Translations under genes and position numbers: made by a program | Shown: positions 1 through 64,000 of the stretch, in pieces | Layout of the letters: every line of letters begins with the position of its first letter | Position numbering within the stretch: position 1 is the first letter of the stretch | Assembly: GCF_037027445.1 (NCBI RefSeq) | Contig: NZ_JBANDL010000002.1 | Span: 3,472,001 to 3,536,000, forward strand | Reading direction: 5' to 3' | From: Lysobacter firmicutimachus | Lineage (GTDB): Bacteria; Pseudomonadota; Gammaproteobacteria; Xanthomonadales; Xanthomonadaceae | DNA length: 64,000 nt | Notes under the pieces: generated by a model | Databases searched by the model: none | The model's input: only the letters and a program-made list of their open reading frames with translations | What the model was told of the DNA's origin: nothing

Positions 1-36
1 AGCCTGCGGGTCCGTCCGTTGCGAACGCCCGTTCCC

Positions 37-1902
37 ATGACTCCGACCCCGTTCCGACCGGGCCCGGCGCGCGCCGCGCGCCCGGCCGCCGTGTCCCGCC
101 TCGTCCTCGTCGCGGCCTTGAGCGCCGCGCTCGTCCTGGCCCTGCCCGCCGCCGCCCAGGCCGCCGACGCCGGCACGCCCGCGCCGCGCGTCACCGTGCA
201 GACCAAGGCCGAGAAACTCAACCGCCTGTACGAGCAGTACTGGGAAGAAACCCTGCAGCTCAATCCGCTGCTCGCCACCGCCCAGGGCGACCCGCGCTAC
301 AACGACCGCTTGCCGAACTTCGCCAGCGCCGAGTTCCGCCGGCGCAGCCGCGAGTTCGACCAGCGCTGGCTCAAGACCATTGAATCGGTCGGCTCGCAAG
401 GCCTGTCGGCGCAAGACTTGCTGAGCTACGAGATCTTCGTCCGCGACACGCGCATGGACCTGGAAGCCGAGCGCTTCCCGGGCTGGATGCAGCCGGTCAA
501 CCAGTTCAACAACTTCGCCGCCACGATCGCCCAGCTCGGCTCGGGCGCCGGCTCGCAGCCGTTCAAGACCGTCGCCGACTACGACAACTGGCGCAAGCGC
601 GCGGCGCTGGCGCCGGCGGTGTTCGACCAGCTCATCGCCAACAGCCGCGAAGGGGTCAAGCGCGGCGTGGTCCAGCCCAAGGCGCTGATGCTCAAGGTGC
701 TGCCGCAGCTCGACGCGCTGATCAAGGAACGCGCCGAGGACACCCTGTTCTGGAAGCCGGTGACGAATTGGCCGGCCGGCATCGAAGAGCAGGACAAGGC
801 GCGCCTGAGCGCCGAGTACCGGCAGATGATCGAGACCGAATTGATGCCGGCCTATGCCCGGCTGCGCGACTACATCAAGAACGAGTACCTGGCGCAGGCG
901 CGCGACAGCGCCGGGCTCGGCGCGCTGCCCGACGGCGCCGATTGGTACGCCTTCAACGCCCGCCGCTCGACCACCACCGAGCTGAGCCCGGCGCAGATCC
1001 ACCAGATCGGCCTGGACGAGGTGGCGCGCATCCACGGCGAGATCCGCAAGGTCATGGCCGAGGTCAAGTTCCAGGGCTCGCTGCAGGACTTCTTCAAGTT
1101 CATGCAGAACGATCCGCGCTTCGTGTTCAAGGACGAGCCGGCTCTGCTCGCCCACTACCGCGGTCTGGAAGCCAAGATCAACCGCAAAGTGCCGGAACTG
1201 TTTTCGCTGACCCCGAAAGCGCCGTTCGAGATCCGTCCGGTGGAAGCGTTCCGCGCCCAGTCCGCGGCCGGCGGTTCGTACATGCGGCCGAGCGAGGACG
1301 GCAGCCGCCCGGGCATCTTCTACGTCAACACCTACGACTTGCCGACGCGCAAGACTTGGGACGCGGAAGACCTGTACCTGCACGAGGCCATCCCCGGCCA
1401 CCACTTCCAGTTGGCCCTGCAACAGGAACTGAGCGACCTGCCCAAGTTCCGCCGCTTCGGCGGCGCCACCGCCTTCACCGAAGGCTGGGGCTTGTACGCC
1501 GAATCGCTGGGCCGCGACCTGGGCGTCTACACCGATCCCTACAACTACTTCGGCTATCTGCAGAACGAGCTGTGGCGCGCGATCCGCCTGGTGGTGGACA
1601 CCGGCCTGCACAGCAAGGGCTGGACCCGCGAGCAGGTGATCGCCTACATGCTGGAGAACTCGGCCGAGAGCGAGACCCAGTCCACCGCCGAAGCCGAACG
1701 CTACATGGCCATCCCCGGCCAGGCCCTGGCCTACAAGATCGGCGAACTGCGCATCATGCAGTTGCGCCAGCGCGCCGAGCAGGCGCTGGGGCCGCGCTTC
1801 GACATCCGCGAGTTCCACGCCGAAGTGCTCAAGGACGGCGCCGTGCCGCTGGACGTGCTGGAACGCAAGATCGACCGCTGGATCGCCTCGCGCCGCGGCT
1901 GA
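37..1902 (+). CDS. DUF885 family metallopeptidase-like protein, secreted
   Basis: The product is about 621 residues with an N-terminal signal peptide (hydrophobic Val/Leu/Ala run ending near AAAQAADA), so it should act in the periplasm or outside the cell. The DUF885 hallmark is clear: HEAIPGHH at about residues 448-455 and a downstream TEGWGLYAESLG segment carrying the third probable metal ligand. DUF885 proteins are predicted zinc peptidases of the gluzincin type; their substrates are mostly unknown. I chose the ATG at 37 over an in-frame TTG at 19, because it leaves the signal peptide intact; the true start could lie upstream of the window. It stands alone, with a 240-bp gap before the next gene. 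Confidence 0.85.
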   Translation: MTPTPFRPGPARAARPAAVSRLVLVAALSAALVLALPAAAQAADAGTPAPRVTVQTKAEKLNRLYEQYWEETLQLNPLLATAQGDPRYNDRLPNFASAEFRRRSREFDQRWLKTIESVGSQGLSAQDLLSYEIFVRDTRMDLEAERFPGWMQPVNQFNNFAATIAQLGSGAGSQPFKTVADYDNWRKRAALAPAVFDQLIANSREGVKRGVVQPKALMLKVLPQLDALIKERAEDTLFWKPVTNWPAGIEEQDKARLSAEYRQMIETELMPAYARLRDYIKNEYLAQARDSAGLGALPDGADWYAFNARRSTTTELSPAQIHQIGLDEVARIHGEIRKVMAEVKFQGSLQDFFKFMQNDPRFVFKDEPALLAHYRGLEAKINRKVPELFSLTPKAPFEIRPVEAFRAQSAAGGSYMRPSEDGSRPGIFYVNTYDLPTRKTWDAEDLYLHEAIPGHHFQLALQQELSDLPKFRRFGGATAFTEGWGLYAESLGRDLGVYTDPYNYFGYLQNELWRAIRLVVDTGLHSKGWTREQVIAYMLENSAESETQSTAEAERYMAIPGQALAYKIGELRIMQLRQRAEQALGPRFDIREFHAEVLKDGAVPLDVLERKIDRWIASRRG

Positions 1903-2142
1903 GCGGCCCTGCCGGCGGCCGGGTGGGACCGCCGCCGGCCAAGGCCCCAGGACCGGTCCGTACGGGCCGGTCCGCTTCCGTACAGCGAACCCGGGCCCGG
2001 CGGCGCTAGGATGCCCCCGGAGTCGGCCGCAGCAGAACGCAACGGCCGCAGCGGAAAAAATGTGACCGACGGCGCATAATGCGCGGTTGCTATGCCGCTG
2101 CCGCCCGTCGGCCCCGCTGTCCCACCCAGCTACGGAAAACGG

Positions 2143-3843
2143 ATGCTTCCCACTCCAGCGCTCCCGCTCCCCGCTTTCGTGCGCGCCGCCCGTCGCCTGG
2201 CCGCCGCGCGCCGGCCCTTCGCCGCCGCCCTGGGCGGCCTGCTGTTGCTGGGCTCCGGCCTGGCCCAGGCCGAAGACTGGGCCTACCGGGTCCGTCCCGG
2301 CGACACCCTGTGGGACCTTGGCGCCAAGCATCTCAAGGTCGGGATCAACTGGCGCAAACTGCAGGAATACAACCGCATCGCCGACCCCTACCACCTGCCG
2401 CCGGGCTCGCGCATGCAGTTCCCGATCGGCTGGCTGCGGATCGAGCCGGCCAAGGCGCGGGTGGTCGCGGTACGTGGCGCGGTCAATTTGCTGCCGCCGG
2501 CCGCCGCCACGCCGCTGCCGGCCAAGCTGGTCAGCGAAGGCATGCACATCGGCATCGGCAGCCGCCTGGAAACCGGGCCGGGCGCCAGCGCCACGCTGGA
2601 GTTCGCCGACGGCTCGCGCCTGCTGGTGCAGGACAACAGCAGCGTGGTGTTCGACCAGCTCAGCAGCTACGGCAGCACCGGCATGGTCGACACCCGCATG
2701 CGCCTGCGCCGCGGCCGCACCTTGAACCGGGTCATCCCGGCCAAGGGACCGGCCTCGCGCTACATCATCGACACCCCCTCGGCGACCTCGAGCGTGCGCG
2801 GCACCCACTTCCGGGTCAGCGCCGGCGATGAAGGCGCGCCGGACGCGACCGAAGTGCTGGAAGGCAAGGTCGCCGTCGGCGCCGGCCCGGGCCAGGTGCT
2901 GCTGCGCCCGGGCTACGGCACCGTCGCCGCGGCCGGCGCCGCGCCGGCTGCGCCGATCGCGCTGCTGCCGGCCCCGTCCTGGGCGGATGCGGACACCCGC
3001 CTGGAGCAGTTGCCGGCCGTGCTGGCCTGGGCGCCGGTGCCCGGCGCGGTGGCCTACCGGGTGGAAGTCGTGCGCGACGACGCGCCGGAAGTGCTGCTGT
3101 TCGAAACCCGCACTCAGGACACCCGCCTGCGCATCGACGACCTGCCGGCCGGACGCCAGCGGGTGCGGGTGCGCGCCGTCGCCGACAACGGCCTGGGCGG
3201 CCGCGACAGCGAGCGCAGTTTCGTCGTCCACGATCTGCCGCCGCCGCTGACGATCAGCCCGCTCGACGGCCAGCGCATCGGCCTGCCGCGGCCGCGCTTC
3301 GAGTGGACCCTGGCCCAGGGCGTCGAACGCACCCGCTTGCAGGTGGCGGCGGACGAACAGTTCGCGCAGCCGCTGATCGATACCGAAGTCGACGGCCAGC
3401 GCTTCCGTCCGTCGCTATCCCTGCCCGCGGGCAAGTACTATTGGCGCGTGGCGTCGCGCGATGCGCAAGGCCGCATCGGCCGGTTCGGCAACGCCTTGCC
3501 GTTCGAGGTCAGCGACGCACCGGCCGATCCCGGCCTGGAAGCTCCGCAGGCCGCGCAGGGACGTCTGACCCTGCGCTGGCAGAAGGGCGAACCGGGCCAG
3601 CGCTACCGCGTGCAGATCGCGCGCAAGCCCGACTTTTCCACGCTGTTGCTCGAAGAGGTGGTGGACGTGCCGCAGATCGAACTCAAGCGCCCCGGCAGCG
3701 GCCGCTGGTACGTGCGCGTGCAGACCGTCGAGGACGACGGCTATGCGGCGCCGTTCGGCCCCTCGCAGGAAATCCGCCTGCCGTGCCGGCTGTGCTACGG
3801 CGCCGGCGCGGCGGGCGCCGTGTTGCTGCTGCTGGCTCTATGA
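2143..3843 (+). CDS. LysM and FecR domain protein, periplasmic
   Basis: The product is about 566 residues: a signal peptide ending near GLAQAE, a LysM domain (YRVRPGDTLWDLGAKHL) that typically binds peptidoglycan, a FecR domain (ADGSRLLVQDNSSVVFD, then TPSATSSVRGTHFRV), and fibronectin-III-like repeats over the second half. It ends in a hydrophobic C-terminus. Such LysM-FecR proteins are commonly encoded beside CHASE2-type sensor cyclases, as here, and are thought to be periplasmic sensor partners. Its stop overlaps the next start (ATGA), so the two are translationally coupled. The start is uncertain: ATG 2143 follows a purine-rich GGAAAACGG, while an in-frame ATG at 2092 would add 17 residues. 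Confidence 0.85.
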   Translation: MLPTPALPLPAFVRAARRLAAARRPFAAALGGLLLLGSGLAQAEDWAYRVRPGDTLWDLGAKHLKVGINWRKLQEYNRIADPYHLPPGSRMQFPIGWLRIEPAKARVVAVRGAVNLLPPAAATPLPAKLVSEGMHIGIGSRLETGPGASATLEFADGSRLLVQDNSSVVFDQLSSYGSTGMVDTRMRLRRGRTLNRVIPAKGPASRYIIDTPSATSSVRGTHFRVSAGDEGAPDATEVLEGKVAVGAGPGQVLLRPGYGTVAAAGAAPAAPIALLPAPSWADADTRLEQLPAVLAWAPVPGAVAYRVEVVRDDAPEVLLFETRTQDTRLRIDDLPAGRQRVRVRAVADNGLGGRDSERSFVVHDLPPPLTISPLDGQRIGLPRPRFEWTLAQGVERTRLQVAADEQFAQPLIDTEVDGQRFRPSLSLPAGKYYWRVASRDAQGRIGRFGNALPFEVSDAPADPGLEAPQAAQGRLTLRWQKGEPGQRYRVQIARKPDFSTLLLEEVVDVPQIELKRPGSGRWYVRVQTVEDDGYAAPFGPSQEIRLPCRLCYGAGAAGAVLLLLAL

Positions 3844-5504
3844 CCTTCGGCGCCCGGTCCTGGCTGCTGCGCGGCGCCACCGCGCTGGTCGTGGCCGGCC
3901 TCGCGGCGCTGTTGACCGTAAGCGGCGCCACCTGGCGCCTGGACGATTTCTTCTACGACCTGCACCTGTCCAAGTGGGGCTACGCGCCCGACGACGACGT
4001 GGTGATCGTCGCCATCGACGACCGCAGCCTCAACGAGCTCGGGCAGTGGCCGTGGCCGCGCGACATCCATGCGCAAATGCTCGACCGCCTGGGCTACGCC
4101 GGCGTGCGCGGGGTCGCGCTGGACCTGGTCCTGACCGAGCCCGACCGCAACGGCGACCAGCACGACCGTACCCTGGCCGCGGCCATGCGCCGGCTCGGCC
4201 GGGTCGCCCTGCCGGTGATCACCGCGCCGATGCGCCAGAACGCGCCGCCGGTGGAAGTGCTGCCGACGCCGCTGATCGCCACCGCCGCCGCCACCCTGGG
4301 CCATACCGACATCGAACTCGATGCCGAGGGCACCACCCGCGGCATGTATCTCAAGGCCGGGCTGGGCGAATCGCGCTGGTCGGCGCTGGGCCTGGCGCTG
4401 ATCGGGCTGGAACCCGGCACCGCGCCGCATCCTCTGCCCGGCCTGCGCCGACCCAGGTCGCAGCAGGGCTCGCCCTATCAGTGGACCCGCGACAACTACG
4501 TGCGGATCCGCTTCGCCGGCCCGCCCGGCACCTTCGGCCAGGTCTCCTACGCCGACGTGATCAACGGCCAGGTGCCGACCGAGCTGCTGCGCGGACGCTG
4601 GATCGTGGTCGGCGTCACCGCGACCGGGCTGGTGCCCAGCTACCTGACCCCGATGGCCGACGACGCGCGCATGCACGGCGCCGAGTACCAGGCCAACGTG
4701 ATCGAAATGCTGTTGCACGACCGCGCGATCGTGCCGCTGCACCCGTTGTGGCAGGCCCTGCTGGCCGCGGCCATGCTGTTCGCGGTGATGCTGCTGATGT
4801 TGCACCCGCGCCTGGAGCGGCCCCTGTTGGTGACCGGCGCCGGCGCGCTGCTGAGCGCGATCGGCAGCGTCGCCCTGCTGCGCCTGGGCAATGTCTGGTT
4901 CGCCCCGGCCACGACCATCGTCATGATCGGCCTGGCCTACCTGCTGTGGGTGATCGGCCATCTGCGCCACTGGCGCCGCGAGGCCAATCTCGACACCCTG
5001 ACCCAGCTCGGCAACCGCCGCCGCTTCGACCACGTGCTGCAACGCGAGCTGGCCAGCGCGCGCCGCACCCGCGCGCCGCTGTCGCTGGCGCTGATCGACG
5101 TCGACTTCTTCAAGGCCTACAACGACGCCGAAGGCCATCGCGCCGGCGACAAGCTGCTGCGCGAGATCGCCGAGATCATCGCTGCGCACGCACGCCGGCC
5201 GCGCGACCTCGCCGCGCGCTTCGGCGGCGACGAATTCGCCCTGATCCTGCCGGACACCCACGTCGAAGGCGCCGCGCGCGTCGCCGACGGCATCCTCGAC
5301 GACATGCGCAAGCTCGACGCGCGCTACGGCAAGGCCTCGGCCGACCAACGGGTCAGCCTCAGCATCGGCCTGTACACCTGCGTCCCCGGCGTGCACACCC
5401 ACGTGCGCACCGTGTTCGACGCCGCCGACGCGGCGCTGTACCAGGCCAAGGAAAACGGCCGCGACCGCCGCGTCGCCAGCCGGCTCGGCAGCGCCGAACC
5501 CTGA
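3840..5504 (+). CDS. CHASE2 sensor diguanylate cyclase (GGDEF)
   Basis: The product is 554 residues: one N-terminal membrane segment, a CHASE2 extracytoplasmic sensor domain (about 30-310, with VVIVAIDDRSLNELGQWPWPR), then three membrane helices (about 310-375) and a C-terminal GGDEF domain. The active site RFGGDEF is intact at residues 460-466 and a product-inhibition I-site RPRD sits exactly five residues upstream (453-456). It should therefore make cyclic-di-GMP from GTP under feedback control. It overlaps the LysM/FecR gene by four bases (ATGA), which implies co-translation, and CHASE2 probably reads a periplasmic signal presented by that partner. The ligand is unknown. Confidence 0.9.
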   Translation: MTFGARSWLLRGATALVVAGLAALLTVSGATWRLDDFFYDLHLSKWGYAPDDDVVIVAIDDRSLNELGQWPWPRDIHAQMLDRLGYAGVRGVALDLVLTEPDRNGDQHDRTLAAAMRRLGRVALPVITAPMRQNAPPVEVLPTPLIATAAATLGHTDIELDAEGTTRGMYLKAGLGESRWSALGLALIGLEPGTAPHPLPGLRRPRSQQGSPYQWTRDNYVRIRFAGPPGTFGQVSYADVINGQVPTELLRGRWIVVGVTATGLVPSYLTPMADDARMHGAEYQANVIEMLLHDRAIVPLHPLWQALLAAAMLFAVMLLMLHPRLERPLLVTGAGALLSAIGSVALLRLGNVWFAPATTIVMIGLAYLLWVIGHLRHWRREANLDTLTQLGNRRRFDHVLQRELASARRTRAPLSLALIDVDFFKAYNDAEGHRAGDKLLREIAEIIAAHARRPRDLAARFGGDEFALILPDTHVEGAARVADGILDDMRKLDARYGKASADQRVSLSIGLYTCVPGVHTHVRTVFDAADAALYQAKENGRDRRVASRLGSAEP

Positions 5505-5537
5505 GCGGCGGTCGCGCCCGGCCCTCCCGAACGGACC

Positions 5538-6011
5538 TCAGGGCGAGACGAAGGTGTCGGCGCCGGCGAGGATATGGTCCCAGTCGTACTGACTGTTGGG
5601 CCGCGCCAACTGCCACAGGGTGCGCAGGCCGGTGCTGTTCGGCCCATCGACGCAGGTGCCGGTCCAGGCGGTGATGCTGCCGATCTGGTTCCAGCGCACG
5701 GTGAAGGCGTAGGTGGTCAGGTTGCTGCCGCCGGGCTGCGCCGGCGCGCTGTTGACCCAGCCCACCAGCGGATAGAAACCGGGCGCGCCGCTGCTGGTGC
5801 GGTACTGGCCCTGGATGGCGCCGCTGCGCGGATCGTAAGACGTGATCCTCATTTCCGACCCCATCTGATTGCGCCAGGTGCCGACCGGGCTGCCGCAACG
5901 AACCTGGGCGGCCGCCTCGGTCTTGGCCTTGGCCTTGCGCGGCTCCTTGGCCTGCAACGGAGCGGCGGCGAAGGCGAACGTGGCGAGAACGGCGATGACT
6001 GCGCGTTGCAT
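5538..6011 (-). CDS. Avidin/streptavidin-family biotin-binding protein, secreted
   Basis: The product is 157 residues with a signal peptide (cleavage probably after PLQA, residue 21) and one avidin domain (about 39-157). By hand alignment to streptavidin nearly all biotin contacts are present: N48 (N23), S52 (S27), Y70 (Y43), T72 (S45), W107 (W79), S112 (S88), T114 (T90), W116 (W92), W133 (W108), L135 (L110), W144 (W120), L148 (L124) and D152 (D128). L25 is Met and S112 is Arg. C39 and C120 fall where chicken avidin has its Cys4-Cys83 disulfide. It should bind biotin tightly outside the cytoplasm. ATG 6011 has GGAGAG upstream; a longer frame to 6077 would bury the signal peptide. It converges on the cyclase gene. 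Confidence 0.9.
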   Translation of the reverse strand: MQRAVIAVLATFAFAAAPLQAKEPRKAKAKTEAAAQVRCGSPVGTWRNQMGSEMRITSYDPRSGAIQGQYRTSSGAPGFYPLVGWVNSAPAQPGGSNLTTYAFTVRWNQIGSITAWTGTCVDGPNSTGLRTLWQLARPNSQYDWDHILAGADTFVSP

Positions 6012-6241
6012 GATCGACTCTCCGTAGGTGGACCGGCCCTCGCCGCGTCCCGCGACGCGACGGCCGATCCCGATCATCGGAACCGCGCCTTTTCGCCTCG
6101 GCCATCACGCTCGTTCAAACGGGGATCGCGCACACGGTTTGGTTTTGAGGCGGGGATTCGGGACTGGGGATTCGGAATGGCGAAAGCGCCGCACCACTGT
6201 CTCCCAACTCCTGTTCGCTGTCTCCTTGAGTTCCCCGCCAA

Positions 6242-6266
6242 AGAAAAAGGCCGGCTTGCGCCGGCC
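6242..6266 (-). terminator. Rho-independent terminator of rhlE
   Basis: Read leftward, GGCCGGC-GCAA-GCCGGCC forms a strong 7-bp stem with a tetraloop (6249-6266), followed by TTTTTCTT. It lies about 30 bp past the rhlE stop codon. Confidence 0.85.
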
Positions 6267-6294
6267 TCTTCCTGGCTCCGCTTGCGCGGGGCGA

Positions 6295-7620
6295 TCAGCC
6301 CGCGTTGCGGTCGCGGCGCTGGCCGCCCTGACCGCCGCCGCGATGCTGCTTCGGACCGGCGTGCGCATGACGCGGCGCCGGCTTGCCGTGCGGACGGTGG
6401 CCGGGCTTGCGCGGCGCGTTGTTGCCGCGGTTGCCGCCGGGGCCCGGACGGCGCGCGCCCGGTGCGTCGGAGCCCATGCGGATCGGACGCGACGGCTCGT
6501 AGCCGGCGACGGTCACCATCTCGATGTCGTCCTTGAGGATGCGCTGGATCTGGCGCAGCAGGCCGGCCTCGTCCGGCGACACCAGCGACAGCGCTTCGCC
6601 GCTGGCGCCGTTGCGGCCGGTGCGGCCGATGCGGTGGACGTAGTCCTCGGCCACCATCGGCAGATCGAAGTTGATCACCAGCGGCAGGCTGGGGATGTCC
6701 AGGCCGCGCGCGGCCACATCGGTCGCGACCAGCACCCGCGCCTTGTTCGCCTTGAAGTCGCGCAGCGCCTTCTGGCGCTGGGCCTGGCTCTTGTTGCCGT
6801 GGATCGCCACCGACTTCAGGCCGGCGTCTTCGAGCTGTTCGGCCAGGCGGTTGCAACCGTGCTTGGTGCGGCCGAACACGATCACCTGATCGTTCGGACG
6901 GCCGGCCAGGATCTCGATCAGCAGGTCGCGCTTGCGGCCGCCGTCGACCGGATGCACGCGATGGCTGATCGCATCGGCCACGGCGTTGTTGGCGGCGATC
7001 TGCACTTGGCGCGGCTCGCGCATGAACTCCAGCGCCAGCTGCTTGATCTGCGCTTCGAACGTGGCCGAGAACAGCAGGGTCTGGCGCGAGGCCGGCAGGC
7101 GGCCGAGGATGCGCTTGATCGCCGGCAGGAAGCCCATGTCGAGCATGCGGTCGGCTTCGTCCATGACCAGCAGTTCGACCGCGTCGAGCTTGGCGCTGCC
7201 GCGCTCGAGGTGGTCGATCAGCCGGCCCGGGGTCGCCACCAGCACGTCGACGCCGCGGCGCAGCGCGTCGAGCTGCGGGCCCATGCCGGCGCCGCCGAAG
7301 ATGGCGTGGATGTTCAGGCGCAGGTACTTGGCGTAGCCGCGCAGGCTGTCGCTGACCTGCAGCGCCAGCTCGCGGGTCGGCGCCAGGATCAGCACGCGCG
7401 GCTTGCGCTGGCCGCCGCCCTGGACGGTGGCCAGGCGGTGCAGCAACGGCAGGCCGAACGCGGCGGTCTTGCCGGTGCCGGTCTGGGCGCCGCCGAGCAG
7501 GTCGTGCCCGGCCAGGGCCAGCGGGATCGCTTCGGCCTGGATCGGGGTCGGGGTGGTGTAATTCTGTTCGGACAGCGCGCGCAGCAACGCGGGCGCCAGC
7601 CCAAGCGATTCGAACGTCAT
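6295..7620 (-). CDS. rhlE: DEAD-box ATP-dependent RNA helicase RhlE
   Basis: The product is 441 residues with the full DEAD-box set: Q motif (PTPIQAEAI, 24-32), Walker A AQTGTGKT (45-52), PTRELA, TPGR, DEAD (154-157), SAT, and HRIGRTGR in the second RecA-like domain. The C-terminal 75 residues are rich in Gly, Arg, Pro and His and contain no domain, which is typical of RhlE-type helicases where the tail binds RNA. RhlE unwinds short RNA duplexes in ribosome maturation and RNA turnover, in the cytoplasm. ATG 7620 directly precedes the canonical MTFESLGL start. It appears to be a single-gene unit ending in the terminator at 6242-6266. Confidence 0.93.
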   Translation of the reverse strand: MTFESLGLAPALLRALSEQNYTTPTPIQAEAIPLALAGHDLLGGAQTGTGKTAAFGLPLLHRLATVQGGGQRKPRVLILAPTRELALQVSDSLRGYAKYLRLNIHAIFGGAGMGPQLDALRRGVDVLVATPGRLIDHLERGSAKLDAVELLVMDEADRMLDMGFLPAIKRILGRLPASRQTLLFSATFEAQIKQLALEFMREPRQVQIAANNAVADAISHRVHPVDGGRKRDLLIEILAGRPNDQVIVFGRTKHGCNRLAEQLEDAGLKSVAIHGNKSQAQRQKALRDFKANKARVLVATDVAARGLDIPSLPLVINFDLPMVAEDYVHRIGRTGRNGASGEALSLVSPDEAGLLRQIQRILKDDIEMVTVAGYEPSRPIRMGSDAPGARRPGPGGNRGNNAPRKPGHRPHGKPAPRHAHAGPKQHRGGGQGGQRRDRNAG

Positions 7621-8261
7621 GGCGAAACTCCTGCAAAGCGCGAAAGCCAGCCGCGGCGCGGGCCGAAGCCTGCGCCCGCTCGCGGGCGATCGCGTGACGA
7701 CTCCAGCGTTCCCTTGAACCGCGCTGCGAGTGATCGGATTGAACGGCGCCGGATGCTCCGGGCCGTGTCTGCGCTACGAAAGACGTGCGGGATAAGGTCG
7801 CGCCGGCGAATCCGGGACTCGGTGCGGGGCGACAGGCAACCTGGGAAACGTACCCTTGCGGGGAGGCAGCCGTGCGCTGAACGGGGCGAACTCTACGCGA
7901 AAACCGGCTTCTCCGCCAGCTGCGGCGGTTTGCGCCCCGCCGATGCCGGCACGGCGTTCAGGCTGGGAGGCCGCGCAGGAGCGACGCAGGATCCCTCGCC
8001 ACCGGGTTCCTCCCTGCCCTCCGACCGCATTCACACCGTTGCAAAAGGGCTACCAGACGGGGCTTTCCCGCTTCACCGATCCGATCGCCCCACGCCGCTG
8101 TGAACCATCGCGAAGTCCCTCCCCGCCCCCTTGTCTTCAAAGGGGGCAGGCCTCGGATGAGCGCGCGCAACGGTGGTGCCGGCAGCGGGCCGGGGCCATG
8201 AACGCGACGGCGCCTACTCCGATCCTGCGGCGAGCAGACGGGCTCGCCGCGCCGCCGGCCC
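7621..8261. other. Non-coding interval between rhlE and the ABC/M1 gene
   Basis: This 641-bp stretch holds the upstream region of rhlE at its left end. I see no credible gene. Near 8118-8146 the sequence CCCCGCCCCCTTGTCTTCAAAGGGGGCAGG contains a short C-run/G-run inverted pair, of the kind scattered between genes in this family; a similar one lies near 63620. No clear T-tract makes it a terminator for the leftward gene. Confidence 0.6.
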
Positions 8262-11200
8262 TCACAGCTTCTTGCGGTTGTCTTCCGGCACCCGGTCGAT
8301 CAGCTTGTTGTAGGGGTCGAAGCCGACCTCGTACGGCGCCTCGTCGACCACCACGGTCAAAGTCGGCTCGGTTTCGAGGACGCGCCGTCGCTCCAGCCAC
8401 AGCGGCTTCTCGTCGGCCTCTTCGCCCGAGGGGCCGCGCGCGAACACGCCGATCTCGATCCAGTCGTCCATCGGCGCCGGGCTTTCCTTGCCCTTGCCGT
8501 CGGCGTAGCGCTTGGCCGCGTGCAGGCGCATCGTCACCTCGTACTTGCCGTCGGCGCGACGCTTGGAAGTGGCCTCGACCACCCGGTTGTCGTAGAAGCT
8601 GATCTTTTCGAACAAATCCCCGATCAGCCGCTGCTGCTCCGGCTTGGCTTCGGCGCGCAGATAGCCCAGCAGTTCGGCCGAGTTGGTGTAAGGCGGCGCC
8701 TGGTAGGCCTTGTCCCGCAGGAACCGTTGCAAGGCGCGGTTGACCGCCGCTTCGCCGAGTTCCTCGCGCAGGCGGTAGAACACCAGCGAGCCCTTGCGGT
8801 AATGCACGTAGGGCTGGTCCTCGACCCGCGCCAGCGGCAGCTCTTCGACCCGCTCGCCGCCGCGCCCCGACAAGTACTCGTCCAATTCGTACTTGAGGAA
8901 GCGGCGCATCTTGGCCCGCCCGTACTCCTTCTCCATCACCATCAGCGCCGAGTACTGAGACAGCGACTCCGACAGCACGGTCGAGCCCTGGGTGGCGGCG
9001 CCGATCACCTGGTGCGCCCACCACTGGTGCGCGATCTCGTGCGCGGTGACGTAGAACACGTAGTCGATCTGGTCCGGGTCGCGCAGGTCGGCGATGAAGC
9101 CGATCGATTCGGAGAACGGGATGGTGTTGGCGAAGCTCTGCGCGAAGCGCTCGTAGCCCGGGAACTCCAGGATCCGCACCTGGCGGTGCTGGTACGGGGT
9201 GAAGTTGGCCTGGAAATAATCCAGCGACTTGCGCGAGGCGTCGATCATCCGGTCGACGTTGAAGGCGTGGCGGGCGTCGTAATAGATCTCGATCGGCACG
9301 CCCTGGTGCTCGGCGCGGCGGACCTCCCAGCGCGCCGACAGATAAGCGTAGAACGGCATCATCGGCCGGTCCATCGCATAGTCGAAGCAACGCCGCCCGT
9401 CGCGGCGGTATTCGCGCTGCAGATAGCCCGGCGCCAGCGCGATCTGGTCCGGCGCGGTGCACACCGAGGTCCGAAACGCGATCCAGTCGGAATCGGTGGA
9501 GATGTAGTGGTTGGCGCGCGCGGCCTGGTCCTCGAGCTTGGCCATGCGCGGCAACTCGCCGAGCCCGCGCTTGCGGCGTTCGTTGCGGTCTTCGAGCTGG
9601 CCGCGTTCGCTGTAGCCGAAGTGCGGCAGGTCGTTGGAGTTGAAGAAGGTGCCGTTCTCCACGATCGAGGTATTGTCCGGCTCGTTGCCGAAGCCGCGTT
9701 GGACGAAGCTCTGGCGGAAATCGAAGTTGCGCTGCTCGCCCGCCTGCATCGGCCGGTCGAACCGGTAGATGCGGTAGCCGATGCGGCGATCGTCGCTGAC
9801 CAGCTTGGCGCCGCCGAACTCCATGCGTTCGATCCGCGCTTGCGGCGAGTAGCGGACATGCAGCTCGCGGATCGGCGCCGCATGCTGATTGACGATGCGA
9901 TAGCGCCCGGCGATCGTCACCGCCAGCCGTTCCGGATACAGGTCGACGCGGTTGTCGACCGCGACGATGCGCGGCTGCGGCAGGTCCTTGTAGCGGCGGT
10001 AGCGGGTCTCGTACTCGGCCTGCTCGTCCATCGCCACGTCGGACGGCAAGTAGCGGTTGAGCACGTTGGTGTTCCAGAAAATGAAGCCGCCGACGGCCGC
10101 CCAGCACGCGATCGTGCCGGCCAGCATCAGGCTGGGCCGGCCGCGCAAGCGCTCGCGCGCCACGGCCATGCGGCCGCGCCAGTCCGGCGCCACGCCGCGC
10201 ACCCAGAATGCGGCCGACAGCAGCAACAACGCGAGCAGGAACAGCCCCCAGTAGCCGGTGAACCACAACCGCGGCTCGAGGAAATGGCCGTAGCCGTTGA
10301 GGTCCGAATACGGCACGGCGGGAGCGTGGCCGTAGTTGTACAGGTTGTGCTCCAGATGCAGATAGCGCATCCCCGCCTTGACCACCAACACCAGGATGAT
10401 CACCCCGTAACCGGCGAAGCGGTTGTTGGTCAGCACCTGCATCGCCAGCGCCAGCCCGCCCATCAGCACGAACGGGGTCGAGTTCACCAGCAATCCCTGC
10501 AGGTACAGCGCGGGTTCCAGCGCGGTGTAGCCCTTGACCAGCTGGTAGCCCATCGCGGCGACCGCGCCGACCGCCTGGAAGCAGGCCACCACCGCGACCA
10601 GGCAGACGAACTTGCTGGTCAGCGGCAGCCAGTTCGGCACCGGCATCGCGTCGATCACTTCGGCCAGGCGCACGCTGCGCTCGCGGAACACCAGTTCGCC
10701 GGCGTAGTACAGCACCACGAAGATCAGCATGTAGCTGTAGGTGCCCTGCAGCGCCTCCAGCATCAGCGCGGTGGTCGGGTAGGTCTTGGTCCCGAACATG
10801 CTCTGCATGACACTGACCGAACCGAGGAAATTCAGCAGCGAGAACGCCAGCATCACCAGGAACGGCACGCTGCGGAACACGCCGAGCAGGTCCATGCGCA
10901 AGGCATGCAGGAACTGCGCGCGGCGCGCGCCGGCGTCGAACCGAGGCGAGACCTTGGGCAGCACCAGAGGCGGAGTCGCCGCCTCGGCCGAAGCGGTGCG
11001 CCGGCGCTGCCACCAACGCGGCTTGCCGGTACCGGCGCGCAGCGGCTTGAACAGGGCGAAGGCCAGCGCGATCACCGCCAGTCCGGCCGCGCTCCACAGC
11101 AGACGGTTGACCAGCAGGAAGCCTTCGATCGCCGGCAGCGCGCGGTTGTACTCGTCGGCCGACCAATAGCGGATGCTGCGATCGAACGCGACCAGGCCGA

Positions 11201-11831
11201 ACGGATCGAGCAGGGTCGCCAGCCAATCGTTCTCCATGTCCTCCATCAGCACCCCGGCGATGGCGTTGAGCAGGAAGGACCCCATCGCGCCCAGGTACAC
11301 CACCAACAACTTGCGCGAACTCAGCGCCAGCAAGGTCAACAGCGCCCCGGTCACGATCAGGTTCGGCAGCACGAACACCGCGAAGCCCCACAGGTAGGGA
11401 CGCAGCGAGAATGCCGCGACCCGCTCCGGGTCCACCCAGGGCATGAACGGCCCCAGCATCATTCCCAACGCAACCAGCACGTACAGCGCCAGACAGCCGA
11501 CCAGGGCCGCGGCCAGGCGCCCGATCAGATAGTCGCGCTTGCGCATCGGCGTGGCGAAGAACAAGTCCGCCGTGCCCTGTTCGAAGTCGCGCAGCAGCGC
11601 GCCGGCCACGAACACCATGATCGCGAACAGCCCGACCACGCTGAAATTGCCGAACAGGTTGACGATCACCACCGGCGCGTTGCGGTCGACGTTGCCGATC
11701 GCGCCGCCCATCTGCACCGCTTCGCTGCTGGTCAGGGCGAAGGCGAGCAGACCGTAGACCGCGGCGAACAGCCACAGCAACGGCGAGCGCAGCTGCTGGC
11801 GCAGCTCGAAACGGAAGAATTCCAGGATCAT
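8262..11831 (-). CDS. ABC-2 type permease fused to M1 aminopeptidase domain
   Basis: The product is 1189 residues. Roughly the first 560 form ABC-2-type permease segments with about twelve membrane helices in two blocks (the first begins MILEFFRFELRQQLRSPLLW). After a last helix near 590, the C-terminal half resembles a periplasmic M1 peptidase with HEIAHQWWAH at 931-940 (HEXXH 931-935) and a Glu at 955 in LSESLSQY. The Glu is one residue later than the classic HEXXH-X18-E spacing, as I recall for this fused family. The ATPase gene lies 13 bp upstream, so the pair should form an exporter that couples transport to peptide or protein cleavage. The substrate is unknown. Confidence 0.88.
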   Translation of the reverse strand: MILEFFRFELRQQLRSPLLWLFAAVYGLLAFALTSSEAVQMGGAIGNVDRNAPVVIVNLFGNFSVVGLFAIMVFVAGALLRDFEQGTADLFFATPMRKRDYLIGRLAAALVGCLALYVLVALGMMLGPFMPWVDPERVAAFSLRPYLWGFAVFVLPNLIVTGALLTLLALSSRKLLVVYLGAMGSFLLNAIAGVLMEDMENDWLATLLDPFGLVAFDRSIRYWSADEYNRALPAIEGFLLVNRLLWSAAGLAVIALAFALFKPLRAGTGKPRWWQRRRTASAEAATPPLVLPKVSPRFDAGARRAQFLHALRMDLLGVFRSVPFLVMLAFSLLNFLGSVSVMQSMFGTKTYPTTALMLEALQGTYSYMLIFVVLYYAGELVFRERSVRLAEVIDAMPVPNWLPLTSKFVCLVAVVACFQAVGAVAAMGYQLVKGYTALEPALYLQGLLVNSTPFVLMGGLALAMQVLTNNRFAGYGVIILVLVVKAGMRYLHLEHNLYNYGHAPAVPYSDLNGYGHFLEPRLWFTGYWGLFLLALLLLSAAFWVRGVAPDWRGRMAVARERLRGRPSLMLAGTIACWAAVGGFIFWNTNVLNRYLPSDVAMDEQAEYETRYRRYKDLPQPRIVAVDNRVDLYPERLAVTIAGRYRIVNQHAAPIRELHVRYSPQARIERMEFGGAKLVSDDRRIGYRIYRFDRPMQAGEQRNFDFRQSFVQRGFGNEPDNTSIVENGTFFNSNDLPHFGYSERGQLEDRNERRKRGLGELPRMAKLEDQAARANHYISTDSDWIAFRTSVCTAPDQIALAPGYLQREYRRDGRRCFDYAMDRPMMPFYAYLSARWEVRRAEHQGVPIEIYYDARHAFNVDRMIDASRKSLDYFQANFTPYQHRQVRILEFPGYERFAQSFANTIPFSESIGFIADLRDPDQIDYVFYVTAHEIAHQWWAHQVIGAATQGSTVLSESLSQYSALMVMEKEYGRAKMRRFLKYELDEYLSGRGGERVEELPLARVEDQPYVHYRKGSLVFYRLREELGEAAVNRALQRFLRDKAYQAPPYTNSAELLGYLRAEAKPEQQRLIGDLFEKISFYDNRVVEATSKRRADGKYEVTMRLHAAKRYADGKGKESPAPMDDWIEIGVFARGPSGEEADEKPLWLERRRVLETEPTLTVVVDEAPYEVGFDPYNKLIDRVPEDNRKKL

Positions 11832-11844
11832 GGGCGCGCTCCGC

Positions 11845-12741
11845 TCAGGCCGCGACGCGCGCGTGCTGGCGCAGGCGCTGGAAGTACACGTCCTCCAGAT
11901 CCGGCTCGACCGGTTCGAATCCGGATTCGGGCGCCTCGGCGCTGAACACGTGGATCACCGGCTGGCCGCCGACCAGGCGCGTCGACAGCACGGTGAAGCG
12001 GGTCTCGTAGCTGGGCAGTTCGGCCTTGGTCACCCGCTTGCGCCAGACCTGCTCGCGCAGCGCGGCGATCGCCGCGGCCGGCTCGCCGGTCAGCAGCACC
12101 TTGCCCTTGTTGACGATCGCCATGGTCGGGCACAGATCGGTCACGTCCTCGACGATGTGGGTGGACAGGATCACCGCGACCTGCTCGCCGATCTCGGCCA
12201 GCAGGTTGAGAAAGCGATTGCGCTCCTCGGGGTCCAGGCCGGCGGTGGGCTCGTCGACGATCACCAGCCGGGGCTGGCCGAGCAGAGCCTGGGCGATGCC
12301 GAAGCGCTGGCGCATGCCGCCGGAGAAGGTGCCGAGTTTCTGCTTGCGCGCGTTCCACAGATTGACCTGGTGCAGCAAGCCGTCCACCACTTCGCGGCGC
12401 TGCCTGCGCTGGCTCAGGCCCTTGAGCACGGCGAAATGCTCGAGCAGGTCCTCGGCGCTGACCTTGGGATAGACGCCGAAGTCCTGCGGCAGGTAGCCGA
12501 GTTGGCGGCGCACGGTCTCCTTGTCGCGCAGCACGTCGATCGGCTTGCCGTCGGCGCCCTCCAGGGTGGCGCTGCCGGAGTCGGCCTCCTGCAGGGTCGC
12601 CAGGGTGCGCATCAGCGAGGACTTGCCGGCGCCGTTCGGGCCGAGCAGGCCGAACATGCCGCGCGGAATCTCCAGGCTGATGCCGTCGAGGGCGCGCACG
12701 CCATTGGCGTAAGTCTTGGTCAAATCGCGGATGGTCAGCAT
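11845..12741 (-). CDS. ABC transporter ATP-binding protein
   Basis: The product is 298 residues, an ABC ATPase with Walker A GPNGAGKS, signature FSGGMRQR, Walker B LVIVDEP followed by TAGLDPEERN, and switch His in ILSTHIVEDV. The C-terminal about 80 residues form the accessory extension common in ABC-2 exporters. I chose ATG 12741 (MLTIRDLTKTY), which has AGGGAACG upstream; a longer frame to 12789 adds residues unlike the family. It lies directly ahead of the permease/M1 fusion and should power it from the cytoplasmic face. Confidence 0.92.
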   Translation of the reverse strand: MLTIRDLTKTYANGVRALDGISLEIPRGMFGLLGPNGAGKSSLMRTLATLQEADSGSATLEGADGKPIDVLRDKETVRRQLGYLPQDFGVYPKVSAEDLLEHFAVLKGLSQRRQRREVVDGLLHQVNLWNARKQKLGTFSGGMRQRFGIAQALLGQPRLVIVDEPTAGLDPEERNRFLNLLAEIGEQVAVILSTHIVEDVTDLCPTMAIVNKGKVLLTGEPAAAIAALREQVWRKRVTKAELPSYETRFTVLSTRLVGGQPVIHVFSAEAPESGFEPVEPDLEDVYFQRLRQHARVAA

Positions 12742-12907
12742 CGCTCGTTCCCTGTCGTTGCCCGTTGGACGCGGCCGGCGGCCGCGCATGGCGGTCCGCG
12801 ACGCACGCGGACGTTTCCACGCAGATGCTAGCGACGGCGCGCACCGCGCCCATGGGCGGATGGTCTACGTGACCGATGGCAGGGGGCGGATTGTGACGCC
12901 AGCCGCG

Positions 12908-13861
12908 CTAGCCGGCGCCCGCGCGGTACTCGCGCGGCGACACGCCGTAGCGCTTCTTGAACGCTACCGACAAGTGGCTGTGGCTGGCGAAGCCGGCTTC
13001 CACGGCGATCGTGGCGATGTCCTGGTCGCTCTCGCGCAGGCGCAAACAGACCCGGCGCAGGCGCTCGCCGAGCACATACTGGATCGGGCTCGCGCCGAAT
13101 GCGGCACGGAACGCGATCAGCAGACGGTGCACGCTCAACCCGGCGATCTGGGCCAGTGCGGCCAAACGGATCGGCCGGTCCGAAGCCGGCTGTTCCAGAT
13201 GCGCGCGGATGTAGTCCTCGATGCGCCGCCGCTGGATCGGCGCGAGTTGCGGCGGCGGCGCGGCGTGCGCCGCCGCTCCCGCCGCGTACTCGCGCAGCAA
13301 GTGCAGGCCCAGGGCCTGGCCCAGCGCCTCGCGCAGCATCGCCGCCAGCTCGTCGCCGGCGCCGCTGAGCCCGGCCAGGCGCGCGGCCAGGCCGTGCACG
13401 AACGGATCGCGGTGCTTCATGCGCGCGCCGAGCCCGGCGGCGGCATCCCGGCAGGGACCGAAACGGGCCGGGTCGATATTGAACTCGGCGTAGGCGATGT
13501 CGCCGCCCAGCGCCTCGCCGCGGTACTGGCGCCCGGCCGGAATCAACCACAGGTCGCCGGCGGCGGGCGGCAGGCGCAGCCGGCCGGCGCCTTCGATGCG
13601 GGTGTCCAGGCGCCGCATCGCGCCGTCGAGATGGACGATCAGGGTGTGGCGGTCGTGCTGCAGCCGCCACTGGGTCGGCTCGGCGATGCTCTCGGCGGCG
13701 AAGGCGAAGTCCAGCCCCGGGGCCAGGCTCAGTTCGCGGTTGAACGCCAGCCGGCGCGCGCCGAGCCAGTCGCGCACCGCCGCCGCGCCCAGGGCCGCGT
13801 CGGCACGGGCGACGGCGCCGGCCGCAACGGCCGGCGGAGAAGTTGGAAGCGGTTCGGACAT
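12908..13861 (-). CDS. AraC family transcriptional regulator
   Basis: The product is 317 residues: an N-terminal sensor region with a cupin-like part (residues about 40-150) and a C-terminal AraC helix-turn-helix pair from about 215, with the diagnostic IATIAVEAGFASHSHLSVAF and KKRYGVSPREYR. I chose ATG 13861 (MSEPLPTSPP); the frame runs open to 14083 but would cover the divergent promoter. It is transcribed away from the SDR gene at 13977, with 115 bp between starts, so it probably controls that gene and itself. The effector is unknown. Confidence 0.87.
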   Translation of the reverse strand: MSEPLPTSPPAVAAGAVARADAALGAAAVRDWLGARRLAFNRELSLAPGLDFAFAAESIAEPTQWRLQHDRHTLIVHLDGAMRRLDTRIEGAGRLRLPPAAGDLWLIPAGRQYRGEALGGDIAYAEFNIDPARFGPCRDAAAGLGARMKHRDPFVHGLAARLAGLSGAGDELAAMLREALGQALGLHLLREYAAGAAAHAAPPPQLAPIQRRRIEDYIRAHLEQPASDRPIRLAALAQIAGLSVHRLLIAFRAAFGASPIQYVLGERLRRVCLRLRESDQDIATIAVEAGFASHSHLSVAFKKRYGVSPREYRAGAG

Positions 13862-13976
13862 CGTGGAAGCGCGGCAGGCCCGGGGCGAGCTAAACATGAC
13901 AGCAATCACATTCGTGTCAACACGCGGGACAGTCCCGTCCCGCGTCCCTCCCCGCCCCAAAAAACGGAGTCCCTCC

Positions 13977-14750
13977 ATGCCCGACCGTTCCCTCCACGGC
14001 AAGACCGTCGTCATCGGCGGCGGCGCCAAGAACCTCGGCGGCCTGATTTCGCGCGAGCTCGCCGCCGGCGGCGCTGCCGGCATCGCCGTCCACTACAACT
14101 CCGACGCCACCCGCGCCGCGGCCGAGGAAACCGTCGCCGCGGTGCGCGCCGCCGGCGCCGAGGCGTTCGCCCATCAGGGCGACCTGACCCGGCCGGCCGA
14201 GGTCGCCAAGCTGTTCGACGCGGCCCTGGCGGCGTTCGGCAAGATCGACATCGCCGTCAACACCACCGGCATGGTGATCAAGAAACCGCTGGTCGAGGTG
14301 ACCGAGGCCGAGTACGACCGCATGTTCGCGGTCAATTCCAAGGCGGCGTTCTTCTTCATCCAGGAGGCCGGCAAGAAGCTGGCCGACGACGGCAACATCT
14401 GCACCATCGTCAGTTCGCTGTTGGCCGCCTACACGCCGTTCTACGCCGTCTACCCGGGCAGCAAGGCGCCGATCGAGCACTTCACCCGCGCCGCATCCAA
14501 GGAACTCGGCGCACGCGGCATCTCGGTCAACGCGGTCGGCCCGGGGCCGATGGACACGCCGTTCTTCTACCCGGCCGAGTCGCAGGAGTCGGCGGCCTAT
14601 CACGCCACCGCCGCGGCGCTGAGCGGGCGCACCAAGAGCGGCCTGACCGAGATCCGGGACATCGCCCCGCTGGTGCGGTTCCTGGTCACCGAAGGTTGGT
14701 GGATCACCGGCCAGACCCTCTTCGCCAACGGCGGCTATACGACGCGCTGA
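13977..14750 (+). CDS. SDR family oxidoreductase
   Basis: The product is 257 residues, a classical short-chain dehydrogenase/reductase. The Rossmann glycine motif reads GGGAKNLGG near residue 14, the NAG-type segment is NTTGM, the catalytic Ser lies in SSLLAAYTP, and the Tyr/Lys pair is YPGSK. It should oxidise or reduce an alcohol/carbonyl with NAD(P)(H); the C-terminal GQTLFANGGYTTR is typical of the family. ATG 13977 has a GGAG upstream. The divergent AraC gene is the likely regulator. The substrate cannot be told from the sequence. Confidence 0.88.
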   Translation: MPDRSLHGKTVVIGGGAKNLGGLISRELAAGGAAGIAVHYNSDATRAAAEETVAAVRAAGAEAFAHQGDLTRPAEVAKLFDAALAAFGKIDIAVNTTGMVIKKPLVEVTEAEYDRMFAVNSKAAFFFIQEAGKKLADDGNICTIVSSLLAAYTPFYAVYPGSKAPIEHFTRAASKELGARGISVNAVGPGPMDTPFFYPAESQESAAYHATAAALSGRTKSGLTEIRDIAPLVRFLVTEGWWITGQTLFANGGYTTR

Positions 14751-15020
14751 CGCCGTCATGGACACAGCCCGTGCGGGTGCCGGCCGGAGCGACATCCGTT
14801 TCGACCGGCATCGCCGCAACATCGCAGGTTGCGTTGTCGCGGCAGGCCGGCGCCAGGGCGAAAAGAGCGAGCGCGTGTCCGGCCGCGCGCATTCGCGGAT
14901 GCGCCGCTCGGCCGCGCGCCGGCCCGTGCCGACGCCTGCACGCCGCCTGCACGCACTTGCGCCAACCATGCGCGCGACGGCCGCCGACGCCGCCTGTCGC
15001 GCTTTTTGCGGGGATACGCC

Positions 15021-15293
15021 ATGCACACCCTCCTGGTTCTGCTCGCCGGCTTCGCCCTGCTCGGCCTGTGCCTGCTGATCGCGCGCCTGGCCGGCGGTCC
15101 CGGCCGGACGCCGCAGCGCAAAGCGATCGTCGCCTTCGTGCCGCTGTGGCTGATCGGCGCCGGGATCAACCTCTGGGCCGGCGTGCATCACGCCGGCTAC
15201 AGCGTCGCCGACGAGCTGCCGATCTTCCTGCTGGTGTTCTTGCTGCCCGTCGTGGCTGCGCTGGCGCTACGATGGACGCTTTCGCGCCGCTGA
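15021..15293 (+). CDS. Small membrane protein, unknown function
   Basis: The product is 90 residues with three probable membrane helices (residues about 3-25, 38-55 and 66-86) linked by a short basic loop (PGRTPQRK). I do not recognise a family. Coding is supported by the hydrophobic pattern, a GGGGATA sequence upstream of ATG 15021 and its position just before the LtrA-like gene on the same strand (36-bp gap). Confidence 0.65.
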   Translation: MHTLLVLLAGFALLGLCLLIARLAGGPGRTPQRKAIVAFVPLWLIGAGINLWAGVHHAGYSVADELPIFLLVFLLPVVAALALRWTLSRR

Positions 15294-15329
15294 CTCCGGC
15301 CCCTCCCTCCCGCCAACCGCGGCCCATCG

Positions 15330-16526
15330 ATGACGACGTCTTCCCGCCCCACCCTGCTGCGCTCGCGCGAAGGCCACGCCAAAGTCGGCTTCAGCGAGCT
15401 TTTCTTCGACCTGGTGTTCGTGTTCGCGGTCACCCAGCTCTCGCACACTCTGCTCGAACACCTCGACACCGGCGGCGCGCTGCGCACCGGCCTGCTGTTC
15501 CTCGCGGTGTGGTGGCTGTGGATCTACACGTCCTGGGTCACCAACTGGCTGGACCCGGAAAAAGTGCCGGTGCGGCTGATGATCTTCGGCCTGATGCTGG
15601 GCGGACTGCTGCTGTCCTCGTCGCTGCCGCAGGCTTTCGGCGAACGCGGGCTCGCGTTCGGCGCGGTGTTCGCGGCGATGCAGGTCGGCCGCACGCTGTT
15701 CATGCTGTGGGCGCTGCGCGGCGGACGCAGTCCCGGCAATTTCCGCAATTTCCTGCGCATCCTGGTCTGGCTGTCGTTGTCGGCGCTGCTGTGGATCGGC
15801 GGCGGCCTGGCCGAACCGGAGCCGCGCCTGATCTGGTGGCTCGGCGCGGTCGCAATCGAATACCTCGGCCCGGTCGCCTATTTCCGCGTGCCCGGCCTGG
15901 GCCGTTCGAGCCTGGCCGACTGGGACGTGGAGGGCGGCCATCTGTCCGAGCGCTGCGGCTTGTTCATCATCATCGCCCTGGGCGAGTCGATCCTCATCAC
16001 CGGCGCGACCTTCGCCAAGCTGGACTGGAACCCCACCACCGTGACCGCGTTCTGCCTCGCCTTCCTCGGCAGCGTGGCGATGTGGTGGATCTATTTCGAC
16101 AGCGGCGCCGCGCGCGGCGAACACCGCATCGTCCACGGCGGCGACAGCGCGCGCCAGGCGCGCCTGGCCTATACCTACCTGCATCTGCTGATCGTCGGCG
16201 GCGTCGTCGTCTGCGCGGTGGCCGACGAACTGGTGCTGGTGCATCCCGACCATGCCGAGCCGGCCGGCATCGCCGCGATCGTCGGCGGCCCGGCGTTGTA
16301 CCTGCTGGGCTGCGCCTTGTTCAAATGGGTCACCAATACGCGCAGGTTCCCGCCGCTGTCGCATATGGCCGGGCTGGCGATGCTGGCGGCGCTCGCGCTC
16401 GCGGCGGCGCCGCTGCACCTGTCGGCACTGGCCCTGGGCGCGGCGACCACGGCCGTGTTCGTCGTCGTGGCGGCCTGGGAAACCGCGGCGCTGCGCCGCG
16501 GTCGCGCCGTCGCGCCGAGACACTGA
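15330..16526 (+). CDS. Low-temperature-requirement protein A (LtrA) family membrane protein
   Basis: The product is 398 residues with about ten to twelve membrane helices. The N-terminal KVGFSELFFDLVFVFAVTQL is the LtrA family signature, and the length fits. LtrA was named for growth of Listeria at low temperature; its biochemical role is not established. No clear ribosome binding site precedes ATG 15330, so the start is set by homology to the family N-terminus. Confidence 0.85.
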   Translation: MTTSSRPTLLRSREGHAKVGFSELFFDLVFVFAVTQLSHTLLEHLDTGGALRTGLLFLAVWWLWIYTSWVTNWLDPEKVPVRLMIFGLMLGGLLLSSSLPQAFGERGLAFGAVFAAMQVGRTLFMLWALRGGRSPGNFRNFLRILVWLSLSALLWIGGGLAEPEPRLIWWLGAVAIEYLGPVAYFRVPGLGRSSLADWDVEGGHLSERCGLFIIIALGESILITGATFAKLDWNPTTVTAFCLAFLGSVAMWWIYFDSGAARGEHRIVHGGDSARQARLAYTYLHLLIVGGVVVCAVADELVLVHPDHAEPAGIAAIVGGPALYLLGCALFKWVTNTRRFPPLSHMAGLAMLAALALAAAPLHLSALALGAATTAVFVVVAAWETAALRRGRAVAPRH

Positions 16527-16750
16527 GCGCGTCGCCTTCGGACGGTCCCGCGACCTCGCCGCCGTCGCGAATCGCACCCTCCCGCGATCGGCGCTGCGTA
16601 CGGCGTCGACGCTTCGCCGCACCGGCAAGATTTTCCGGTCGTGCGCAAACTGCGCTCATTGCGCCACGCGCAACCCGCGAATGCCGCTACGCACGCATCT
16701 GGCATGGAATCTGCGACGTTCAGGGCGTTCTGTCCGCAGAGGAAGTCGCC

Positions 16751-17368
16751 ATGAGAACGCTCGTCCTGCTCGTCGCTATCGCCGCCGCCGCGAGCGGCTG
16801 CAACAATCCACGCAACGATCCCGCTCGCCCGGCCGATCACGCCGCCGATGCCGCCGCCGGCCCGGCTCCGGCCGCTACCGACACGCCGGCTGGAGCCACG
16901 CTGAGCGCCGATGCGGCCGCGCCGATGCCCGCGGCGGATGCCGCACAGGGCGACCCGCTGGTCCTGGGCCTGCTGACGGCGCTCAACGAACACGAGATCG
17001 CAGCCGCACGCCAGGCTCAGCAGAAAGGCGTGAGCGGCGCGGTGCTGGAGTTCGCCAACCTGATGGAGAAGGAACACGGCGCCAACCAAGCCAAGACCCG
17101 GACCCTGGGTACGCCGGCCGAGGGCGCCGAAGTCCAGGCGATAAAGGACAAGGGCAAAGCCGAACTCGACGCGCTTGGGGCCAAGTCTGGCGACGACTAC
17201 CGCAAGGCGTATGTCGCGGCGATGGTGAAGGATCATCAGGACGCGCTGGAGCAGATCGACAACCAACTGATGCCTGCCGCGAGCGGCGAACCGGTCAAGG
17301 CGCACTTGCGCGATACCCGCGAGCACGTGGCCATGCACCTGAATCAGGCTCGCAAGCTAGCGCAATGA
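16751..17368 (+). CDS. DUF4142 domain lipoprotein
   Basis: The product is 205 residues. The N-terminus MRTLVLLVAIAAAASGC is a lipoprotein signal with a lipobox (AASG-C17). An Ala/Pro-rich linker (20-70) is followed by a helical domain (about 70-205) rich in conserved His, Asp and Glu (LNEHEIAAARQAQQKG, VKDHQDALEQIDNQL), matching DUF4142, a ferritin-like fold of unknown function. It should be anchored to a membrane facing the periplasm. GAGGAAG precedes the ATG. Confidence 0.85.
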   Translation: MRTLVLLVAIAAAASGCNNPRNDPARPADHAADAAAGPAPAATDTPAGATLSADAAAPMPAADAAQGDPLVLGLLTALNEHEIAAARQAQQKGVSGAVLEFANLMEKEHGANQAKTRTLGTPAEGAEVQAIKDKGKAELDALGAKSGDDYRKAYVAAMVKDHQDALEQIDNQLMPAASGEPVKAHLRDTREHVAMHLNQARKLAQ

Positions 17369-17937
17369 TGCGCCTACCATCGATCAAAGCAGCGACCGGC
17401 CCGCAGTAGGCGCACGCCCCTCGACCCGGTGGTTCGTTCGCAGCGAGCCCTCGGGGCTATCGCGCTTGAGGCGGGTTGCGCAGACCGGATAGCCCCCCGC
17501 CTGCCGACCCAAGCGTAGACACAGCGCAGAAGAGAGGGCGGCGGAGGACGGCCGATAGGGCTCGATCTATTTCCAAAGCAAGGCGGAGCCGGGCACGGCA
17601 GGAACGGCCACACAGGCTTGAAAGCCAATTGCGGCGATGTCCTGGACGCTTGGCTGCGTCGAAGCAACAGAGCCCATGATTCGGGGAAAAGGGAATGGGC
17701 TGCTTCGCTCGATTTTCAACCAAGCTGCAGGGCGCGGAAGCATCAGAATCACTCAGAAGCGTCTTCGAACGCTCAATCGCAAGAATGAACAACAGAACCT
17801 CTCAGCAGGGATGATGTGCACCTTTAAGGTGAGGTAACGAAACCCTTCGCCACTGAGCCGACAGTAGGCATATCACCCAACCCTAGACGCAAACGAGGGG
17901 CGGGCCTAGGCCCGCCCCTCGTTTTGGAGTCCTGCAA
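17369..17937. other. Non-coding interval before the collagenase terminator
   Basis: This 569-bp stretch carries only short open frames without family likeness or ribosome binding sites. Base composition is lower in GC than most of the window between about 17660 and 17880. Its right end holds the terminator at 17894-17921. I see nothing else supportable. Confidence 0.6.
17894..17925 (-). terminator. Strong palindromic terminator, collagenase gene
   Basis: A perfect 13-bp inverted repeat, CGAGGGGCGGGCC-TA-GGCCCGCCCCTCG (17894-17921), lies 16 bp past the stop of the leftward collagenase gene. It has a T-run on both sides (TTTTGG rightward, TTTGCG leftward), so it can work in either direction. 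Confidence 0.85.
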
Positions 17938-20472
17938 TCAATAGCTGACCGTCAAGCGCACTCCACTGAAGTCCGTTTCCCCGTAGAGACTGAAGTACAT
18001 GTCCCGGTCGGTCGGCGGATTGTTGATTACGATCGATTCTTCATTGCCGGCGCTATTCCTCGACCAGTAGTTGTGATCGTACGAGTACGCCCAACGCGAG
18101 GGGCCAAGGGTATTGGCGAACAGACTAGCGTTGCCGGTACCACCGCTCGCGGTAATCCGTACCGTCGAAACCCCAGCCGGAACCCTCATGTAGAAATGAG
18201 CGTGATTCCCTTTCGTCTGCGAGATATTGCTGCGACTGCAATTCCCCGCCATCAGACGCACGTCCGCCGCAGTGCATTCCGGCAGCGGCCGGCAGCCAGT
18301 GCCGTCGGCATAGCAAGCCAGCCAGTTGTTGAAGCCTCCGTCATAGCCGGTACCGATGGCGTCTATCCGCTGCTTGTAAGCAGCATAGTTCCCCGGCCGG
18401 AAGTAGGACAAGAACCAGTTCACATCGCTGGATCGCTCCTCGAACATGTAACGCACGGCCAAATACCCGCCCTGGTAGACCCGCGCCGAATCGCCGTAAT
18501 CGGTCTTGAACAGTTGGCTGAGCGTCCAAGTCTTGCTCCGGGCATGGTCGCGCGCCCGGGTGTTGTCCTGATTCAGGAACGACCACGAGATGTACTCGGC
18601 CAATCCTTCGGTCCACCAGACGGTGCCCTGGCTGTAAGCGGCGTTGAAGTCGCCGTACAGATTGTAGCGGCCGTCCAGGTAGTGCACGAACTCGTGCTCC
18701 AGGTTCCAGATCGTGAACGCCGGGATCCACTCGGCGCGATAGGCGATGAAACGCCCCTGATTGCCTGCGGTCGCCGGATTGCCTTCGAGGTAGATGCCGC
18801 CGTTGTTGGTGCCGTTCCCGTAGAAGGTGGACGAGTGCTTCCTGTACTCGCTGCTGCTGTCGAAGATCACCATCTCCAGCGAGGTATTGTCGTTGGCGAC
18901 TGCATTGTTACCGGTCGCCAGGCGCTGATGGAACAACCCTTCCACGCCCGCCACCGTATTGCAAGCGGTACGCAGCTGATCCGCGGTCATGCGCTGTGCG
19001 CGGATGCTGACGTTCGGAGTGCACACATGGCGAGTCGGCAACACCGCTTCCTTGTACGCTTCGATGTAATCGCACAGCCCGTACTGCTGGCAGTTCGCGC
19101 GATCGTGCGCGTTGATCTGCGCTGCGAACTTGGCCCGGAGCGGCGCGGAGGAGTTCTGGAACGACGTGCGAGGCACCAGGTCCCGAAGCTGCGCGGAGAC
19201 GGCCGACTTGATGTTGCCGCTGTACTGCAGGAATCGGCCCAACTCCGCGCCGCTGTCGCTCACCAGGTCCCATCCGTTCGTATCCAGCAAGCCGTAGTTG
19301 TTGCGGATGAAATTGGCGAGCGTGTTGGCGGTGTCGATTCCCGCCTGATCCGACAGGCCCTCGTACTTCTTGCCCCTGTTGAACAGAGCCAGCAAGCTCT
19401 GGCGTATCGCATTCTGCATGCCGGGCATGCGTTCGTACGAGTTGTCGTAGTTTTCGATCAGCCTGCGGATGCGCGGCAAATAGCGCAACGCCTCTTGGGT
19501 GGAATCGATCAACGTGAGGGCTTCGTTGAGGACTATGGCGTGAACGTCGTTCTCCAGGGCCAAGACGACGTTGTTGTTGAAGTACGCGTCGAGCGCCGAA
19601 CGAACCGCCGGAGCCACATTCGCATTGAACGCGGGGAAACCCTGGTCCCGATACTTGTCTTCCAGGAAGTAAACGGCCCGCATGACATAGATCATTTCCC
19701 TGAGGGAGCCGTCGTTGTCGCCGTCGTAAATCCGGCTGAGCCGCTCGACTTCATTGGCGAGAGTCACCATGTTCGCGCTGCTGAACACACTCCTCGCGTC
19801 GCTCAGGGACAAAACGTACTGGGCGCTAAGGCACGAAAATTCCGCATGCCGCACCCGCTCCAAGAGGTCGGCACCGACCGCACCGACGAAGTTGCAACCT
19901 TCGTGCGCCGCGGCGCCCGCCGGCGTCTCTTTGCTCGCGCCCTGTCTCTGCCCGCGCGACTTCTCGGGCCACTGCTTGCGATTGAACTCGTCGATCGCCG
20001 CCTGTTCTTCGCCGATCTTGACCCGGTGCCCCTGATAGACGCCTTGCGGCGGCACCATATGCGGTTCGAGCGGCTTCGACTGAACATGAGTGCCGCCGAA
20101 CAGCGCTTCGCCAGCCGAAGGCGCGGGCCCCGGGCGGAGCGTGCGCTGCGACGGCTGAGCGGAACGGCCCTGTCGCCCCCCATGCTCCGAGCGCCACTCT
20201 TGCCCGTGCCCGTGTCCCTGCTCTTGCCCATTCATCGCATACAGGTTGCGCTCGGCCGAGGCGGTGCCGGCGGGATGCCCGTTCGCACGGCTCGTGCCCA
20301 ACAAGGCTCGGTCCGGCTGGTCGTCGCCGAACAGTTTCGACAGCCAAGCATCCGGAGCTCCGGGAAACTCGGCGGCAAAGCCTTTGCCCTCATCGGGCAA
20401 GCTCATCGTCGCCGCACCGAGCAATGCGGCGCCAACCGCAGCAATGCAGACCTTCTTTGAACGTTGCAACAT
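17938..20472 (-). CDS. M9 family collagenase, secreted
   Basis: The product is 844 residues: a signal peptide (1-34), a low-complexity Gly/His/Gln-rich linker (about 60-190), a peptidase M9 N-terminal helical domain (about 200-470), the catalytic gluzincin domain with HEFVH at 593-597 and the third ligand Glu622 in WWTEGLAEY, and a C-terminal pre-peptidase (PPC-like) domain from about 745 (DMYFSLYGETDFSGVRLTVSY). Bacterial M9 enzymes (ColA/ColH type) cleave native collagen outside the cell. ATG 20472 has AAGGAG seven bases upstream. Codon use is less GC-biased than neighbours in places, which may hint at transfer. Confidence 0.92.
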   Translation of the reverse strand: MLQRSKKVCIAAVGAALLGAATMSLPDEGKGFAAEFPGAPDAWLSKLFGDDQPDRALLGTSRANGHPAGTASAERNLYAMNGQEQGHGHGQEWRSEHGGRQGRSAQPSQRTLRPGPAPSAGEALFGGTHVQSKPLEPHMVPPQGVYQGHRVKIGEEQAAIDEFNRKQWPEKSRGQRQGASKETPAGAAAHEGCNFVGAVGADLLERVRHAEFSCLSAQYVLSLSDARSVFSSANMVTLANEVERLSRIYDGDNDGSLREMIYVMRAVYFLEDKYRDQGFPAFNANVAPAVRSALDAYFNNNVVLALENDVHAIVLNEALTLIDSTQEALRYLPRIRRLIENYDNSYERMPGMQNAIRQSLLALFNRGKKYEGLSDQAGIDTANTLANFIRNNYGLLDTNGWDLVSDSGAELGRFLQYSGNIKSAVSAQLRDLVPRTSFQNSSAPLRAKFAAQINAHDRANCQQYGLCDYIEAYKEAVLPTRHVCTPNVSIRAQRMTADQLRTACNTVAGVEGLFHQRLATGNNAVANDNTSLEMVIFDSSSEYRKHSSTFYGNGTNNGGIYLEGNPATAGNQGRFIAYRAEWIPAFTIWNLEHEFVHYLDGRYNLYGDFNAAYSQGTVWWTEGLAEYISWSFLNQDNTRARDHARSKTWTLSQLFKTDYGDSARVYQGGYLAVRYMFEERSSDVNWFLSYFRPGNYAAYKQRIDAIGTGYDGGFNNWLACYADGTGCRPLPECTAADVRLMAGNCSRSNISQTKGNHAHFYMRVPAGVSTVRITASGGTGNASLFANTLGPSRWAYSYDHNYWSRNSAGNEESIVINNPPTDRDMYFSLYGETDFSGVRLTVSY

Positions 20473-21579
20473 CGAAAATCTCCTTATTACGGCGACACCA
20501 ACCAGTCACGCCGTTCATGGCGTGCGGCAGATAGGATTTAAGCGATAGAAGTAAGGGGCGGCGTTGATCGCTGCCCGACCATAGCTACAACAAGCCCGGT
20601 CGATTCGAATCGCCACCGGATCGATGGCTGCTTGGCGTTCGTCCGGCGTCCGCTCGAACACATTCGACTTTGTAGCGGGTTTAACTCTAGGCAGACGGAC
20701 GCAAAAAATGTATGCGGAATAATCTTAGATTTTGCTTCGTCGAAGAACGCGTCGCCTGCAGCGACATTCACTGCAACAGCCGATCGCTATGGCATGTCGC
20801 CGCAGATATCGCGCAGACAGGAAAGTGAAGGCCATCTGAAGAGCGCAACAGGAGGGCAGACTGTTGCGGCATTCACTTGATCCATCGGCACCGACCGGCG
20901 CTCTGAACGGTCATCGAGCGCAGTCGTTCATCGATGAAATTCCTGAATCCGTATCCATGCGATGGGGGCGCCGTGCATTCCCGGCTCGACGGCATCCTGC
21001 TATTTGCAGCGTCGTCATCGTCGAAGCGTCCTGACCGACGATGGCGAACAAGACGGAGAGACGGAACAAGACTTTGTCGCCGTTCGCCGCCTGACCATCG
21101 GAATCCGCATCGTCCGCAAACGCTGCTGCGCACGCGCTTTCGTTGCGCCGATGCGAGCCCGACAAGTCACGACGAAGCACGCTCGCACACGACGCCGTCG
21201 ATGCGGCGCCGCGCTCGATCGGGCGCTCCGTTCGAGTTGCCGCGGGCCGCGCTGGCGTGTGGATGTCCATCGCAAGCGGCGCGATACAGGACATGTGAAG
21301 ATCGTCGGCGGCACGGCTGCTACAATCGCCGCGTCCACCGCACCGGAGCGCATCGCTCCGCTTGCGCCGTCAACGCGACGGCCATGGCTCGCGGCCGGAC
21401 ATTCCCGCTCGGCTCCCTGCGTCGCATCGTCGCCGCCTGCCCGTCCGTCCCGCGCGGGCGCGCATCGCCGAGCCCGCTTCGTGCGCAACGCTGTCGCGGC
21501 TGGCTTGGCGCGACGTCTCGCGTGATCGGCCGCGCGCGGCCGCCACGCGCGCCGCGCGCACGCCTCGACAGGAGAATCC
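20473..21579. other. Long non-coding interval, 1.1 kb
   Basis: This is the longest stretch without a recognisable gene. Its left 400 bp is AT-richer than the surroundings (for example AAAAAATGTATGCGGAATAA near 20703) and should hold the collagenase promoter. The right part carries only Arg/Ala-rich open frames typical of GC-rich shadow reading. I see no transposase, tRNA or attachment site. Confidence 0.55.
20480..20485 (-). promoter_or_regulatory. Ribosome binding site of the collagenase gene
   Basis: AAGGAG on the minus strand, seven bases ahead of ATG 20472. It is the best Shine-Dalgarno match noted in the window and fixes the start. Confidence 0.8.
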
Positions 21580-23112
21580 ATGGTCTTCCGCGTTTCGATC
21601 GTCCTGCTCGCCGTCCTGGTCGCCGCAGGCGTGCTGGCACCGGATTCGTTCAACCGATCGATCCAGTCCGTACTCGCGCCCACTCTCGCCCACGCCGGTT
21701 GGCTGTATCTGCTGATCGTGTTCGCGGCGTTGCTGTTCCTGCTTTACCTGAGCTTCGGCCGTTTCGCCGATCTGCGCATCGGCGGCGACGATGCCGAACC
21801 CGAGTTCTCGCGCACCAGTTGGCTGTCGATGCTGTTCGCCGCCGGCATGGGCATCGGCCTGGTGTTCTGGGGCGCGGCCGAGCCGCTGTCGCATTATCTG
21901 CATCCGCCCGAGGGCTTGGCGCCGCAGAGCCGGGAAGCGGCGCGCGCGTCGATGCGCTACGTGTTCTTCCATTGGGGCCTGCATCCCTGGGCGGTGTACG
22001 CCCTGGTCGGCTTGGCGATGGCCTGGTTCCGGTTCAACCGCCGCGGCCGCGGCCAGATCAGCGACCTGCTGGAACCGGTGATCCCGGCGCGGCATCGACG
22101 CTGGGCGGGACCCGCGGTCGATATCGCCGCGGTGGTCGCGACCGCGATAGGCGTCGCGACCACGCTGGGCTTCGGCACCATCCAGATCAGCGCCGGGCTG
22201 GCGCGCGTGTTCGGCCTCGACGCGACGCCGGCCCTGCAGCTGTGCGTGGTCGCGGTCGCCTTCGTGCTGTACATGGCATCGTCCCTGACCGGCCTACACC
22301 GCGGCATCAAATGGTTGTCCAACCTCAACCTCGCCTTGGCCGCGCTGCTGCTCGCCTTCGTCCTGGTATGCGGCCCGACCGGTTTCGTGTTCGAGACCTT
22401 CACCACCACCCTGGGCGGCTACATCAACCAGTTGCCGAACATGAGCCTACGCATGGCGCCGTTCTCGCGCGATCCGTGGGTCGGCGAGTGGACGATCTTC
22501 TACTGGGCCTGGTGGATCGCCTGGGCGCCTTTCGTCGGCAGCTTCATCGCCCGCATCTCGCGCGGCCGACGGGTGCGCGAGTTCGTGTTCGGCGTGGTGC
22601 TGGTGCCGACCCTGATGAGTTTCCTGTGGTTCTCCGTCTTCGGCGGCAGCGCGCTGTGGGCGCAGATGTTCGCCGGCGCCGACTTGGCCGGCCCCCTGGC
22701 GCAAGGTTATGAGCAGGTGCTGTTCGGTCTGCTCGAACAGTTGCCGGCGACGCGGATCGCGTCGGTCGCCGCGATCGCCCTGCTGATGATGTTCTTCGTC
22801 ACCTCGGCCGATTCGGCGACCCTGGTGCTGGCCGGCATGTCCAGCGAGGACCGCGCCGACCCGTCGCTGTCGCGGCGCGCGGTGTGGGGCGCGATCCAGG
22901 CTCTGATCGCGGTCGCGCTGCTTCTCGCCGGCGGGCTCGACGCATTGCAGGGATTGATCATCGTCGCCGCGCTGCCGTTCGCCCTGCTTCTGGTACTGGT
23001 GCTGGTCGCGCTGTACCGGGCGCTGGATCGCGCCTATCGCGAGCGGCAACGACTCCAGGCGCGCCAGCGCCGCGCGATGCTGCGCTGGCTGGCCAGCGAA
23101 GCGGCGGACTGA
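21580..23112 (+). CDS. BCCT family transporter (betaine/choline/carnitine type)
   Basis: The product is 510 residues with twelve predicted membrane helices. Family motifs are clear: GMGIGLVFWGAAEPLSHY in helices 3-4 and WTIFYWAWWIAWAPFVGSF in the helix that carries the aromatic substrate box. BCCT carriers import quaternary ammonium compounds such as glycine betaine or choline with Na+ or H+ for osmoprotection. The C-terminal tail is short (about 25 Arg-rich residues), unlike the long regulatory tail of osmosensing BetP/BetT. ATG 21580 follows GGAGAATCC. The exact substrate is not evident. Confidence 0.9.
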   Translation: MVFRVSIVLLAVLVAAGVLAPDSFNRSIQSVLAPTLAHAGWLYLLIVFAALLFLLYLSFGRFADLRIGGDDAEPEFSRTSWLSMLFAAGMGIGLVFWGAAEPLSHYLHPPEGLAPQSREAARASMRYVFFHWGLHPWAVYALVGLAMAWFRFNRRGRGQISDLLEPVIPARHRRWAGPAVDIAAVVATAIGVATTLGFGTIQISAGLARVFGLDATPALQLCVVAVAFVLYMASSLTGLHRGIKWLSNLNLALAALLLAFVLVCGPTGFVFETFTTTLGGYINQLPNMSLRMAPFSRDPWVGEWTIFYWAWWIAWAPFVGSFIARISRGRRVREFVFGVVLVPTLMSFLWFSVFGGSALWAQMFAGADLAGPLAQGYEQVLFGLLEQLPATRIASVAAIALLMMFFVTSADSATLVLAGMSSEDRADPSLSRRAVWGAIQALIAVALLLAGGLDALQGLIIVAALPFALLLVLVLVALYRALDRAYRERQRLQARQRRAMLRWLASEAAD

Positions 23113-23129
23113 ATCCGCCGCGTTGCCGC

Positions 23130-25460
23130 TTATTGCACCGTGCAGGAAAACACCAGGCTGAGGTTGGCGCCGACCGGCAGCGTGCCCAACGCCAGGCCGG
23201 CGCTCAGGTGACTGATCAGAATCGGGCTCGGCGTGGTCGGACACGCACCCGCGGTGGCGCTGCTGCAGGTCACCGTATTGCCGGCCGGGCAGTTCAGGCC
23301 GGCGCCCGGCGCGTCCTGCACCAGCGCGCCGGTGACCGCCACCGGACCGTTGTTGGTCACCTTCACCGTGTATTGGGTCGCGGCGCCGCGCACGACGGTG
23401 TCGTTGGCCTGATCGTTGTCGCCCGCCAACGGCGTGTTGGTCTTGCTGATGACCAGATCGGCGACCTGCGCGACGTTGGTGAACGTGCAGACGATGGCGC
23501 TGCCGGGCGCAGTCGCCGCCGCGTCCAGGGTCACGCTGCGGTTGGCCAGATCGTTGCTCGCGCTGCCGCCCGCGCCGAGGCCGGTGCAGGAAATCCCGCC
23601 CAGCAGGTAGCCTGCCGGCAACGGACCTTCGCTCAGCGTGGTCGCGGTGTTCGCCGCGGTCAACACCTGCACCGGGCCGGCCACGCCGGTGCCGGCGGCG
23701 GCGGTGGTGATGTCGTGATTGGCGATGCCGTTGCTGCCGCTGAATGAGAACGTGCCGGTGCCGTTCTGGGTGACTTTGACCGCCTGCACCGTCGGCAACC
23801 GCGCGTTGGTCGCCACGCAACTGATCTCGCTGAGATTGGCGTTGGCCGTGTTCGGCGTAGTCGGCGGCCCGACCGGCGCGCTGATCAGGCTGAAGAAGGT
23901 GCGCGTGGTGCCGGCCGCGCCGAGGACGACGTTGGCGCCGGAGCGATCGGTACAGGCGATGCTGGAACTGTAGCTGCCCAGGCTGGTGCCGGTGCCCGCG
24001 GTCTCGCTGACCGTGATCAGGGCGCTCAGCGGCACCGGTACCCAGTCGGTGGTGCCGTTATGGCCGACGTTGGAAACCGTACCGCTGTTGGTCTGCACCG
24101 CGGTCGCCGAGGCCGGCGCCACCGAGAGATTGAACAGACCCGGGTCGCTCGTCGGCGCCAGCGCCTTGGTCAGGCGCACGCGCGGCAACAAGGTGATCGG
24201 GTAGTCCTCCACTTCGCCGCTGTCGGCCAGGCCGGTCGCGTTCTGCACTTGCGAGGTCGTATAGCCCACGCGCAAACGCATATAGCTTTCGCCGGCGACG
24301 TAGGTCGCACCGGTGGGAATGGTCCAGTTCAACGCGACGTTGCCGTTGCCGTTGCCGCTCACGTTCGCACAGGCGCGCTCGGCGGTCTCGAAACTGCCGT
24401 TGCGGTTGAAGTCGATCCAACCGCACAACTGCGGCGTCGCACCCGACACGCTCTGGAAGCCGGCCACCGGCACCGACAGGCTGTAGGTGCCGACGCCGAC
24501 CGGCGCCAGCGTGCCCAAGGCGTTGTCGGTGTCGCCCGCAGCATCGTTGCTGGCGCGCGGGCTGGTCGCCGGTGCGGGCGTGATGTAGGCGGTGCCGTTG
24601 GGGATCGTCAGCGGCAAGGTCGGATCGACGCTGAGGCTCGGCCCCAATGTCAGGCCGGAATTGACGTGGCCGGCCATGCCGTAGCTGGTCGGCGCATCGC
24701 TGAAATCTTCGTCGACGGTGATCGTCACCGTATAACCGTCCGCTCCCAGATCGCCAGCGCCGAGCGTCGGATTACCGATGCCGATGCCCAGCGCGATCGA
24801 GGTGAATGTGCCGTTGAGCTGCGCGGTGCCGCAACCCGAGGTCGTGGCCGGATTTCCGCACGCGATCGAAGGGGCGTTCGATGACGGGCGCAGCACGGTG
24901 TTGGCGCTGACGGTGGTCAGGGTGCCGCCGACGACGGTCCAGGTCGAACCCACCGGCGAAGTGAAAAAGGTCGAAGTGAACCCTGCGCCTGCGCCGGTAC
25001 CGCCAAGGCGCGCAAAATGGAATCGTGGATTGACCACCGGCCGGCTGAAATTGAAAGTCAAGTTACCGCGCGACACTTGTCCGCCAGCCGCGACCACGGT
25101 CGTGGTGCCGGGAGTCAGGAAATTGAAGGTTTCCGACACCAAATCGATGCGCGGGTCGTAGGCGCCGGGCGGGTTGCCGCCGAAGCTCAAACCGCCAGCC
25201 GTCACCGACGTCGAGGTCGTGCCCGGTACGCCGCCGCCGGACACGGCCGTCAAGCTCAAGCCGGAGAGGTAGGTCGTCTGGGTCCCCGTAGCGGCATCGA
25301 CATCGGGGTTCTGCTCCGACGCCCACAGCGCCGACGGCAGCATTACCGCGATCGCGGCGAGCAGGGCCGCGCCGGAAACTCTGCGCGCACCAGGGCGGAA
25401 ACGAGGTGCGCATGCGGTTCCCGGGGTCGATCCAGCGCCGTTGCTCGCTCGAAAATCCAT
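23130..25460 (-). CDS. Secreted GEVED/DUF11 repeat protein
   Basis: The product is about 776 residues: a signal peptide (to about ALWA), a beta-rich N-terminal half, a GEVED domain near residues 255-425 (GWIDFNRNGSFETAE, then DSGEVEDYPITLL), spacer segments resembling prealbumin-like or SdrD B-type repeats, and a C-terminal DUF11 repeat (VADLVISKTNTPLAGDND, VTNNGPVAVTGALVQD). Such proteins are large secreted or surface-associated adhesin-like proteins. There is no LPXTG, membrane helix or PEP-CTERM-like tail; it ends right after one DUF11 unit. I prefer ATG 25460, with GGAG upstream, over ATG 25490. It converges on the BCCT gene. Confidence 0.8.
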   Translation of the reverse strand: MDFRASNGAGSTPGTACAPRFRPGARRVSGAALLAAIAVMLPSALWASEQNPDVDAATGTQTTYLSGLSLTAVSGGGVPGTTSTSVTAGGLSFGGNPPGAYDPRIDLVSETFNFLTPGTTTVVAAGGQVSRGNLTFNFSRPVVNPRFHFARLGGTGAGAGFTSTFFTSPVGSTWTVVGGTLTTVSANTVLRPSSNAPSIACGNPATTSGCGTAQLNGTFTSIALGIGIGNPTLGAGDLGADGYTVTITVDEDFSDAPTSYGMAGHVNSGLTLGPSLSVDPTLPLTIPNGTAYITPAPATSPRASNDAAGDTDNALGTLAPVGVGTYSLSVPVAGFQSVSGATPQLCGWIDFNRNGSFETAERACANVSGNGNGNVALNWTIPTGATYVAGESYMRLRVGYTTSQVQNATGLADSGEVEDYPITLLPRVRLTKALAPTSDPGLFNLSVAPASATAVQTNSGTVSNVGHNGTTDWVPVPLSALITVSETAGTGTSLGSYSSSIACTDRSGANVVLGAAGTTRTFFSLISAPVGPPTTPNTANANLSEISCVATNARLPTVQAVKVTQNGTGTFSFSGSNGIANHDITTAAAGTGVAGPVQVLTAANTATTLSEGPLPAGYLLGGISCTGLGAGGSASNDLANRSVTLDAAATAPGSAIVCTFTNVAQVADLVISKTNTPLAGDNDQANDTVVRGAATQYTVKVTNNGPVAVTGALVQDAPGAGLNCPAGNTVTCSSATAGACPTTPSPILISHLSAGLALGTLPVGANLSLVFSCTVQ

Positions 25461-25749
25461 GCTTCGTTCACTCCGTCGTCGAGTCGACATATCTTCGCGT
25501 TCCGATCAGGCGCCCAACGCCCGCATTTGATCAACGAAGCGCAATAACCATGCCAACGTGCAGTGCGCAGCCGAAGACTCGCCGCAGCGACAGTCCGGGC
25601 CGTCCTCAGCGTGAAAGAAAGTACATCATTTATGAGACATCAATCGCTAAAAATGACGCGCGGCGACAGTTTTTGCCGTTTCAGATCAGACATTTGCGAG
25701 GGTTATTTCCTGAATACAGTGAATAAGCCTTGCCCCCCCCTGTATCTCC

Positions 25750-27123
25750 TTACACCTGCAACGTCATCCCCGGCCGCGCCAACGCCACTTCCACCCCGTA
25801 CCGCTCCCCGATTTCCCCCGCCAGCGCTTCGCGCGCCTTGTCTTCGCCGTGCACCAACGCCAACGGCGGATGGCCGGCGATGTTCCCGTACCACTCGATC
25901 AAGCCGCGCTGGTCGGTATGCGCCGACAGCCCGCCGATGGTGTGGCGCTGGGCCAGCGCGCGCACGTCGCGGCCGTGGATGCGCACCCATTGGGCGCCGT
26001 CGACCAGGCGCCGGCCGACCGTGCCTTCGGCCTGGTAGCCGACGAACACCACGCGGGTCTGCGGCTTGCCGAGGTTGTGCTTGAAGTGATGCAGGATGCG
26101 CCCGGCGTTGGCCATGCCGGAACCGGCGATCACGATCGCGCCGCGCTCGATGCGGTTGATCGCCATCGATTGCTCGGCGGTTTCGCTGAACTGGAGATTG
26201 GGCAAGCGGAAGGGATTGGGCCGCTCCTGCCAGACCCGCAGCGCGTCTTCGTCGAACAGCGCGGTGTGGCGGTCATAGACGCCGACCACCTTGGCCGCCA
26301 TCGGGCTGTCGAGGAAGATCCGCCAACGCGCCAGCTGCCACTCGTCCCAGTACTTGGCGAACCAGTACAGCAGCTCCTGGCTGCGCCCGACCGCGAACGC
26401 CGGGATCAGCACGTTGCCGCCGTCGTTCCAGGCCGCGTCGAGCACCCGGCCGAGTTCGAGGATGGTCTCGGCGCGGTCCTTGTGCAGGCGATCGCCGTAG
26501 GTCGATTCCATCAGCACCAGATCGGCCGCGTCGATCGGCGCCGGATCGCGCAGGATCGGCGTGCCCTTCGGGCCGATATCGCCGGAGAACACCAGCTTGC
26601 GCCCTTCCGCCCACAGCTCGACCGCCGACGACCCCAGAATATGGCCGGCCTCGCGGAACGCGATGTCGACGCCGGGCAGGATCGTCTCGCGCGCGTCGTA
26701 GGCCAGCGGGCGTACCTGGCGCAGGCTGGCTTCGACATCGTCGCGGGTATACAGCGGCAGCGCCTCGGGCTCGCCGTCGCCGCGCCGGCGGTTGCTGCGC
26801 TCGGCTTCGCTTTCGGAAATCGAGGCCGCGTCGAGCAGCATGATCCGCATCAGCTCCGCGGTCGCGGCCTGGGCGTAGATCGGCCCGCGAAAACCGCGCC
26901 GCACCAGCAGCGGCACCCGGCCGATGTGGTCGATATGGGCATGGCTGATCACCAGTGCGTCGAGCGCGGTCGGCTCGAAACCGAACGGGTCGAAGTTGCG
27001 CCGCTCGGCTTCGGGGCTGCCCTGGATCATTCCGCAGTCGAGCAGGATGCGCCGGCCCGCGGCGTGGACCTCGTGCAGGGAACCGGTGACCTCGCCGGCC
27101 GCTCCGTGGAAATGGACTTGCAT
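25750..27123 (-). CDS. MBL-fold beta-CASP metallohydrolase (RNA-processing type)
   Basis: The product is 457 residues: a metallo-beta-lactamase fold with the zinc motif HAHIDHIG near 60-67 and GDIG, an inserted beta-CASP domain (about 210-330), and a C-terminal RNA-specificity-type region with GSGMANAGRILHH and GLSAHTD. These features match CPSF73/YsH1-like bacterial ribonucleases; E. coli lacks a close counterpart. It probably cleaves RNA in the cytoplasm, but the family also has uncharacterised members. ATG 27123 (MQVHFHGAAGEVTGS) is the family start, with GAGGCGG upstream; the frame remains open to 27609 without support. Confidence 0.88.
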   Translation of the reverse strand: MQVHFHGAAGEVTGSLHEVHAAGRRILLDCGMIQGSPEAERRNFDPFGFEPTALDALVISHAHIDHIGRVPLLVRRGFRGPIYAQAATAELMRIMLLDAASISESEAERSNRRRGDGEPEALPLYTRDDVEASLRQVRPLAYDARETILPGVDIAFREAGHILGSSAVELWAEGRKLVFSGDIGPKGTPILRDPAPIDAADLVLMESTYGDRLHKDRAETILELGRVLDAAWNDGGNVLIPAFAVGRSQELLYWFAKYWDEWQLARWRIFLDSPMAAKVVGVYDRHTALFDEDALRVWQERPNPFRLPNLQFSETAEQSMAINRIERGAIVIAGSGMANAGRILHHFKHNLGKPQTRVVFVGYQAEGTVGRRLVDGAQWVRIHGRDVRALAQRHTIGGLSAHTDQRGLIEWYGNIAGHPPLALVHGEDKAREALAGEIGERYGVEVALARPGMTLQV

Positions 27124-27406
27124 CGCTCGACCGCCTCGCTGCCGTGGAAAGCCCGACGCTAGCACGGTGCCGATGCGCAGCCGGTCGCGGCGGCGCGCAC
27201 AGCCGATGCGCAAGCGGGGCAAAGCTGAACGGATCGGCGCCCCCCGACATGACCTTCGACACCCTTCCCGGCGCCGGAACGGGACTATCGTCCGGCCGTG
27301 TCCCGGCCCAGGAAGGCCCACCAAGGCGCCGAATCCGCGACAATCCCCTGTTCCCGCTTCACCCCCCAACGCTTTCACGCCAACGCCCTTTCGGCCGGAG
27401 CCCGCT

Positions 27407-29518
27407 GTGACCCTCAAGAAACCGCAAGTCCTGTTGTTGTCCCTCGCCATCGCCACGGTCGTGGCCGCCTGCGGCAAGCAGGAAACCCCTGCCCCGACCG
27501 CGCCGGCCGACAGCGCCGCCAAGCCGGCCGAGACCACCGGACTGAAGCTCGACGAGAGCAAGCTGCCGCCGGTCAACCGCTTCGCGATCTCCGATCTCGA
27601 CACCAGCAAGGACGCCTGTACCGACTTCGGCGGCTACGTCAACGGCAAGTGGCTCGCCGCCAACGCCATCCCGGGCGACCGCACCTCGTGGGGCGCGTTC
27701 GAAATGCTCGACGAGCGTTCGACCGCCGTGCAGCGCCAGATCGCCGAGCAGGCCGCGGCCGACACCCAGGCCACCGGCGTGGAGAAGATCGTCGGCGACC
27801 TGTGGTCGACCGGCATGGACGCGGCCAAGATCAACGCCCAGGGCCTGGAGCCGCTGAAGGCCGACCTGGCCAAGATCGACGCGCTCGACAGCCCGGAGAA
27901 GATCGCCGAGTACCTGCGCGCCTCCGCCGCGACCGGCGACAACCCGCTGTTCGGCTTCGGCGCCGAAGCCGACTTCAAGGATTCGGCCAACAACATCGCC
28001 TACGCCGCTCAGGGCGGCCTGGGCCTGCCGGATACGCCCTACTATTTCGACGCCAAGCACAAGGACAAGCTGGCCGCGTACGAGGCCCACATCGCCAAGG
28101 TGCTCGAGCTCGGCGGCACGCCGGCGGCCGACGCGGCCAAGCAGGCCAAGGACGTGGTCGCGTTCGAGACCCGCCTGGCCAAGGTCTCCAAGTCGCGCGA
28201 ACAGCTCTCGCGCGACGTTTCGCTGTACTACAACCCGGTCAGCCCGGCCGATGCCGACAAGCTGACCCCGAACTTCTCCTGGACCAAGTTCTTCGAATCG
28301 CAGGGCGTGGCCCTGCCGAAGATGTTCTCGCTCGCGGTGCCGGCCTTCCACCAGGAAGTCAGCAAGATGCTGGCCGACGTCCCGGCCGACCAGTGGAAGG
28401 CCTACCTGCGCTTCCACGCCATCGACGGCGCGTCGCCGTACCTGGCGGACGCTTTCGTCGAAGAGAACTTCAACTTCTACAACAAGACCCTGCGCGGCCA
28501 GAAGGAGCTGAAGGAACGCGGCAAGCGCGTGCTCGACACCATCGAGGGCCAGGCCGGCGAAGCGCTGGGCCAGATGTACGTCAAGGTCGCGTTCTCGCCG
28601 GAGTCGAAGGAGCGCATGCAGACCCTGGTCAAGAACCTCAGCGAAGCCCTCAAGGCGCGCATCGAGAATCTGGCCTGGATGAGCGCCGACACCAAGAAGA
28701 AGGCGCTGGAGAAGTGGGCCAGCTTCACCCCGAAGATCGGTTACCCGGACAAGTGGCGCGACTGGAGCGGCCTGAACACCAACCGCGACAGCTATTACGC
28801 CAACGTCAAGGCGGCCAACGAATTCAACTACAAGTGGAACCTGAGCAAGATCGGCAAGCCGGTCGACAAGACCGAGTGGGGCATGCCGCCGCAGATGGTC
28901 AACGCCTACTACAACCCGCTGCAGAACGAGATCGTGTTCCCGGCCGCGATCCTGCAGCCGCCGTTCTTCGACCCGAAGGCCGACGACGCCACCAACTACG
29001 GCGGCATCGGCGCGGTGATCGGCCACGAAATGACCCACGGCTACGACGACCAGGGTTCGCGCTTCGGGCCGACCGGCAATATGGAAGTGTGGTGGGCGCC
29101 GAGCGACGCCAAGGCCTTCTCCGGCCTGACCGACAAGCTGATCGCGCAGTTCAACGCCTATGAGGCCGCGCCGGGCAAGTTCGTCAACGGCAAGCACACC
29201 CTCGGCGAGAACATCGCCGACCTGGGCGGCCTGGCCACGGCCTACGACGCGATGAAGAAGGCCGCGGGCGACACCCCGGACCCGAAGACCGACGGTCTGA
29301 CCCGCGACCAGCGCTTCTTCCTCAACTGGGCCACGGTGTGGCGCCGCAACTTCACCGAGAAGGAAATGGAAGTGCGCCTGCAGACCGACGAGCATGCGCT
29401 GGCCAACTTCCGCGCGATCGGCGCACCGTCGAACCTGCCGGCCTTCGCCGCCGCGTTCTCGTGCAAGCCGGGCCAGCCGATGGTCCGCGAGGGCGACAAG
29501 CAGGTCGTGATCTGGTGA
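27407..29518 (+). CDS. M13 family zinc metallopeptidase, lipoprotein (PepO/neprilysin type)
   Basis: The product is 703 residues. The N-terminus is a lipoprotein signal (VLLLSLAIATVVAAC, Cys at 22), so it is tethered to a membrane on the periplasmic side. M13 features are complete: NAYYNP substrate motif, HEMTH zinc site in GHEMTHGYDDQG, and ENIADLGG supplying the third ligand. M13 enzymes cut peptides usually below about 40 residues. The start is a GTG at 27407 with GGAG eight bases upstream. It is followed by its own terminator and then by a second, degenerate M13 gene. Confidence 0.93.
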   Translation: MTLKKPQVLLLSLAIATVVAACGKQETPAPTAPADSAAKPAETTGLKLDESKLPPVNRFAISDLDTSKDACTDFGGYVNGKWLAANAIPGDRTSWGAFEMLDERSTAVQRQIAEQAAADTQATGVEKIVGDLWSTGMDAAKINAQGLEPLKADLAKIDALDSPEKIAEYLRASAATGDNPLFGFGAEADFKDSANNIAYAAQGGLGLPDTPYYFDAKHKDKLAAYEAHIAKVLELGGTPAADAAKQAKDVVAFETRLAKVSKSREQLSRDVSLYYNPVSPADADKLTPNFSWTKFFESQGVALPKMFSLAVPAFHQEVSKMLADVPADQWKAYLRFHAIDGASPYLADAFVEENFNFYNKTLRGQKELKERGKRVLDTIEGQAGEALGQMYVKVAFSPESKERMQTLVKNLSEALKARIENLAWMSADTKKKALEKWASFTPKIGYPDKWRDWSGLNTNRDSYYANVKAANEFNYKWNLSKIGKPVDKTEWGMPPQMVNAYYNPLQNEIVFPAAILQPPFFDPKADDATNYGGIGAVIGHEMTHGYDDQGSRFGPTGNMEVWWAPSDAKAFSGLTDKLIAQFNAYEAAPGKFVNGKHTLGENIADLGGLATAYDAMKKAAGDTPDPKTDGLTRDQRFFLNWATVWRRNFTEKEMEVRLQTDEHALANFRAIGAPSNLPAFAAAFSCKPGQPMVREGDKQVVIW

Positions 29519-29570
29519 TGCGTCGGGGACGGAGGGAGTCGATTCTCTCCGCCTCCTGGCCAGCCGCGGA

Positions 29571-29600
29571 AAGGCCCGGGGATTCCCGGGCCTTTTTTCT
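29571..29600 (+). terminator. Rho-independent terminator after first M13 gene
   Basis: AAGGCCCGGG-GATT-CCCGGGCCTT (29571-29594) is a perfect 10-bp stem followed by TTTTCTTG, about 50 bp past the stop. Confidence 0.9.
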
Positions 29601-29628
29601 TGTCTGGCCCGCATCCGGCCGAGCGCTT

Positions 29629-29690
29629 GCCCTCATCCGGCCTGCGGCCACCTTCTCCCGCTTGCGGGAGAGGGTTGGGGTGAGGGCCCC
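29629..29690. repeat. Dispersed intergenic palindrome (CCCTCATCCGGCC... type)
   Basis: CCCTCATCCGGCCTGCGGCC followed by ACCTTCTCCCGCTTGCGGGAGAGGG and TTGGGGTGAGGGCC. The outer CCCTCA/TGAGGG arms and inner TCTCCCGC/GCGGGAGA arms form nested stems. This type is scattered between genes in many Proteobacteria. Confidence 0.7.
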
Positions 29691-29777
29691 GCCCATTCCT
29701 CGCGCAACCGCCAAACCCGTTCATCGCCTTCCCACGCCGGGTTGTTAAACTCGCCCATCCCCAGGATGGAATACGCG

Positions 29778-31793
29778 ATGTCGACCCTACGCCCGCTTGC
29801 CTGCGCCCTCGCCCTCAGCCTCATCGCCGGCCTCGCCTCGCCCGCCGCCGACGCCGCCAAGAAGAAGGCCGCCGCCAAGCCCAAGGCGCCCGCCGCGGCT
29901 TCCGCCTGCACCGACTTCTACGCCAGCGCCAACGCCGACTGGCTGCGCGCCAACCCGCTGTCCGGCGCCGGTTCGGTCTCGACCCTGGACCAGCTCGCCG
30001 CCAATGCGCGCAAGCAGCAGCTGGAGCTGCTCAACAGCGCCATGACCTCGCCGCAAGGCAATGTCCAGAAGCTGCTCGGCGACTTCTGGGCCAGCGGCCT
30101 GGACGAAGCGGCGGTCGAGCGCGACGGCGCCCAGCCGATCGCGCCGCTGCTGTCGCGCATCGGCGCGATCAAGAAGGCCAAGGACATCCCCGCCTCGATC
30201 GCCGCCCTGCACCAGGTCGGCATCCCGGTCGCGTTCAATTTCGGCGCCGACATCGACTTGCAGGACCTGGAACGCCACATCGGCTACTTCAGCCAGGGCG
30301 GCCTGGGCCTGCCGGACCCGGCCTATTACACCCGCAGCGACAACGACACCCGCCAGTTGCTCGGCCATTACAACAACTACGTGCAGAAGATCCTGGCCCT
30401 GACCGGCACGCCGAAGGACAAGCTGGCGGCCGAGTCGCAGCAGGTGATCGACCTGGAGACCCGCATCGCCCGCGCCTCCAAGTCGCTGCCGGACCTGCGC
30501 GACCCGCGCGCCAACTACGCCCGGGTGTCGGTGGCCGACGTCGGCAAGCAGTACAAGCGCCTGCAACTGGGCGATTTCCTCAAGGCCCAGGGCGTCAGCG
30601 ACGACAGCGTCTCGCTGGCCAACCCGCAGTTGTTCGCCCAGCTCGACAATCTGGTCGCCACGCTCAAGCCCGAGCAGTGGAAGACCTATCTGCGCTGGCG
30701 CGTCGGCGACGCGATGGCGCCGTACCTGGCCAAGCCCTTCCGCGACGCCGAGTTCGAATTCCGCGGCCGCGTGCTGCGCGGCCAGAGCGCGCCGCCGGCG
30801 CGCCAGCAGGCCGTGCTCGACGCCGTCACCCTCGCCGCCGGCCCGATGGTCGGCCACGAGTACGCCGCGCGCTATCTGCCGGCCGCCACCGACAAGCGCG
30901 CCGAGCAAATCGCCGATCAGGTCCGCGATGCCCTGTCCAAGTCGATCGACGCCGACAGCCGCTTCTCCGACGCGGTCAAGAACGAGGCCCGCGCCAAGCT
31001 GGCCAAGCTCAAGATCGAAGTCGGCACGCCCAAGCGCGACCTCGACTACACCGTGCAGCCGATGGGCCGCGGCAGCTTCGGCAGCAACATGCTGATCGCC
31101 TCGACCTGGCGCCACCGCGAAGAGATGAAGCGGATCGGCCGCGGCAACGCCGACCGCCGCTGGGACGTGCTGCCGCAGGAGCCGTCGCTGGCTTACGACA
31201 TCGCCCAGAACCGCCTGATCGTCACCGCCGCCATGCTGCAGGCGCCAGTGCTGGACCTGAGCAAGCCGGAAGCCGCGCAATACGGTTCCTACGGCGCGCT
31301 GGTCGGCGCCGAGCTGACCCACGGCTTCGACAACCGCGGCCGCTACGTCAATGCCAAGCAGGAAGTGCGCGACTGGTGGACGCCGAACGAAATCGCCGCC
31401 TGGGAGGCCCTGGGCAGCCGCGTCGCCGCCCAGTACAGCGCCGAGGCCTATCCGGGCCTGAGCGGAACCAAGGTCAACGGCAGCCAGGTGCGCGACGTCG
31501 CCATCGCCGACCAGGCCGGCTTGGAGATCGCCTGGAATGCGTACCGCAGCGCCGCGCCGTCGGCGGGCAAGGACGCCAACCAGGCCTTCTTCCGCGCCTG
31601 GGCCGGCCTGTGGGCGCAGCACCTGAGCCCGGAAGTCGCCGCCCAGCGTTCGGCCGCGGGCATCCACGCGCCGGGCCAGTGGCGCACCAACGTGCCACTG
31701 TCCAACCTGGCGGCGTTCGGCGAAGCCTTCGGCTGCAAGGCCGGCACGGCGATGCAGCGCAAGGCCGATCAGCAGATCAAGATCTTCCCCTGA
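29778..31793 (+). CDS. Degenerate M13 metallopeptidase homologue (probable pseudoenzyme)
   Basis: The product is 671 residues with a signal peptide (cleavage near PAADA) and M13 similarity along its whole length. The zinc site reads GAELTHG (AELTH 511-515): the first zinc His is Ala, though the catalytic Glu and second His remain. The ENIAD third-ligand motif is replaced by RDVAIAD, so the Glu ligand is also Asp-shifted. The downstream HAPGQWRTN segment with the substrate His and Arg is retained. The reading frame is clean, so this is a maintained protein rather than a decayed gene. It may bind peptides or partner the active paralogue just upstream. ATG 29778 has AGGATGGA upstream. Confidence 0.85.
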   Translation: MSTLRPLACALALSLIAGLASPAADAAKKKAAAKPKAPAAASACTDFYASANADWLRANPLSGAGSVSTLDQLAANARKQQLELLNSAMTSPQGNVQKLLGDFWASGLDEAAVERDGAQPIAPLLSRIGAIKKAKDIPASIAALHQVGIPVAFNFGADIDLQDLERHIGYFSQGGLGLPDPAYYTRSDNDTRQLLGHYNNYVQKILALTGTPKDKLAAESQQVIDLETRIARASKSLPDLRDPRANYARVSVADVGKQYKRLQLGDFLKAQGVSDDSVSLANPQLFAQLDNLVATLKPEQWKTYLRWRVGDAMAPYLAKPFRDAEFEFRGRVLRGQSAPPARQQAVLDAVTLAAGPMVGHEYAARYLPAATDKRAEQIADQVRDALSKSIDADSRFSDAVKNEARAKLAKLKIEVGTPKRDLDYTVQPMGRGSFGSNMLIASTWRHREEMKRIGRGNADRRWDVLPQEPSLAYDIAQNRLIVTAAMLQAPVLDLSKPEAAQYGSYGALVGAELTHGFDNRGRYVNAKQEVRDWWTPNEIAAWEALGSRVAAQYSAEAYPGLSGTKVNGSQVRDVAIADQAGLEIAWNAYRSAAPSAGKDANQAFFRAWAGLWAQHLSPEVAAQRSAAGIHAPGQWRTNVPLSNLAAFGEAFGCKAGTAMQRKADQQIKIFP

Positions 31794-31814
31794 CCGATCG
31801 AGAAGGCGATACGA

Positions 31815-31846
31815 CGAAGCCCGGCATCCGCCGGGCTTCGTTTTTT
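31815..31846 (+). terminator. Rho-independent terminator after second M13 gene
   Basis: CGAAGCCCGG-catccg-CCGGGCTTCG (31815-31840) followed by TTTTTT. It separates this gene from the converging bpX6 operon. Confidence 0.9.
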
Positions 31847-31887
31847 GGGAGTCGTCCGCCGCGTTCGCCGGCGGCGGCGCGCGCCGC

Positions 31888-34590
31888 TCAACGCAGCGCG
31901 AACGAATGCGCGATCGAGGTCTCGGTGTCGATGTCCAGCACCCGGCCGTGCGCATCGAACAGCAGCAAATGCCCGGCCTGCTCGCGCACCGCCACGCCCA
32001 GCCCGGGTTCGGGCCAGTCGATCTCGGCCACGGTCTGTCCGGACAGATTGAGCGCATAGGCGCGCGCCCGGCGTTCGTCCTGCAGCCAGGCCAGCAGGCC
32101 GGCGCCGAGCGTGCGCAAGGTATGCCAGAACGGCTGCGCCTGGCCGCTCGGCGCCGCCAACACGGCGCTGTGCCGGCGCCCGGCCGATTCGTAGGCCAGC
32201 AGCAGACCGCCCTCGGCCTGCGCATCGGCGAACACCGCCCAGGCTGCGCCCTGCGGGTGCAGATAGACCGACTCGCCCTCGCCCGGCGCGGCGATCGGAT
32301 TGCGCGAGACCAGCGCGCGGCGCGGCGCGGCGCGGTAATGCCAGGCCGAGGCGTACTCGCGTTCGCGCACCAGATAGACCTCGTCGCGGGCGAAGTACTG
32401 CGCCGCCGCCACCGGGCCGCCGAGATCGCCGACGCTCCACAGCGCGTCCAGCCCGGGCCGGGCCGCATCGAGCACGGCGATGCGCTCGTCGGCGACCACC
32501 GACCAGGCGATGCCGTCGTAGCGGTCGGCGAAGAACTGCAGGCGCATCGCACCGAGATCGTCGATGCGATGGCGAACCAGGTCCAGGCGCGAAACGCGTG
32601 CGATCGCATCGCGCCGGATCACCGCCAGCGCGACTTCGCCGCTGTCGCCGATCACCAGGTGCGAAGCCGGCACCGGATACCGGCGCAGGCTCTGCCCCTG
32701 GCGGTCGACCACCGCGACCCCGGCCTCGCCCAGTGCGACCAGATAGCGGCCTCCGCCGAGCGCGGCGACGTCGAGCGGGCGCTGCAAGCCGGCGGCGGGG
32801 TCCAGCCGCAGCCGCACCGGTTCGGCGCGTTCCCATAGCCGCTGGCGCACCAGCGGCGGCGTCTGCAACGCCGGCAGATCCGCTTGCAGCCAGGGGTCGC
32901 GCGACAGCTTCAGCAGCCGCTGCAATTGTCGGGCCTCCAGATCGTTGGCGCCGACCGCGCGGTCGGCCGCCAACGCCGGCAATACTCGCGTCGCCAACAA
33001 AGCCAATGCGCGGTTATGGCCCTTGTGCGCCGCCAATGCCTGTCCCAGCGCGGCGCGCGGCGGTGCCGGCGCGCCCGGGTCGGCCAGCGCCTCGATGCGC
33101 GCGGCGTAGTGCGCGAGCGTGTCCGGCAACAAGACCGCACGCTGCACCAGCGCCGCGGCCGACAATTCGGCGCCGGCGTTCTCGGCCGCCAGCAGCCAGC
33201 GTGCGGCCTGCTCGCGCGAGCCCGGGTCCGGCCACACCGCGTCCACCGCGGCCAACCAACGGCCCTGTTCGACCAGGGCCTGGCCCCACTCACGGCGCAG
33301 CGCCAGCGCGTGCTCGGGGTGCTCGCTCTCCAACATCGCCACCGCGCTGGCGAAGGCGCCGTCGCGGCGCGCGACCAGCACCGCGCGTTCGCGGTCGCCG
33401 GCCAGCATCAGCAAGCGGATCACCGTATCGGCCGGCATGTCCCAGCCCAGCGCCAGTTCGGCGGCCTGTACGCTGCGCTGGTGCCGGACCAGATAGTCCA
33501 AGGCCTCCTGGCGCACGTTGAGCAGTTCGGCCAGCACGAACGCGGCTTCGTCGATCCGGCCGTCGCGGTCCAGACGCTGGAACGCGGCGCGGTAGCGCTT
33601 GCGCAGCAGCTCGCGCGCCATGTCGCCGATGTCGATGTTGACGCCATAGGACGTCCCGCCGTGCAGGCCGAAATCGGCGCGCCGCCCGGGCAGACCGAAG
33701 CCGCGGCCGACGCCGGGTTCGTGACCGTCGATCGGCAGCGCGTGGCGCAGGGCTTCGAGCAGGTCGCCGCGGTCGAATTGCTGCATCAGCCGCCGCAGAT
33801 ACGCGCCCTGGCGCGCACCGAGCAGGCTCGAGGCACGGCTGGCGACGGCCAGGCGCTCCAGCCACTGCCGCCAGGCCGACGGCGGCGGCGGCGTCTGCCG
33901 CGCGGGCACGCCGCCGGCGCCCGAAGCCGTCGCCGGGCGGCCCGCGGCGGCGCTGCGGCGCAGCAGCCACGCGGCGACGCGCTCGCTCGGGCCGGCGACG
34001 CGCTGCCACAGCCCCGTACCGTCCTCGCGGCCGCGCGCAAGACGCTCGAGAAAGGCCGCGCGCTGCACGCTCGGCGCCGGCACGCGGTGACCGAAGACAT
34101 CGCGCAGCGGCTTGACCGCCAGGCGCTCGCGCCGGCCTTCGGCCACTGCATCGCTGCAATCGTAGGTCGGGTACAGAACGTAATCGTCGAGTTCGATCGC
34201 CGTCGACGGGTCCAAGGTTTCGCCCTGGCTGAGCTCGAAGCTGCGCAGAGCGCCGCCCAGGCTCAAATGCAGATCGGCCGGCGGCAACGCGGCGCGCTCG
34301 GCTTCGCTCAACGGGCCCGAGTACAGCGCATGCGCGCCGATCCGGCACAGCGGCAGGCCCGGCGCGCGCTCGCAGCGCAGCGGCCGCGGCGGATCGAAGC
34401 GCAGCAGGTCGCCCTCGGCGAAACGCCAGGCGCGGCAGCCCGGCGTCCAGGCCTGCAGGATGCGTCGCTCGCGCTGCGCCGGCGCCAGCCAGGCGGCGTC
34501 GAACCACAGCGCATCCACCCGCTGGCGTCCGCGCCAGACCGGATGGCGCGCGCGCGACGGCGCGTTCGCGACGGTGCCCGGCTCAGTCAT
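31888..34590 (-). CDS. bpX6-type beta-propeller protein of a MoxR-vWA-propeller ternary system
   Basis: The product is 900 residues with no signal peptide or membrane helix. Three regions can be seen: an N-terminal beta-rich domain (about 15-110, VWRGRQRVDALWFDAAWLAP) which I match from memory to the bpX6 family; a Pro/Arg-rich linker and helical-repeat region (about 310-590); and a C-terminal WD/PQQ-like beta-propeller (about 600-900) with recurring VA-x-LGGGRYLVALGEAGV-type blades. Its start overlaps the upstream gene by eight bases. In these systems the propeller is proposed to recruit targets to the MoxR ATPase. Function is inferred from locus architecture; no enzyme motif is visible. Confidence 0.72.
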   Translation of the reverse strand: MTEPGTVANAPSRARHPVWRGRQRVDALWFDAAWLAPAQRERRILQAWTPGCRAWRFAEGDLLRFDPPRPLRCERAPGLPLCRIGAHALYSGPLSEAERAALPPADLHLSLGGALRSFELSQGETLDPSTAIELDDYVLYPTYDCSDAVAEGRRERLAVKPLRDVFGHRVPAPSVQRAAFLERLARGREDGTGLWQRVAGPSERVAAWLLRRSAAAGRPATASGAGGVPARQTPPPPSAWRQWLERLAVASRASSLLGARQGAYLRRLMQQFDRGDLLEALRHALPIDGHEPGVGRGFGLPGRRADFGLHGGTSYGVNIDIGDMARELLRKRYRAAFQRLDRDGRIDEAAFVLAELLNVRQEALDYLVRHQRSVQAAELALGWDMPADTVIRLLMLAGDRERAVLVARRDGAFASAVAMLESEHPEHALALRREWGQALVEQGRWLAAVDAVWPDPGSREQAARWLLAAENAGAELSAAALVQRAVLLPDTLAHYAARIEALADPGAPAPPRAALGQALAAHKGHNRALALLATRVLPALAADRAVGANDLEARQLQRLLKLSRDPWLQADLPALQTPPLVRQRLWERAEPVRLRLDPAAGLQRPLDVAALGGGRYLVALGEAGVAVVDRQGQSLRRYPVPASHLVIGDSGEVALAVIRRDAIARVSRLDLVRHRIDDLGAMRLQFFADRYDGIAWSVVADERIAVLDAARPGLDALWSVGDLGGPVAAAQYFARDEVYLVREREYASAWHYRAAPRRALVSRNPIAAPGEGESVYLHPQGAAWAVFADAQAEGGLLLAYESAGRRHSAVLAAPSGQAQPFWHTLRTLGAGLLAWLQDERRARAYALNLSGQTVAEIDWPEPGLGVAVREQAGHLLLFDAHGRVLDIDTETSIAHSFALR

Positions 34591-36433
34591 CGCCGCCCTC
34601 GTAAACCAACACGTCCCGCCCTTGATGACGCAGGATCGTCAGCCGTCCGGACACGTCGATCAGGGCGATCGTATCGGCCGCCGCGGCGACGCTGGCGACG
34701 CTGATCTTCTGCGGGGATGCATACAGCGTGGTCCGTCCGCGTTCGCCGATCCGCACCACCGCCTTGCGGTCGGGATCGAGCGCGATCAGGGCCGGAGCGT
34801 CGGCCGAGACCGCCGCCAAGCCGACCACTTTCCACGCCGCGCTCAGCGCGAGCTCGAAATCCTGCAGGCCCTGCGACCGGCTGCGTCGCCACAGCCGCCA
34901 GCGACCGTGGCGCTCGCCGCCGCGTTGGCCGGCGGCGAACTCGACGGCGATGTCGCCCTGCCAACGATCGCCCCAGGCATTGCCGCAAAGGAAACCGACG
35001 CCGGCCTCGCCGTCGCAAGGCAGCGACTCCAGCGTTTCGACCCCAGCGCCATCGAACCGGCGCACCTGCACGCCCTCGCCGGTGCCTTGCAGGTAGAACG
35101 CACGCTGCGGCGGCAGAGCGACGAAACCGAGCACGTTCTCGCCGAGCAAACGGTAGCCGGGCCGATCGCAGCGGCGGCCGTTGCGCGGATGACGCGCGCT
35201 CCAGCACAGCAGACGGCTGCCGCTCCACAGCAGCAGGTGGCGTTGCTCGTCGTCGTTGCCGGCGATTTCCGCGCATTGCATCAGCCGCGCCTGCCCCGGC
35301 GCCGCATTGAGATGCTGCGGCAGCGGATGCGGCAGCCCGGGCCAATGGGCCAATTGCCAGGGATCGAGGAATTGCGAACGGGTCAGCACGCCGGCGAAAT
35401 GCCGTCCGCTCAGGCAGGCCGCAAGCAAGTGCCGGTGCTTGGCCCAGCGCGCGGTCTTCGGCGGCAGCAGGCGCTGCGGCTGGTGCGGCGGGCTCAAACG
35501 CTGCACATAGGCGGCGTTTTCGCCCGCCCACAGCGTCGCCACGGAGCGTCCGTCGGCGGCGATGATCGGGGGTTGCTGCCGCGACAGGCGGGCGTGGGCC
35601 GGTATTTTCTGCCGGCTCGCGGCTAGGCGCTCGAACTCGCCGCGCAGCAAGCGGCTCGACGGTTCCGGATCGGGCAGGCGCAACCGCAGCTCGCGCCGCG
35701 CCTGGCGCGCGGCGACGGTGACCGCGAGTTCGTCGGCATCGGCGCGCACCACGTCGACGCGATGGCCGAGCGCGTAGCCCGGCGCGTGCGCACCGACCGA
35801 CCAGCGTTCGCTCGGGCTCGGCTCGGCCGCATCCAGTGCCTGTGCCCACTGCGCGTGCAAGTCGCGGCCGAGATCGGCGCCCTGCTCGACGCTGGCGCGG
35901 GCGCTCGCGGCGCCGCCCGGAGTCAGGCTGCGCGCGCTCAGCAGGCGCTTGAGCGCCGCCGGCGAATCGGCCTCGTGCAGTTCGCCGGGCCGGGCCAGCA
36001 CGCCCCACAGGAAACGCGCGCCGGCGGCCTGGGCGCGTTGCGCCAGCAATATCCACAAGACGGCATGGACCAGCCGCGGCGCACCGAGCTGGCTCGGCCC
36101 GGCGTCGAACACCGCCACGGTCAGCGCATCGACCTGGCGCGCGACCGGCTTCGGATTCAAAAACAAATGCTCGCCGCCGGCGGCGCGCCGGTCGAACTCC
36201 TCCGGCGCCGCGTCGGCCAGCGCCCACTCGCTGAGCAGCAGGCGCTCGTAGGAACCGCGCCGGCGCAGATCCTCGATGCCTTCCGGTTCGGCCGCGCCGC
36301 GTTGCGCGCGCAGGCGGAACGCGCCCAGCGCCGGATGCAGGCGCAGCAACAGATCGCCGAGCACGCCGGCGATCTCGGCATCGAACCAGATCAACCACGG
36401 CGCCCAAGGCTGCAGCGTGTCGGGCAGGCGCAT
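34583..36433 (-). CDS. Degenerate vWA / beta-propeller protein of the ternary system
   Basis: The product is 616 residues. The first about 200 look like a vWA/DUF58-type Rossmannoid fold: YERLLLSEWALADAAPEEF leads to LTVAVFDAGPSQLGAPRLVH (104-123), where a MIDAS would read DxSxS; here it is DAGPS, so metal binding is doubtful. From about 270 the protein is a beta-propeller (repeated short blades such as LLLWSGSRLLCWSAR and ALIALDPDRKAVVRIGE). It lies two bases after the bpX-type gene and overlaps the next by eight, which indicates tight operon coupling. It probably bridges the MoxR ATPase and the propeller partner. The vWA call is inference. Confidence 0.62.
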   Translation of the reverse strand: MRLPDTLQPWAPWLIWFDAEIAGVLGDLLLRLHPALGAFRLRAQRGAAEPEGIEDLRRRGSYERLLLSEWALADAAPEEFDRRAAGGEHLFLNPKPVARQVDALTVAVFDAGPSQLGAPRLVHAVLWILLAQRAQAAGARFLWGVLARPGELHEADSPAALKRLLSARSLTPGGAASARASVEQGADLGRDLHAQWAQALDAAEPSPSERWSVGAHAPGYALGHRVDVVRADADELAVTVAARQARRELRLRLPDPEPSSRLLRGEFERLAASRQKIPAHARLSRQQPPIIAADGRSVATLWAGENAAYVQRLSPPHQPQRLLPPKTARWAKHRHLLAACLSGRHFAGVLTRSQFLDPWQLAHWPGLPHPLPQHLNAAPGQARLMQCAEIAGNDDEQRHLLLWSGSRLLCWSARHPRNGRRCDRPGYRLLGENVLGFVALPPQRAFYLQGTGEGVQVRRFDGAGVETLESLPCDGEAGVGFLCGNAWGDRWQGDIAVEFAAGQRGGERHGRWRLWRRSRSQGLQDFELALSAAWKVVGLAAVSADAPALIALDPDRKAVVRIGERGRTTLYASPQKISVASVAAAADTIALIDVSGRLTILRHQGRDVLVYEGGDD

Positions 36434-36435
36434 GC

Positions 36436-36852
36436 TCAGTCCCGCCAGTTCGCGCGGATGCGCGCCAGCAAGGCCGCGCTGGCCGGCAGCGCACGCTGCA
36501 ACGGCAGCAGCCGGCGCGGCGCGCGCAGCATCGCCAGCGGCGCCGGTCCGTGCCGGCGCGCGATCGCGCGCGCCAGCAGGTCCAACGGCAGGTCCGGCCG
36601 TTCGTGGGTCGGCAGCCACAAGGTCGTCGCCTCGGCGCGCGGCGCCAGATAGACCACGCCCTCGCACCAAGGCAAGGCCTCGGCCGCGCCGGCGACGATC
36701 AGGCTGTCGTCGTTGGCGGTCAACGCCAACGTCTCGCGCGCGGACGGCTCCAGCCGTTCGACCGCGTCGAGCAGACGCCGCGACGCCGCGCCGATGCCGA
36801 TCGCGCCTTGCGGCGCCGGCGGGGCCCCCTCAGCCCGCCAGTGCCAGTTCAT
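36436..36852 (-). CDS. Small bpX-type protein (bpX5-like) of the ternary system
   Basis: The product is 138 residues, soluble, with a mixed alpha/beta pattern: GAIGIGAASRRLLDAVERL, then VYLAPRAEATTLWLPTHE, and an Arg-rich C-terminal helix. I know of small proteins of this kind (bpX5, from memory) restricted to MoxR-vWA-propeller loci. Its start overlaps the MoxR stop (ATGA) and its stop is two bases before the next start. No catalytic motif is visible, and the assignment rests mostly on context. Confidence 0.6.
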   Translation of the reverse strand: MNWHWRAEGAPPAPQGAIGIGAASRRLLDAVERLEPSARETLALTANDDSLIVAGAAEALPWCEGVVYLAPRAEATTLWLPTHERPDLPLDLLARAIARRHGPAPLAMLRAPRRLLPLQRALPASAALLARIRANWRD

Positions 36853-37982
36853 ACCGGCGCCGATACCCGGGCGACCAGCCGGGCACGCTCGGCGGCCAGT
36901 TCGGGCGGAATCGAAGCGGCGTCGAAGTTGGCGTCGATCTCGCGCAGTACCGCTTCGGCGCCGGCGTGGTCGCCCGCGGCCGCCGCCAGGCAACCGCGCG
37001 CCGCCTCCAGCAGGCGCGCCTCGCGCGACAACGGCTGCAGCGCCGCGCATTCGACCGCCGCACGCAGGGTCGGATTGGCCGCCGCCGACAACGAGTCGCG
37101 CAGCGCATCCTGCGCCGCCGCCTGCGCCTCGCGGGTCGGCATGACGTAGAACAGCGGCCACAGATCGGCCTCGCCGGCGCGCTCGCGCCCGGCCAGCACG
37201 GCGGCCGCGGCGATCAGTCGCTGCGCCTTGACGATGCGCCGGTCCGACAGCCCCAGGCCGGCGCCACGCAGTTTGCGGATCGCGTCGGCCAGCAGGCCGC
37301 GCGCGGCGCCGAGATCGACCTCGTCGACGCAGCGGCTCAGGGTGTCGATGTCGGCCAGATCGGCGAAATGCTGCGGCGACGAACGGCCGGCCTGCCAACC
37401 GCCTTCGAGCAGCGCTTCCAACTGGTGGTCCGGCACCGGTTCGACGAACAGATGCAGCAGGAAGCGATCGGCGAACGCAGCCAGCGACTCGTCGTCGGGC
37501 AGAGCGTTCGCGGCGCCCACGCAGACCCGCAACGGACAGGCCAGCTGAGTGTGGCCGCGGCGGAAGCGGCGCTCGTTGAGCACGCCGAGCAAGGTATTCA
37601 GGATCGCAGTGGAACCGAGGAAGACCTCGTCCAGGAAGGCGATCTCGGCCTCCGGCAACATGCCGCTGACATCGGTTTCGACCACGCCCTCGCGCAGCCG
37701 GCGCAGGTCGACCGGGCCGAACAGTTCCGACGGCTCGGTGAATCGGCCGAGCAGGTACTCGAAATAGCGCCCGCCCAGGGCGGCGGCGACGCGGCGCACG
37801 ACCGCGCTCTTGGCGGTGCCGGGCGGGCCCAGGATCAGCAAGTGCTCCTGCGCCACGGCGGCGAGCACGATGAGTTCGGCGAGCTGTTCGCGTTCGACCA
37901 GCCCGGTGGTGGCGGAATGCACCGCTTCGCGGACGCGGGCGGCGGCCTGCTGCGCGGCGGAAAGTTCGTGCGGAGGCATCAT
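36849..37982 (-). CDS. MoxR/RavA-type AAA+ ATPase
   Basis: The product is 377 residues. AAA+ motifs are intact: Walker A GPPGTAKS (52-59), Walker B IAFLDE (114-119) followed by the RavA-like STAILNTLLGVLNERRF, sensor 1 GAANALPDDESL, and an ADRFLL arginine-bearing segment. The sequence is closer to RavA than to generic MoxR. MoxR ATPases act with vWA proteins as chaperone-like remodelers, in the cytoplasm. It is first in the leftward operon; ATG 37982 (tandem ATGATG) has AAGGA about ten bases upstream. It faces the rightward AAA+ gene across 227 bp. Confidence 0.9.
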   Translation of the reverse strand: MMPPHELSAAQQAAARVREAVHSATTGLVEREQLAELIVLAAVAQEHLLILGPPGTAKSAVVRRVAAALGGRYFEYLLGRFTEPSELFGPVDLRRLREGVVETDVSGMLPEAEIAFLDEVFLGSTAILNTLLGVLNERRFRRGHTQLACPLRVCVGAANALPDDESLAAFADRFLLHLFVEPVPDHQLEALLEGGWQAGRSSPQHFADLADIDTLSRCVDEVDLGAARGLLADAIRKLRGAGLGLSDRRIVKAQRLIAAAAVLAGRERAGEADLWPLFYVMPTREAQAAAQDALRDSLSAAANPTLRAAVECAALQPLSREARLLEAARGCLAAAAGDHAGAEAVLREIDANFDAASIPPELAAERARLVARVSAPV

Positions 37983-38209
37983 CGACGGCCGGAATCCTTG
38001 GCGTACGGGGACGACGGCACGCGGACCGCGGCCGGCCTCCCCAGGGCTGGCGTAGGGGCGCGACACCGGAACCCGGCGCCACCCGCGCACTGTAGGCGCG
38101 GGCATGCACGAATCGCAACCTGCGCCTCGTACGCTGAACGCGTCGCCGGTCTATCGTGTCCGGTTTTTCATTACCCTAGGCTGTCGCCACGCCCGGCCAG
38201 GACGCCGTC
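37983..38209. promoter_or_regulatory. Divergent promoter region between the two AAA+ operons
   Basis: The 227-bp gap between the two divergent start codons must hold both promoters. The stretch near 38150-38175 (CTATCGTGTCCGGTTTTTCATTACCC) is the only AT-richer part and is the best place for a rightward promoter. No operator palindrome was convincing. Confidence 0.5.
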
Positions 38210-39571
38210 ATGCCCGAAACTCCGCTCGAGGACCTGCTCGCCGCGCTCGCGGCCAGCCCGCACAATCCGGCCCTGGGCGCGTTGGTGGTCAACGCCTGCC
38301 TGAATGCCGCCGACCCGGACGCCCTGTTGCGCGCGATCGCGCTCGGCGGCGAGCCCCTGCTCGCCGACCCGGTACAGCGCGACGCCGCCTGGCGCTTGCT
38401 CCTGCAACACGGCCGCGATGCCGACGTGGCGCGCCTGGCGCCGGCCGGCACGGCCGCCTCGCTGCTGGCGCGTGCGCGCCTGAACCTGCAAGACGGCGCC
38501 CGCGACGAAGCGCGCGCGCTGTACCAGCAGGCGATCGCGCTGAACCCCGCACTCGAAGACGCGGCCTTGGCGAACGAACTGGCGGGCAAAGTGATTTCCC
38601 TGGCCAACGCGCGCCGGCAACACGAAGGCGCGCCGCGCCCGCAGACCAGCGTGGCCAACGACGACACCGATGCCGAGGACGTGGTGCGGCTGCTGCAGCC
38701 GGCGCAGGAGCGGATCGCGTTCGCCGACGTCGGCGGCCTGGACGAGGTCAAGCAGCAGATCCGCCGCCGCATCATCACCCCCTTCCTCAAGCCCTCGCTG
38801 TTCGAGCGCTTCAAGCGCCGTTCCGGCGGCGGCATCCTGCTGTACGGCCCGCCCGGCTGCGGCAAGACCCTGCTCGCCCGCGCCACCGCCGGCGAATGCG
38901 GCGCGCGTTTCTACAACGTCGCCATCACCGACGTACTCGACATGTACATCGGCGAATCCGAGCGCAAGCTGCACGCGATCTTCGAGCAGGCGCGTCGCAC
39001 CGCGCCGTCGGTGGTGTTCTTCGACGAGGTCGAGGCGATCGGCGGCAAGCGCCAACACTCGCGCGAGGCCGGCTCGGCCAAGCTGGTCAGCCAGTTCCTG
39101 ACCGAACTGGACGGCTTCGGCCAGAACAACCAGGGCGTGCTGATCCTCGGCGCGACCAACGTGCCCTGGGCGGTGGATTCGGCGTTCCGCCGCCCCGGCC
39201 GCTTCGACCGGGTGCTGTTCGTGCCGCCGCCGGACGAGCCCGCGCGGCGTGCGATCCTGGACTTGCTGCTGCGCGATCGTCCGCTCGACGGCGCGATCGA
39301 CAGCGCCGAACTGGCGCGTCTGAGCTCGGGCCATTCCGGCGCCGACCTGCGTCACCTGGTCGAAAGCGCGATCGACGAGGCGATCGACGATTCCATCGAC
39401 CAGGGCCGCGAAGTGCCGCTGAGCATGGCCCATCTGCGCGCGGCGCTGAAGGACAGCCGCGCCACCACGCTGGAATGGCTGACCACGGCGCGCAATCACG
39501 CCCGCTACGCCAATCAGGGCGGCCAGTACGACGAAGTGCTGGACTTCCTCAAGCGCCACGGGGGCGGCTGA
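38210..39571 (+). CDS. Cdc48/FtsH-like AAA+ ATPase with helical N-terminal domain
   Basis: The product is 453 residues. Residues 1-150 are helical, with a TPR-like unit (ARDEARALYQQAIALNPALE). Residues 165-420 are a classical AAA domain: Walker A GPPGCGKT (213-220), pore-loop segment DMYIGESERK, Walker B VVFFDE (268-273), sensor 1 GATN, and arginine fingers in RRPGRFDR (327-334). It has no peptidase domain or membrane helix. It should unfold or remodel protein substrates using ATP. It leads the rightward operon and overlaps the following gene by one base. Confidence 0.87.
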   Translation: MPETPLEDLLAALAASPHNPALGALVVNACLNAADPDALLRAIALGGEPLLADPVQRDAAWRLLLQHGRDADVARLAPAGTAASLLARARLNLQDGARDEARALYQQAIALNPALEDAALANELAGKVISLANARRQHEGAPRPQTSVANDDTDAEDVVRLLQPAQERIAFADVGGLDEVKQQIRRRIITPFLKPSLFERFKRRSGGGILLYGPPGCGKTLLARATAGECGARFYNVAITDVLDMYIGESERKLHAIFEQARRTAPSVVFFDEVEAIGGKRQHSREAGSAKLVSQFLTELDGFGQNNQGVLILGATNVPWAVDSAFRRPGRFDRVLFVPPPDEPARRAILDLLLRDRPLDGAIDSAELARLSSGHSGADLRHLVESAIDEAIDDSIDQGREVPLSMAHLRAALKDSRATTLEWLTTARNHARYANQGGQYDEVLDFLKRHGGG

Positions 39572-40044
39572 TGGCGGCCTCGGTCTATCGCCTGCCCGAC
39601 GAACCGCTGCCGTCGGGCCTGTCGCGCTACGCGGTCGATCCGCTGTGGCCGATGCTGACCCTGATGCTGGCCGGCAACGGCTTCGGCCTGGCCTGGTTCG
39701 CGTTCAACGGTTTCGCCCTCGGCAGCCCGACCCGCGGCCGCGAACTGGCCTTGCTGGCGCTCAACCTGGCCGGCGCGATCGCGCTGCTGTGGCTGCTGGG
39801 CGCGCTCAGCCAGGCCGGCTGGCTGCCGCGCCAGTACATGGAGTACGCCTTGCTGTCGGTGATCACGCTCAAGCTGGCCACCGGCTACGCGCTGTACATG
39901 ATGCAGCAGCGCTGCTTCGAGCTGTGGGAGTACTACGGCGGCATGGCGCGCAACGGCCTGCCGTTGCTGATTCTCGCGACCCTGTTCGCGCGCCGCCTGT
40001 TCGATCTGCAATGGCCGGCGCTGCTGCGCATGGTGCTGGAATGA
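39571..40044 (+). CDS. Four-helix membrane protein, unknown function
   Basis: The product is 157 residues with about four membrane helices (near 28-48, 60-82, 92-110 and 127-145) and a short soluble N-terminus. I recognise no family. Its ATG shares a base with the upstream TGA (TGATG), and the TPR gene starts 16 bp downstream, so it is translationally coupled to both. It may anchor the AAA+ ATPase to the membrane; this is inferred from context. Confidence 0.7.
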   Translation: MAASVYRLPDEPLPSGLSRYAVDPLWPMLTLMLAGNGFGLAWFAFNGFALGSPTRGRELALLALNLAGAIALLWLLGALSQAGWLPRQYMEYALLSVITLKLATGYALYMMQQRCFELWEYYGGMARNGLPLLILATLFARRLFDLQWPALLRMVLE

Positions 40045-40060
40045 CCCCGGAGCCGCGCGC

Positions 40061-40993
40061 ATGAGCCTGGACATGTCCCGTCACGCCCTCGCTCTGGCCC
40101 GCCGTCACTACGGCCACGGCCAGGTCGACCAAGCCATCGACGTGCTGCTGCGCCTGCTCGGCGAAGACCCCGATCTCGCCGAAGCGCACGCCCTGCTCGC
40201 GTTCTGCCTGCTCAAGCGCAAGCGCCTGCACGTGGCCGCGCTGGAAGCCGCGCGCGCGCTCGAGCTGGAGCCCGACTCGGTGTATTCGCACCTGGCCGCA
40301 GCGCTGGTCGCGATCGCGCGCCGGCGACTGAGCGAGGCCGAAACCCACTTGAACGCGGCGCGCGAACTCGATCCGGCCGCGGCGGTGATCGAAGACGGCT
40401 TCGCCCGGCTGCACCTGGCCTGGGGCCACGACGAACGCGCCCTGGCGCATGCGCGCCGCGCCTGCGAGCTGGAACCCGACGATCTCGACTACCGCGCCCT
40501 GCTCGCCAGCCTGGAGTTCCGCCGCGGCGACCGCGGCACGGCCGAAGCTTTGGCGCGCGAAGTGCTGGAGCTCGACCCCGAGCATCTGGAAGCGCTGTGC
40601 GTGCTCGGTCATTGCGAACTCGCCGCCGGCCGCGTCGACGACGCGCGCCAGCACGCCGCCTGGGCGGTGCAGTTGGACCCGATGGACGAACAGGCCTTGA
40701 CCCTGCTGGCCGCGGTCAAGGCCCGGCGCAGCCCGCTGCTGGGCCTGTGGTGGCGCTTCCAGAGCTATCTGACCGCCGGCTCGCGCACCCGCACCGTCGT
40801 CCTGCTGCTGGGCCTGTTCCTGCTCTACCAGATCGGCATGATCGCACTGAGCCAAAACGGCCTGCAGCGCTGGACCCTGCCCTTGTCGCTGCTGTGGCTG
40901 GGCTTCTGCGCCTACACCTGGATCGCGCCGGGGCTGTTCTGGCGTTCGGTGAAGAAGGAATTGCAACAGGTGAGGTTGCGGCCGGGCTTCTGA
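40061..40993 (+). CDS. TPR protein with C-terminal membrane helices
   Basis: The product is 310 residues. About six TPR units fill residues 1-230 (for example DQAIDVLLRLLGEDPDLAEAH and EALAREVLELDPEHLEAL). Two hydrophobic helices follow near 245-265 and 272-290. The TPR array should face the cytoplasm and bind partner proteins, plausibly the AAA+ ATPase two genes upstream. It ends the rightward operon; repeats follow. Confidence 0.83.
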   Translation: MSLDMSRHALALARRHYGHGQVDQAIDVLLRLLGEDPDLAEAHALLAFCLLKRKRLHVAALEAARALELEPDSVYSHLAAALVAIARRRLSEAETHLNAARELDPAAAVIEDGFARLHLAWGHDERALAHARRACELEPDDLDYRALLASLEFRRGDRGTAEALAREVLELDPEHLEALCVLGHCELAAGRVDDARQHAAWAVQLDPMDEQALTLLAAVKARRSPLLGLWWRFQSYLTAGSRTRTVVLLLGLFLLYQIGMIALSQNGLQRWTLPLSLLWLGFCAYTWIAPGLFWRSVKKELQQVRLRPGF

Positions 40994-41627
<634 letters not shown>

Positions 41628-42344
41628 CTACTTCACGACCCGCAGCTTCGACGCGCGGCGACGCTGCAACAAGGCTTCGCGGCGAGCATCACGGCCGTTG
41701 CCGCCATTGCCCCCGCCCGGCGGACGCCGGCGCCAGTAGAGAAGCGTCAGCCAACCGATCAACATGCCGCCGAGGTGGGCGAAATGCGCGATGCCGCTGC
41801 CCTGCGCGAACACGCCGTACACCACCGCCGCGATCGCATAGATGATCACCAACGTGCGCGCCTTGAGCACGATCGGGAACGGCAGCAAGGTCACCCGCCG
41901 GTGCGGGAACAACATGCCGTAGGCCAGCAACAGACCGTAGATCGCGCCCGACGCGCCCAGGGTCAGATAGAACTCGCCGTGCCGCACCGCATAGGACGCG
42001 AACAGCAACTGCAACACGCCCGAACCGAGCAAGCAGACGAAGTAGTAGACGACGAAGCGCCTGGCGCCCCAGTGATATTCCAACGAGGCGCCGAACATCA
42101 CCAGCGCCAGCATGTTGAACACCAGATGGCCGACCGAGCCGTGCAGGAAACCGTAGGTCAGCAACTGCCAGGGCATGAAGCCCGGCCCGACGAAATCGAA
42201 CTTGGCCGGAAGCCACGGCCACAGTTCCAGCCACAGCACCCACGACTGCGTCGACGGGCTCCAGCTCAACAGCCATTGCAAAACGAACGCGGCGACATTG
42301 GCGATCAGCAGTTTCCTGGTGACCGGCGGGATACTGGAAAACAT
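41628..42344 (-). CDS. Rhomboid family intramembrane serine protease
   Basis: The product is 238 residues with six membrane helices. The catalytic Ser lies in GASGAIYG and the His in AHFAHLGGMLIG; the L1-loop-helix 2 region has HGSVGHLVFNM, with the conserved His and Asn. Rhomboids cut membrane-anchored proteins within the lipid bilayer. The C-terminal about 35 residues are a basic cytoplasmic tail. GAGGAG precedes ATG 42344. Confidence 0.9.
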   Translation of the reverse strand: MFSSIPPVTRKLLIANVAAFVLQWLLSWSPSTQSWVLWLELWPWLPAKFDFVGPGFMPWQLLTYGFLHGSVGHLVFNMLALVMFGASLEYHWGARRFVVYYFVCLLGSGVLQLLFASYAVRHGEFYLTLGASGAIYGLLLAYGMLFPHRRVTLLPFPIVLKARTLVIIYAIAAVVYGVFAQGSGIAHFAHLGGMLIGWLTLLYWRRRPPGGGNGGNGRDARREALLQRRRASKLRVVK

Positions 42345-42436
42345 CGCGACTCCTCGGACCGGCCGCTATGGTAGCCGCTGCCCCGCCCCGGCGCCGTGAG
42401 CGCCATGTGCACAGGCCTTGCGCAGGCGGTCGGGAT

Positions 42437-42772
42437 TCAGTCCGCCGGACCCCAGATCTGCGAGTCCAGGGTCGCGGCGGCGCGCTGGCCGCGCACCCGC
42501 CCCTTCTCCACCGTCACCCCCTCGGCACGCAGACGCTGCGATTGTTCGCGATAGCCCTTGGACCCCTCGGGGAACGCGATCCGCCCGTCCGAACGCAGCA
42601 CCCGGTGCCAGGGCAGCTTGGCGTCCTCGTTCTCGCTGAGCAGGCGCGCGACCAGGCGCGCCCGGCCCGGCAGGCCGGCGCGGCGGGCGATCTCGCCGTA
42701 ACCGGCGACCTGGCCCTTGGGAATCGCGCGGATCGCGGCGCGGATGCGTGCGGCGGCAGTTTCGCTGTCCAT
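42437..42772 (-). CDS. Alkyltransferase-like protein (ATL, MGMT family)
   Basis: The product is 111 residues. It resembles the DNA-binding domain of O6-alkylguanine-DNA alkyltransferase but the active-site PCHRV reads PWHRV, with Trp55 in place of the acceptor Cys. Y25 (GQVAGYGEIA) and the Arg in GRARLVA are kept. ATL proteins bind O6-alkylguanine without repairing it and pass the lesion to nucleotide excision repair. It is monocistronic and ends about 90 bp from the rhomboid start. Confidence 0.9.
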   Translation of the reverse strand: MDSETAAARIRAAIRAIPKGQVAGYGEIARRAGLPGRARLVARLLSENEDAKLPWHRVLRSDGRIAFPEGSKGYREQSQRLRAEGVTVEKGRVRGQRAAATLDSQIWGPAD

Positions 42773-42813
42773 CGCGGTAGCATAAGCCGCTGTAGCGCGC
42801 AGGAGTCGCCCCC

Positions 42814-43221
42814 ATGCAGTTCGAACAGATCCGCCAGCACCTGACCCGGACCGGGTTCCACCTCACCGTTCATGACGAGAGCGTGATCTGCATCGAGCTC
42901 TCGCTCGAGCAGGGCACCCGCCACCAGGCGATCTTCCTGTCCGAGCTGATGGACGACGACGGCCGCCCGTTCCTGCGCGTGGCCACCGCGATCGCGCCGA
43001 CCACCGGCCTGGACGCACGCCGCGCGCTGGCGTTCAACTGGGAAAGCCACGTCGGCTACCTGGCGATCGGCGATCTCGACGGAGTGCCCTATCTGCACCT
43101 GTGCGAGAACCGCCCGCTGGAAAGCCTGGACGGCGCCGAGGTGCAGCGCCTGGTGCTGGAGATCGGCGGCGTCGGCGACCGCATGGAGCGCGTGCTGTCG
43201 GCCAACGGCGACCTGCTCTGA
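42814..43221 (+). CDS. Conserved hypothetical protein, chaperone/YbjN-like
   Basis: The product is 135 residues, soluble and acidic, with an alpha/beta pattern: LTRTGFHLTVHDESVICIEL, then FLRVATAIAPTT and a C-terminal helical segment. The layout recalls YbjN or type III secretion chaperone-like folds, but I cannot assign it firmly. AGGAG nine bases before the ATG supports the start. It is divergent from the ATL gene with 41 bp between starts. Confidence 0.7.
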   Translation: MQFEQIRQHLTRTGFHLTVHDESVICIELSLEQGTRHQAIFLSELMDDDGRPFLRVATAIAPTTGLDARRALAFNWESHVGYLAIGDLDGVPYLHLCENRPLESLDGAEVQRLVLEIGGVGDRMERVLSANGDLL

Positions 43222-43287
43222 GCCGAGCCTCGTCGCTTTTGCCGCTTTTGCGGGAGCCGCGGCCCACGGGGATTCGGCACAAAAGAG

Positions 43288-43313
43288 AAAGCCCGCTCGA
43301 AGCGGGCTTTTTT
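43288..43313. terminator. Bidirectional terminator
   Basis: AAAGCCCGCT-cga-AGCGGGCTTT with a T-run rightward (TTTTTTCG) and A-rich left flank. It sits between two converging genes and can serve both. Confidence 0.88.
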
Positions 43314-43342
43314 CGTCAGGACCCCGCCGATGCGGCGGCGGC

Positions 43343-44470
43343 TCAGACCCAACCGAACAGACGCATCAGCTCGAACAGGCCGTAGGCGATGCCGCCGGCC
43401 GCCGGAATGGTCAGGATCCAGGCCCAGATCATCTTCTCGACCACGGTCCACTTGATCGAATTGAAGCGTTTGGCCGTGCCCACGCCCATGATCGCAGCGG
43501 AGATGTTGTGGGTGGTCGAGACCGGAATGCCCAGCGACGAGGCGGCCATGATCACCGAGGCCGCGCTGGTCTCGGCGGCGAAGCCATGGATCGGATGCAG
43601 CTTGACCAGCTTGTGGCCCAGGGTCTTGATGATCCGCCAGCCGCCGGCGGCGGTGCCGGCCGCCATCACCACGGCGCAGGTCAGCTTGATCCAGGTGTCG
43701 ATGTCGTTGTGCGCGATCGCGCCCGGCGAGGGGTGCAGGAACGCCAGCCACGCCGGCAGGTTGTCCAGCGTGCCGGCCTGCTGCGCGCTGATCAGGGCCA
43801 GGGCGATGATGCCCATGGTCTTCTGCGCGTCGTTCATGCCGTGGGCGAAGCCCATGCCGGCGGCGCTGAGCAACTGCGCCTTGCCGAAGAAACCGTTGAC
43901 CCAGCGCGGCCGCGCCATCCGCCGCAGGAGGCCGCCGCTGGCGGCCATGCCCGAGATCAGCGCGAACAGCACGCCCATGACCAGGAAACCGGCGGCGAAG
44001 CCGAGTACCGGCGAGGTCACCATCGGCACGATCACTTTCCACAGCACGCCGGCGCTCTTCCAGATCGGATCGGCCGGATGCGACCAGATGACCGCGTGCC
44101 AGTTGTTCGAAGCCGCCGCCAGCGCCGCGCCGCACAGGCCGCCGATCAGCGCGTGCGAGGACGAGGACGGCAGGCCCAGCCACCAGGTGATCAGGTTCCA
44201 GACGATGCCGCCGAGCAGGGCGCACAGCAGCAGCTGCGAGCCGACCTCGACCACCCCGGCGTCGATCAGGCCCGAAGCGATGGTCTTGGCCACCGCGGTG
44301 CCCCACAGCGCGCCGACCAGGTTGGTCGAAGCCGCGAGCATCACCGCCTGCATCGGCGAGAGCACCTTGGTCGCCACCACGGTGGCGATGGAATTGGCGG
44401 TGTCGTGGAAGCCGTTGACGTACTCGAAGATCAACGCCGCGAGGATCACCACCAGGACCAGCGTAAGCAT
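43343..44470 (-). CDS. PiT family inorganic phosphate transporter
   Basis: The product is 375 residues with about ten membrane helices and the two PiT signature repeats: GFHDTANSIATVVATKVLSP near the N-terminus and GMGFAHGMNDAQKTMGII in the second half. PiT carriers take up metal-phosphate with protons at low affinity. It follows the PhoU-like gene by ten bases, the usual pairing. The stop lies close to the terminator at 43288. Confidence 0.92.
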   Translation of the reverse strand: MLTLVLVVILAALIFEYVNGFHDTANSIATVVATKVLSPMQAVMLAASTNLVGALWGTAVAKTIASGLIDAGVVEVGSQLLLCALLGGIVWNLITWWLGLPSSSSHALIGGLCGAALAAASNNWHAVIWSHPADPIWKSAGVLWKVIVPMVTSPVLGFAAGFLVMGVLFALISGMAASGGLLRRMARPRWVNGFFGKAQLLSAAGMGFAHGMNDAQKTMGIIALALISAQQAGTLDNLPAWLAFLHPSPGAIAHNDIDTWIKLTCAVVMAAGTAAGGWRIIKTLGHKLVKLHPIHGFAAETSAASVIMAASSLGIPVSTTHNISAAIMGVGTAKRFNSIKWTVVEKMIWAWILTIPAAGGIAYGLFELMRLFGWV

Positions 44471-44480
44471 GGCGCGGGCC

Positions 44481-45107
44481 TCAGGAGTTCTTGAGCACGA
44501 TCTGGTAGGCGACCACGCCGGCCTCGCGGCAGCGGTCGATCGCCTTCTCCAGGATCTCGAAGAACTCCTTGAGCAGGAACATCTGCAGGTTGTCGAGCTG
44601 GCCGGAATAGATGTCGCGGTACAGCTCCAGCATCAGCCGGTCGGCTTCGTTCTCCAGCGCGCGCAACTGGTCGTTGAGCGCCTTCATCGGCTCCAGCTTG
44701 AGGTGGCGCAGCTGGTGGACCATCTTCACCACCACCGCGGCGGCCTGTTCCAGCATCGCCGCGCGCGGGGCGAAGTCGATGTGCTCCAGGTGGCGGGTGG
44801 CCAGCGAGTAGCGATCGGCGAACTTCTCGACCTGCTTGGGGATCTTGTACAGAGCCGAGCTCAGCGCCTCGATGTCCTCGCGCTCGATCGGGGTGATGAA
44901 ACTGTCGACCAGTTCCTGGCTGATCTTGTCCGAGGTCTCGCGTTCGCGCTGGCGGGCCAGCTTGAACGCATCCAGCGCCGGCTGACGGTCCGAGGCCTTG
45001 AGCATGTCGTACAGGGCCTTGGTGCTGTCATGGGCGGCGACCGCAGCCTCCTCGAGCAGGGTGTAGAACTGATTGCCTTGGCCGAAAATGGTCTGCAGGG
45101 AAAACAT
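44481..45107 (-). CDS. DUF47/TIGR00153 PhoU-like protein, PiT partner
   Basis: The product is 208 residues, almost all helical (for example QPALDAFKLARQRERETSDK and LKEFFEILEKAIDRCREAGV). It matches the DUF47 family, which resembles PhoU and is usually encoded with PiT transporters, whose activity it is thought to control. ATG 45107 (MFSLQTIFGQGNQFY) is the family start. The frame continues upstream to 45386 without support. Confidence 0.9.
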   Translation of the reverse strand: MFSLQTIFGQGNQFYTLLEEAAVAAHDSTKALYDMLKASDRQPALDAFKLARQRERETSDKISQELVDSFITPIEREDIEALSSALYKIPKQVEKFADRYSLATRHLEHIDFAPRAAMLEQAAAVVVKMVHQLRHLKLEPMKALNDQLRALENEADRLMLELYRDIYSGQLDNLQMFLLKEFFEILEKAIDRCREAGVVAYQIVLKNS

Positions 45108-45572
45108 GCTGGGGTGCCTCTGGGCCTGTGGCCGCGGTTGCCGGCCGCCGGGGCCGAAAGGGTTTGCGGGCGCGATTATGACGGTTTGAGGCGCGCCCGC
45201 CCACCTTGACGCCGGCCTCGGCCGCCCCCACCCGATACCCGAAGGCCGTCGCAGCGCCGCATGCAGGCGGCTTTCACGCCCACCCGACAGCGCAGCCGGC
45301 ACGGTCGGCCTGCTCGCCCCTCGCCCGGCAAACCCGTCCCGGCCGCCCCGCCGCGACGGAACCGGCCCGACCGACCCGGCCGCCATCAGGCGGCCTGCTA
45401 AGATCGGTGCCGGTCAGAGCGTCGGCCCCGCCGGCCGCTCGGCCGCCCTTCCCGTTTTTCCGCCCCGCACAATGGACGACGACCCAAAACCGCCGCCCGG
45501 CCGTACCCCGGCCCGCTCCCGCCGCGCAATGCGCCCCCTCCGTGATCCCACCGGCCGCAGGAGGCATTGCCG
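45108..45572. other. Divergent intergenic region, DUF47-pit / CNNM
   Basis: The 465-bp gap separates two divergent genes and should hold both promoters. It is very GC-rich; I found no gene, operator or stem-loop that can be supported, apart from AGGAGG at 45559-45564 ahead of ATG 45573. Confidence 0.5.
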
Positions 45573-46901
45573 ATGCTGGAACTTCTGATCGTCGCCGCCC
45601 TGATCGTTCTCAACGCCTTTTTCGCGATGTCGGAAATGGCGCTGATGACTTCGCGCAAGCTGCGCCTGAAGCAGATGGCCGAGACCAGCCGCGGCGCCCG
45701 CACCGCCCTGGCCCTGGCCGAACACCCCGACCACCTGCTTTCGACGGTGCAGGTCGGCATCACCGCGATCGGCGTGCTCACCGGTACCTTCGGCGGCGAA
45801 TCCATCGGCCTGGTCATCGCCGGCTGGATCAGCTCCGTCGTGCCGGACGCGGCGCAGTACGCGCGCAGCATCGGCATCGGCACCGCGGTCACCCTGATCA
45901 CCGCGTCCAGCGTGATTTTCGGCGAGCTCATCCCCAAGCGCCTGGCCCTGACCAACCCGGAGAAGATCGCCAGCACCGTGGCCGTCGTGCTCGACGGCCT
46001 GGCCCGTTTCGCCAAGCCGGTGGTGATGGCGCTCGGCGCGATCAACCGCGGCGTGCTGCGCCTGCTCGGGATCAAGGACGACGCCCGCAGCGAGATCAGC
46101 GAAGAGGAGATCCGCCTGCTGGTGACCGAAAGCCACGAGCAGGGCGTGATCGACGCCGACGAGCGCAAGATGATGAACCGCGTGCTCAGCCTCGGCGACC
46201 GCACCACCGAAAGCCTGATGACGCCGCGCACGCGGATCGCCTGGCTGGACGCGGCGGCGCCGCTGGAGGAGAACCTGGCGACCATGCGCGAGTCGCCGTT
46301 CTCGCGCTTCCCGGTCTATCGCGGCAGCGACCAGGACGTGCTCGGCGTGCTCGAGGCCAAGAGCCTGCTGGCCACCCTCGGCGTGCCGGGCGCGGTGCCG
46401 GACTTGTTCGGCCAGCTCAGCGAAGCCTTGTTCGTGTCCGAATCGACCCATGCGCTGAAATTGCTGGAGATCTTCCGCGAGGAGCAGCAATCGCTGGCCC
46501 TGGTGGTCGACGAGTACGGCGACGTCACCGGCCTGGTCACGGTCAACGACCTGATGGGCGCGGTGATCGGCCGGGTCCAGACCGCCGAGTCCGACGACCA
46601 GCCCGGCCCGGTGGTGCAGCGCGAGGACGGCTCCTACCTGATCGACGGCGCCCTGCCCCTGGAAGAGTTGCGCGAAGTCGTCGGCGGCGGCCGCTTGCCG
46701 AACGAGGACGAGCACGACTTCCATACCGCCGCGGGCATGGTCATCGCCCATTTCGGCCGCATCCCGCATGTGGGCGAGTACTTCGCCTGGACCGGCTGGC
46801 GGATCGAGGTGATCGACCTGGACGGCCCGCGCATCGACAAACTGCTGCTGCAACCGCAGGCGAGGACGCAGGAGTCCGGCGACGATGAGCTCGGCGGCTG
46901 A
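45573..46901 (+). CDS. CNNM/CorC-like transporter (hemolysin family, DUF21-CBS-CorC)
   Basis: The product is 442 residues: a DUF21 (CNNM) transmembrane domain (1-190, with four helices and FGELIPKRLALTNPEKIA), a CBS pair (about 215-340) and a CorC/HlyC domain at the C-terminus (EDGSYLIDGALPLEELREVV). Related proteins move Mg2+ or other divalent ions or control such transport. AGGAGG lies eight bases before ATG 45573, which rules out the TTG at 45567. It overlaps the next gene by 17 bases. Confidence 0.9.
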   Translation: MLELLIVAALIVLNAFFAMSEMALMTSRKLRLKQMAETSRGARTALALAEHPDHLLSTVQVGITAIGVLTGTFGGESIGLVIAGWISSVVPDAAQYARSIGIGTAVTLITASSVIFGELIPKRLALTNPEKIASTVAVVLDGLARFAKPVVMALGAINRGVLRLLGIKDDARSEISEEEIRLLVTESHEQGVIDADERKMMNRVLSLGDRTTESLMTPRTRIAWLDAAAPLEENLATMRESPFSRFPVYRGSDQDVLGVLEAKSLLATLGVPGAVPDLFGQLSEALFVSESTHALKLLEIFREEQQSLALVVDEYGDVTGLVTVNDLMGAVIGRVQTAESDDQPGPVVQREDGSYLIDGALPLEELREVVGGGRLPNEDEHDFHTAAGMVIAHFGRIPHVGEYFAWTGWRIEVIDLDGPRIDKLLLQPQARTQESGDDELGG

Positions 46902-47595
46902 CCGCGGCCCCGACGGCGGCGACGGCGACGGCGACGGCGAGCATCCGCGCTCGCGCCGCCGGCGCGGCCCGCGCCCGCACGAAGCCGGCACCCGCGCCCT
47001 GCTCGATGCGATCGTCGCCGGCGATCCGGACGAGGTGGTGCGCTTCGGCGACGTGTTCGCCGGGCTCGGCAACCGCTCCTTCGGCATGCTGCTGTTCGTC
47101 TCCACCCTGCCCGCCTTCATCCCGATCCCCGGGGTCGGCGGCGCGGTCAGCGGACCGCTGGTGGTGCTGGTCGGCTTGCAACTGCTGATCGGGCTGCGGA
47201 AACCGTGGCTGCCCGGCTTCATCGCCCGGCGCGGGCCGCACCGCCATGCCATGGCCAAGTTCCGCAACCTGTTGTCGCCATGGCTGGCGCGGCTGGAGCG
47301 CGTGGTCAGCCCGCGCGCGACGTATCTGCTCGACCATCGCCTGGCCAATGCCTTCACCGGGCTGTTGCTGATCCTGCTCGGCATCCTGCTGTCGCTGCCG
47401 ATTCCGTTCACCAACTTCCTGTTCGGCGCGCTGTTGCTGTTGTTCGCCTTCGCCCTGCTCGAACGCGACGGCAAACTGATGGGCCTGGCCTGGATCGCCG
47501 GCGCCGCCGCGGTCGGCGTATTCGGCATCCTCTCCGGCACCCTGGCCCAGACCGCGGCGGAGTGGATCGACCTGGCGGGCCGCAAGATCGGTTGA
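46885..47595 (+). CDS. ExoD family membrane protein
   Basis: The product is 236 residues: a low-complexity Asp/Gly/Arg N-terminus (1-35) and an ExoD domain with four to five membrane helices (ISVGNRSFGMLLFVSTLPAF-like segment near 60-85). ExoD was named for exopolysaccharide production in rhizobia; its action is unknown. It overlaps the CNNM gene by 17 bases, so they form an operon. The repeat array begins 28 bp after its stop. Confidence 0.85.
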   Translation: MSSAADRGPDGGDGDGDGEHPRSRRRRGPRPHEAGTRALLDAIVAGDPDEVVRFGDVFAGLGNRSFGMLLFVSTLPAFIPIPGVGGAVSGPLVVLVGLQLLIGLRKPWLPGFIARRGPHRHAMAKFRNLLSPWLARLERVVSPRATYLLDHRLANAFTGLLLILLGILLSLPIPFTNFLFGALLLLFAFALLERDGKLMGLAWIAGAAAVGVFGILSGTLAQTAAEWIDLAGRKIG

Positions 47596-47623
47596 GGACG
47601 CCCCCGACGGTCGCAGCCGCTTC

Positions 47624-48394
47624 TGTAGGAGCGGCGCAAGCCGCGACAACCGCAGCGACGTGACGCAAGCGTAGCTGCCGAAGCTCGGACAACCGGGCGT
47701 AGTCGTTCGCGTAGCCGGGCTTCGGAATGGCGGCGTGGTATCGCACCGCTGCAGTTGTCGCGGCTTACGCCGCTCCTACAGGGGCGGTGGATTCGGGCTT
47801 CGGCGAAGCAGCGCAGGTCGTGGGCGTGCTGCGCGTCCCGTGGTCGCGGCTTGCGCCGCTCCTACCCAGGAACCGCTACCAGTTTCGGCGTCTGTTTCTG
47901 TAGGAGCGGCGCGAGCCGCGACAACCGCAGCGAAGTGACGCGAGCGTAGCGACCGAAGCTCGGACAACCGGGCGTAGTCGTTGCGCAACCGGGATTCGGA
48001 AGGCGGCGTGGTATCGCACCGCTGCGGTGGTCGCGGCTTACGCCGCTCCTACAGGGGCGGTGGATTGGGGCTTCGATGTGGCCGCGCAAGCCTTGGGCGG
48101 GCTGCGCGTTCCGTGGTCGCGGCTTGCGCCGCTCCTACCCCGGAACCGCTACCGGTTTCGGCGTCTGTTTCTGTAGGAACGGCGCGAGCCGCGACAACCG
48201 CAGCGACGTGACGCAAGCGCAGCTGCCGAAGCTCGGACAGCCGGGCGTAGTCGTTGCGCGTAGCCGGGCTTCGGAATAGCGGCGTGGTATCGCACCGCTG
48301 CGGTGGTCGCGGCTTACGCCGCTCCTACAGGGGCGGTGGATCGGGGCTTCGATGTGGCCGCGCAAGCCTTGGGCGGGCTGCGCGTTCCGTGGCC
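47624..48394. repeat. Three-unit tandem array of about 275-bp REP-based repeats
   Basis: Units begin at 47624, 47899 and 48172 (periods 275 and 273); the third is cut off at the next stop codon. Each complete unit holds three REP-like palindromes: one TGTAGGAGCGGCGCAAGCCG in + orientation at its start, then two inverted copies (TCGCGGCTTACGCCGCTCCT near +133, and TCGCGGCTTGCGCCGCTCCT near +219). Between them is a conserved spacer with CGAAGCTCGGACAACCGGGC. Units are nearly identical, so duplication is recent or kept uniform. Confidence 0.93.
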
Positions 48395-48396
48395 GC

Positions 48397-50532
48397 TTAC
48401 GAGATCAGCAAGGCGCGGAATTCCTGGGCGTTGACCGGATGGCCGAGCCAGTAGCCCTGCGCCAGATCGCAACCGCGCTCGCGCAACACCGCGTACTGGC
48501 CCTCTTTCTCCACGCCCTCGGCGACCACGGTGATGCCCAGCGAATGCGCCATGGCGATGATCGCCGTGGTCAGGGCCAGGTCGTCCGGGTCGCGCAGCAC
48601 GTCGGCGATGAAGCTGCGGTCGATCTTGACCCCGTCCACCGGCACCCGGCGCAGATGGCTCAGGCCGGAAAAGCCGGTGCCGAAGTCGTCCAGCCACACC
48701 TTGACCCCGCTGGCGCGCAACCGCGCCAACAGATTGCTGGCGTGGATTTCGTCGCCGATCACCGCGGTTTCAGTCAGTTCCAGGTGCAAGTAGTGCGGCG
48801 CCAGCCCGGTGTCGTGCAGGCAGTCGGCCACGGTCTTGGGCAGGTCGCCGCTGCGCAGCTGGCGCGGCGACACGTTGACCGAAACGAACAAGGGCTCGGC
48901 GTCCGGGCGCGCCTTTTGCCAGGCCATCGCGTCCTCGCAGGCCGCACGCAGCACCTGCGGGCCCAGGGTTTCGATCAGGCCGCTCTGCTCGGCTACGTCG
49001 ATGAACACCGACGGCGCGATCAGGCCCTGCTCCGGATGCTTCCAGCGCAGCAGCGCTTCGGCGCCGACCATCGCGCCGTCGGCGAGGCGATACACCGGCT
49101 GGTACACCAGGCTCAGTTCGCCGCGGTCCCAGGCGCCGCGCAGCTCGTGCTCCAGATGCACGCGGCGCTCCACTGCCTGGTCCATCGCCCGGCTGTAGAA
49201 GCGGTAGCAGTTCTTGCCGGCGACCTTGGCCTGGTACATCGCGATGTCGCCGTTCTTCATCAACCCGGTCGCCCCGGACGCGTCTTCGGGGTACAAGGTC
49301 ACGCCGACCGAGGTGCCCAGGAACACCTGCCGGTCGTGGACCACGATCGGTTGGCCGAGCTCGCCGACCAGCACTTCGGCCAAGTGACTGGCGATGCCGC
49401 GGGCCTCGCCGTCGCGGTCGTCTTCGCCCTCGACCAAGATCACGAACTCGTCGCCGCCGAAGCGCGCCAGCAAGGCATGCTCGCCGCCGATCCGGGCCAC
49501 GGTCTGCTGGATGCGCTGGGCGAACTGCAGCAGCACCTCGTCGCCGGCATCGTGGCCGAGGGTGTCGTTGACCCGCTTGAAATCGTCGATGTCGGCGAAC
49601 AGCAGCGCCAGTTGGCCGCCGCCGTTGCGCAAGTGCAGCAGGCGCTGGTCCAGCGCTTCGCGGAACGCCAGCCGGTTGGCCAGCCCGGTGAGAGCATCGG
49701 TGTAGGCCATGCGGCGGATGTCGCGATCGTGCCGGGCCAGGCTCTGGCTCATGCGCCCGAACGCGCGCATCAGATCGCCGACCTCGTCGTTGCCCTGCCC
49801 GCCCGCGGGCGCGCTGTCGAACTGGCCGTTCTCGATCGCCTGCGCGGCGTCGGCCAGTTGCCGGATCGGATTGACCAGCCAGCGCTGGATCAGCCACAGC
49901 ATCAGCCCGCCCAGCGCGAGCAGGCCCAGGCTCAGCACCCCGACCCACAGCAGCTGGCGCCGGCCGAGTTCGTCCAGGCGCTTGCGCAGTTTGTCCAGGG
50001 CGCCGTCCTGGTAGGCGCGCATGGCCTTGAGGTCGTAGCCCACCCGCACCCCGCCCAGGCGCTGCTGGCCGATCTTGATCGGCGCCGACACGTCGAGCGT
50101 GGTCTCGGTCCATTGCGCATGCAGCCGTTGCGCGCGCACCACCTGCGCCGCCATCGCATCGTCCATGCGCTTGCCGTAGCTGGGGATTTCCTCGCTGCCG
50201 TCGTGGACGATGTTGCCGTCGCTGTCGTAGACCAGCACGTAGCGCACGCCGGGGTTGTTCATCGCCGCGCGGCCGAGTTCGCCGATCGCGTCCAGGTCGA
50301 AGTAGTACAGCGGGTTGGTCAGCGAACCGGCCAACTGCGCCACCTCGCCCTCGCCGTGCCGGCGCAGGCTTTCGGCCATGGTGTCGCGCATCGCCTCGCG
50401 GCTGATTCCGACCACCTCGGTCTGCATCCGCTCCTGCCGGCCGAGCAGCATCGCGATCAGCACCGTCACGACCAGGCAGGCCACCGCCATCATCGCCAGG
50501 AACTTGGCCTGCAAGCCGGCGCGCAGCTTCAT
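48397..50532 (-). CDS. GGDEF-EAL cyclic-di-GMP protein with periplasmic sensor and HAMP
   Basis: The product is 711 residues: two membrane helices (about 10-30 and 177-198) around a periplasmic sensor, a HAMP domain (about 199-250), GGDEF (RFGGDEF intact) and EAL (GAEALLRWKHPEQ, then VSVNVSPRQL, ELTE, DDFGTGFSGL). Both catalytic motifs look complete, so it may make and degrade c-di-GMP. No RxxD I-site precedes GGDEF. It overlaps the upstream binding-protein gene by four bases (ATGA), so that protein probably feeds its sensor. A repeat array lies against its 3' end. Confidence 0.9.
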   Translation of the reverse strand: MKLRAGLQAKFLAMMAVACLVVTVLIAMLLGRQERMQTEVVGISREAMRDTMAESLRRHGEGEVAQLAGSLTNPLYYFDLDAIGELGRAAMNNPGVRYVLVYDSDGNIVHDGSEEIPSYGKRMDDAMAAQVVRAQRLHAQWTETTLDVSAPIKIGQQRLGGVRVGYDLKAMRAYQDGALDKLRKRLDELGRRQLLWVGVLSLGLLALGGLMLWLIQRWLVNPIRQLADAAQAIENGQFDSAPAGGQGNDEVGDLMRAFGRMSQSLARHDRDIRRMAYTDALTGLANRLAFREALDQRLLHLRNGGGQLALLFADIDDFKRVNDTLGHDAGDEVLLQFAQRIQQTVARIGGEHALLARFGGDEFVILVEGEDDRDGEARGIASHLAEVLVGELGQPIVVHDRQVFLGTSVGVTLYPEDASGATGLMKNGDIAMYQAKVAGKNCYRFYSRAMDQAVERRVHLEHELRGAWDRGELSLVYQPVYRLADGAMVGAEALLRWKHPEQGLIAPSVFIDVAEQSGLIETLGPQVLRAACEDAMAWQKARPDAEPLFVSVNVSPRQLRSGDLPKTVADCLHDTGLAPHYLHLELTETAVIGDEIHASNLLARLRASGVKVWLDDFGTGFSGLSHLRRVPVDGVKIDRSFIADVLRDPDDLALTTAIIAMAHSLGITVVAEGVEKEGQYAVLRERGCDLAQGYWLGHPVNAQEFRALLIS

Positions 50533-51509
50533 TCGACCTCCGCGCGGACCCGCGCGACGCCGTCGCCGATGTGGTCGAGCGTGCGCTGCGAGGCGGCGTC
50601 GATCGGCAGGAAGCGGGTGGTCTTGAAGAAACGCAGCAGGGCCTCGCCCGCCTCCGGGTCGCCGGCGGCGTCGATCAGCACTTCGCGCAGCCGCGCGGCG
50701 ACCTTGGGATCCAGATCGCCGCGGACCAGTTCCAGCGCGCGCGGATAGTCCTCGCTGCGGCCGATCACCACCAGGTCGCGGCGGAACGCATCCGGCACCC
50801 GGCGCGGGTTGTCCCAGTCCAGGTTGCTCATCACCCCGGCATCGACCAGGCGCTTGTGCACCCAGGTCGAGATGTTCAGCTCCGAACGCGCGAACAGATA
50901 GCCCACCGCGCCGCGGTTGATGCGATCGGTCGGCGACAACAGGATCTCCAGCGCCAGGCCCTGTTCGAGCAAGGTCGCGGCGGGAACGAAGTAGGCGCTG
51001 GTCGAGGACGGGCGCTGGAAGGCCACGTTGTGGCCGCTGAGGTCCTTGAGCGTGCGCAGGCCGCTGTCGCGGCGCGCGAAAAACACCGAGTGATAGTGGC
51101 TGACCCCGTCGCGCTCGGTCAGCAGCAGCGGCCGCGCCTGCGCGCGCTGCCGCAGCAGCATCGCCGTGCCGGCGGTCTCGCTGACCCAGTCGACCCGGCC
51201 GCGGCGCAGATAGCTGGCCATCTGCTGCGCGTCCTTGGCCATCAGGATCCGGCCTTCGCGGATGCCGACGTCGGCCATGCGCGGTACCACGTAATCGAGC
51301 AGCGGCTTGAGCTGCTCGTAGTGCGTCTTGGGATCGTCGCTGATACGCCCCAGCACCAGCACATGCGCATCCGAGCCCTCCTTGTGGCTGCCGCGCAGCT
51401 CGTGCGACGCCGCCGTCGCGGCGAACGCGGCGAACGCGGCCCACAGGAGCAATGCCTGGACCAGGACCCGCCCCCACCGCGAACCGGAATTCCGCGCGCT
51501 AACGCTCAA
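50529..51509 (-). CDS. PhnD-like periplasmic substrate-binding protein
   Basis: The product is 326 residues with a signal peptide (to about AASHEL) and a PhnD/SsuA/NMT1-like periplasmic binding fold (LVLGRISDDPKTHYEQLKPL, then KDLSGHNVAFQRPSSTSAYF). No ABC permease or ATPase gene is nearby. Instead it is translationally coupled to the GGDEF-EAL gene, so it is likely a signal-binding partner for that membrane protein. The ligand is unknown. Confidence 0.87.
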   Translation of the reverse strand: MSVSARNSGSRWGRVLVQALLLWAAFAAFAATAASHELRGSHKEGSDAHVLVLGRISDDPKTHYEQLKPLLDYVVPRMADVGIREGRILMAKDAQQMASYLRRGRVDWVSETAGTAMLLRQRAQARPLLLTERDGVSHYHSVFFARRDSGLRTLKDLSGHNVAFQRPSSTSAYFVPAATLLEQGLALEILLSPTDRINRGAVGYLFARSELNISTWVHKRLVDAGVMSNLDWDNPRRVPDAFRRDLVVIGRSEDYPRALELVRGDLDPKVAARLREVLIDAAGDPEAGEALLRFFKTTRFLPIDAASQRTLDHIGDGVARVRAEVE

Positions 51510-51735
51510 CAGTCGTCACCTGGTCGGATTGCCTAGCGAGCGTAATCGAAACCGAGCCCGGACCGGAACCGGGGCCGCCCCGCCGTCCATCAGCCCGCGC
51601 CCCCGCCTCAGCCGCCCGATGGGCCGCCCGGCCCAAGGCATCGCACTCTCCGGGCCGGCTCTGCCGCGCTCGTTCGCACCGCCGGCCCCGGGAGCGGCCG
51701 CTCGCTTTCGCCGCAGCGAAGGCGCAGTCGCGACC

Positions 51736-52569
51736 TCAGCGCCGCTGCCCCGCCAACATCGCCGTGCGCTCCACGTCGGCCAGCACGCCGCGCAACAGCC
51801 GCACCTCGCGCTCGTCCAGGTCGGCGCGCAGGAACAGACGGCGCAGCTTGCGCATCGCCGCATCCGGCGTGCGGCCCTTGTGGAAATCGATCGCGTCCAG
51901 GGCGTCGCCGAGCTGGCCGAAAAAGCCTTCCAACTGCGCATGCGAAGCCGGCGGATCGCGGCGCTCGTAGGCGCCGCCGGCGGCGGTCGCGGCCAACGAG
52001 GCCATGCGCAGCTCGTAACTCAGCACCTGCACCGCGGCACCGAGGTTCAGCGAGCTGTACGCCGGGTTGGCCGGAATGTGCACCGCCGCATGGCACAGTT
52101 GCAGCTCCTCGTTGTCCAGGCCGGTGCGCTCGCGCCCGAACACCAACGCGACTTCGCCGCCGCCGCGGGCGCGGCCGTCGATGCGCGCGGCCGCCTCGCG
52201 CGGCGCCAGTTCTTCCAGGGCGATGCGCCGGCTGCGCGCGGTGCAGCCCAGCACCAGATGGCAGTCGGCCACCGCCGCGGCCAGGTCGGGCAGCACCGCG
52301 GCGGCCTCGAGCACGTCGTCGGCGCCGGCGGCCATCGCGTAGGCGTCGCGGTCGATCGGCTTTTCCGGGGCGACCAGGACCAGCCGCGACAGGCCCATGG
52401 TCTTCATCGCCCGCGCCGCCGAGCCCATGTTGCCGGGGTGCTGGGTGCCGACCAGGACGATGCGGATGCGGGCGGCGGCGGGGTCGGCCGCGGCGGACGC
52501 AGCCTCAAGTGAGTTGGCATTTTCGGGCGCCTGGAGCGGCGCCGGGGGGTCGCGGGGATCGGCGTTCAT
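51736..52569 (-). CDS. trmJ: tRNA (cytidine/uridine-2'-O)-methyltransferase TrmJ
   Basis: The product is 277 residues, a SPOUT (SpoU) methyltransferase: motif 1 TQHPGNMGSAARAMKTMG, motif 2 ALVFGRERTGLDNEEL and motif 3 IPANPAYSSLNLGAAVQV. TrmJ methylates the 2'-OH at tRNA position 32 using SAM. The first about 35 residues are Ala/Pro-rich and not part of the fold. It is divergent from suhB, an arrangement shared with enterobacteria. Confidence 0.92.
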   Translation of the reverse strand: MNADPRDPPAPLQAPENANSLEAASAAADPAAARIRIVLVGTQHPGNMGSAARAMKTMGLSRLVLVAPEKPIDRDAYAMAAGADDVLEAAAVLPDLAAAVADCHLVLGCTARSRRIALEELAPREAAARIDGRARGGGEVALVFGRERTGLDNEELQLCHAAVHIPANPAYSSLNLGAAVQVLSYELRMASLAATAAGGAYERRDPPASHAQLEGFFGQLGDALDAIDFHKGRTPDAAMRKLRRLFLRADLDEREVRLLRGVLADVERTAMLAGQRR

Positions 52570-52664
52570 GCGCAGATGGTAAACTCCCCGCCCCGGCCCC
52601 GCGCCGGTTGCGCTCTTTCTCCCCGCCAGTCCCGCCCCTCCTCACACGCTCGAGGCCGTAAGCC

Positions 52665-53483
52665 ATGCAGAAACCCGCCGTCACCCTCATGGTCAAAGCC
52701 GCACGCGCCGCCGGCAACGTCCTGCTCCGCCACATGCACCGCGTGGACGCGCTGAACATCGTCGAGAAGGGCCGCATGGACTACGCCAGCGAGGTCGACC
52801 GCCTCGCCGAGGCCGAGATCATCAAGGAATTCCGCCGCGCCACCCCGGACTACGCCATCCTCGGCGAAGAACACGGTCCGCTCGGCCAGGCCCGCTTCAC
52901 CTGGGTCATCGACCCGCTCGACGGCACCAGCAACTACCTGCACGGCATCCCGCATTTCTGCGTGTCCATCGCGCTGTGCGAGAACGGCGAGCCGATCCAC
53001 GGCGTGATCTTCGACCCGCTGCGCAACGACCTGTTCACCGCCAGCCGCGGCAGCGGCACCCAGCTCAACGAAAAGCGCGTACGCATCGCCGAGCGCAAGG
53101 AATTGAACGGCGCCATGCTGATTACCGGCTTCCCGCCGCGCGAGCGCGCCAACGCCAGCGCCCACCTCAAGTGCCTGGACAATCTGCTGATCGACGTCGA
53201 GGACGTGCGCCGCACCGGTTCGGCCGCGCTCGACCTGGCCTACGTCGCCTGCGGCCGCGCCGACGGTTACTTCGAAGCCGGGCTCAAGCCCTGGGACGTC
53301 GCGGCGGGCGTGCTGATGGTGCGCGAAGCCGGCGGCAAGGTGGTCGATTTCCGCGGCCGCCCGACCGGCCCGATGGACAACCGCGGCCTGCCGCCGCGGC
53401 AGATCGTCGCCGGCAACCTGCGCGTGGCCGACGCGCTGCAGCAGCGCATCGTCAACACCGGCTACGCCAACGCGTTCGACTGA
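52665..53483 (+). CDS. suhB: Inositol-1-monophosphatase SuhB
   Basis: The product is 272 residues with the metal sites [17 protein letters not shown] and [17 protein letters not shown] of the inositol monophosphatase family. E. coli SuhB hydrolyses inositol phosphates and also joins the NusA/NusG rRNA antitermination complex. Divergence from trmJ is conserved. ATG 52665 starts at [18 protein letters not shown]. Confidence 0.93.
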
Positions 53484-53508
53484 GTTCCGACCCCAGCCGG
53501 ACACGCAG

Positions 53509-53537
53509 AACGCCGCGACCGGGTCGCGGCGTTTTCG
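53509..53537 (+). terminator. Rho-independent terminator after suhB
   Basis: AACGCCGCGACC-GGG-TCGCGGCGTT followed by TTCGTTT, 26 bp past the suhB stop. Confidence 0.85.
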
Positions 53538-53677
53538 TTTGCGCGGATGCGCCGCAAGCGCTGCGACGTGGCTGCGCCGCGGCTGCACGGGGCGCGGGCT
53601 TGCCGCACAATCGCCGCAACCGTGCCGTTGCGCTGCCGCGCCGGCGGGCGGCGCAGCCACGTCAACGGACGGACCCC

Positions 53678-54247
53678 ATGAGCAAACCCGAAATCTACGT
53701 CAGCACCGACGTCGAGGCCGACGGCCCGATTCCGGGCCCGCATTCGATGCTGAGCTTCGCCTCGGCGGCGTACCTGGCCGACAAGACCCTGGTCGCCACG
53801 TTCTCGGCCAATCTGGACACTCTGCCTGGGGCGCACGGACACCCCGACACGATGCGCTGGTGGGCCGACAACCGCGCCGCCTGGGACGCCTGCCGGCGCG
53901 ACCCGCAGGCGCCCGAAGCGGCGATGCGCGCCTACGTCGAGTGGCTGGACGCGCTGCCCGGAAAGCCGGTGTTCGTCGGCTATCCGGCCGCCTACGACTT
54001 CCTGTTCGTGTACTGGTACCTGATCCGCTTCGCCGGCCGCAGCCCGTTCTCGCATTCGGCGCTGGACATCAAGTCCTATGCGATGGCCGTGCTCAAGACC
54101 GATTACCGCGAATCGACCAAGCGGCGCATGCCCAAGGCCTGGTTCGACCGGCTGCCGCATACCCACGTCGCGCTCGACGATGCCATCGAGCAAGGCGCGC
54201 TGTTCTGCAACCTGCTCGCCGCCTCGCGCAGGGAGGCAACGGGTTGA
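53678..54247 (+). CDS. DEDDh 3'-5' exonuclease family protein
   Basis: The product is 189 residues, an RNase H-like exonuclease fold with motif [10 protein letters not shown] (DxE), motif [12 protein letters not shown] (Asp) and motif [14 protein letters not shown] (HxAxxD), so all four acidic residues plus His are present. It should degrade nucleic acid from the 3' end. It is short, with no accessory domain, and is not clearly RNase T or Orn. ATG 53678 has GGAC upstream, a weak site. Confidence 0.85.
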
Positions 54248-54293
54248 GCGCAGCCGCCGCGCTCCGCCCCTCAGCCGCTGGCACCCCGCCGGA

Positions 54294-55145
54294 TCACGCG
54301 GCCCGCGCCGTCACCGTCCAGGTCGCGCCCATCATCGCGATGCCGCGCTCGCGCGCGAGTTCGCGCAAGGCCGCGCGCAGACGCGCCTCGGCGCGCACGC
54401 GCACCGCCGGCTCCTGCGCAGCGAGCAAGCGCGCGACCGGGCCGACCCGCATCACCTGGTCGTAGGCGTCGGCGGCGGCCGCATCCGGATCGTCGCCTTC
54501 GCCGAGGTAGAACGGCGCTTCGAAGGCGCGCAGCTCGACCGCGTCGAAACCGGCCTCGCCCAGGACCTGGCGCACCCGCTCGGGCTTGCCGAACGCGAAC
54601 GGGCCGGGCGCGTCGGGATCGGACGGCGGCAGCGCGATCGCCTCGGCGATCGCGCGCAGCGGCCAGCGATACCAATCGTTCCGGTCCGGCCCTTGCCAAC
54701 AGGCGAAGGCGAGCCGGCCGCCGGGCTTGAGCGTCTTGCGCAATTCGGCGAAAGCCGCGACGGGATCGTCGAAGAACATCACCCCGAAGCGCGAGAACAG
54801 CAGGTCGAACCGCGCCGGCGCGAACAGCGGGCGGCTGGCGTCGGCCAGGCGGAACTCGACCGGCAGCGCCAAGGCCGCGGCGCGTTCGCGGGCGCGGCTC
54901 AGCAAGGGCTCGGACACGTCCACGCCGGTCACCGAGCCGCCCTCGCCGACCGCACGCGCCAGTTCGAACACGGTCGCGCCGGCGCCGCAGCCGATGTCGA
55001 GCACCGCTTCGCCCGGCTGCGCTGCGGCCGCATCGAGCGCGTCGCGGCCGTAGGCGGCGGTGCGCCGGTCGAGCCAGTCGTTATAGGTCAGCCAGCGTTC
55101 GCCGACGGCGCCGTTCCAGTCTTCGATCTGCTGCCGATTTGCCAC
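54294..55145 (-). CDS. Class I SAM-dependent methyltransferase
   Basis: The product is 283 residues with a Rossmann methyltransferase core: motif I VLDIGCGAGATVFEL, acidic loop GVDVSEPLL, and FDLLFSRFGVMFFDDP. It resembles UbiE/MenG-like or generic methyltransferase-11 enzymes; the substrate is unknown. The start is a GTG at 55145 (VANRQQIEDWNG), preceded by AGGATG; no ATG is in frame nearby. It is a single gene. Confidence 0.85.
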   Translation of the reverse strand: MANRQQIEDWNGAVGERWLTYNDWLDRRTAAYGRDALDAAAAQPGEAVLDIGCGAGATVFELARAVGEGGSVTGVDVSEPLLSRARERAAALALPVEFRLADASRPLFAPARFDLLFSRFGVMFFDDPVAAFAELRKTLKPGGRLAFACWQGPDRNDWYRWPLRAIAEAIALPPSDPDAPGPFAFGKPERVRQVLGEAGFDAVELRAFEAPFYLGEGDDPDAAAADAYDQVMRVGPVARLLAAQEPAVRVRAEARLRAALRELARERGIAMMGATWTVTARAA

Positions 55146-55403
55146 GCCATCGCATCCTCTGTTCGGGGCGACCGCCGCACCCGGGCAGGTACGCGCGGGT
55201 TGCAAGAACCCGGTCGCCGGAAACCGATCGTCCGCCGCAACGCGGCAACGCCATGATGGCGCAACGGCCGAACAAAGCGGAACGGCCATGTCGCGCGGCG
55301 GCAGGGAGAAAGCAGAATCGGCGTTACCCGGCCGGCGGCGCCGGCGTCTTAGCACAAGGCTCCGACGCGCCCGCAATCGGGCGATCGCGAACCCGCCAGC
55401 CGG

Positions 55404-56129
55404 TCACAGGGAACGCTGGTTCACGCGTTTCGAAAGCGCTTCGGCATCCTCGACACGCTCGGAGTAGCGGTCCGTCAGGTAGCCGGAGCGTCCGCGGACC
55501 AGCCAAGTGAACTTGGCCAATTCCTCGCACACGTCGACCACCCGCATGTAGTAAGCGGAGGGCTTCATCCGGCCGGCGTCGTCGAACTCCAGGTGCGCCT
55601 TGGCGACCGAAGACTGGTTCGGGATCGTGACCATCCGCATCCAACGGCCGAGCGTGCGCATCTGATTGACGGAGTTGAAGCTCTGCGAGCCGCCGCAGAC
55701 CTGCATGACGGCCAGGGTCTTGCCCTGCGTCGGCCGCCTGGCGCCCAACGCCAAGGGAATCCAGTCGATCTGCGCCTTCATGATTCCCGTCATCGCGCCG
55801 TGGCGTTCCGGGCTCACCCAGACCATGCCCTCCGACCAGTCGGCGAGCTCTCGCAGTTCGGTCACTTTCGGGTGATCCGGGCTCACCGCGTCGGGAAGCG
55901 GCAGGTCGCGGGGATCGAAAGTGCGCACCTGGCAGCCGAACCAACGCAGAAGCCGGCCGGCCTCCTCGGCCAGCAAGCGCGAGTAGGAGCGTTCGCGCAG
56001 CGAGCCGTAAAGGATGAGGATGCGTGGCGGGTGCCGAGGGTCGTCCGGAGCCGCGAGCGACTCGACATCGATCGCATTGAGCTGGGTCAGATCGATGTTC
56101 GGCAACTCCATCGAGACGGGCTGAGTCAC
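55404..56129 (-). CDS. arsH: ArsH NADPH-dependent FMN reductase
   Basis: The product is 241 residues, a flavodoxin-like ArsH with the FMN loop [17 protein letters not shown] and [20 protein letters not shown]. ArsH oxidises trivalent organoarsenicals such as methylarsenite to the less toxic pentavalent form. The start is a GTG at 56129 with AGGAG seven bases upstream, overlapping the arsC stop by four bases (GTGA); ATG 56111 is less likely. It is last in the ars operon. Confidence 0.92.
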
Positions 56130-56539
56130 GTCCGGGCTCCTGCCCAGACCACCACTTCGCCGTCCTCTTTCGTGAAAGAGGCCACCGGGTGGGCCAGCAG
56201 ACTCAGCACTCGTTCCGACGGCCGACACAGAGCGGCGCCTTTCTCGGATACGACGATCGGGCGGTTGATGAGGATCGGATGCGACATCATCGCGTCCAGC
56301 AACTTCTCGTCGGAGAGTGCGGGATCGTCCAACCCCAGCTCGGCGTAAGGCGTTCCCTTCCGGCGCAGCAAATCTCGCGCCGTCAGGCCCATCGCCCGGA
56401 TCAATTCGGCCAACGCTTCGCGCGACGGCGGCGTCTTCAGGTACTCGATCACCACCGGCTGTTCCCCGGATCGGCGAATCATTTCCAGCGTATTGCGGGA
56501 CGTACCGCAATCGGGATTGTGATAGATCGTAACGGTCAT
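56126..56539 (-). CDS. arsC: Arsenate reductase, glutaredoxin-dependent (ArsC)
   Basis: The product is 137 residues, homologous to plasmid R773 ArsC: catalytic Cys11 in [12 protein letters not shown], with Arg residues in NRPIVV and CRPSE matching the known arsenate-binding set. It reduces arsenate to arsenite with glutaredoxin. It lies between the LMW-type arsC and arsH in one operon. ATG 56539. Confidence 0.93.
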
Positions 56540-56549
56540 GCAAAAGGCC

Positions 56550-57080
56550 TCAGGTGGGGTCCGGGCGCCGCATGGACGCGCCCTCGAACTGTCCGATTTC
56601 ATGCACCCTGGCCGCCAGGCTCGATCGCTCCAGCGAGGCCAACGGCAGGGCCACGAAGGCGTTGATGCGGTTCTCCATATAGCCCAGCGCCTTTCGGAAC
56701 GCTGCCCGTCTCCACATCTCGCCCCCGTCCTCGTGGCTTGGGTCTTCGATCCCCCAGTGCCCGGTCACCGGTTGCCCCGGCCAGACCGGGCACGCTTCGC
56801 CGGCGGCCCGGTCGCAGACGGTGAAGACGAAGTCCATGCGCGGCGCGCCGGGAACGGCGAACTCGTCCCACGACTTCGAGCGCATTGCGTCGACGGGATA
56901 ACCGGACTCGCGCAGAACCTCCAATGCCAAGGGATTCACCTCGCGCCGGGGATGGCTCCCAGCGGAGAAGGCAGTGAAGCGACCGGCACCGACTTGGCGC
57001 AGGACCCCTTCGGCCAGGATGGAGCGCGCCGAATTGCCGGTGCACAGGAACAGGACGTTGAACGGCTGGACGGTGCTCAT
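56550..57080 (-). CDS. arsC: Arsenate reductase, low-molecular-weight phosphatase type
   Basis: The product is 176 residues. The P-loop reads FLCTGNSARS (CX5R, Cys13), and two more cysteines follow at 89 and 97 in VCDRAAGEACPVWPG, as in thioredoxin-coupled ArsC. It is a second arsenate reductase that differs in fold from the glutaredoxin-dependent one ten bases downstream. Its start overlaps the arsR stop (ATGA). Confidence 0.92.
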   Translation of the reverse strand: MSTVQPFNVLFLCTGNSARSILAEGVLRQVGAGRFTAFSAGSHPRREVNPLALEVLRESGYPVDAMRSKSWDEFAVPGAPRMDFVFTVCDRAAGEACPVWPGQPVTGHWGIEDPSHEDGGEMWRRAAFRKALGYMENRINAFVALPLASLERSSLAARVHEIGQFEGASMRRPDPT

Positions 57081-57424
57081 GGGCAGGTCTCCGCAGCGCA
57101 GGCAGCGACGGGATCGATGAGGGAGCCGCAGATTTCCGGGTTTCCGGAACAGCAGTCCTCGGTCAGGAAGGCAAGCAGCCGGCGCATGTCGTCATAGCTC
57201 GCGGCGTACAGAACTCGTCGCCCGTCTCGCCAGGACCTCAGCAGGCCCGCGCGCTCCAGCGCGGCGAGATGGAAGCTCATCCGCGTCGGCGGAATCGAAA
57301 GCGCATCGGCGATCTCGCCCGACGGCATGCCGTCGGGCCCTTTGCGGACCAGCATGCGGAAGGCCGCCAGGCGATCGGTGTGCGCGAGGGCGGAAAGGGC
57401 CGAAACGGCGGAATCGTCGTTCAT
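57077..57424 (-). CDS. arsR: ArsR family arsenite-responsive repressor
   Basis: The product is 115 residues, a winged-helix ArsR with recognition region PPTRMSFHLAALERAGLL. The As(III) site is probably the C-terminal cluster Cys91, Cys92 and Cys99 in DCCSGNPEIC, as in the ArsR2 type, not the alpha-3 CxCxxC site of R773 ArsR. It should repress the ars operon until arsenite binds. ATG 57424 has no Shine-Dalgarno; a GTG lies at 57430. Confidence 0.92.
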   Translation of the reverse strand: MNDDSAVSALSALAHTDRLAAFRMLVRKGPDGMPSGEIADALSIPPTRMSFHLAALERAGLLRSWRDGRRVLYAASYDDMRRLLAFLTEDCCSGNPEICGSLIDPVAACAAETCP

Positions 57425-57430
57425 GACCAC

Positions 57431-57458
57431 ATTCTACAATTATCCTTGTAGAGTGCAA
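57431..57458 (-). promoter_or_regulatory. ars promoter with embedded ArsR operator, leaderless
   Basis: On the minus strand: -35 TTGCAC (57458-57453), 16-bp spacer, -10 TAGAAT (57436-57431). The spacer contains the palindrome CTACAA-N6-TTGTAG (57434-57451), a likely ArsR operator. Transcription should begin about seven bases after the -10, at or next to ATG 57424, so the mRNA would lack a 5' leader. Confidence 0.75.
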
Positions 57459-57601
57459 TAAATGATGCTTCTGCCCGCCCGCATGGCCCCGGGGGCCCAG
57501 GATGGGCCGCATCGACCCAGCCCCCCATCGACCGCTCCCCCGGGGATACGGCGTTGCGGCCACGCGCTCGCAGGCCGCCCCACCGGGGCCCGCGGGCAAA
57601 G

Positions 57602-57632
57602 AAAAAGGCCGCGCATGCGCGCGGCCTTTTCT
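57602..57632 (-). terminator. Rho-independent terminator of the secDF operon
   Basis: AAAAGGCCGCGC-atgc-GCGCGGCCTTTT (57603-57630), 12-bp stem with T-runs on both sides. It ends the leftward queA-to-secF transcription unit and insulates it from the ars promoter. Confidence 0.9.
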
Positions 57633-57679
57633 TCGCAGCGGTTCCGGCGCCGATGCCGCAGGCGCCCCAGCGGCGGCGG

Positions 57680-58645
57680 TTACGGACGACGCGCCAGCGC
57701 CGCCTCGTCCTTGGCCTTCGGCAACAGGTCCTGCTTGCTGACCTTGAGCAGGCCCAGGGTCAGCAGCGGGCAGGCGACGAAGATCGACGACAGGGTGCCG
57801 ATGATGATGCCGATCATCTGCGACTCGGCCATGCCGCGCAGCGAACCGCCGCCGTACAGGTACAGCGCGAACACGGTCAGGAAGGCGACGAACGAGGTGA
57901 TCACCGTACGCGACAGGGTCTGGTTGATCGACTTGTTCAGCACGGTTTCCGGATCGGCGCGCATCGAGCGGAAGTTCTCGCGCACGCGGTCGAACACCAC
58001 GATGGTGTCGTTGATCGAGTAGCCCATCACCGACAGGATGCCGGCCAGCACGGTCAGGTCGAACTCGTGGCCGGAGATCGCGAACCAGCCGGCGACCACG
58101 ATCACGTCGTGCAGGGTGGTGATGATCGCGGCGACCGCGAACTTCCATTCGAAGCGGAAGGCGATGTAGATCAGGAAGCCCACCACCACGAACAGCAGCG
58201 CGTACAGACCGTTGAGCGCCAATTCGCGGCCGACCTGCGGGCCGACGAACTCGTTGCGCAGGATCTTGGCCTGGTTGTCGGCGCCCGACACCGCCTTCAT
58301 CACCGCCTCGGCGGCGTGGGCGGTGGCGGCCGAACCGGAGTCGCCTTCGCGCGGCTGCAGGCGGATCAACAGTTCGTTGCCCGAACCGTAGGTCTGCACC
58401 TGGGCGCTGTCGTAGCCGTCGGCGGCCAGGCGCTCGCGCACCGTGTCCAGCCCCACCGGCTTGGCCAGGTGCACTTCGACCAGGTTGCCGCCGGTGAAGT
58501 CCAGGGCGTAGTTGAAGTTGCGGGTGACCATGGCGCCGATGGCGACGAACATGATCAGCGCGGCCACCGCGATCGAGACCCAACGCAACTTCATGAAGTT
58601 GACGTTGGCGTCGTTGGGCAGCAGGGTCAGCGGGAAAATCTTCAT
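57680..58645 (-). CDS. secF: Protein translocase subunit SecF
   Basis: The product is 321 residues with six membrane helices and the SecF signature LDFTGGNLVEVHLAK plus YSINDTIVVFDRVRENFR. With SecD it uses the proton-motive force to complete Sec-dependent export. It follows secD by 15 bp. The last 35 residues are cytoplasmic. Confidence 0.95.
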   Translation of the reverse strand: MKIFPLTLLPNDANVNFMKLRWVSIAVAALIMFVAIGAMVTRNFNYALDFTGGNLVEVHLAKPVGLDTVRERLAADGYDSAQVQTYGSGNELLIRLQPREGDSGSAATAHAAEAVMKAVSGADNQAKILRNEFVGPQVGRELALNGLYALLFVVVGFLIYIAFRFEWKFAVAAIITTLHDVIVVAGWFAISGHEFDLTVLAGILSVMGYSINDTIVVFDRVRENFRSMRADPETVLNKSINQTLSRTVITSFVAFLTVFALYLYGGGSLRGMAESQMIGIIIGTLSSIFVACPLLTLGLLKVSKQDLLPKAKDEAALARRP

Positions 58646-58660
58646 GTCTGGGTTCTCCCG

Positions 58661-60517
58661 TCAGATCGCGATGGACTTGAGCTTGCGGCGGTTGCCGTAG
58701 ATCAACGTGGCGATGCCGCGCGAGACGGTCACGGCGGTGAAGACCGAAGTCAGGATGCCGATGATCATGGTCATCGCGAAGCCCTGCAGCGGGCCGGTGC
58801 CGAACGCCAGCAGCGCCAGGCCGGCCAGCAGCGCGGTCATGTTGGAGTCGAAGATCGTGCCGGAGGCCTTGTCGTAGCCGCTGGCGATCGCCGCCTGCGG
58901 CGGCACCCCGGCGCGCAGCTCCTCGCGTATGCGTTCGTTGATCAGCACGTTGGCGTCGACCGACATGCCCACCGACAAGGCCAGGCCGGCGAAGCCCGGC
59001 AGGCTCATGGTCGCGCCGATCATCGACATCAGCGCCACCACCATCAGCAGGTTCAGCAGCAGGGCCAGGCAGGTGATCAGGCCGAACATACGGTAGTAGA
59101 TCAGGAAGAAGGTCAGCGCGAACACGAACGAGTACAGCACCGCGGTGGTGCCGCGCTTGACGTTGTCGGCGCCCAGGCTGGGGCCGACCACGCGCTCTTC
59201 GACGAAGGTCATCGGCGCGGCCAGGGCGCCGGACTTGAGCTGCTTGGCCAGGCTGTTGGCTTCGTCGCGGCTCAGGCCGGTCGTCTGGAAGTCCTTGCCG
59301 AACACGCCCTGGATGCGCGAGGAGCTGATCACGCGCTCTTCGGTGCGGGTGGTGCGCACTTCCTTGCCGTCCACGATCTCGGTGACCGGGATCTGCTCGA
59401 CGTAGACGATGCCCAGGCGCTTGCCGACGTTTTCCAGGGTGTGGTTGAGCATGCGCTGACCGCCGATGGCGTTCAGGGTGATGCTCACGCTGGGCTGGCC
59501 CTGCTGGTCGTTGCCGGGGATGGCGTTGACCAGCTGGTCGCCGGACACCAGCAGGCGCTTGGACAGCAGCAGCGGCTGCTTGGCCTCGTTGTAGTACACG
59601 CGCGCTTCCGGCGGCACGTTGCGGTCGCGCACGGCGGCCGCGGCGGCGGCTTCGTCGCCGACCACGGCGCGGAATTCCAGGGTCGCGGTGGCGCCGATCT
59701 GGCGCTTGGCTTCGGCGGTGTCCTGCAGGCCCGGCAGCTGGATCACCACCCGGTCGGTGCCCTGGCGCTGGATCACCGGCTCGGCCACGCCGAAGGCGTT
59801 GATGCGGTTGCGCAGGGTGGTCAGGTTCTGCTCGATCGCGTCGAGCGAGATGCGCTGCAGTTCCGACTGCGGAATGTTCAGGGTCAGGGTGCGGCCTTCC
59901 AGGTCCTGGGTCAGGGTCGGGAAAGCGGTGCGCAGCTGCTTCTGCGCCTTGTCGGCGTCGGCGTTGCCGGCCAGGGTGGCGACGATGGCCTCGTTGCCGC
60001 GGCGCACCACCGAGGTGTAAGGCACGGCGCTGTCGCGCAGGGTCGCACGGACGTCTTCGACGTAGGCCTCCAGACGCTTGTTCAGCGCCGCGGCCTGGTC
60101 GACCTGCATCACGAAGTGCACGCCGCCCTGCAAGTCCAGGCCGCGCGGCATCGGCTTGGCGCCCAGCGCTTCCAGCCAGCCCGGCACGGTCGGCGCCAGG
60201 CTCAGCGCGACCACGTAGTCGCTGCCCAGCTGCGGACGCAGCAGGTCGGCGGCGCGGGTCTGCTGCTCGGTGTCGTTCAGGCGCACCATCAGGTTGCCCT
60301 GGTCCTCGACCTGCACCGACTTGGTCGGGATCTTGGCCTGGGCCAGCAGGTCGGCGGCGCGCTTGGCCAGCGCGGCGTCGATCTGGGTGCTGCCCGACCG
60401 CGCGGCGGAGATCTGTACGGACGGATCCTGCGGATAAGCGTTCGGCAGCGCGTACAGCACGCTGACGACCAGGACGACCAGGATGGCGAAGTATTTCCAG
60501 CGCGCGAAGGTCAGCAT
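58661..60517 (-). CDS. secD: Protein translocase subunit SecD
   Basis: The product is 618 residues: an N-terminal helix, large periplasmic P1 domain (LDLQGGVHFVMQVD), and five C-terminal helices with SVDANVLINERIREEL. It is the larger half of SecDF. Length matches gammaproteobacterial SecD. Confidence 0.95.
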   Translation of the reverse strand: MLTFARWKYFAILVVLVVSVLYALPNAYPQDPSVQISAARSGSTQIDAALAKRAADLLAQAKIPTKSVQVEDQGNLMVRLNDTEQQTRAADLLRPQLGSDYVVALSLAPTVPGWLEALGAKPMPRGLDLQGGVHFVMQVDQAAALNKRLEAYVEDVRATLRDSAVPYTSVVRRGNEAIVATLAGNADADKAQKQLRTAFPTLTQDLEGRTLTLNIPQSELQRISLDAIEQNLTTLRNRINAFGVAEPVIQRQGTDRVVIQLPGLQDTAEAKRQIGATATLEFRAVVGDEAAAAAAVRDRNVPPEARVYYNEAKQPLLLSKRLLVSGDQLVNAIPGNDQQGQPSVSITLNAIGGQRMLNHTLENVGKRLGIVYVEQIPVTEIVDGKEVRTTRTEERVISSSRIQGVFGKDFQTTGLSRDEANSLAKQLKSGALAAPMTFVEERVVGPSLGADNVKRGTTAVLYSFVFALTFFLIYYRMFGLITCLALLLNLLMVVALMSMIGATMSLPGFAGLALSVGMSVDANVLINERIREELRAGVPPQAAIASGYDKASGTIFDSNMTALLAGLALLAFGTGPLQGFAMTMIIGILTSVFTAVTVSRGIATLIYGNRRKLKSIAI

Positions 60518-60578
60518 CGAAAACCCCTGCGGCGGCCTCCCCGGCCGCCGCGATTGAAGATGGCGTGGCGGCGTCGGA

Positions 60579-60935
60579 TCAGGCCGACTTCAAGGTGCCC
60601 TTGGGCAGCACGTTGGCGATCGCGCCCTTCTGCACGCGGATGCGCACGTTGGCGGCGATTTCCACGGTGATGAAGTTCTCGCCGATGTCGGTCACGGTGC
60701 CGGCGATGCCGCCGTTGGTCAGCACTTCGTCGCCCTTGGACAGCTTGTCCAGCATCGCCCGGTGTTCCTTGGCGCGCTTCATCTGCGGGCGGAAGATCAG
60801 GAAGTACATGACGGCGATCAGCACCAGCGGCAGGACGAGGCCGCCGAGGCCGCCGCCGAACAGGCCGCCCTGCGGCGCGCCGGCCGGCGCGGCCTGGGCG
60901 TAGGCGGGGGCGATCAGGAGGTCGAGCAGGTTCAT
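60579..60935 (-). CDS. yajC: Preprotein translocase subunit YajC
   Basis: The product is 118 residues with one membrane helix (about 30-52) followed by the conserved FRPQMKRAKEHRAMLDKL and GDEVLTNGGIAGTV. It associates with SecDF. ATG 60935 (MNLLDLLIAPAYA). A family-typical Gly-rich segment precedes the helix. Confidence 0.94.
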   Translation of the reverse strand: MNLLDLLIAPAYAQAAPAGAPQGGLFGGGLGGLVLPLVLIAVMYFLIFRPQMKRAKEHRAMLDKLSKGDEVLTNGGIAGTVTDIGENFITVEIAANVRIRVQKGAIANVLPKGTLKSA

Positions 60936-61117
60936 CTTGAAGTCCTGGAACGAAAATAGTCGGGGATTATGCCACGGCCGGACCGGGGCCGACGGCGGCC
61001 CCGGAATGGGGCCCGTGGCACGTTTTTGACCACGCATTCGCCGGCGTTCGGAACCGTCGCCGGCCCCGGACGGACCGGCGCTCCCGCCCCTGCCGCCGGC
61101 GGGCCGCCCGCGGCCGG

Positions 61118-62317
<1,200 letters not shown>

Positions 62318-62370
62318 TCAAGCGCAACGGCCATGCTGCGGCCTGTCGGCTTCGGGTTGTGGCGGCGGGG

Positions 62371-63426
62371 CTACGTCGCGGCGGTCGGCCACAGCAGCAT
62401 GGCGTCGCCGTAGGAGAAGAAGCGGTAGCGCTCGGCGATCGCATGCGCATACGCGGCGAACATGCGCTCCTTGCCGGCGAAGGCCGAGACCAGCATCAGC
62501 AGCGTGCTCTCGGGCAGGTGGAAATTGGTGATCAGGCCGTCGACCGAGCGGATCCGGTAGCCCGGCAGGATGAACAAGCGGGTCTCGCCGGCGAAGGGCT
62601 GCAACTCGCCCTCGCCGCTCTGCCCGCCCTCGTGCCGGGTCGCGCTTTCCAGCGCGCGCACCACGGTCGTGCCGACCGCGATCACCCGGCCGCCGGCGGC
62701 GCGGGTGCGGCGGATCTGCTCGATCAGGCCGGCACCGACGTTGAGCCATTCGCTGTGCATCACGTGCTGGTCGAGGTGCTCGGCGCGCACCGGCTGGAAG
62801 GTGCCGGCGCCGACGTGCAGGGTGACGTGGCCGAACTCGATGCCGCGCCCGCGCAACCGTTCCAGCAAAGCTTCGTCGAAATGCAGGCCGGCGGTCGGCG
62901 CGGCGACGGCGCCGACTTCGCGCGCGAACACGGTCTGGTAGCGCTCGTCGTCGTCGTGGCCGGGCTCGCGCTGGATGTACGGCGGCAGCGGCAGGCGGCC
63001 GGCGTGCAGCAGCCAGTGCTCCAGCGATTCGGGCACGTGGAAGCGCAGGCGGTAGAACTCGCCGTCGCGGCCGAGCACCTCGGCCTCGCCGCCGGCGTCC
63101 AAGGCGATGCGCGCGCCGGGCTTGGGCGATTTGCTGACGCCCAACTGGGCGCGCGCTTCGGAGCCGCCGAGCAGGCGCTCGATCAGGATCTCGACCCGGC
63201 CGCCGGTGCTCTTCTGCCCGAACAGGCGCGCCGGGATCACCCGGGTGTCGTTGAACACCAGCAGGTCGCCGGGCTGCAGCAGCTCGGTCAGGTCGCGAAA
63301 GCTGCGGTCCTGCAGCGGCGCCGGCGCCGGCGGCACGACCAGCAGCCGGCTGGCCGAGCGTTCGGGCAACGGGGCCTGGGCGATCAGCTCGGGCGGGAGT
63401 TCGTAGTGGAAGTCGGACTTTTTCAA
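62371..63426 (-). CDS. queA: S-adenosylmethionine:tRNA ribosyltransferase-isomerase QueA
   Basis: The product is about 351 residues and carries family motifs FNDTRVIPARL, AAPTAGLHFDEALL and HVGAGTFQPV. QueA adds the epoxycyclopentane group from SAM to preQ1-tRNA. The homologous N-terminus is (M)KKSDFHYELP, which here follows a TTG at 63426; no ATG fits. No clear Shine-Dalgarno is present, so the start is less certain. Confidence 0.9.
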   Translation of the reverse strand: MKKSDFHYELPPELIAQAPLPERSASRLLVVPPAPAPLQDRSFRDLTELLQPGDLLVFNDTRVIPARLFGQKSTGGRVEILIERLLGGSEARAQLGVSKSPKPGARIALDAGGEAEVLGRDGEFYRLRFHVPESLEHWLLHAGRLPLPPYIQREPGHDDDERYQTVFAREVGAVAAPTAGLHFDEALLERLRGRGIEFGHVTLHVGAGTFQPVRAEHLDQHVMHSEWLNVGAGLIEQIRRTRAAGGRVIAVGTTVVRALESATRHEGGQSGEGELQPFAGETRLFILPGYRIRSVDGLITNFHLPESTLLMLVSAFAGKERMFAAYAHAIAERYRFFSYGDAMLLWPTAAT

Positions 63427-63845
63427 AGGGAACCGAAGAGATTGAGCGCGCGGCGCCGCCGCAGCCGAAGCCCGGCCGACCGGTCGGTGCCGGGCGGAAG
63501 GCGGCCGGGGGCGGAACCGGGCGGAGAACGGGGCATTATCCCGGGTAAGGGCGGGATCGCCAAAAAAACGGATGCAGGCGAGCGCGGAGACCGGCGTCGG
63601 CAAAAGGCCAATCCCCCTTCCCTCCCTTTTCACAGGGGGGCCACAGGGGGATGACGCAGGGGCGGGTGCGGCCCCCGGGGAACGGCCGCGAGCCGTTGCC
63701 CCCTTCGACCGAGGCGCGCGGCGCCCGATGCCGGTGGGCTGCTGGGCGTCGCCCGGAGCGCGGAGGATTTGCTGGGGCCGGTTGCCCGGCTCTTGCCAAG
63801 CTTCGCCCCGCCTCGCGCGCCCCCGGCCCGGCCGCAGCGCCGCGG
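63427..63845. other. Intergenic region upstream of queA
   Basis: This 419-bp gap probably holds the queA operon promoter. Near 63608-63655 the sequence AATCCCCCTTCCCTCCCTTTTCACAGGGGGG is a C-run/G-run inverted pair of the dispersed type. No gene is recognisable. Confidence 0.5.
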
Positions 63846-64000
63846 CTACAACCAACCGTTCTGCCGTGCGCGCCGGTAGGCCTCGATGCGGTTGTTGCTG
63901 TCGAGCTTGCCGATCGCTTCGGACAGGTAGTTGCGCACCGTGCCCTGGCTCAGGTGCAGCCGCTCGCCGATTTCGGCGGTGGACAAGCCCTCGCCGGCCA
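63846..64000 (-). CDS. LuxR-type response regulator, C-terminal end (partial)
   Basis: Only the last 50 residues are in the window. They are a LuxR helix-turn-helix: AGEGLSTAEIGERLHLSQGT followed by VRNYLSEAIGKLDSNNRIEA and YRRARQNGWL. This is the DesR/NarL-like type, probably the output domain of a two-component regulator. The 5' end lies beyond position 64000. Confidence 0.85.
   Translation of the reverse strand, partial: AGEGLSTAEIGERLHLSQGTVRNYLSEAIGKLDSNNRIEAYRRARQNGWL

Follow-up and report, generated by a model that had tools for sequence, protein, structure and literature searches.

The window, a 64,000-nucleotide stretch of Lysobacter firmicutimachus DNA, contains seven genes arranged in two groups of opposite orientation, here termed unit A and unit B (Table 1). 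The existence and placement of all seven genes, as given in the original prediction, are confirmed, and by their coordinates the two groups face each other across 227 bp.

Table 1. Features of the locus in window coordinates, with residue ranges of protein parts.
Feature	Position	Strand	Unit	Remarks
Unit A	31888-37982	-	A	four genes
bpX6 protein, 900 aa	31888..34590	-	A	bpX6 domain 15-183; helical solenoid about 230-575; beta-propeller about 590-900
P3, 616 aa, unannotated	34583..36433	-	A	conserved N-terminus 1-95; vWA-like 96-265; C-terminal beta-propeller 270-616, the exchanged module
bpX5, 138 aa	36436..36852	-	A	PF19921, 2.9e-46
bpMoxR (MoxR AAA+ ATPase), 377 aa	36849..37982	-	A	PF20030, 3.5e-91
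Divergent intergenic region, 227 bp	37983..38209	.		separates units A and B
Unit B	38210-40993	+	B	
Cdc48-like AAA ATPase, 453 aa	38210..39571	+	B	PF00004, 8.2e-41
Small membrane protein, 157 aa	39571..40044	+	B	no family
TPR protein with hydrophobic C-terminal part, 310 aa	40061..40993	+	B	

Profile searches identified three of the four unit A proteins as had been proposed: a MoxR ATPase, a 138-residue bpX-like protein and a 900-residue bpX6-like propeller protein, the last with a bpX6 domain, a helical solenoid and a C-terminal propeller. The vWA family, expected from the same search, was not matched. In the MoxR alignment, GPPGTAKS, FLDEV, DRF and SDRR are invariant (10/10 homologues); we take these to be the P-loop, the Walker B motif, the Arg-finger position and the sensor-2 region, respectively. 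The solved relatives of this MoxR at E<=1e-3 comprise three distinct sequences, every one of them RavA, and its score against the NCBIfam RavA equivalog is 162 bits, far below the cut-off of 681. Beta-propeller MoxR-vWA ternary systems were predicted in 2020 as subsystem 4 (Kaur et al., 2020; PMC7159879), and the Pfam models bpMoxR, bpX5 and bpX6 are named after this system. Unit A is a member of that class as described in the available text of the paper: its bpMoxR has the GXXXTAKS P-loop, its second component (P3) ends in a beta-propeller, and its third component (bpX6) combines helical repeats with a C-terminal propeller; its vWA is only putative. For the third component, the paper also describes an N-terminal region with a membrane-spanning segment, a feature that we treat as typical, not defining, for subsystem 4; a crude hydropathy scan of bpX6 gave no segment above 1.6 (maximum 1.33). 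The proposal of a MoxR-vWA-propeller ternary system therefore holds for the class, P-loop included, with the vWA itself unconfirmed.

P3 had been described as a degenerate vWA followed by a propeller. The propeller is borne out by the structure model, which has 27 predicted strands between residues 271 and 612, and the vWA gained no statistical confirmation. No Pfam vWA family matched the window protein or any of 10 P3 members, which gave three weak matches to other families, and no significant vWA match was found among PDB sequences. In hhalign comparisons with 25 of 27 CoxE-model sequences, those with a MIDAS-like motif, the probability was 0.5% with the MIDAS strand aligned; no comparison was significant, and P3 scored above its reversed version and the five shuffles used as controls. 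The vWA-like part is modelled as strand-helix-strand, and Asp110 and Gly112 are invariant in 90 sequences. The VIA-align and Foldseek lists were taken up by propellers and so are uninformative on this part. Mean identity to the window protein among 89 homologues falls from 63% (1-95) through 46% (96-265) to 24% (270-616). The 24 positions that are invariant among the 90 sequences include none within the propeller, and 12 of them lie in residues about 41-100, a region poorly folded alone (low pLDDT). The hydropathy maximum of P3, 1.61 by the crude scan, is inside the propeller.

In the best 80 of 345 MoxR loci, with gene models built from tblastn-based ORFs and seeded gene calls, the order MoxR-bpX5-P3-bpX6 is kept: bpX5 is present in 79, P3 in 78 and bpX6 in 77, and the missing genes correspond to contig ends. 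No fifth module gene emerged among two genes per side, where no cluster occurred in more than 7 of these 80 loci. The most recurrent neighbour, LysR-like cluster 4, was found at 7 loci (6 Pseudomonas, 1 Duganella), and recurring neighbour clusters were mostly confined to one genus or close genera. Within 10 kb at any distance, and among the first 40 clusters listed, families of a generic kind were more widespread, with cluster 4 present in 14 loci and the two-component-like clusters 5 and 6 in 12. Unit A is near-core in Lysobacter (16/20 genomes), residing at the same locus in 15 of the 16 carriers; in G116, which is counted among the 15, the flank sits on a separate contig. Matches to bpX6 were found in one of 72,556 plasmid records, covering 24% of its length, and in none of 50,697 phage records. 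For unit A as a whole, PADLOC gave weak matches only, the best being 5.9e-4 (MoxR). By the record titles of the MoxR loci, unit A occurs in many genera. Many of these genera live in soil and plant-associated habitats.

The C-terminal propeller of P3 is a replaceable module, which is swapped as a unit between close relatives with its flanks unchanged. The DNA of Lysobacter G563 and G090 is 94% identical over 11.5 kb outside the block and 58% within P3 residues ~250-616. Fourfold-site divergence is 0.44 in this part and 0.09 across the rest of unit A, and dS is 1.10 in the propeller and 0.09-0.28 elsewhere; synonymous divergence is 4 to 12 times higher within a block whose edges are sharp. Compared with G090 and G138, G563 has identities of 98-99% in MoxR, 97-98% in the P3 N-terminus and 46-48% in the P3 propeller, with 88-94% in bpX6, 97% in AAA and 98-99% in the flanking M13b; the G563/G090 propeller value is 45, 46 or 48%, depending on the alignment used. 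Block P-values for exchange refer to blocks picked after inspection. An unselected segment test (933 pairs with genomes in common, 7006 tests) returned five Bonferroni hits, every one a propeller: four P3 propellers with raised divergence and one bpX6 propeller with lowered divergence. In the Pseudomonas pair L149/L153, synonymous divergence is lowered in the bpX6 propeller (0.076 vs 0.39-0.86). Two further exchange candidates, the G564 propeller and residues 131-235 of G138, did not reach the Bonferroni threshold in the unselected test.

Among 135 P3 proteins, the propeller is at most 65% identical in 53 of the 172 pairs with residues 1-130 at least 93% identical; the converse, a similar propeller behind a diverged N-terminus, was seen in 0 of 13 pairs, and the corresponding comparison for bpX6 gave 1/38. 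These counts, from the best 120 of 153 (P3) and of 393 (bpX6) matches with 90% clustering and 15 Lysobacter proteins added to each, do not represent natural frequencies, and some Lysobacter enter more than once (over the parts compared, P0028 is identical to G563, so that it counts twice). Among 114 pairs whose MoxR proteins are at least 90% identical, a propeller was the least identical of eight segments in 106 (P3 in 70, bpX6 in 36). Every segment was available for 81 of 90 sources; L104, L165, L166 and L170 were excluded deliberately, and the others had short or cut genes. Because close relatives replace the propeller wholesale by recombination, it is likely to be the recognition part of the machine.

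In Massilia rubra, P3 is present in five tandem copies, of which D and E are 99% identical in residues 1-95 and 33% in the propeller. The paralogue search gave four matches in the Massilia genome and one per genome in seven Lysobacter; therefore, the propeller donor in these seven was probably another strain. RVT_1 reverse transcriptases were absent from the five Lysobacter genomes searched; the M. rubra genome has five matches, none on the locus contig, and that of L149 has one match in the genome as a whole. A tentative extension of these findings is that P3 might be an antigen-receptor-like polymorphic sensor in a MoxR-driven machine for immunity or recognition. A constant signalling N-terminus would be combined by recombination with propellers acquired from other strains; some Massilia have tandem alternatives inside the operon, including a propeller-only copy. 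If true, a repertoire would be built here with no need for a diversity-generating retroelement (DGR).

The AAA ATPase of unit B matches CDC48 in NCBIfam (6.5e-62, below the cut-off) and VCP-like proteins (4e-105), with a weak N-terminal TPR match (TPR_2, 0.0021). Its match to PADLOC IetA (1.3e-29) is weaker than that to CDC48; in IetAS, an IetA-type AAA adjoins the subtilase IetS. The 157-aa protein has no match in Pfam, NCBIfam or PADLOC and has a hydropathy maximum of 2.24 in one segment above 1.6, with about four helices by eye. The TPR protein matches TPR families at up to 6.1e-16, with a hydropathy of 2.33 at 243-265. Among the best 80 of 345 MoxR loci, 6 have unit B next to unit A, all of them Lysobacter (5 of the 80 have less than 2 kb of upstream sequence), and the unit B AAA was not found at the other 74. 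The units are adjacent in 14 of 20 Lysobacter genomes, and four Lysobacter have neither. G173 has A alone, G048 has B alone, and in G571 the two are separated by about 195 kb. Empty, B-only, A-only and combined states of this locus all occur. In six genomes unit B is co-directional behind an M13 peptidase gene, with unit A elsewhere or absent. In the class sample the AAA is also present in two of four bpX6 carriers, the window genome and another in which they are on different contigs. Both occur in 7 of the 198 genomes of the family sample, which is above chance for two sets of 11 when kinship is ignored. The adjacency of units A and B is lineage-specific, and they are two separable units. An obligate seven-gene system is refuted by these distributions, and the original prediction of a single system with two AAA+ motors is not supported by the comparison.

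We consider unit A to be a resident chromosomal, MoxR-driven recognition machine with the P3 propeller as its polymorphic sensor, at a probability of about 0.5. P3 residues about 41-100 may dock on the MoxR ring, judging from conservation and low pLDDT, and the propeller would bind a strain-specific ligand, in all likelihood a foreign protein such as one from a phage or a competitor. MoxR would then hydrolyse ATP to remodel the complex that P3 forms with bpX5 and the bpX6 scaffold of solenoid and propeller, and this may expose or deliver an output not recognizable by sequence; no effector was recognized. Unit B would lie outside this machine. The constant four-gene module, the propeller exchange and the proposed vWA-MoxR antigen-sensor precedent in the available text of PMC10907252 count in favour of this reading. 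Its near-core distribution (16/20), the lack of phage matches and the 24% plasmid coverage count against it, being unlike many mobile defence systems. A role in conflict, putative as it is, is likely: the earlier idea of target recruitment and conflict gains support from the exchange, and defence as such found no direct support in PADLOC or the phage records.

The most serious rival, although we regard it as unlikely, is a housekeeping chaperone, in which unit A serves in the assembly or maturation of a host complex and the P3 propeller tracks a strain-variable client. RavA-ViaA and CoxD-CoxE are precedents for such work, and the RavA identity of the only solved MoxR relatives, the near-core distribution in Lysobacter, the residence at one locus in 15 of 16 Lysobacter carriers, and the phage and plasmid searches all fit. 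However, no candidate client gene recurs beside the module across distant genera, and replacement of a whole propeller while MoxR, bpX5 and bpX6 change little would, in our judgement, be unusual for a maturation factor. Single-domain polymorphism through recombination in a resident module of many genera would suit self or kin recognition, the propeller being a strain-identity mark for Lysobacter with social or predatory habits and for their relatives instead of a phage sensor, but neither P3 nor bpX6 has an evident surface anchor by the crude scan, and we hold this to be rather improbable. Cooperation of both AAA+ motors at the locus could draw on the 14 adjacent Lysobacter pairs and the co-occurrence in the class and family samples; against the 6/80 loci, the split genomes and the M13-linked copies of unit B, it appears very improbable. 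About as improbable is fast or relaxed evolution of the propeller without exchange. Fast evolution of the propellers is indeed general, and exchange is demonstrated for few pairs only, but the raised synonymous divergence in the sharp-edged G090/G563 block and the lowered value in the bpX6 propeller of L149/L153 speak against it.

With the exchanged propeller, the predicted ATPase machine has a specific candidate for its recognition part, found in two Lysobacter whose loci are otherwise only about 6% different. Setting unit B apart removes a potentially misleading component from work on this locus.

RavA-ViaA shares with unit A a MoxR-family ATPase, with RavA as its sole solved relative; the systems differ in the equivalog score, far below the cut-off, in that P3 has no HMM-detectable vWA, and in the bpX5 and bpX6 partners of unit A. 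According to the available text of PMC7159879, FtsH ternary systems (subsystem 3) carry a pair of FtsH-type AAA domains in the third component, of which the first is inactive. Common to them and this locus is another AAA+ gene close to a MoxR system, whereas the AAA of unit B has one Cdc48-like domain in a separable cassette. In the passage on region RGP_32 of Pseudomonas syringae clade 2b-a (PMC9677677), ravA, bpX5, one further group and bpX6 are listed together as clade-unique orthologous groups, with no function given in that passage. PMC10907252, in the available text, describes DGR-diversified VMAP ternary systems in Thiohalocapsa and cyanobacteria, in which vWA proteins whose ligand-binding domain varies are proposed to act upstream of MoxR as sensors of antigens. 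The logic, a variable-domain vWA sensor relayed by MoxR, is shared with unit A, whereas the variable domain is CLec in the former and a propeller in the latter, and diversification is by DGR in the former and by module exchange in the latter. The open literature searched yielded neither an experimental test of any bpX system nor a description of propeller exchange. Subsystem 4, as presented in PMC7159879, shares with unit A the GXXXTAKS MoxR, the second-component propeller behind a vWA part, here only vWA-like, and the helical repeats with C-terminal propeller of the third component. It differs in the reported number of blades (about four; the P3 model is nearer seven) and in the site of variability, which is placed in an N-terminal part of the third component there and in the exchanged P3 propeller in unit A. 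The class of unit A was already known from prediction (PMC7159879), and the exchange of the P3 propeller is what is new.

All seven genes of the original prediction were found at the places it gave; four of them form unit A and three unit B, and the two units lie 227 bp apart on opposite strands. Neighbouring genes of unit A overlap at two junctions, by 4 and 8 bp, and are 2 bp apart at the third. Three of its four proteins carry Pfam names taken from the published system, and the MoxR P-loop, GPPGTAKS, matches the published GXXXTAKS variant. The MoxR is 99% identical to that of Lysobacter antibioticus HS124 (L094), the closest named record at this locus among the best 80 of 345 relatives; the host genome is 5.32 Mb. 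A short Leu/Val-rich frame (41108-41227), located after unit B and before the rhomboid gene, resembles a simple DNA repeat.

Genes of units A and B in the window
Gene	Unit	Position	Strand	Assignment
MoxR ATPase	A	36849-37982	minus	Pfam bpMoxR 3.5e-91
bpX5	A	36436-36852	minus	Pfam bpX5 2.9e-46
P3	A	34583-36433	minus	sole unit A protein without a Pfam name from the published system
bpX6	A	31888-34590	minus	Pfam bpX6 4.4e-57
AAA ATPase	B	38210-39571	plus	
Small membrane protein	B	39571-40044	plus	
TPR protein with hydrophobic C-terminal part	B	40061-40993	plus	

The MoxR scan, with one genome per species, gave 345 relatives, the best 80 of which were retained with their flanks. Downstream of MoxR in these best 80 of 345 loci are bpX5 (79), P3 (78) and bpX6 (77), the absences being contig ends. 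The genera are Lysobacter, Xanthomonas, Pseudoxanthomonas, Tahibacter, Stenotrophomonas, Pseudomonas, Chromobacterium, Variovorax, Massilia, Janthinobacterium, Duganella, Achromobacter, Proteus and others. Unit A is set among other flanking genes in five of the 11 family genomes that carry it. Judged from N-termini, a two-component-like regulator pair stands upstream of MoxR, at variable distance, in 12 of the best 80 of 345 loci (L120, L128, L130, L132, L138, L149, L150, L151, L155, L168, L169, L173; ten Pseudomonas, one Rugamonas, one Duganella). In Xanthomonas phaseoli pv. phaseoli ATCC 49119 (L104, ~10001-16064), unit A is present with a full MoxR frame, but the frames of bpX5, P3 and, apparently, bpX6 are short or split. 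In Pseudomonas L150 and L155, bpX5 is 82-87% identical and the other segments 99-100%, with dN/dS near 1; this may reflect a local problem of frame or alignment.

Unit B adjoins MoxR in six of the best 80 of 345 loci, all Lysobacter (five of the 80 have less than 2 kb upstream). The genus sample (20 genomes) has MoxR in 16 and AAA in 15. Among 198 family genomes, window-type MoxR (E < 1e-80) and near-full-length AAA (at least 67% identity) each occur in 11, both in seven and adjacent in five; among 369 class genomes, AAA (E <= 1e-60) occurs in eight, bpX6 (E <= 1e-5) in four and both in two, one of these on different contigs. The locus is flanked by an M13 peptidase gene (Peptidase_M13_N 1.4e-86) and a rhomboid gene (1.8e-29). 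Between these flanks, four genomes have no unit A or unit B gene, G571 (own unit A ~195 kb away) and G048 (another genus) have unit B alone, G173 has unit A alone, and 14 have both side by side (the rhomboid gene of G116 is on another contig). Because all four states occur at one locus, the units met at this one spot in one lineage, via insertion or loss. These states and the rarity of unit B beside MoxR argue against the single seven-gene system with two AAA+ motors that had been predicted. In six genomes whose unit A is elsewhere or absent (L228, L061, L063, L067, L068, L069), unit B stands immediately behind an M13-type peptidase gene and is co-directional with it, which suggests that the M13 gene and unit B have an older link; in the window the M13 gene (by Pfam) is at 29766-31793 and unit B at 38210-40993.

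P3 has a conserved N-terminus, a vWA-like part and a C-terminal beta-propeller, and it is the propeller that is exchanged. In three closely related genomes, G138, G090 and G563, mutual identity is 98-99% for MoxR, 97% for AAA, 98-99% for the flanking M13 protein and 88-97% for bpX6 segments; in the P3 propeller, G563 shows 46-48% identity to G138 and G090. The aligned 11.5 kb of G090 and G563 DNA is 58% identical inside P3 residues ~250-616 and 94% outside. In 150-base windows, identity is 85-100% outside the block, 75% around residue 247, 45-66% over the remainder of the P3 gene and 95% at the bpX6 start, and synonymous divergence (dS) is 1.10 for the propeller against 0.09-0.28 elsewhere. 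G138 and G090 differ in a second block, P3 residues about 151-210 (dS 1.15 over residues 131-235). A further propeller, that of G564, is 39-42% identical to those of three relatives, all other segments being 70-97%.

An unselected test set the fourfold-degenerate sites of eight segments, one at a time, against those of the remaining unit A, in 933 pairs from 81 genomes, the pairs sharing genomes. Five of 7006 results were significant after Bonferroni correction at 0.01, and each of them concerns a propeller: divergence is raised in P3 in four and lowered in bpX6 in one. The four P3 results involve G563 twice and the scan locus L097 twice, and thus represent some two events. Neither the G564 propeller nor the G138 block reached Bonferroni significance over the 7006 tests, so that both are carried by identity, dS and block comparisons only. 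Propellers are the fastest-changing segments in general, a propeller being the least identical of eight segments in 106 of 114 close pairs. Among 135 P3 proteins, 172 pairs are at least 93% identical over residues 1-130, and 53 of them, in six of 19 clusters of similar N-termini, have propellers at most 65% identical; conversely, where the propellers are at least 93% identical (13 pairs), no pair has a diverged N-terminus. The comparable count for bpX6 is 1/38. Pseudomonas L149 and L153 have a nearly common bpX6 propeller (98% identical, dS 0.076), the rest of unit A having diverged (0.39-0.86), which is an exchange of its own, in the third component.

A single P3 copy is present in each of seven Lysobacter genomes, and no RVT_1 reverse transcriptase was found in five; therefore an internal P3 archive or a diversity-generating retroelement (DGR) does not account for the exchange in those Lysobacter. 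Massilia rubra (L165:11547-19753) has five tandem P3 copies between bpX5 and bpX6. Its copies D and E are 33% identical in the propeller and 99% over residues 1-95; copy A, the first, is missing the greater part of the conserved N-terminal segment, and copy B (13214-14383) is a propeller alone. In Massilia mucilaginosa (L166:11553-14965), two tandem copies lie behind bpX5, the first without most of that segment.

Ring formation is a property of the MoxR family. Counting module content, predicted folds, conservation pattern and exchange as established steps, we propose that MoxR would form a ring that may grip the conserved P3 segment, that the P3 propeller would sense a strain-specific ligand, and that bpX6 may be scaffold or output. 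A foreign ligand, from phage or competitor, is judged most likely; kin recognition is a live rival, as is a propeller that varies with a variable host client. A classical defence island fits poorly, since MoxR is near-core in the genus (16/20), bpX6 was found in no phage record and in one plasmid record as a weak match (24% coverage), and no neighbour of unit A recurs across distant genera in the best 80 of 345 loci.

Unit A is a member of the predicted class of beta-propeller MoxR-vWA ternary systems. Kaur et al. (2020; PMC7159879) singled out the third component's N-terminal region, whereas here the second-component propeller is exchanged. Within the literature searched, this propeller as the exchanged part and the separability of the neighbouring Cdc48-like cassette both seem new. 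For DGR-bearing ternary systems, a 2024 proposal (PMC10907252) makes the vWA protein with its variable domain the sensor and MoxR the relay, which fits the window locus once a propeller is substituted for the CLec domain and recombination for the retroelement.
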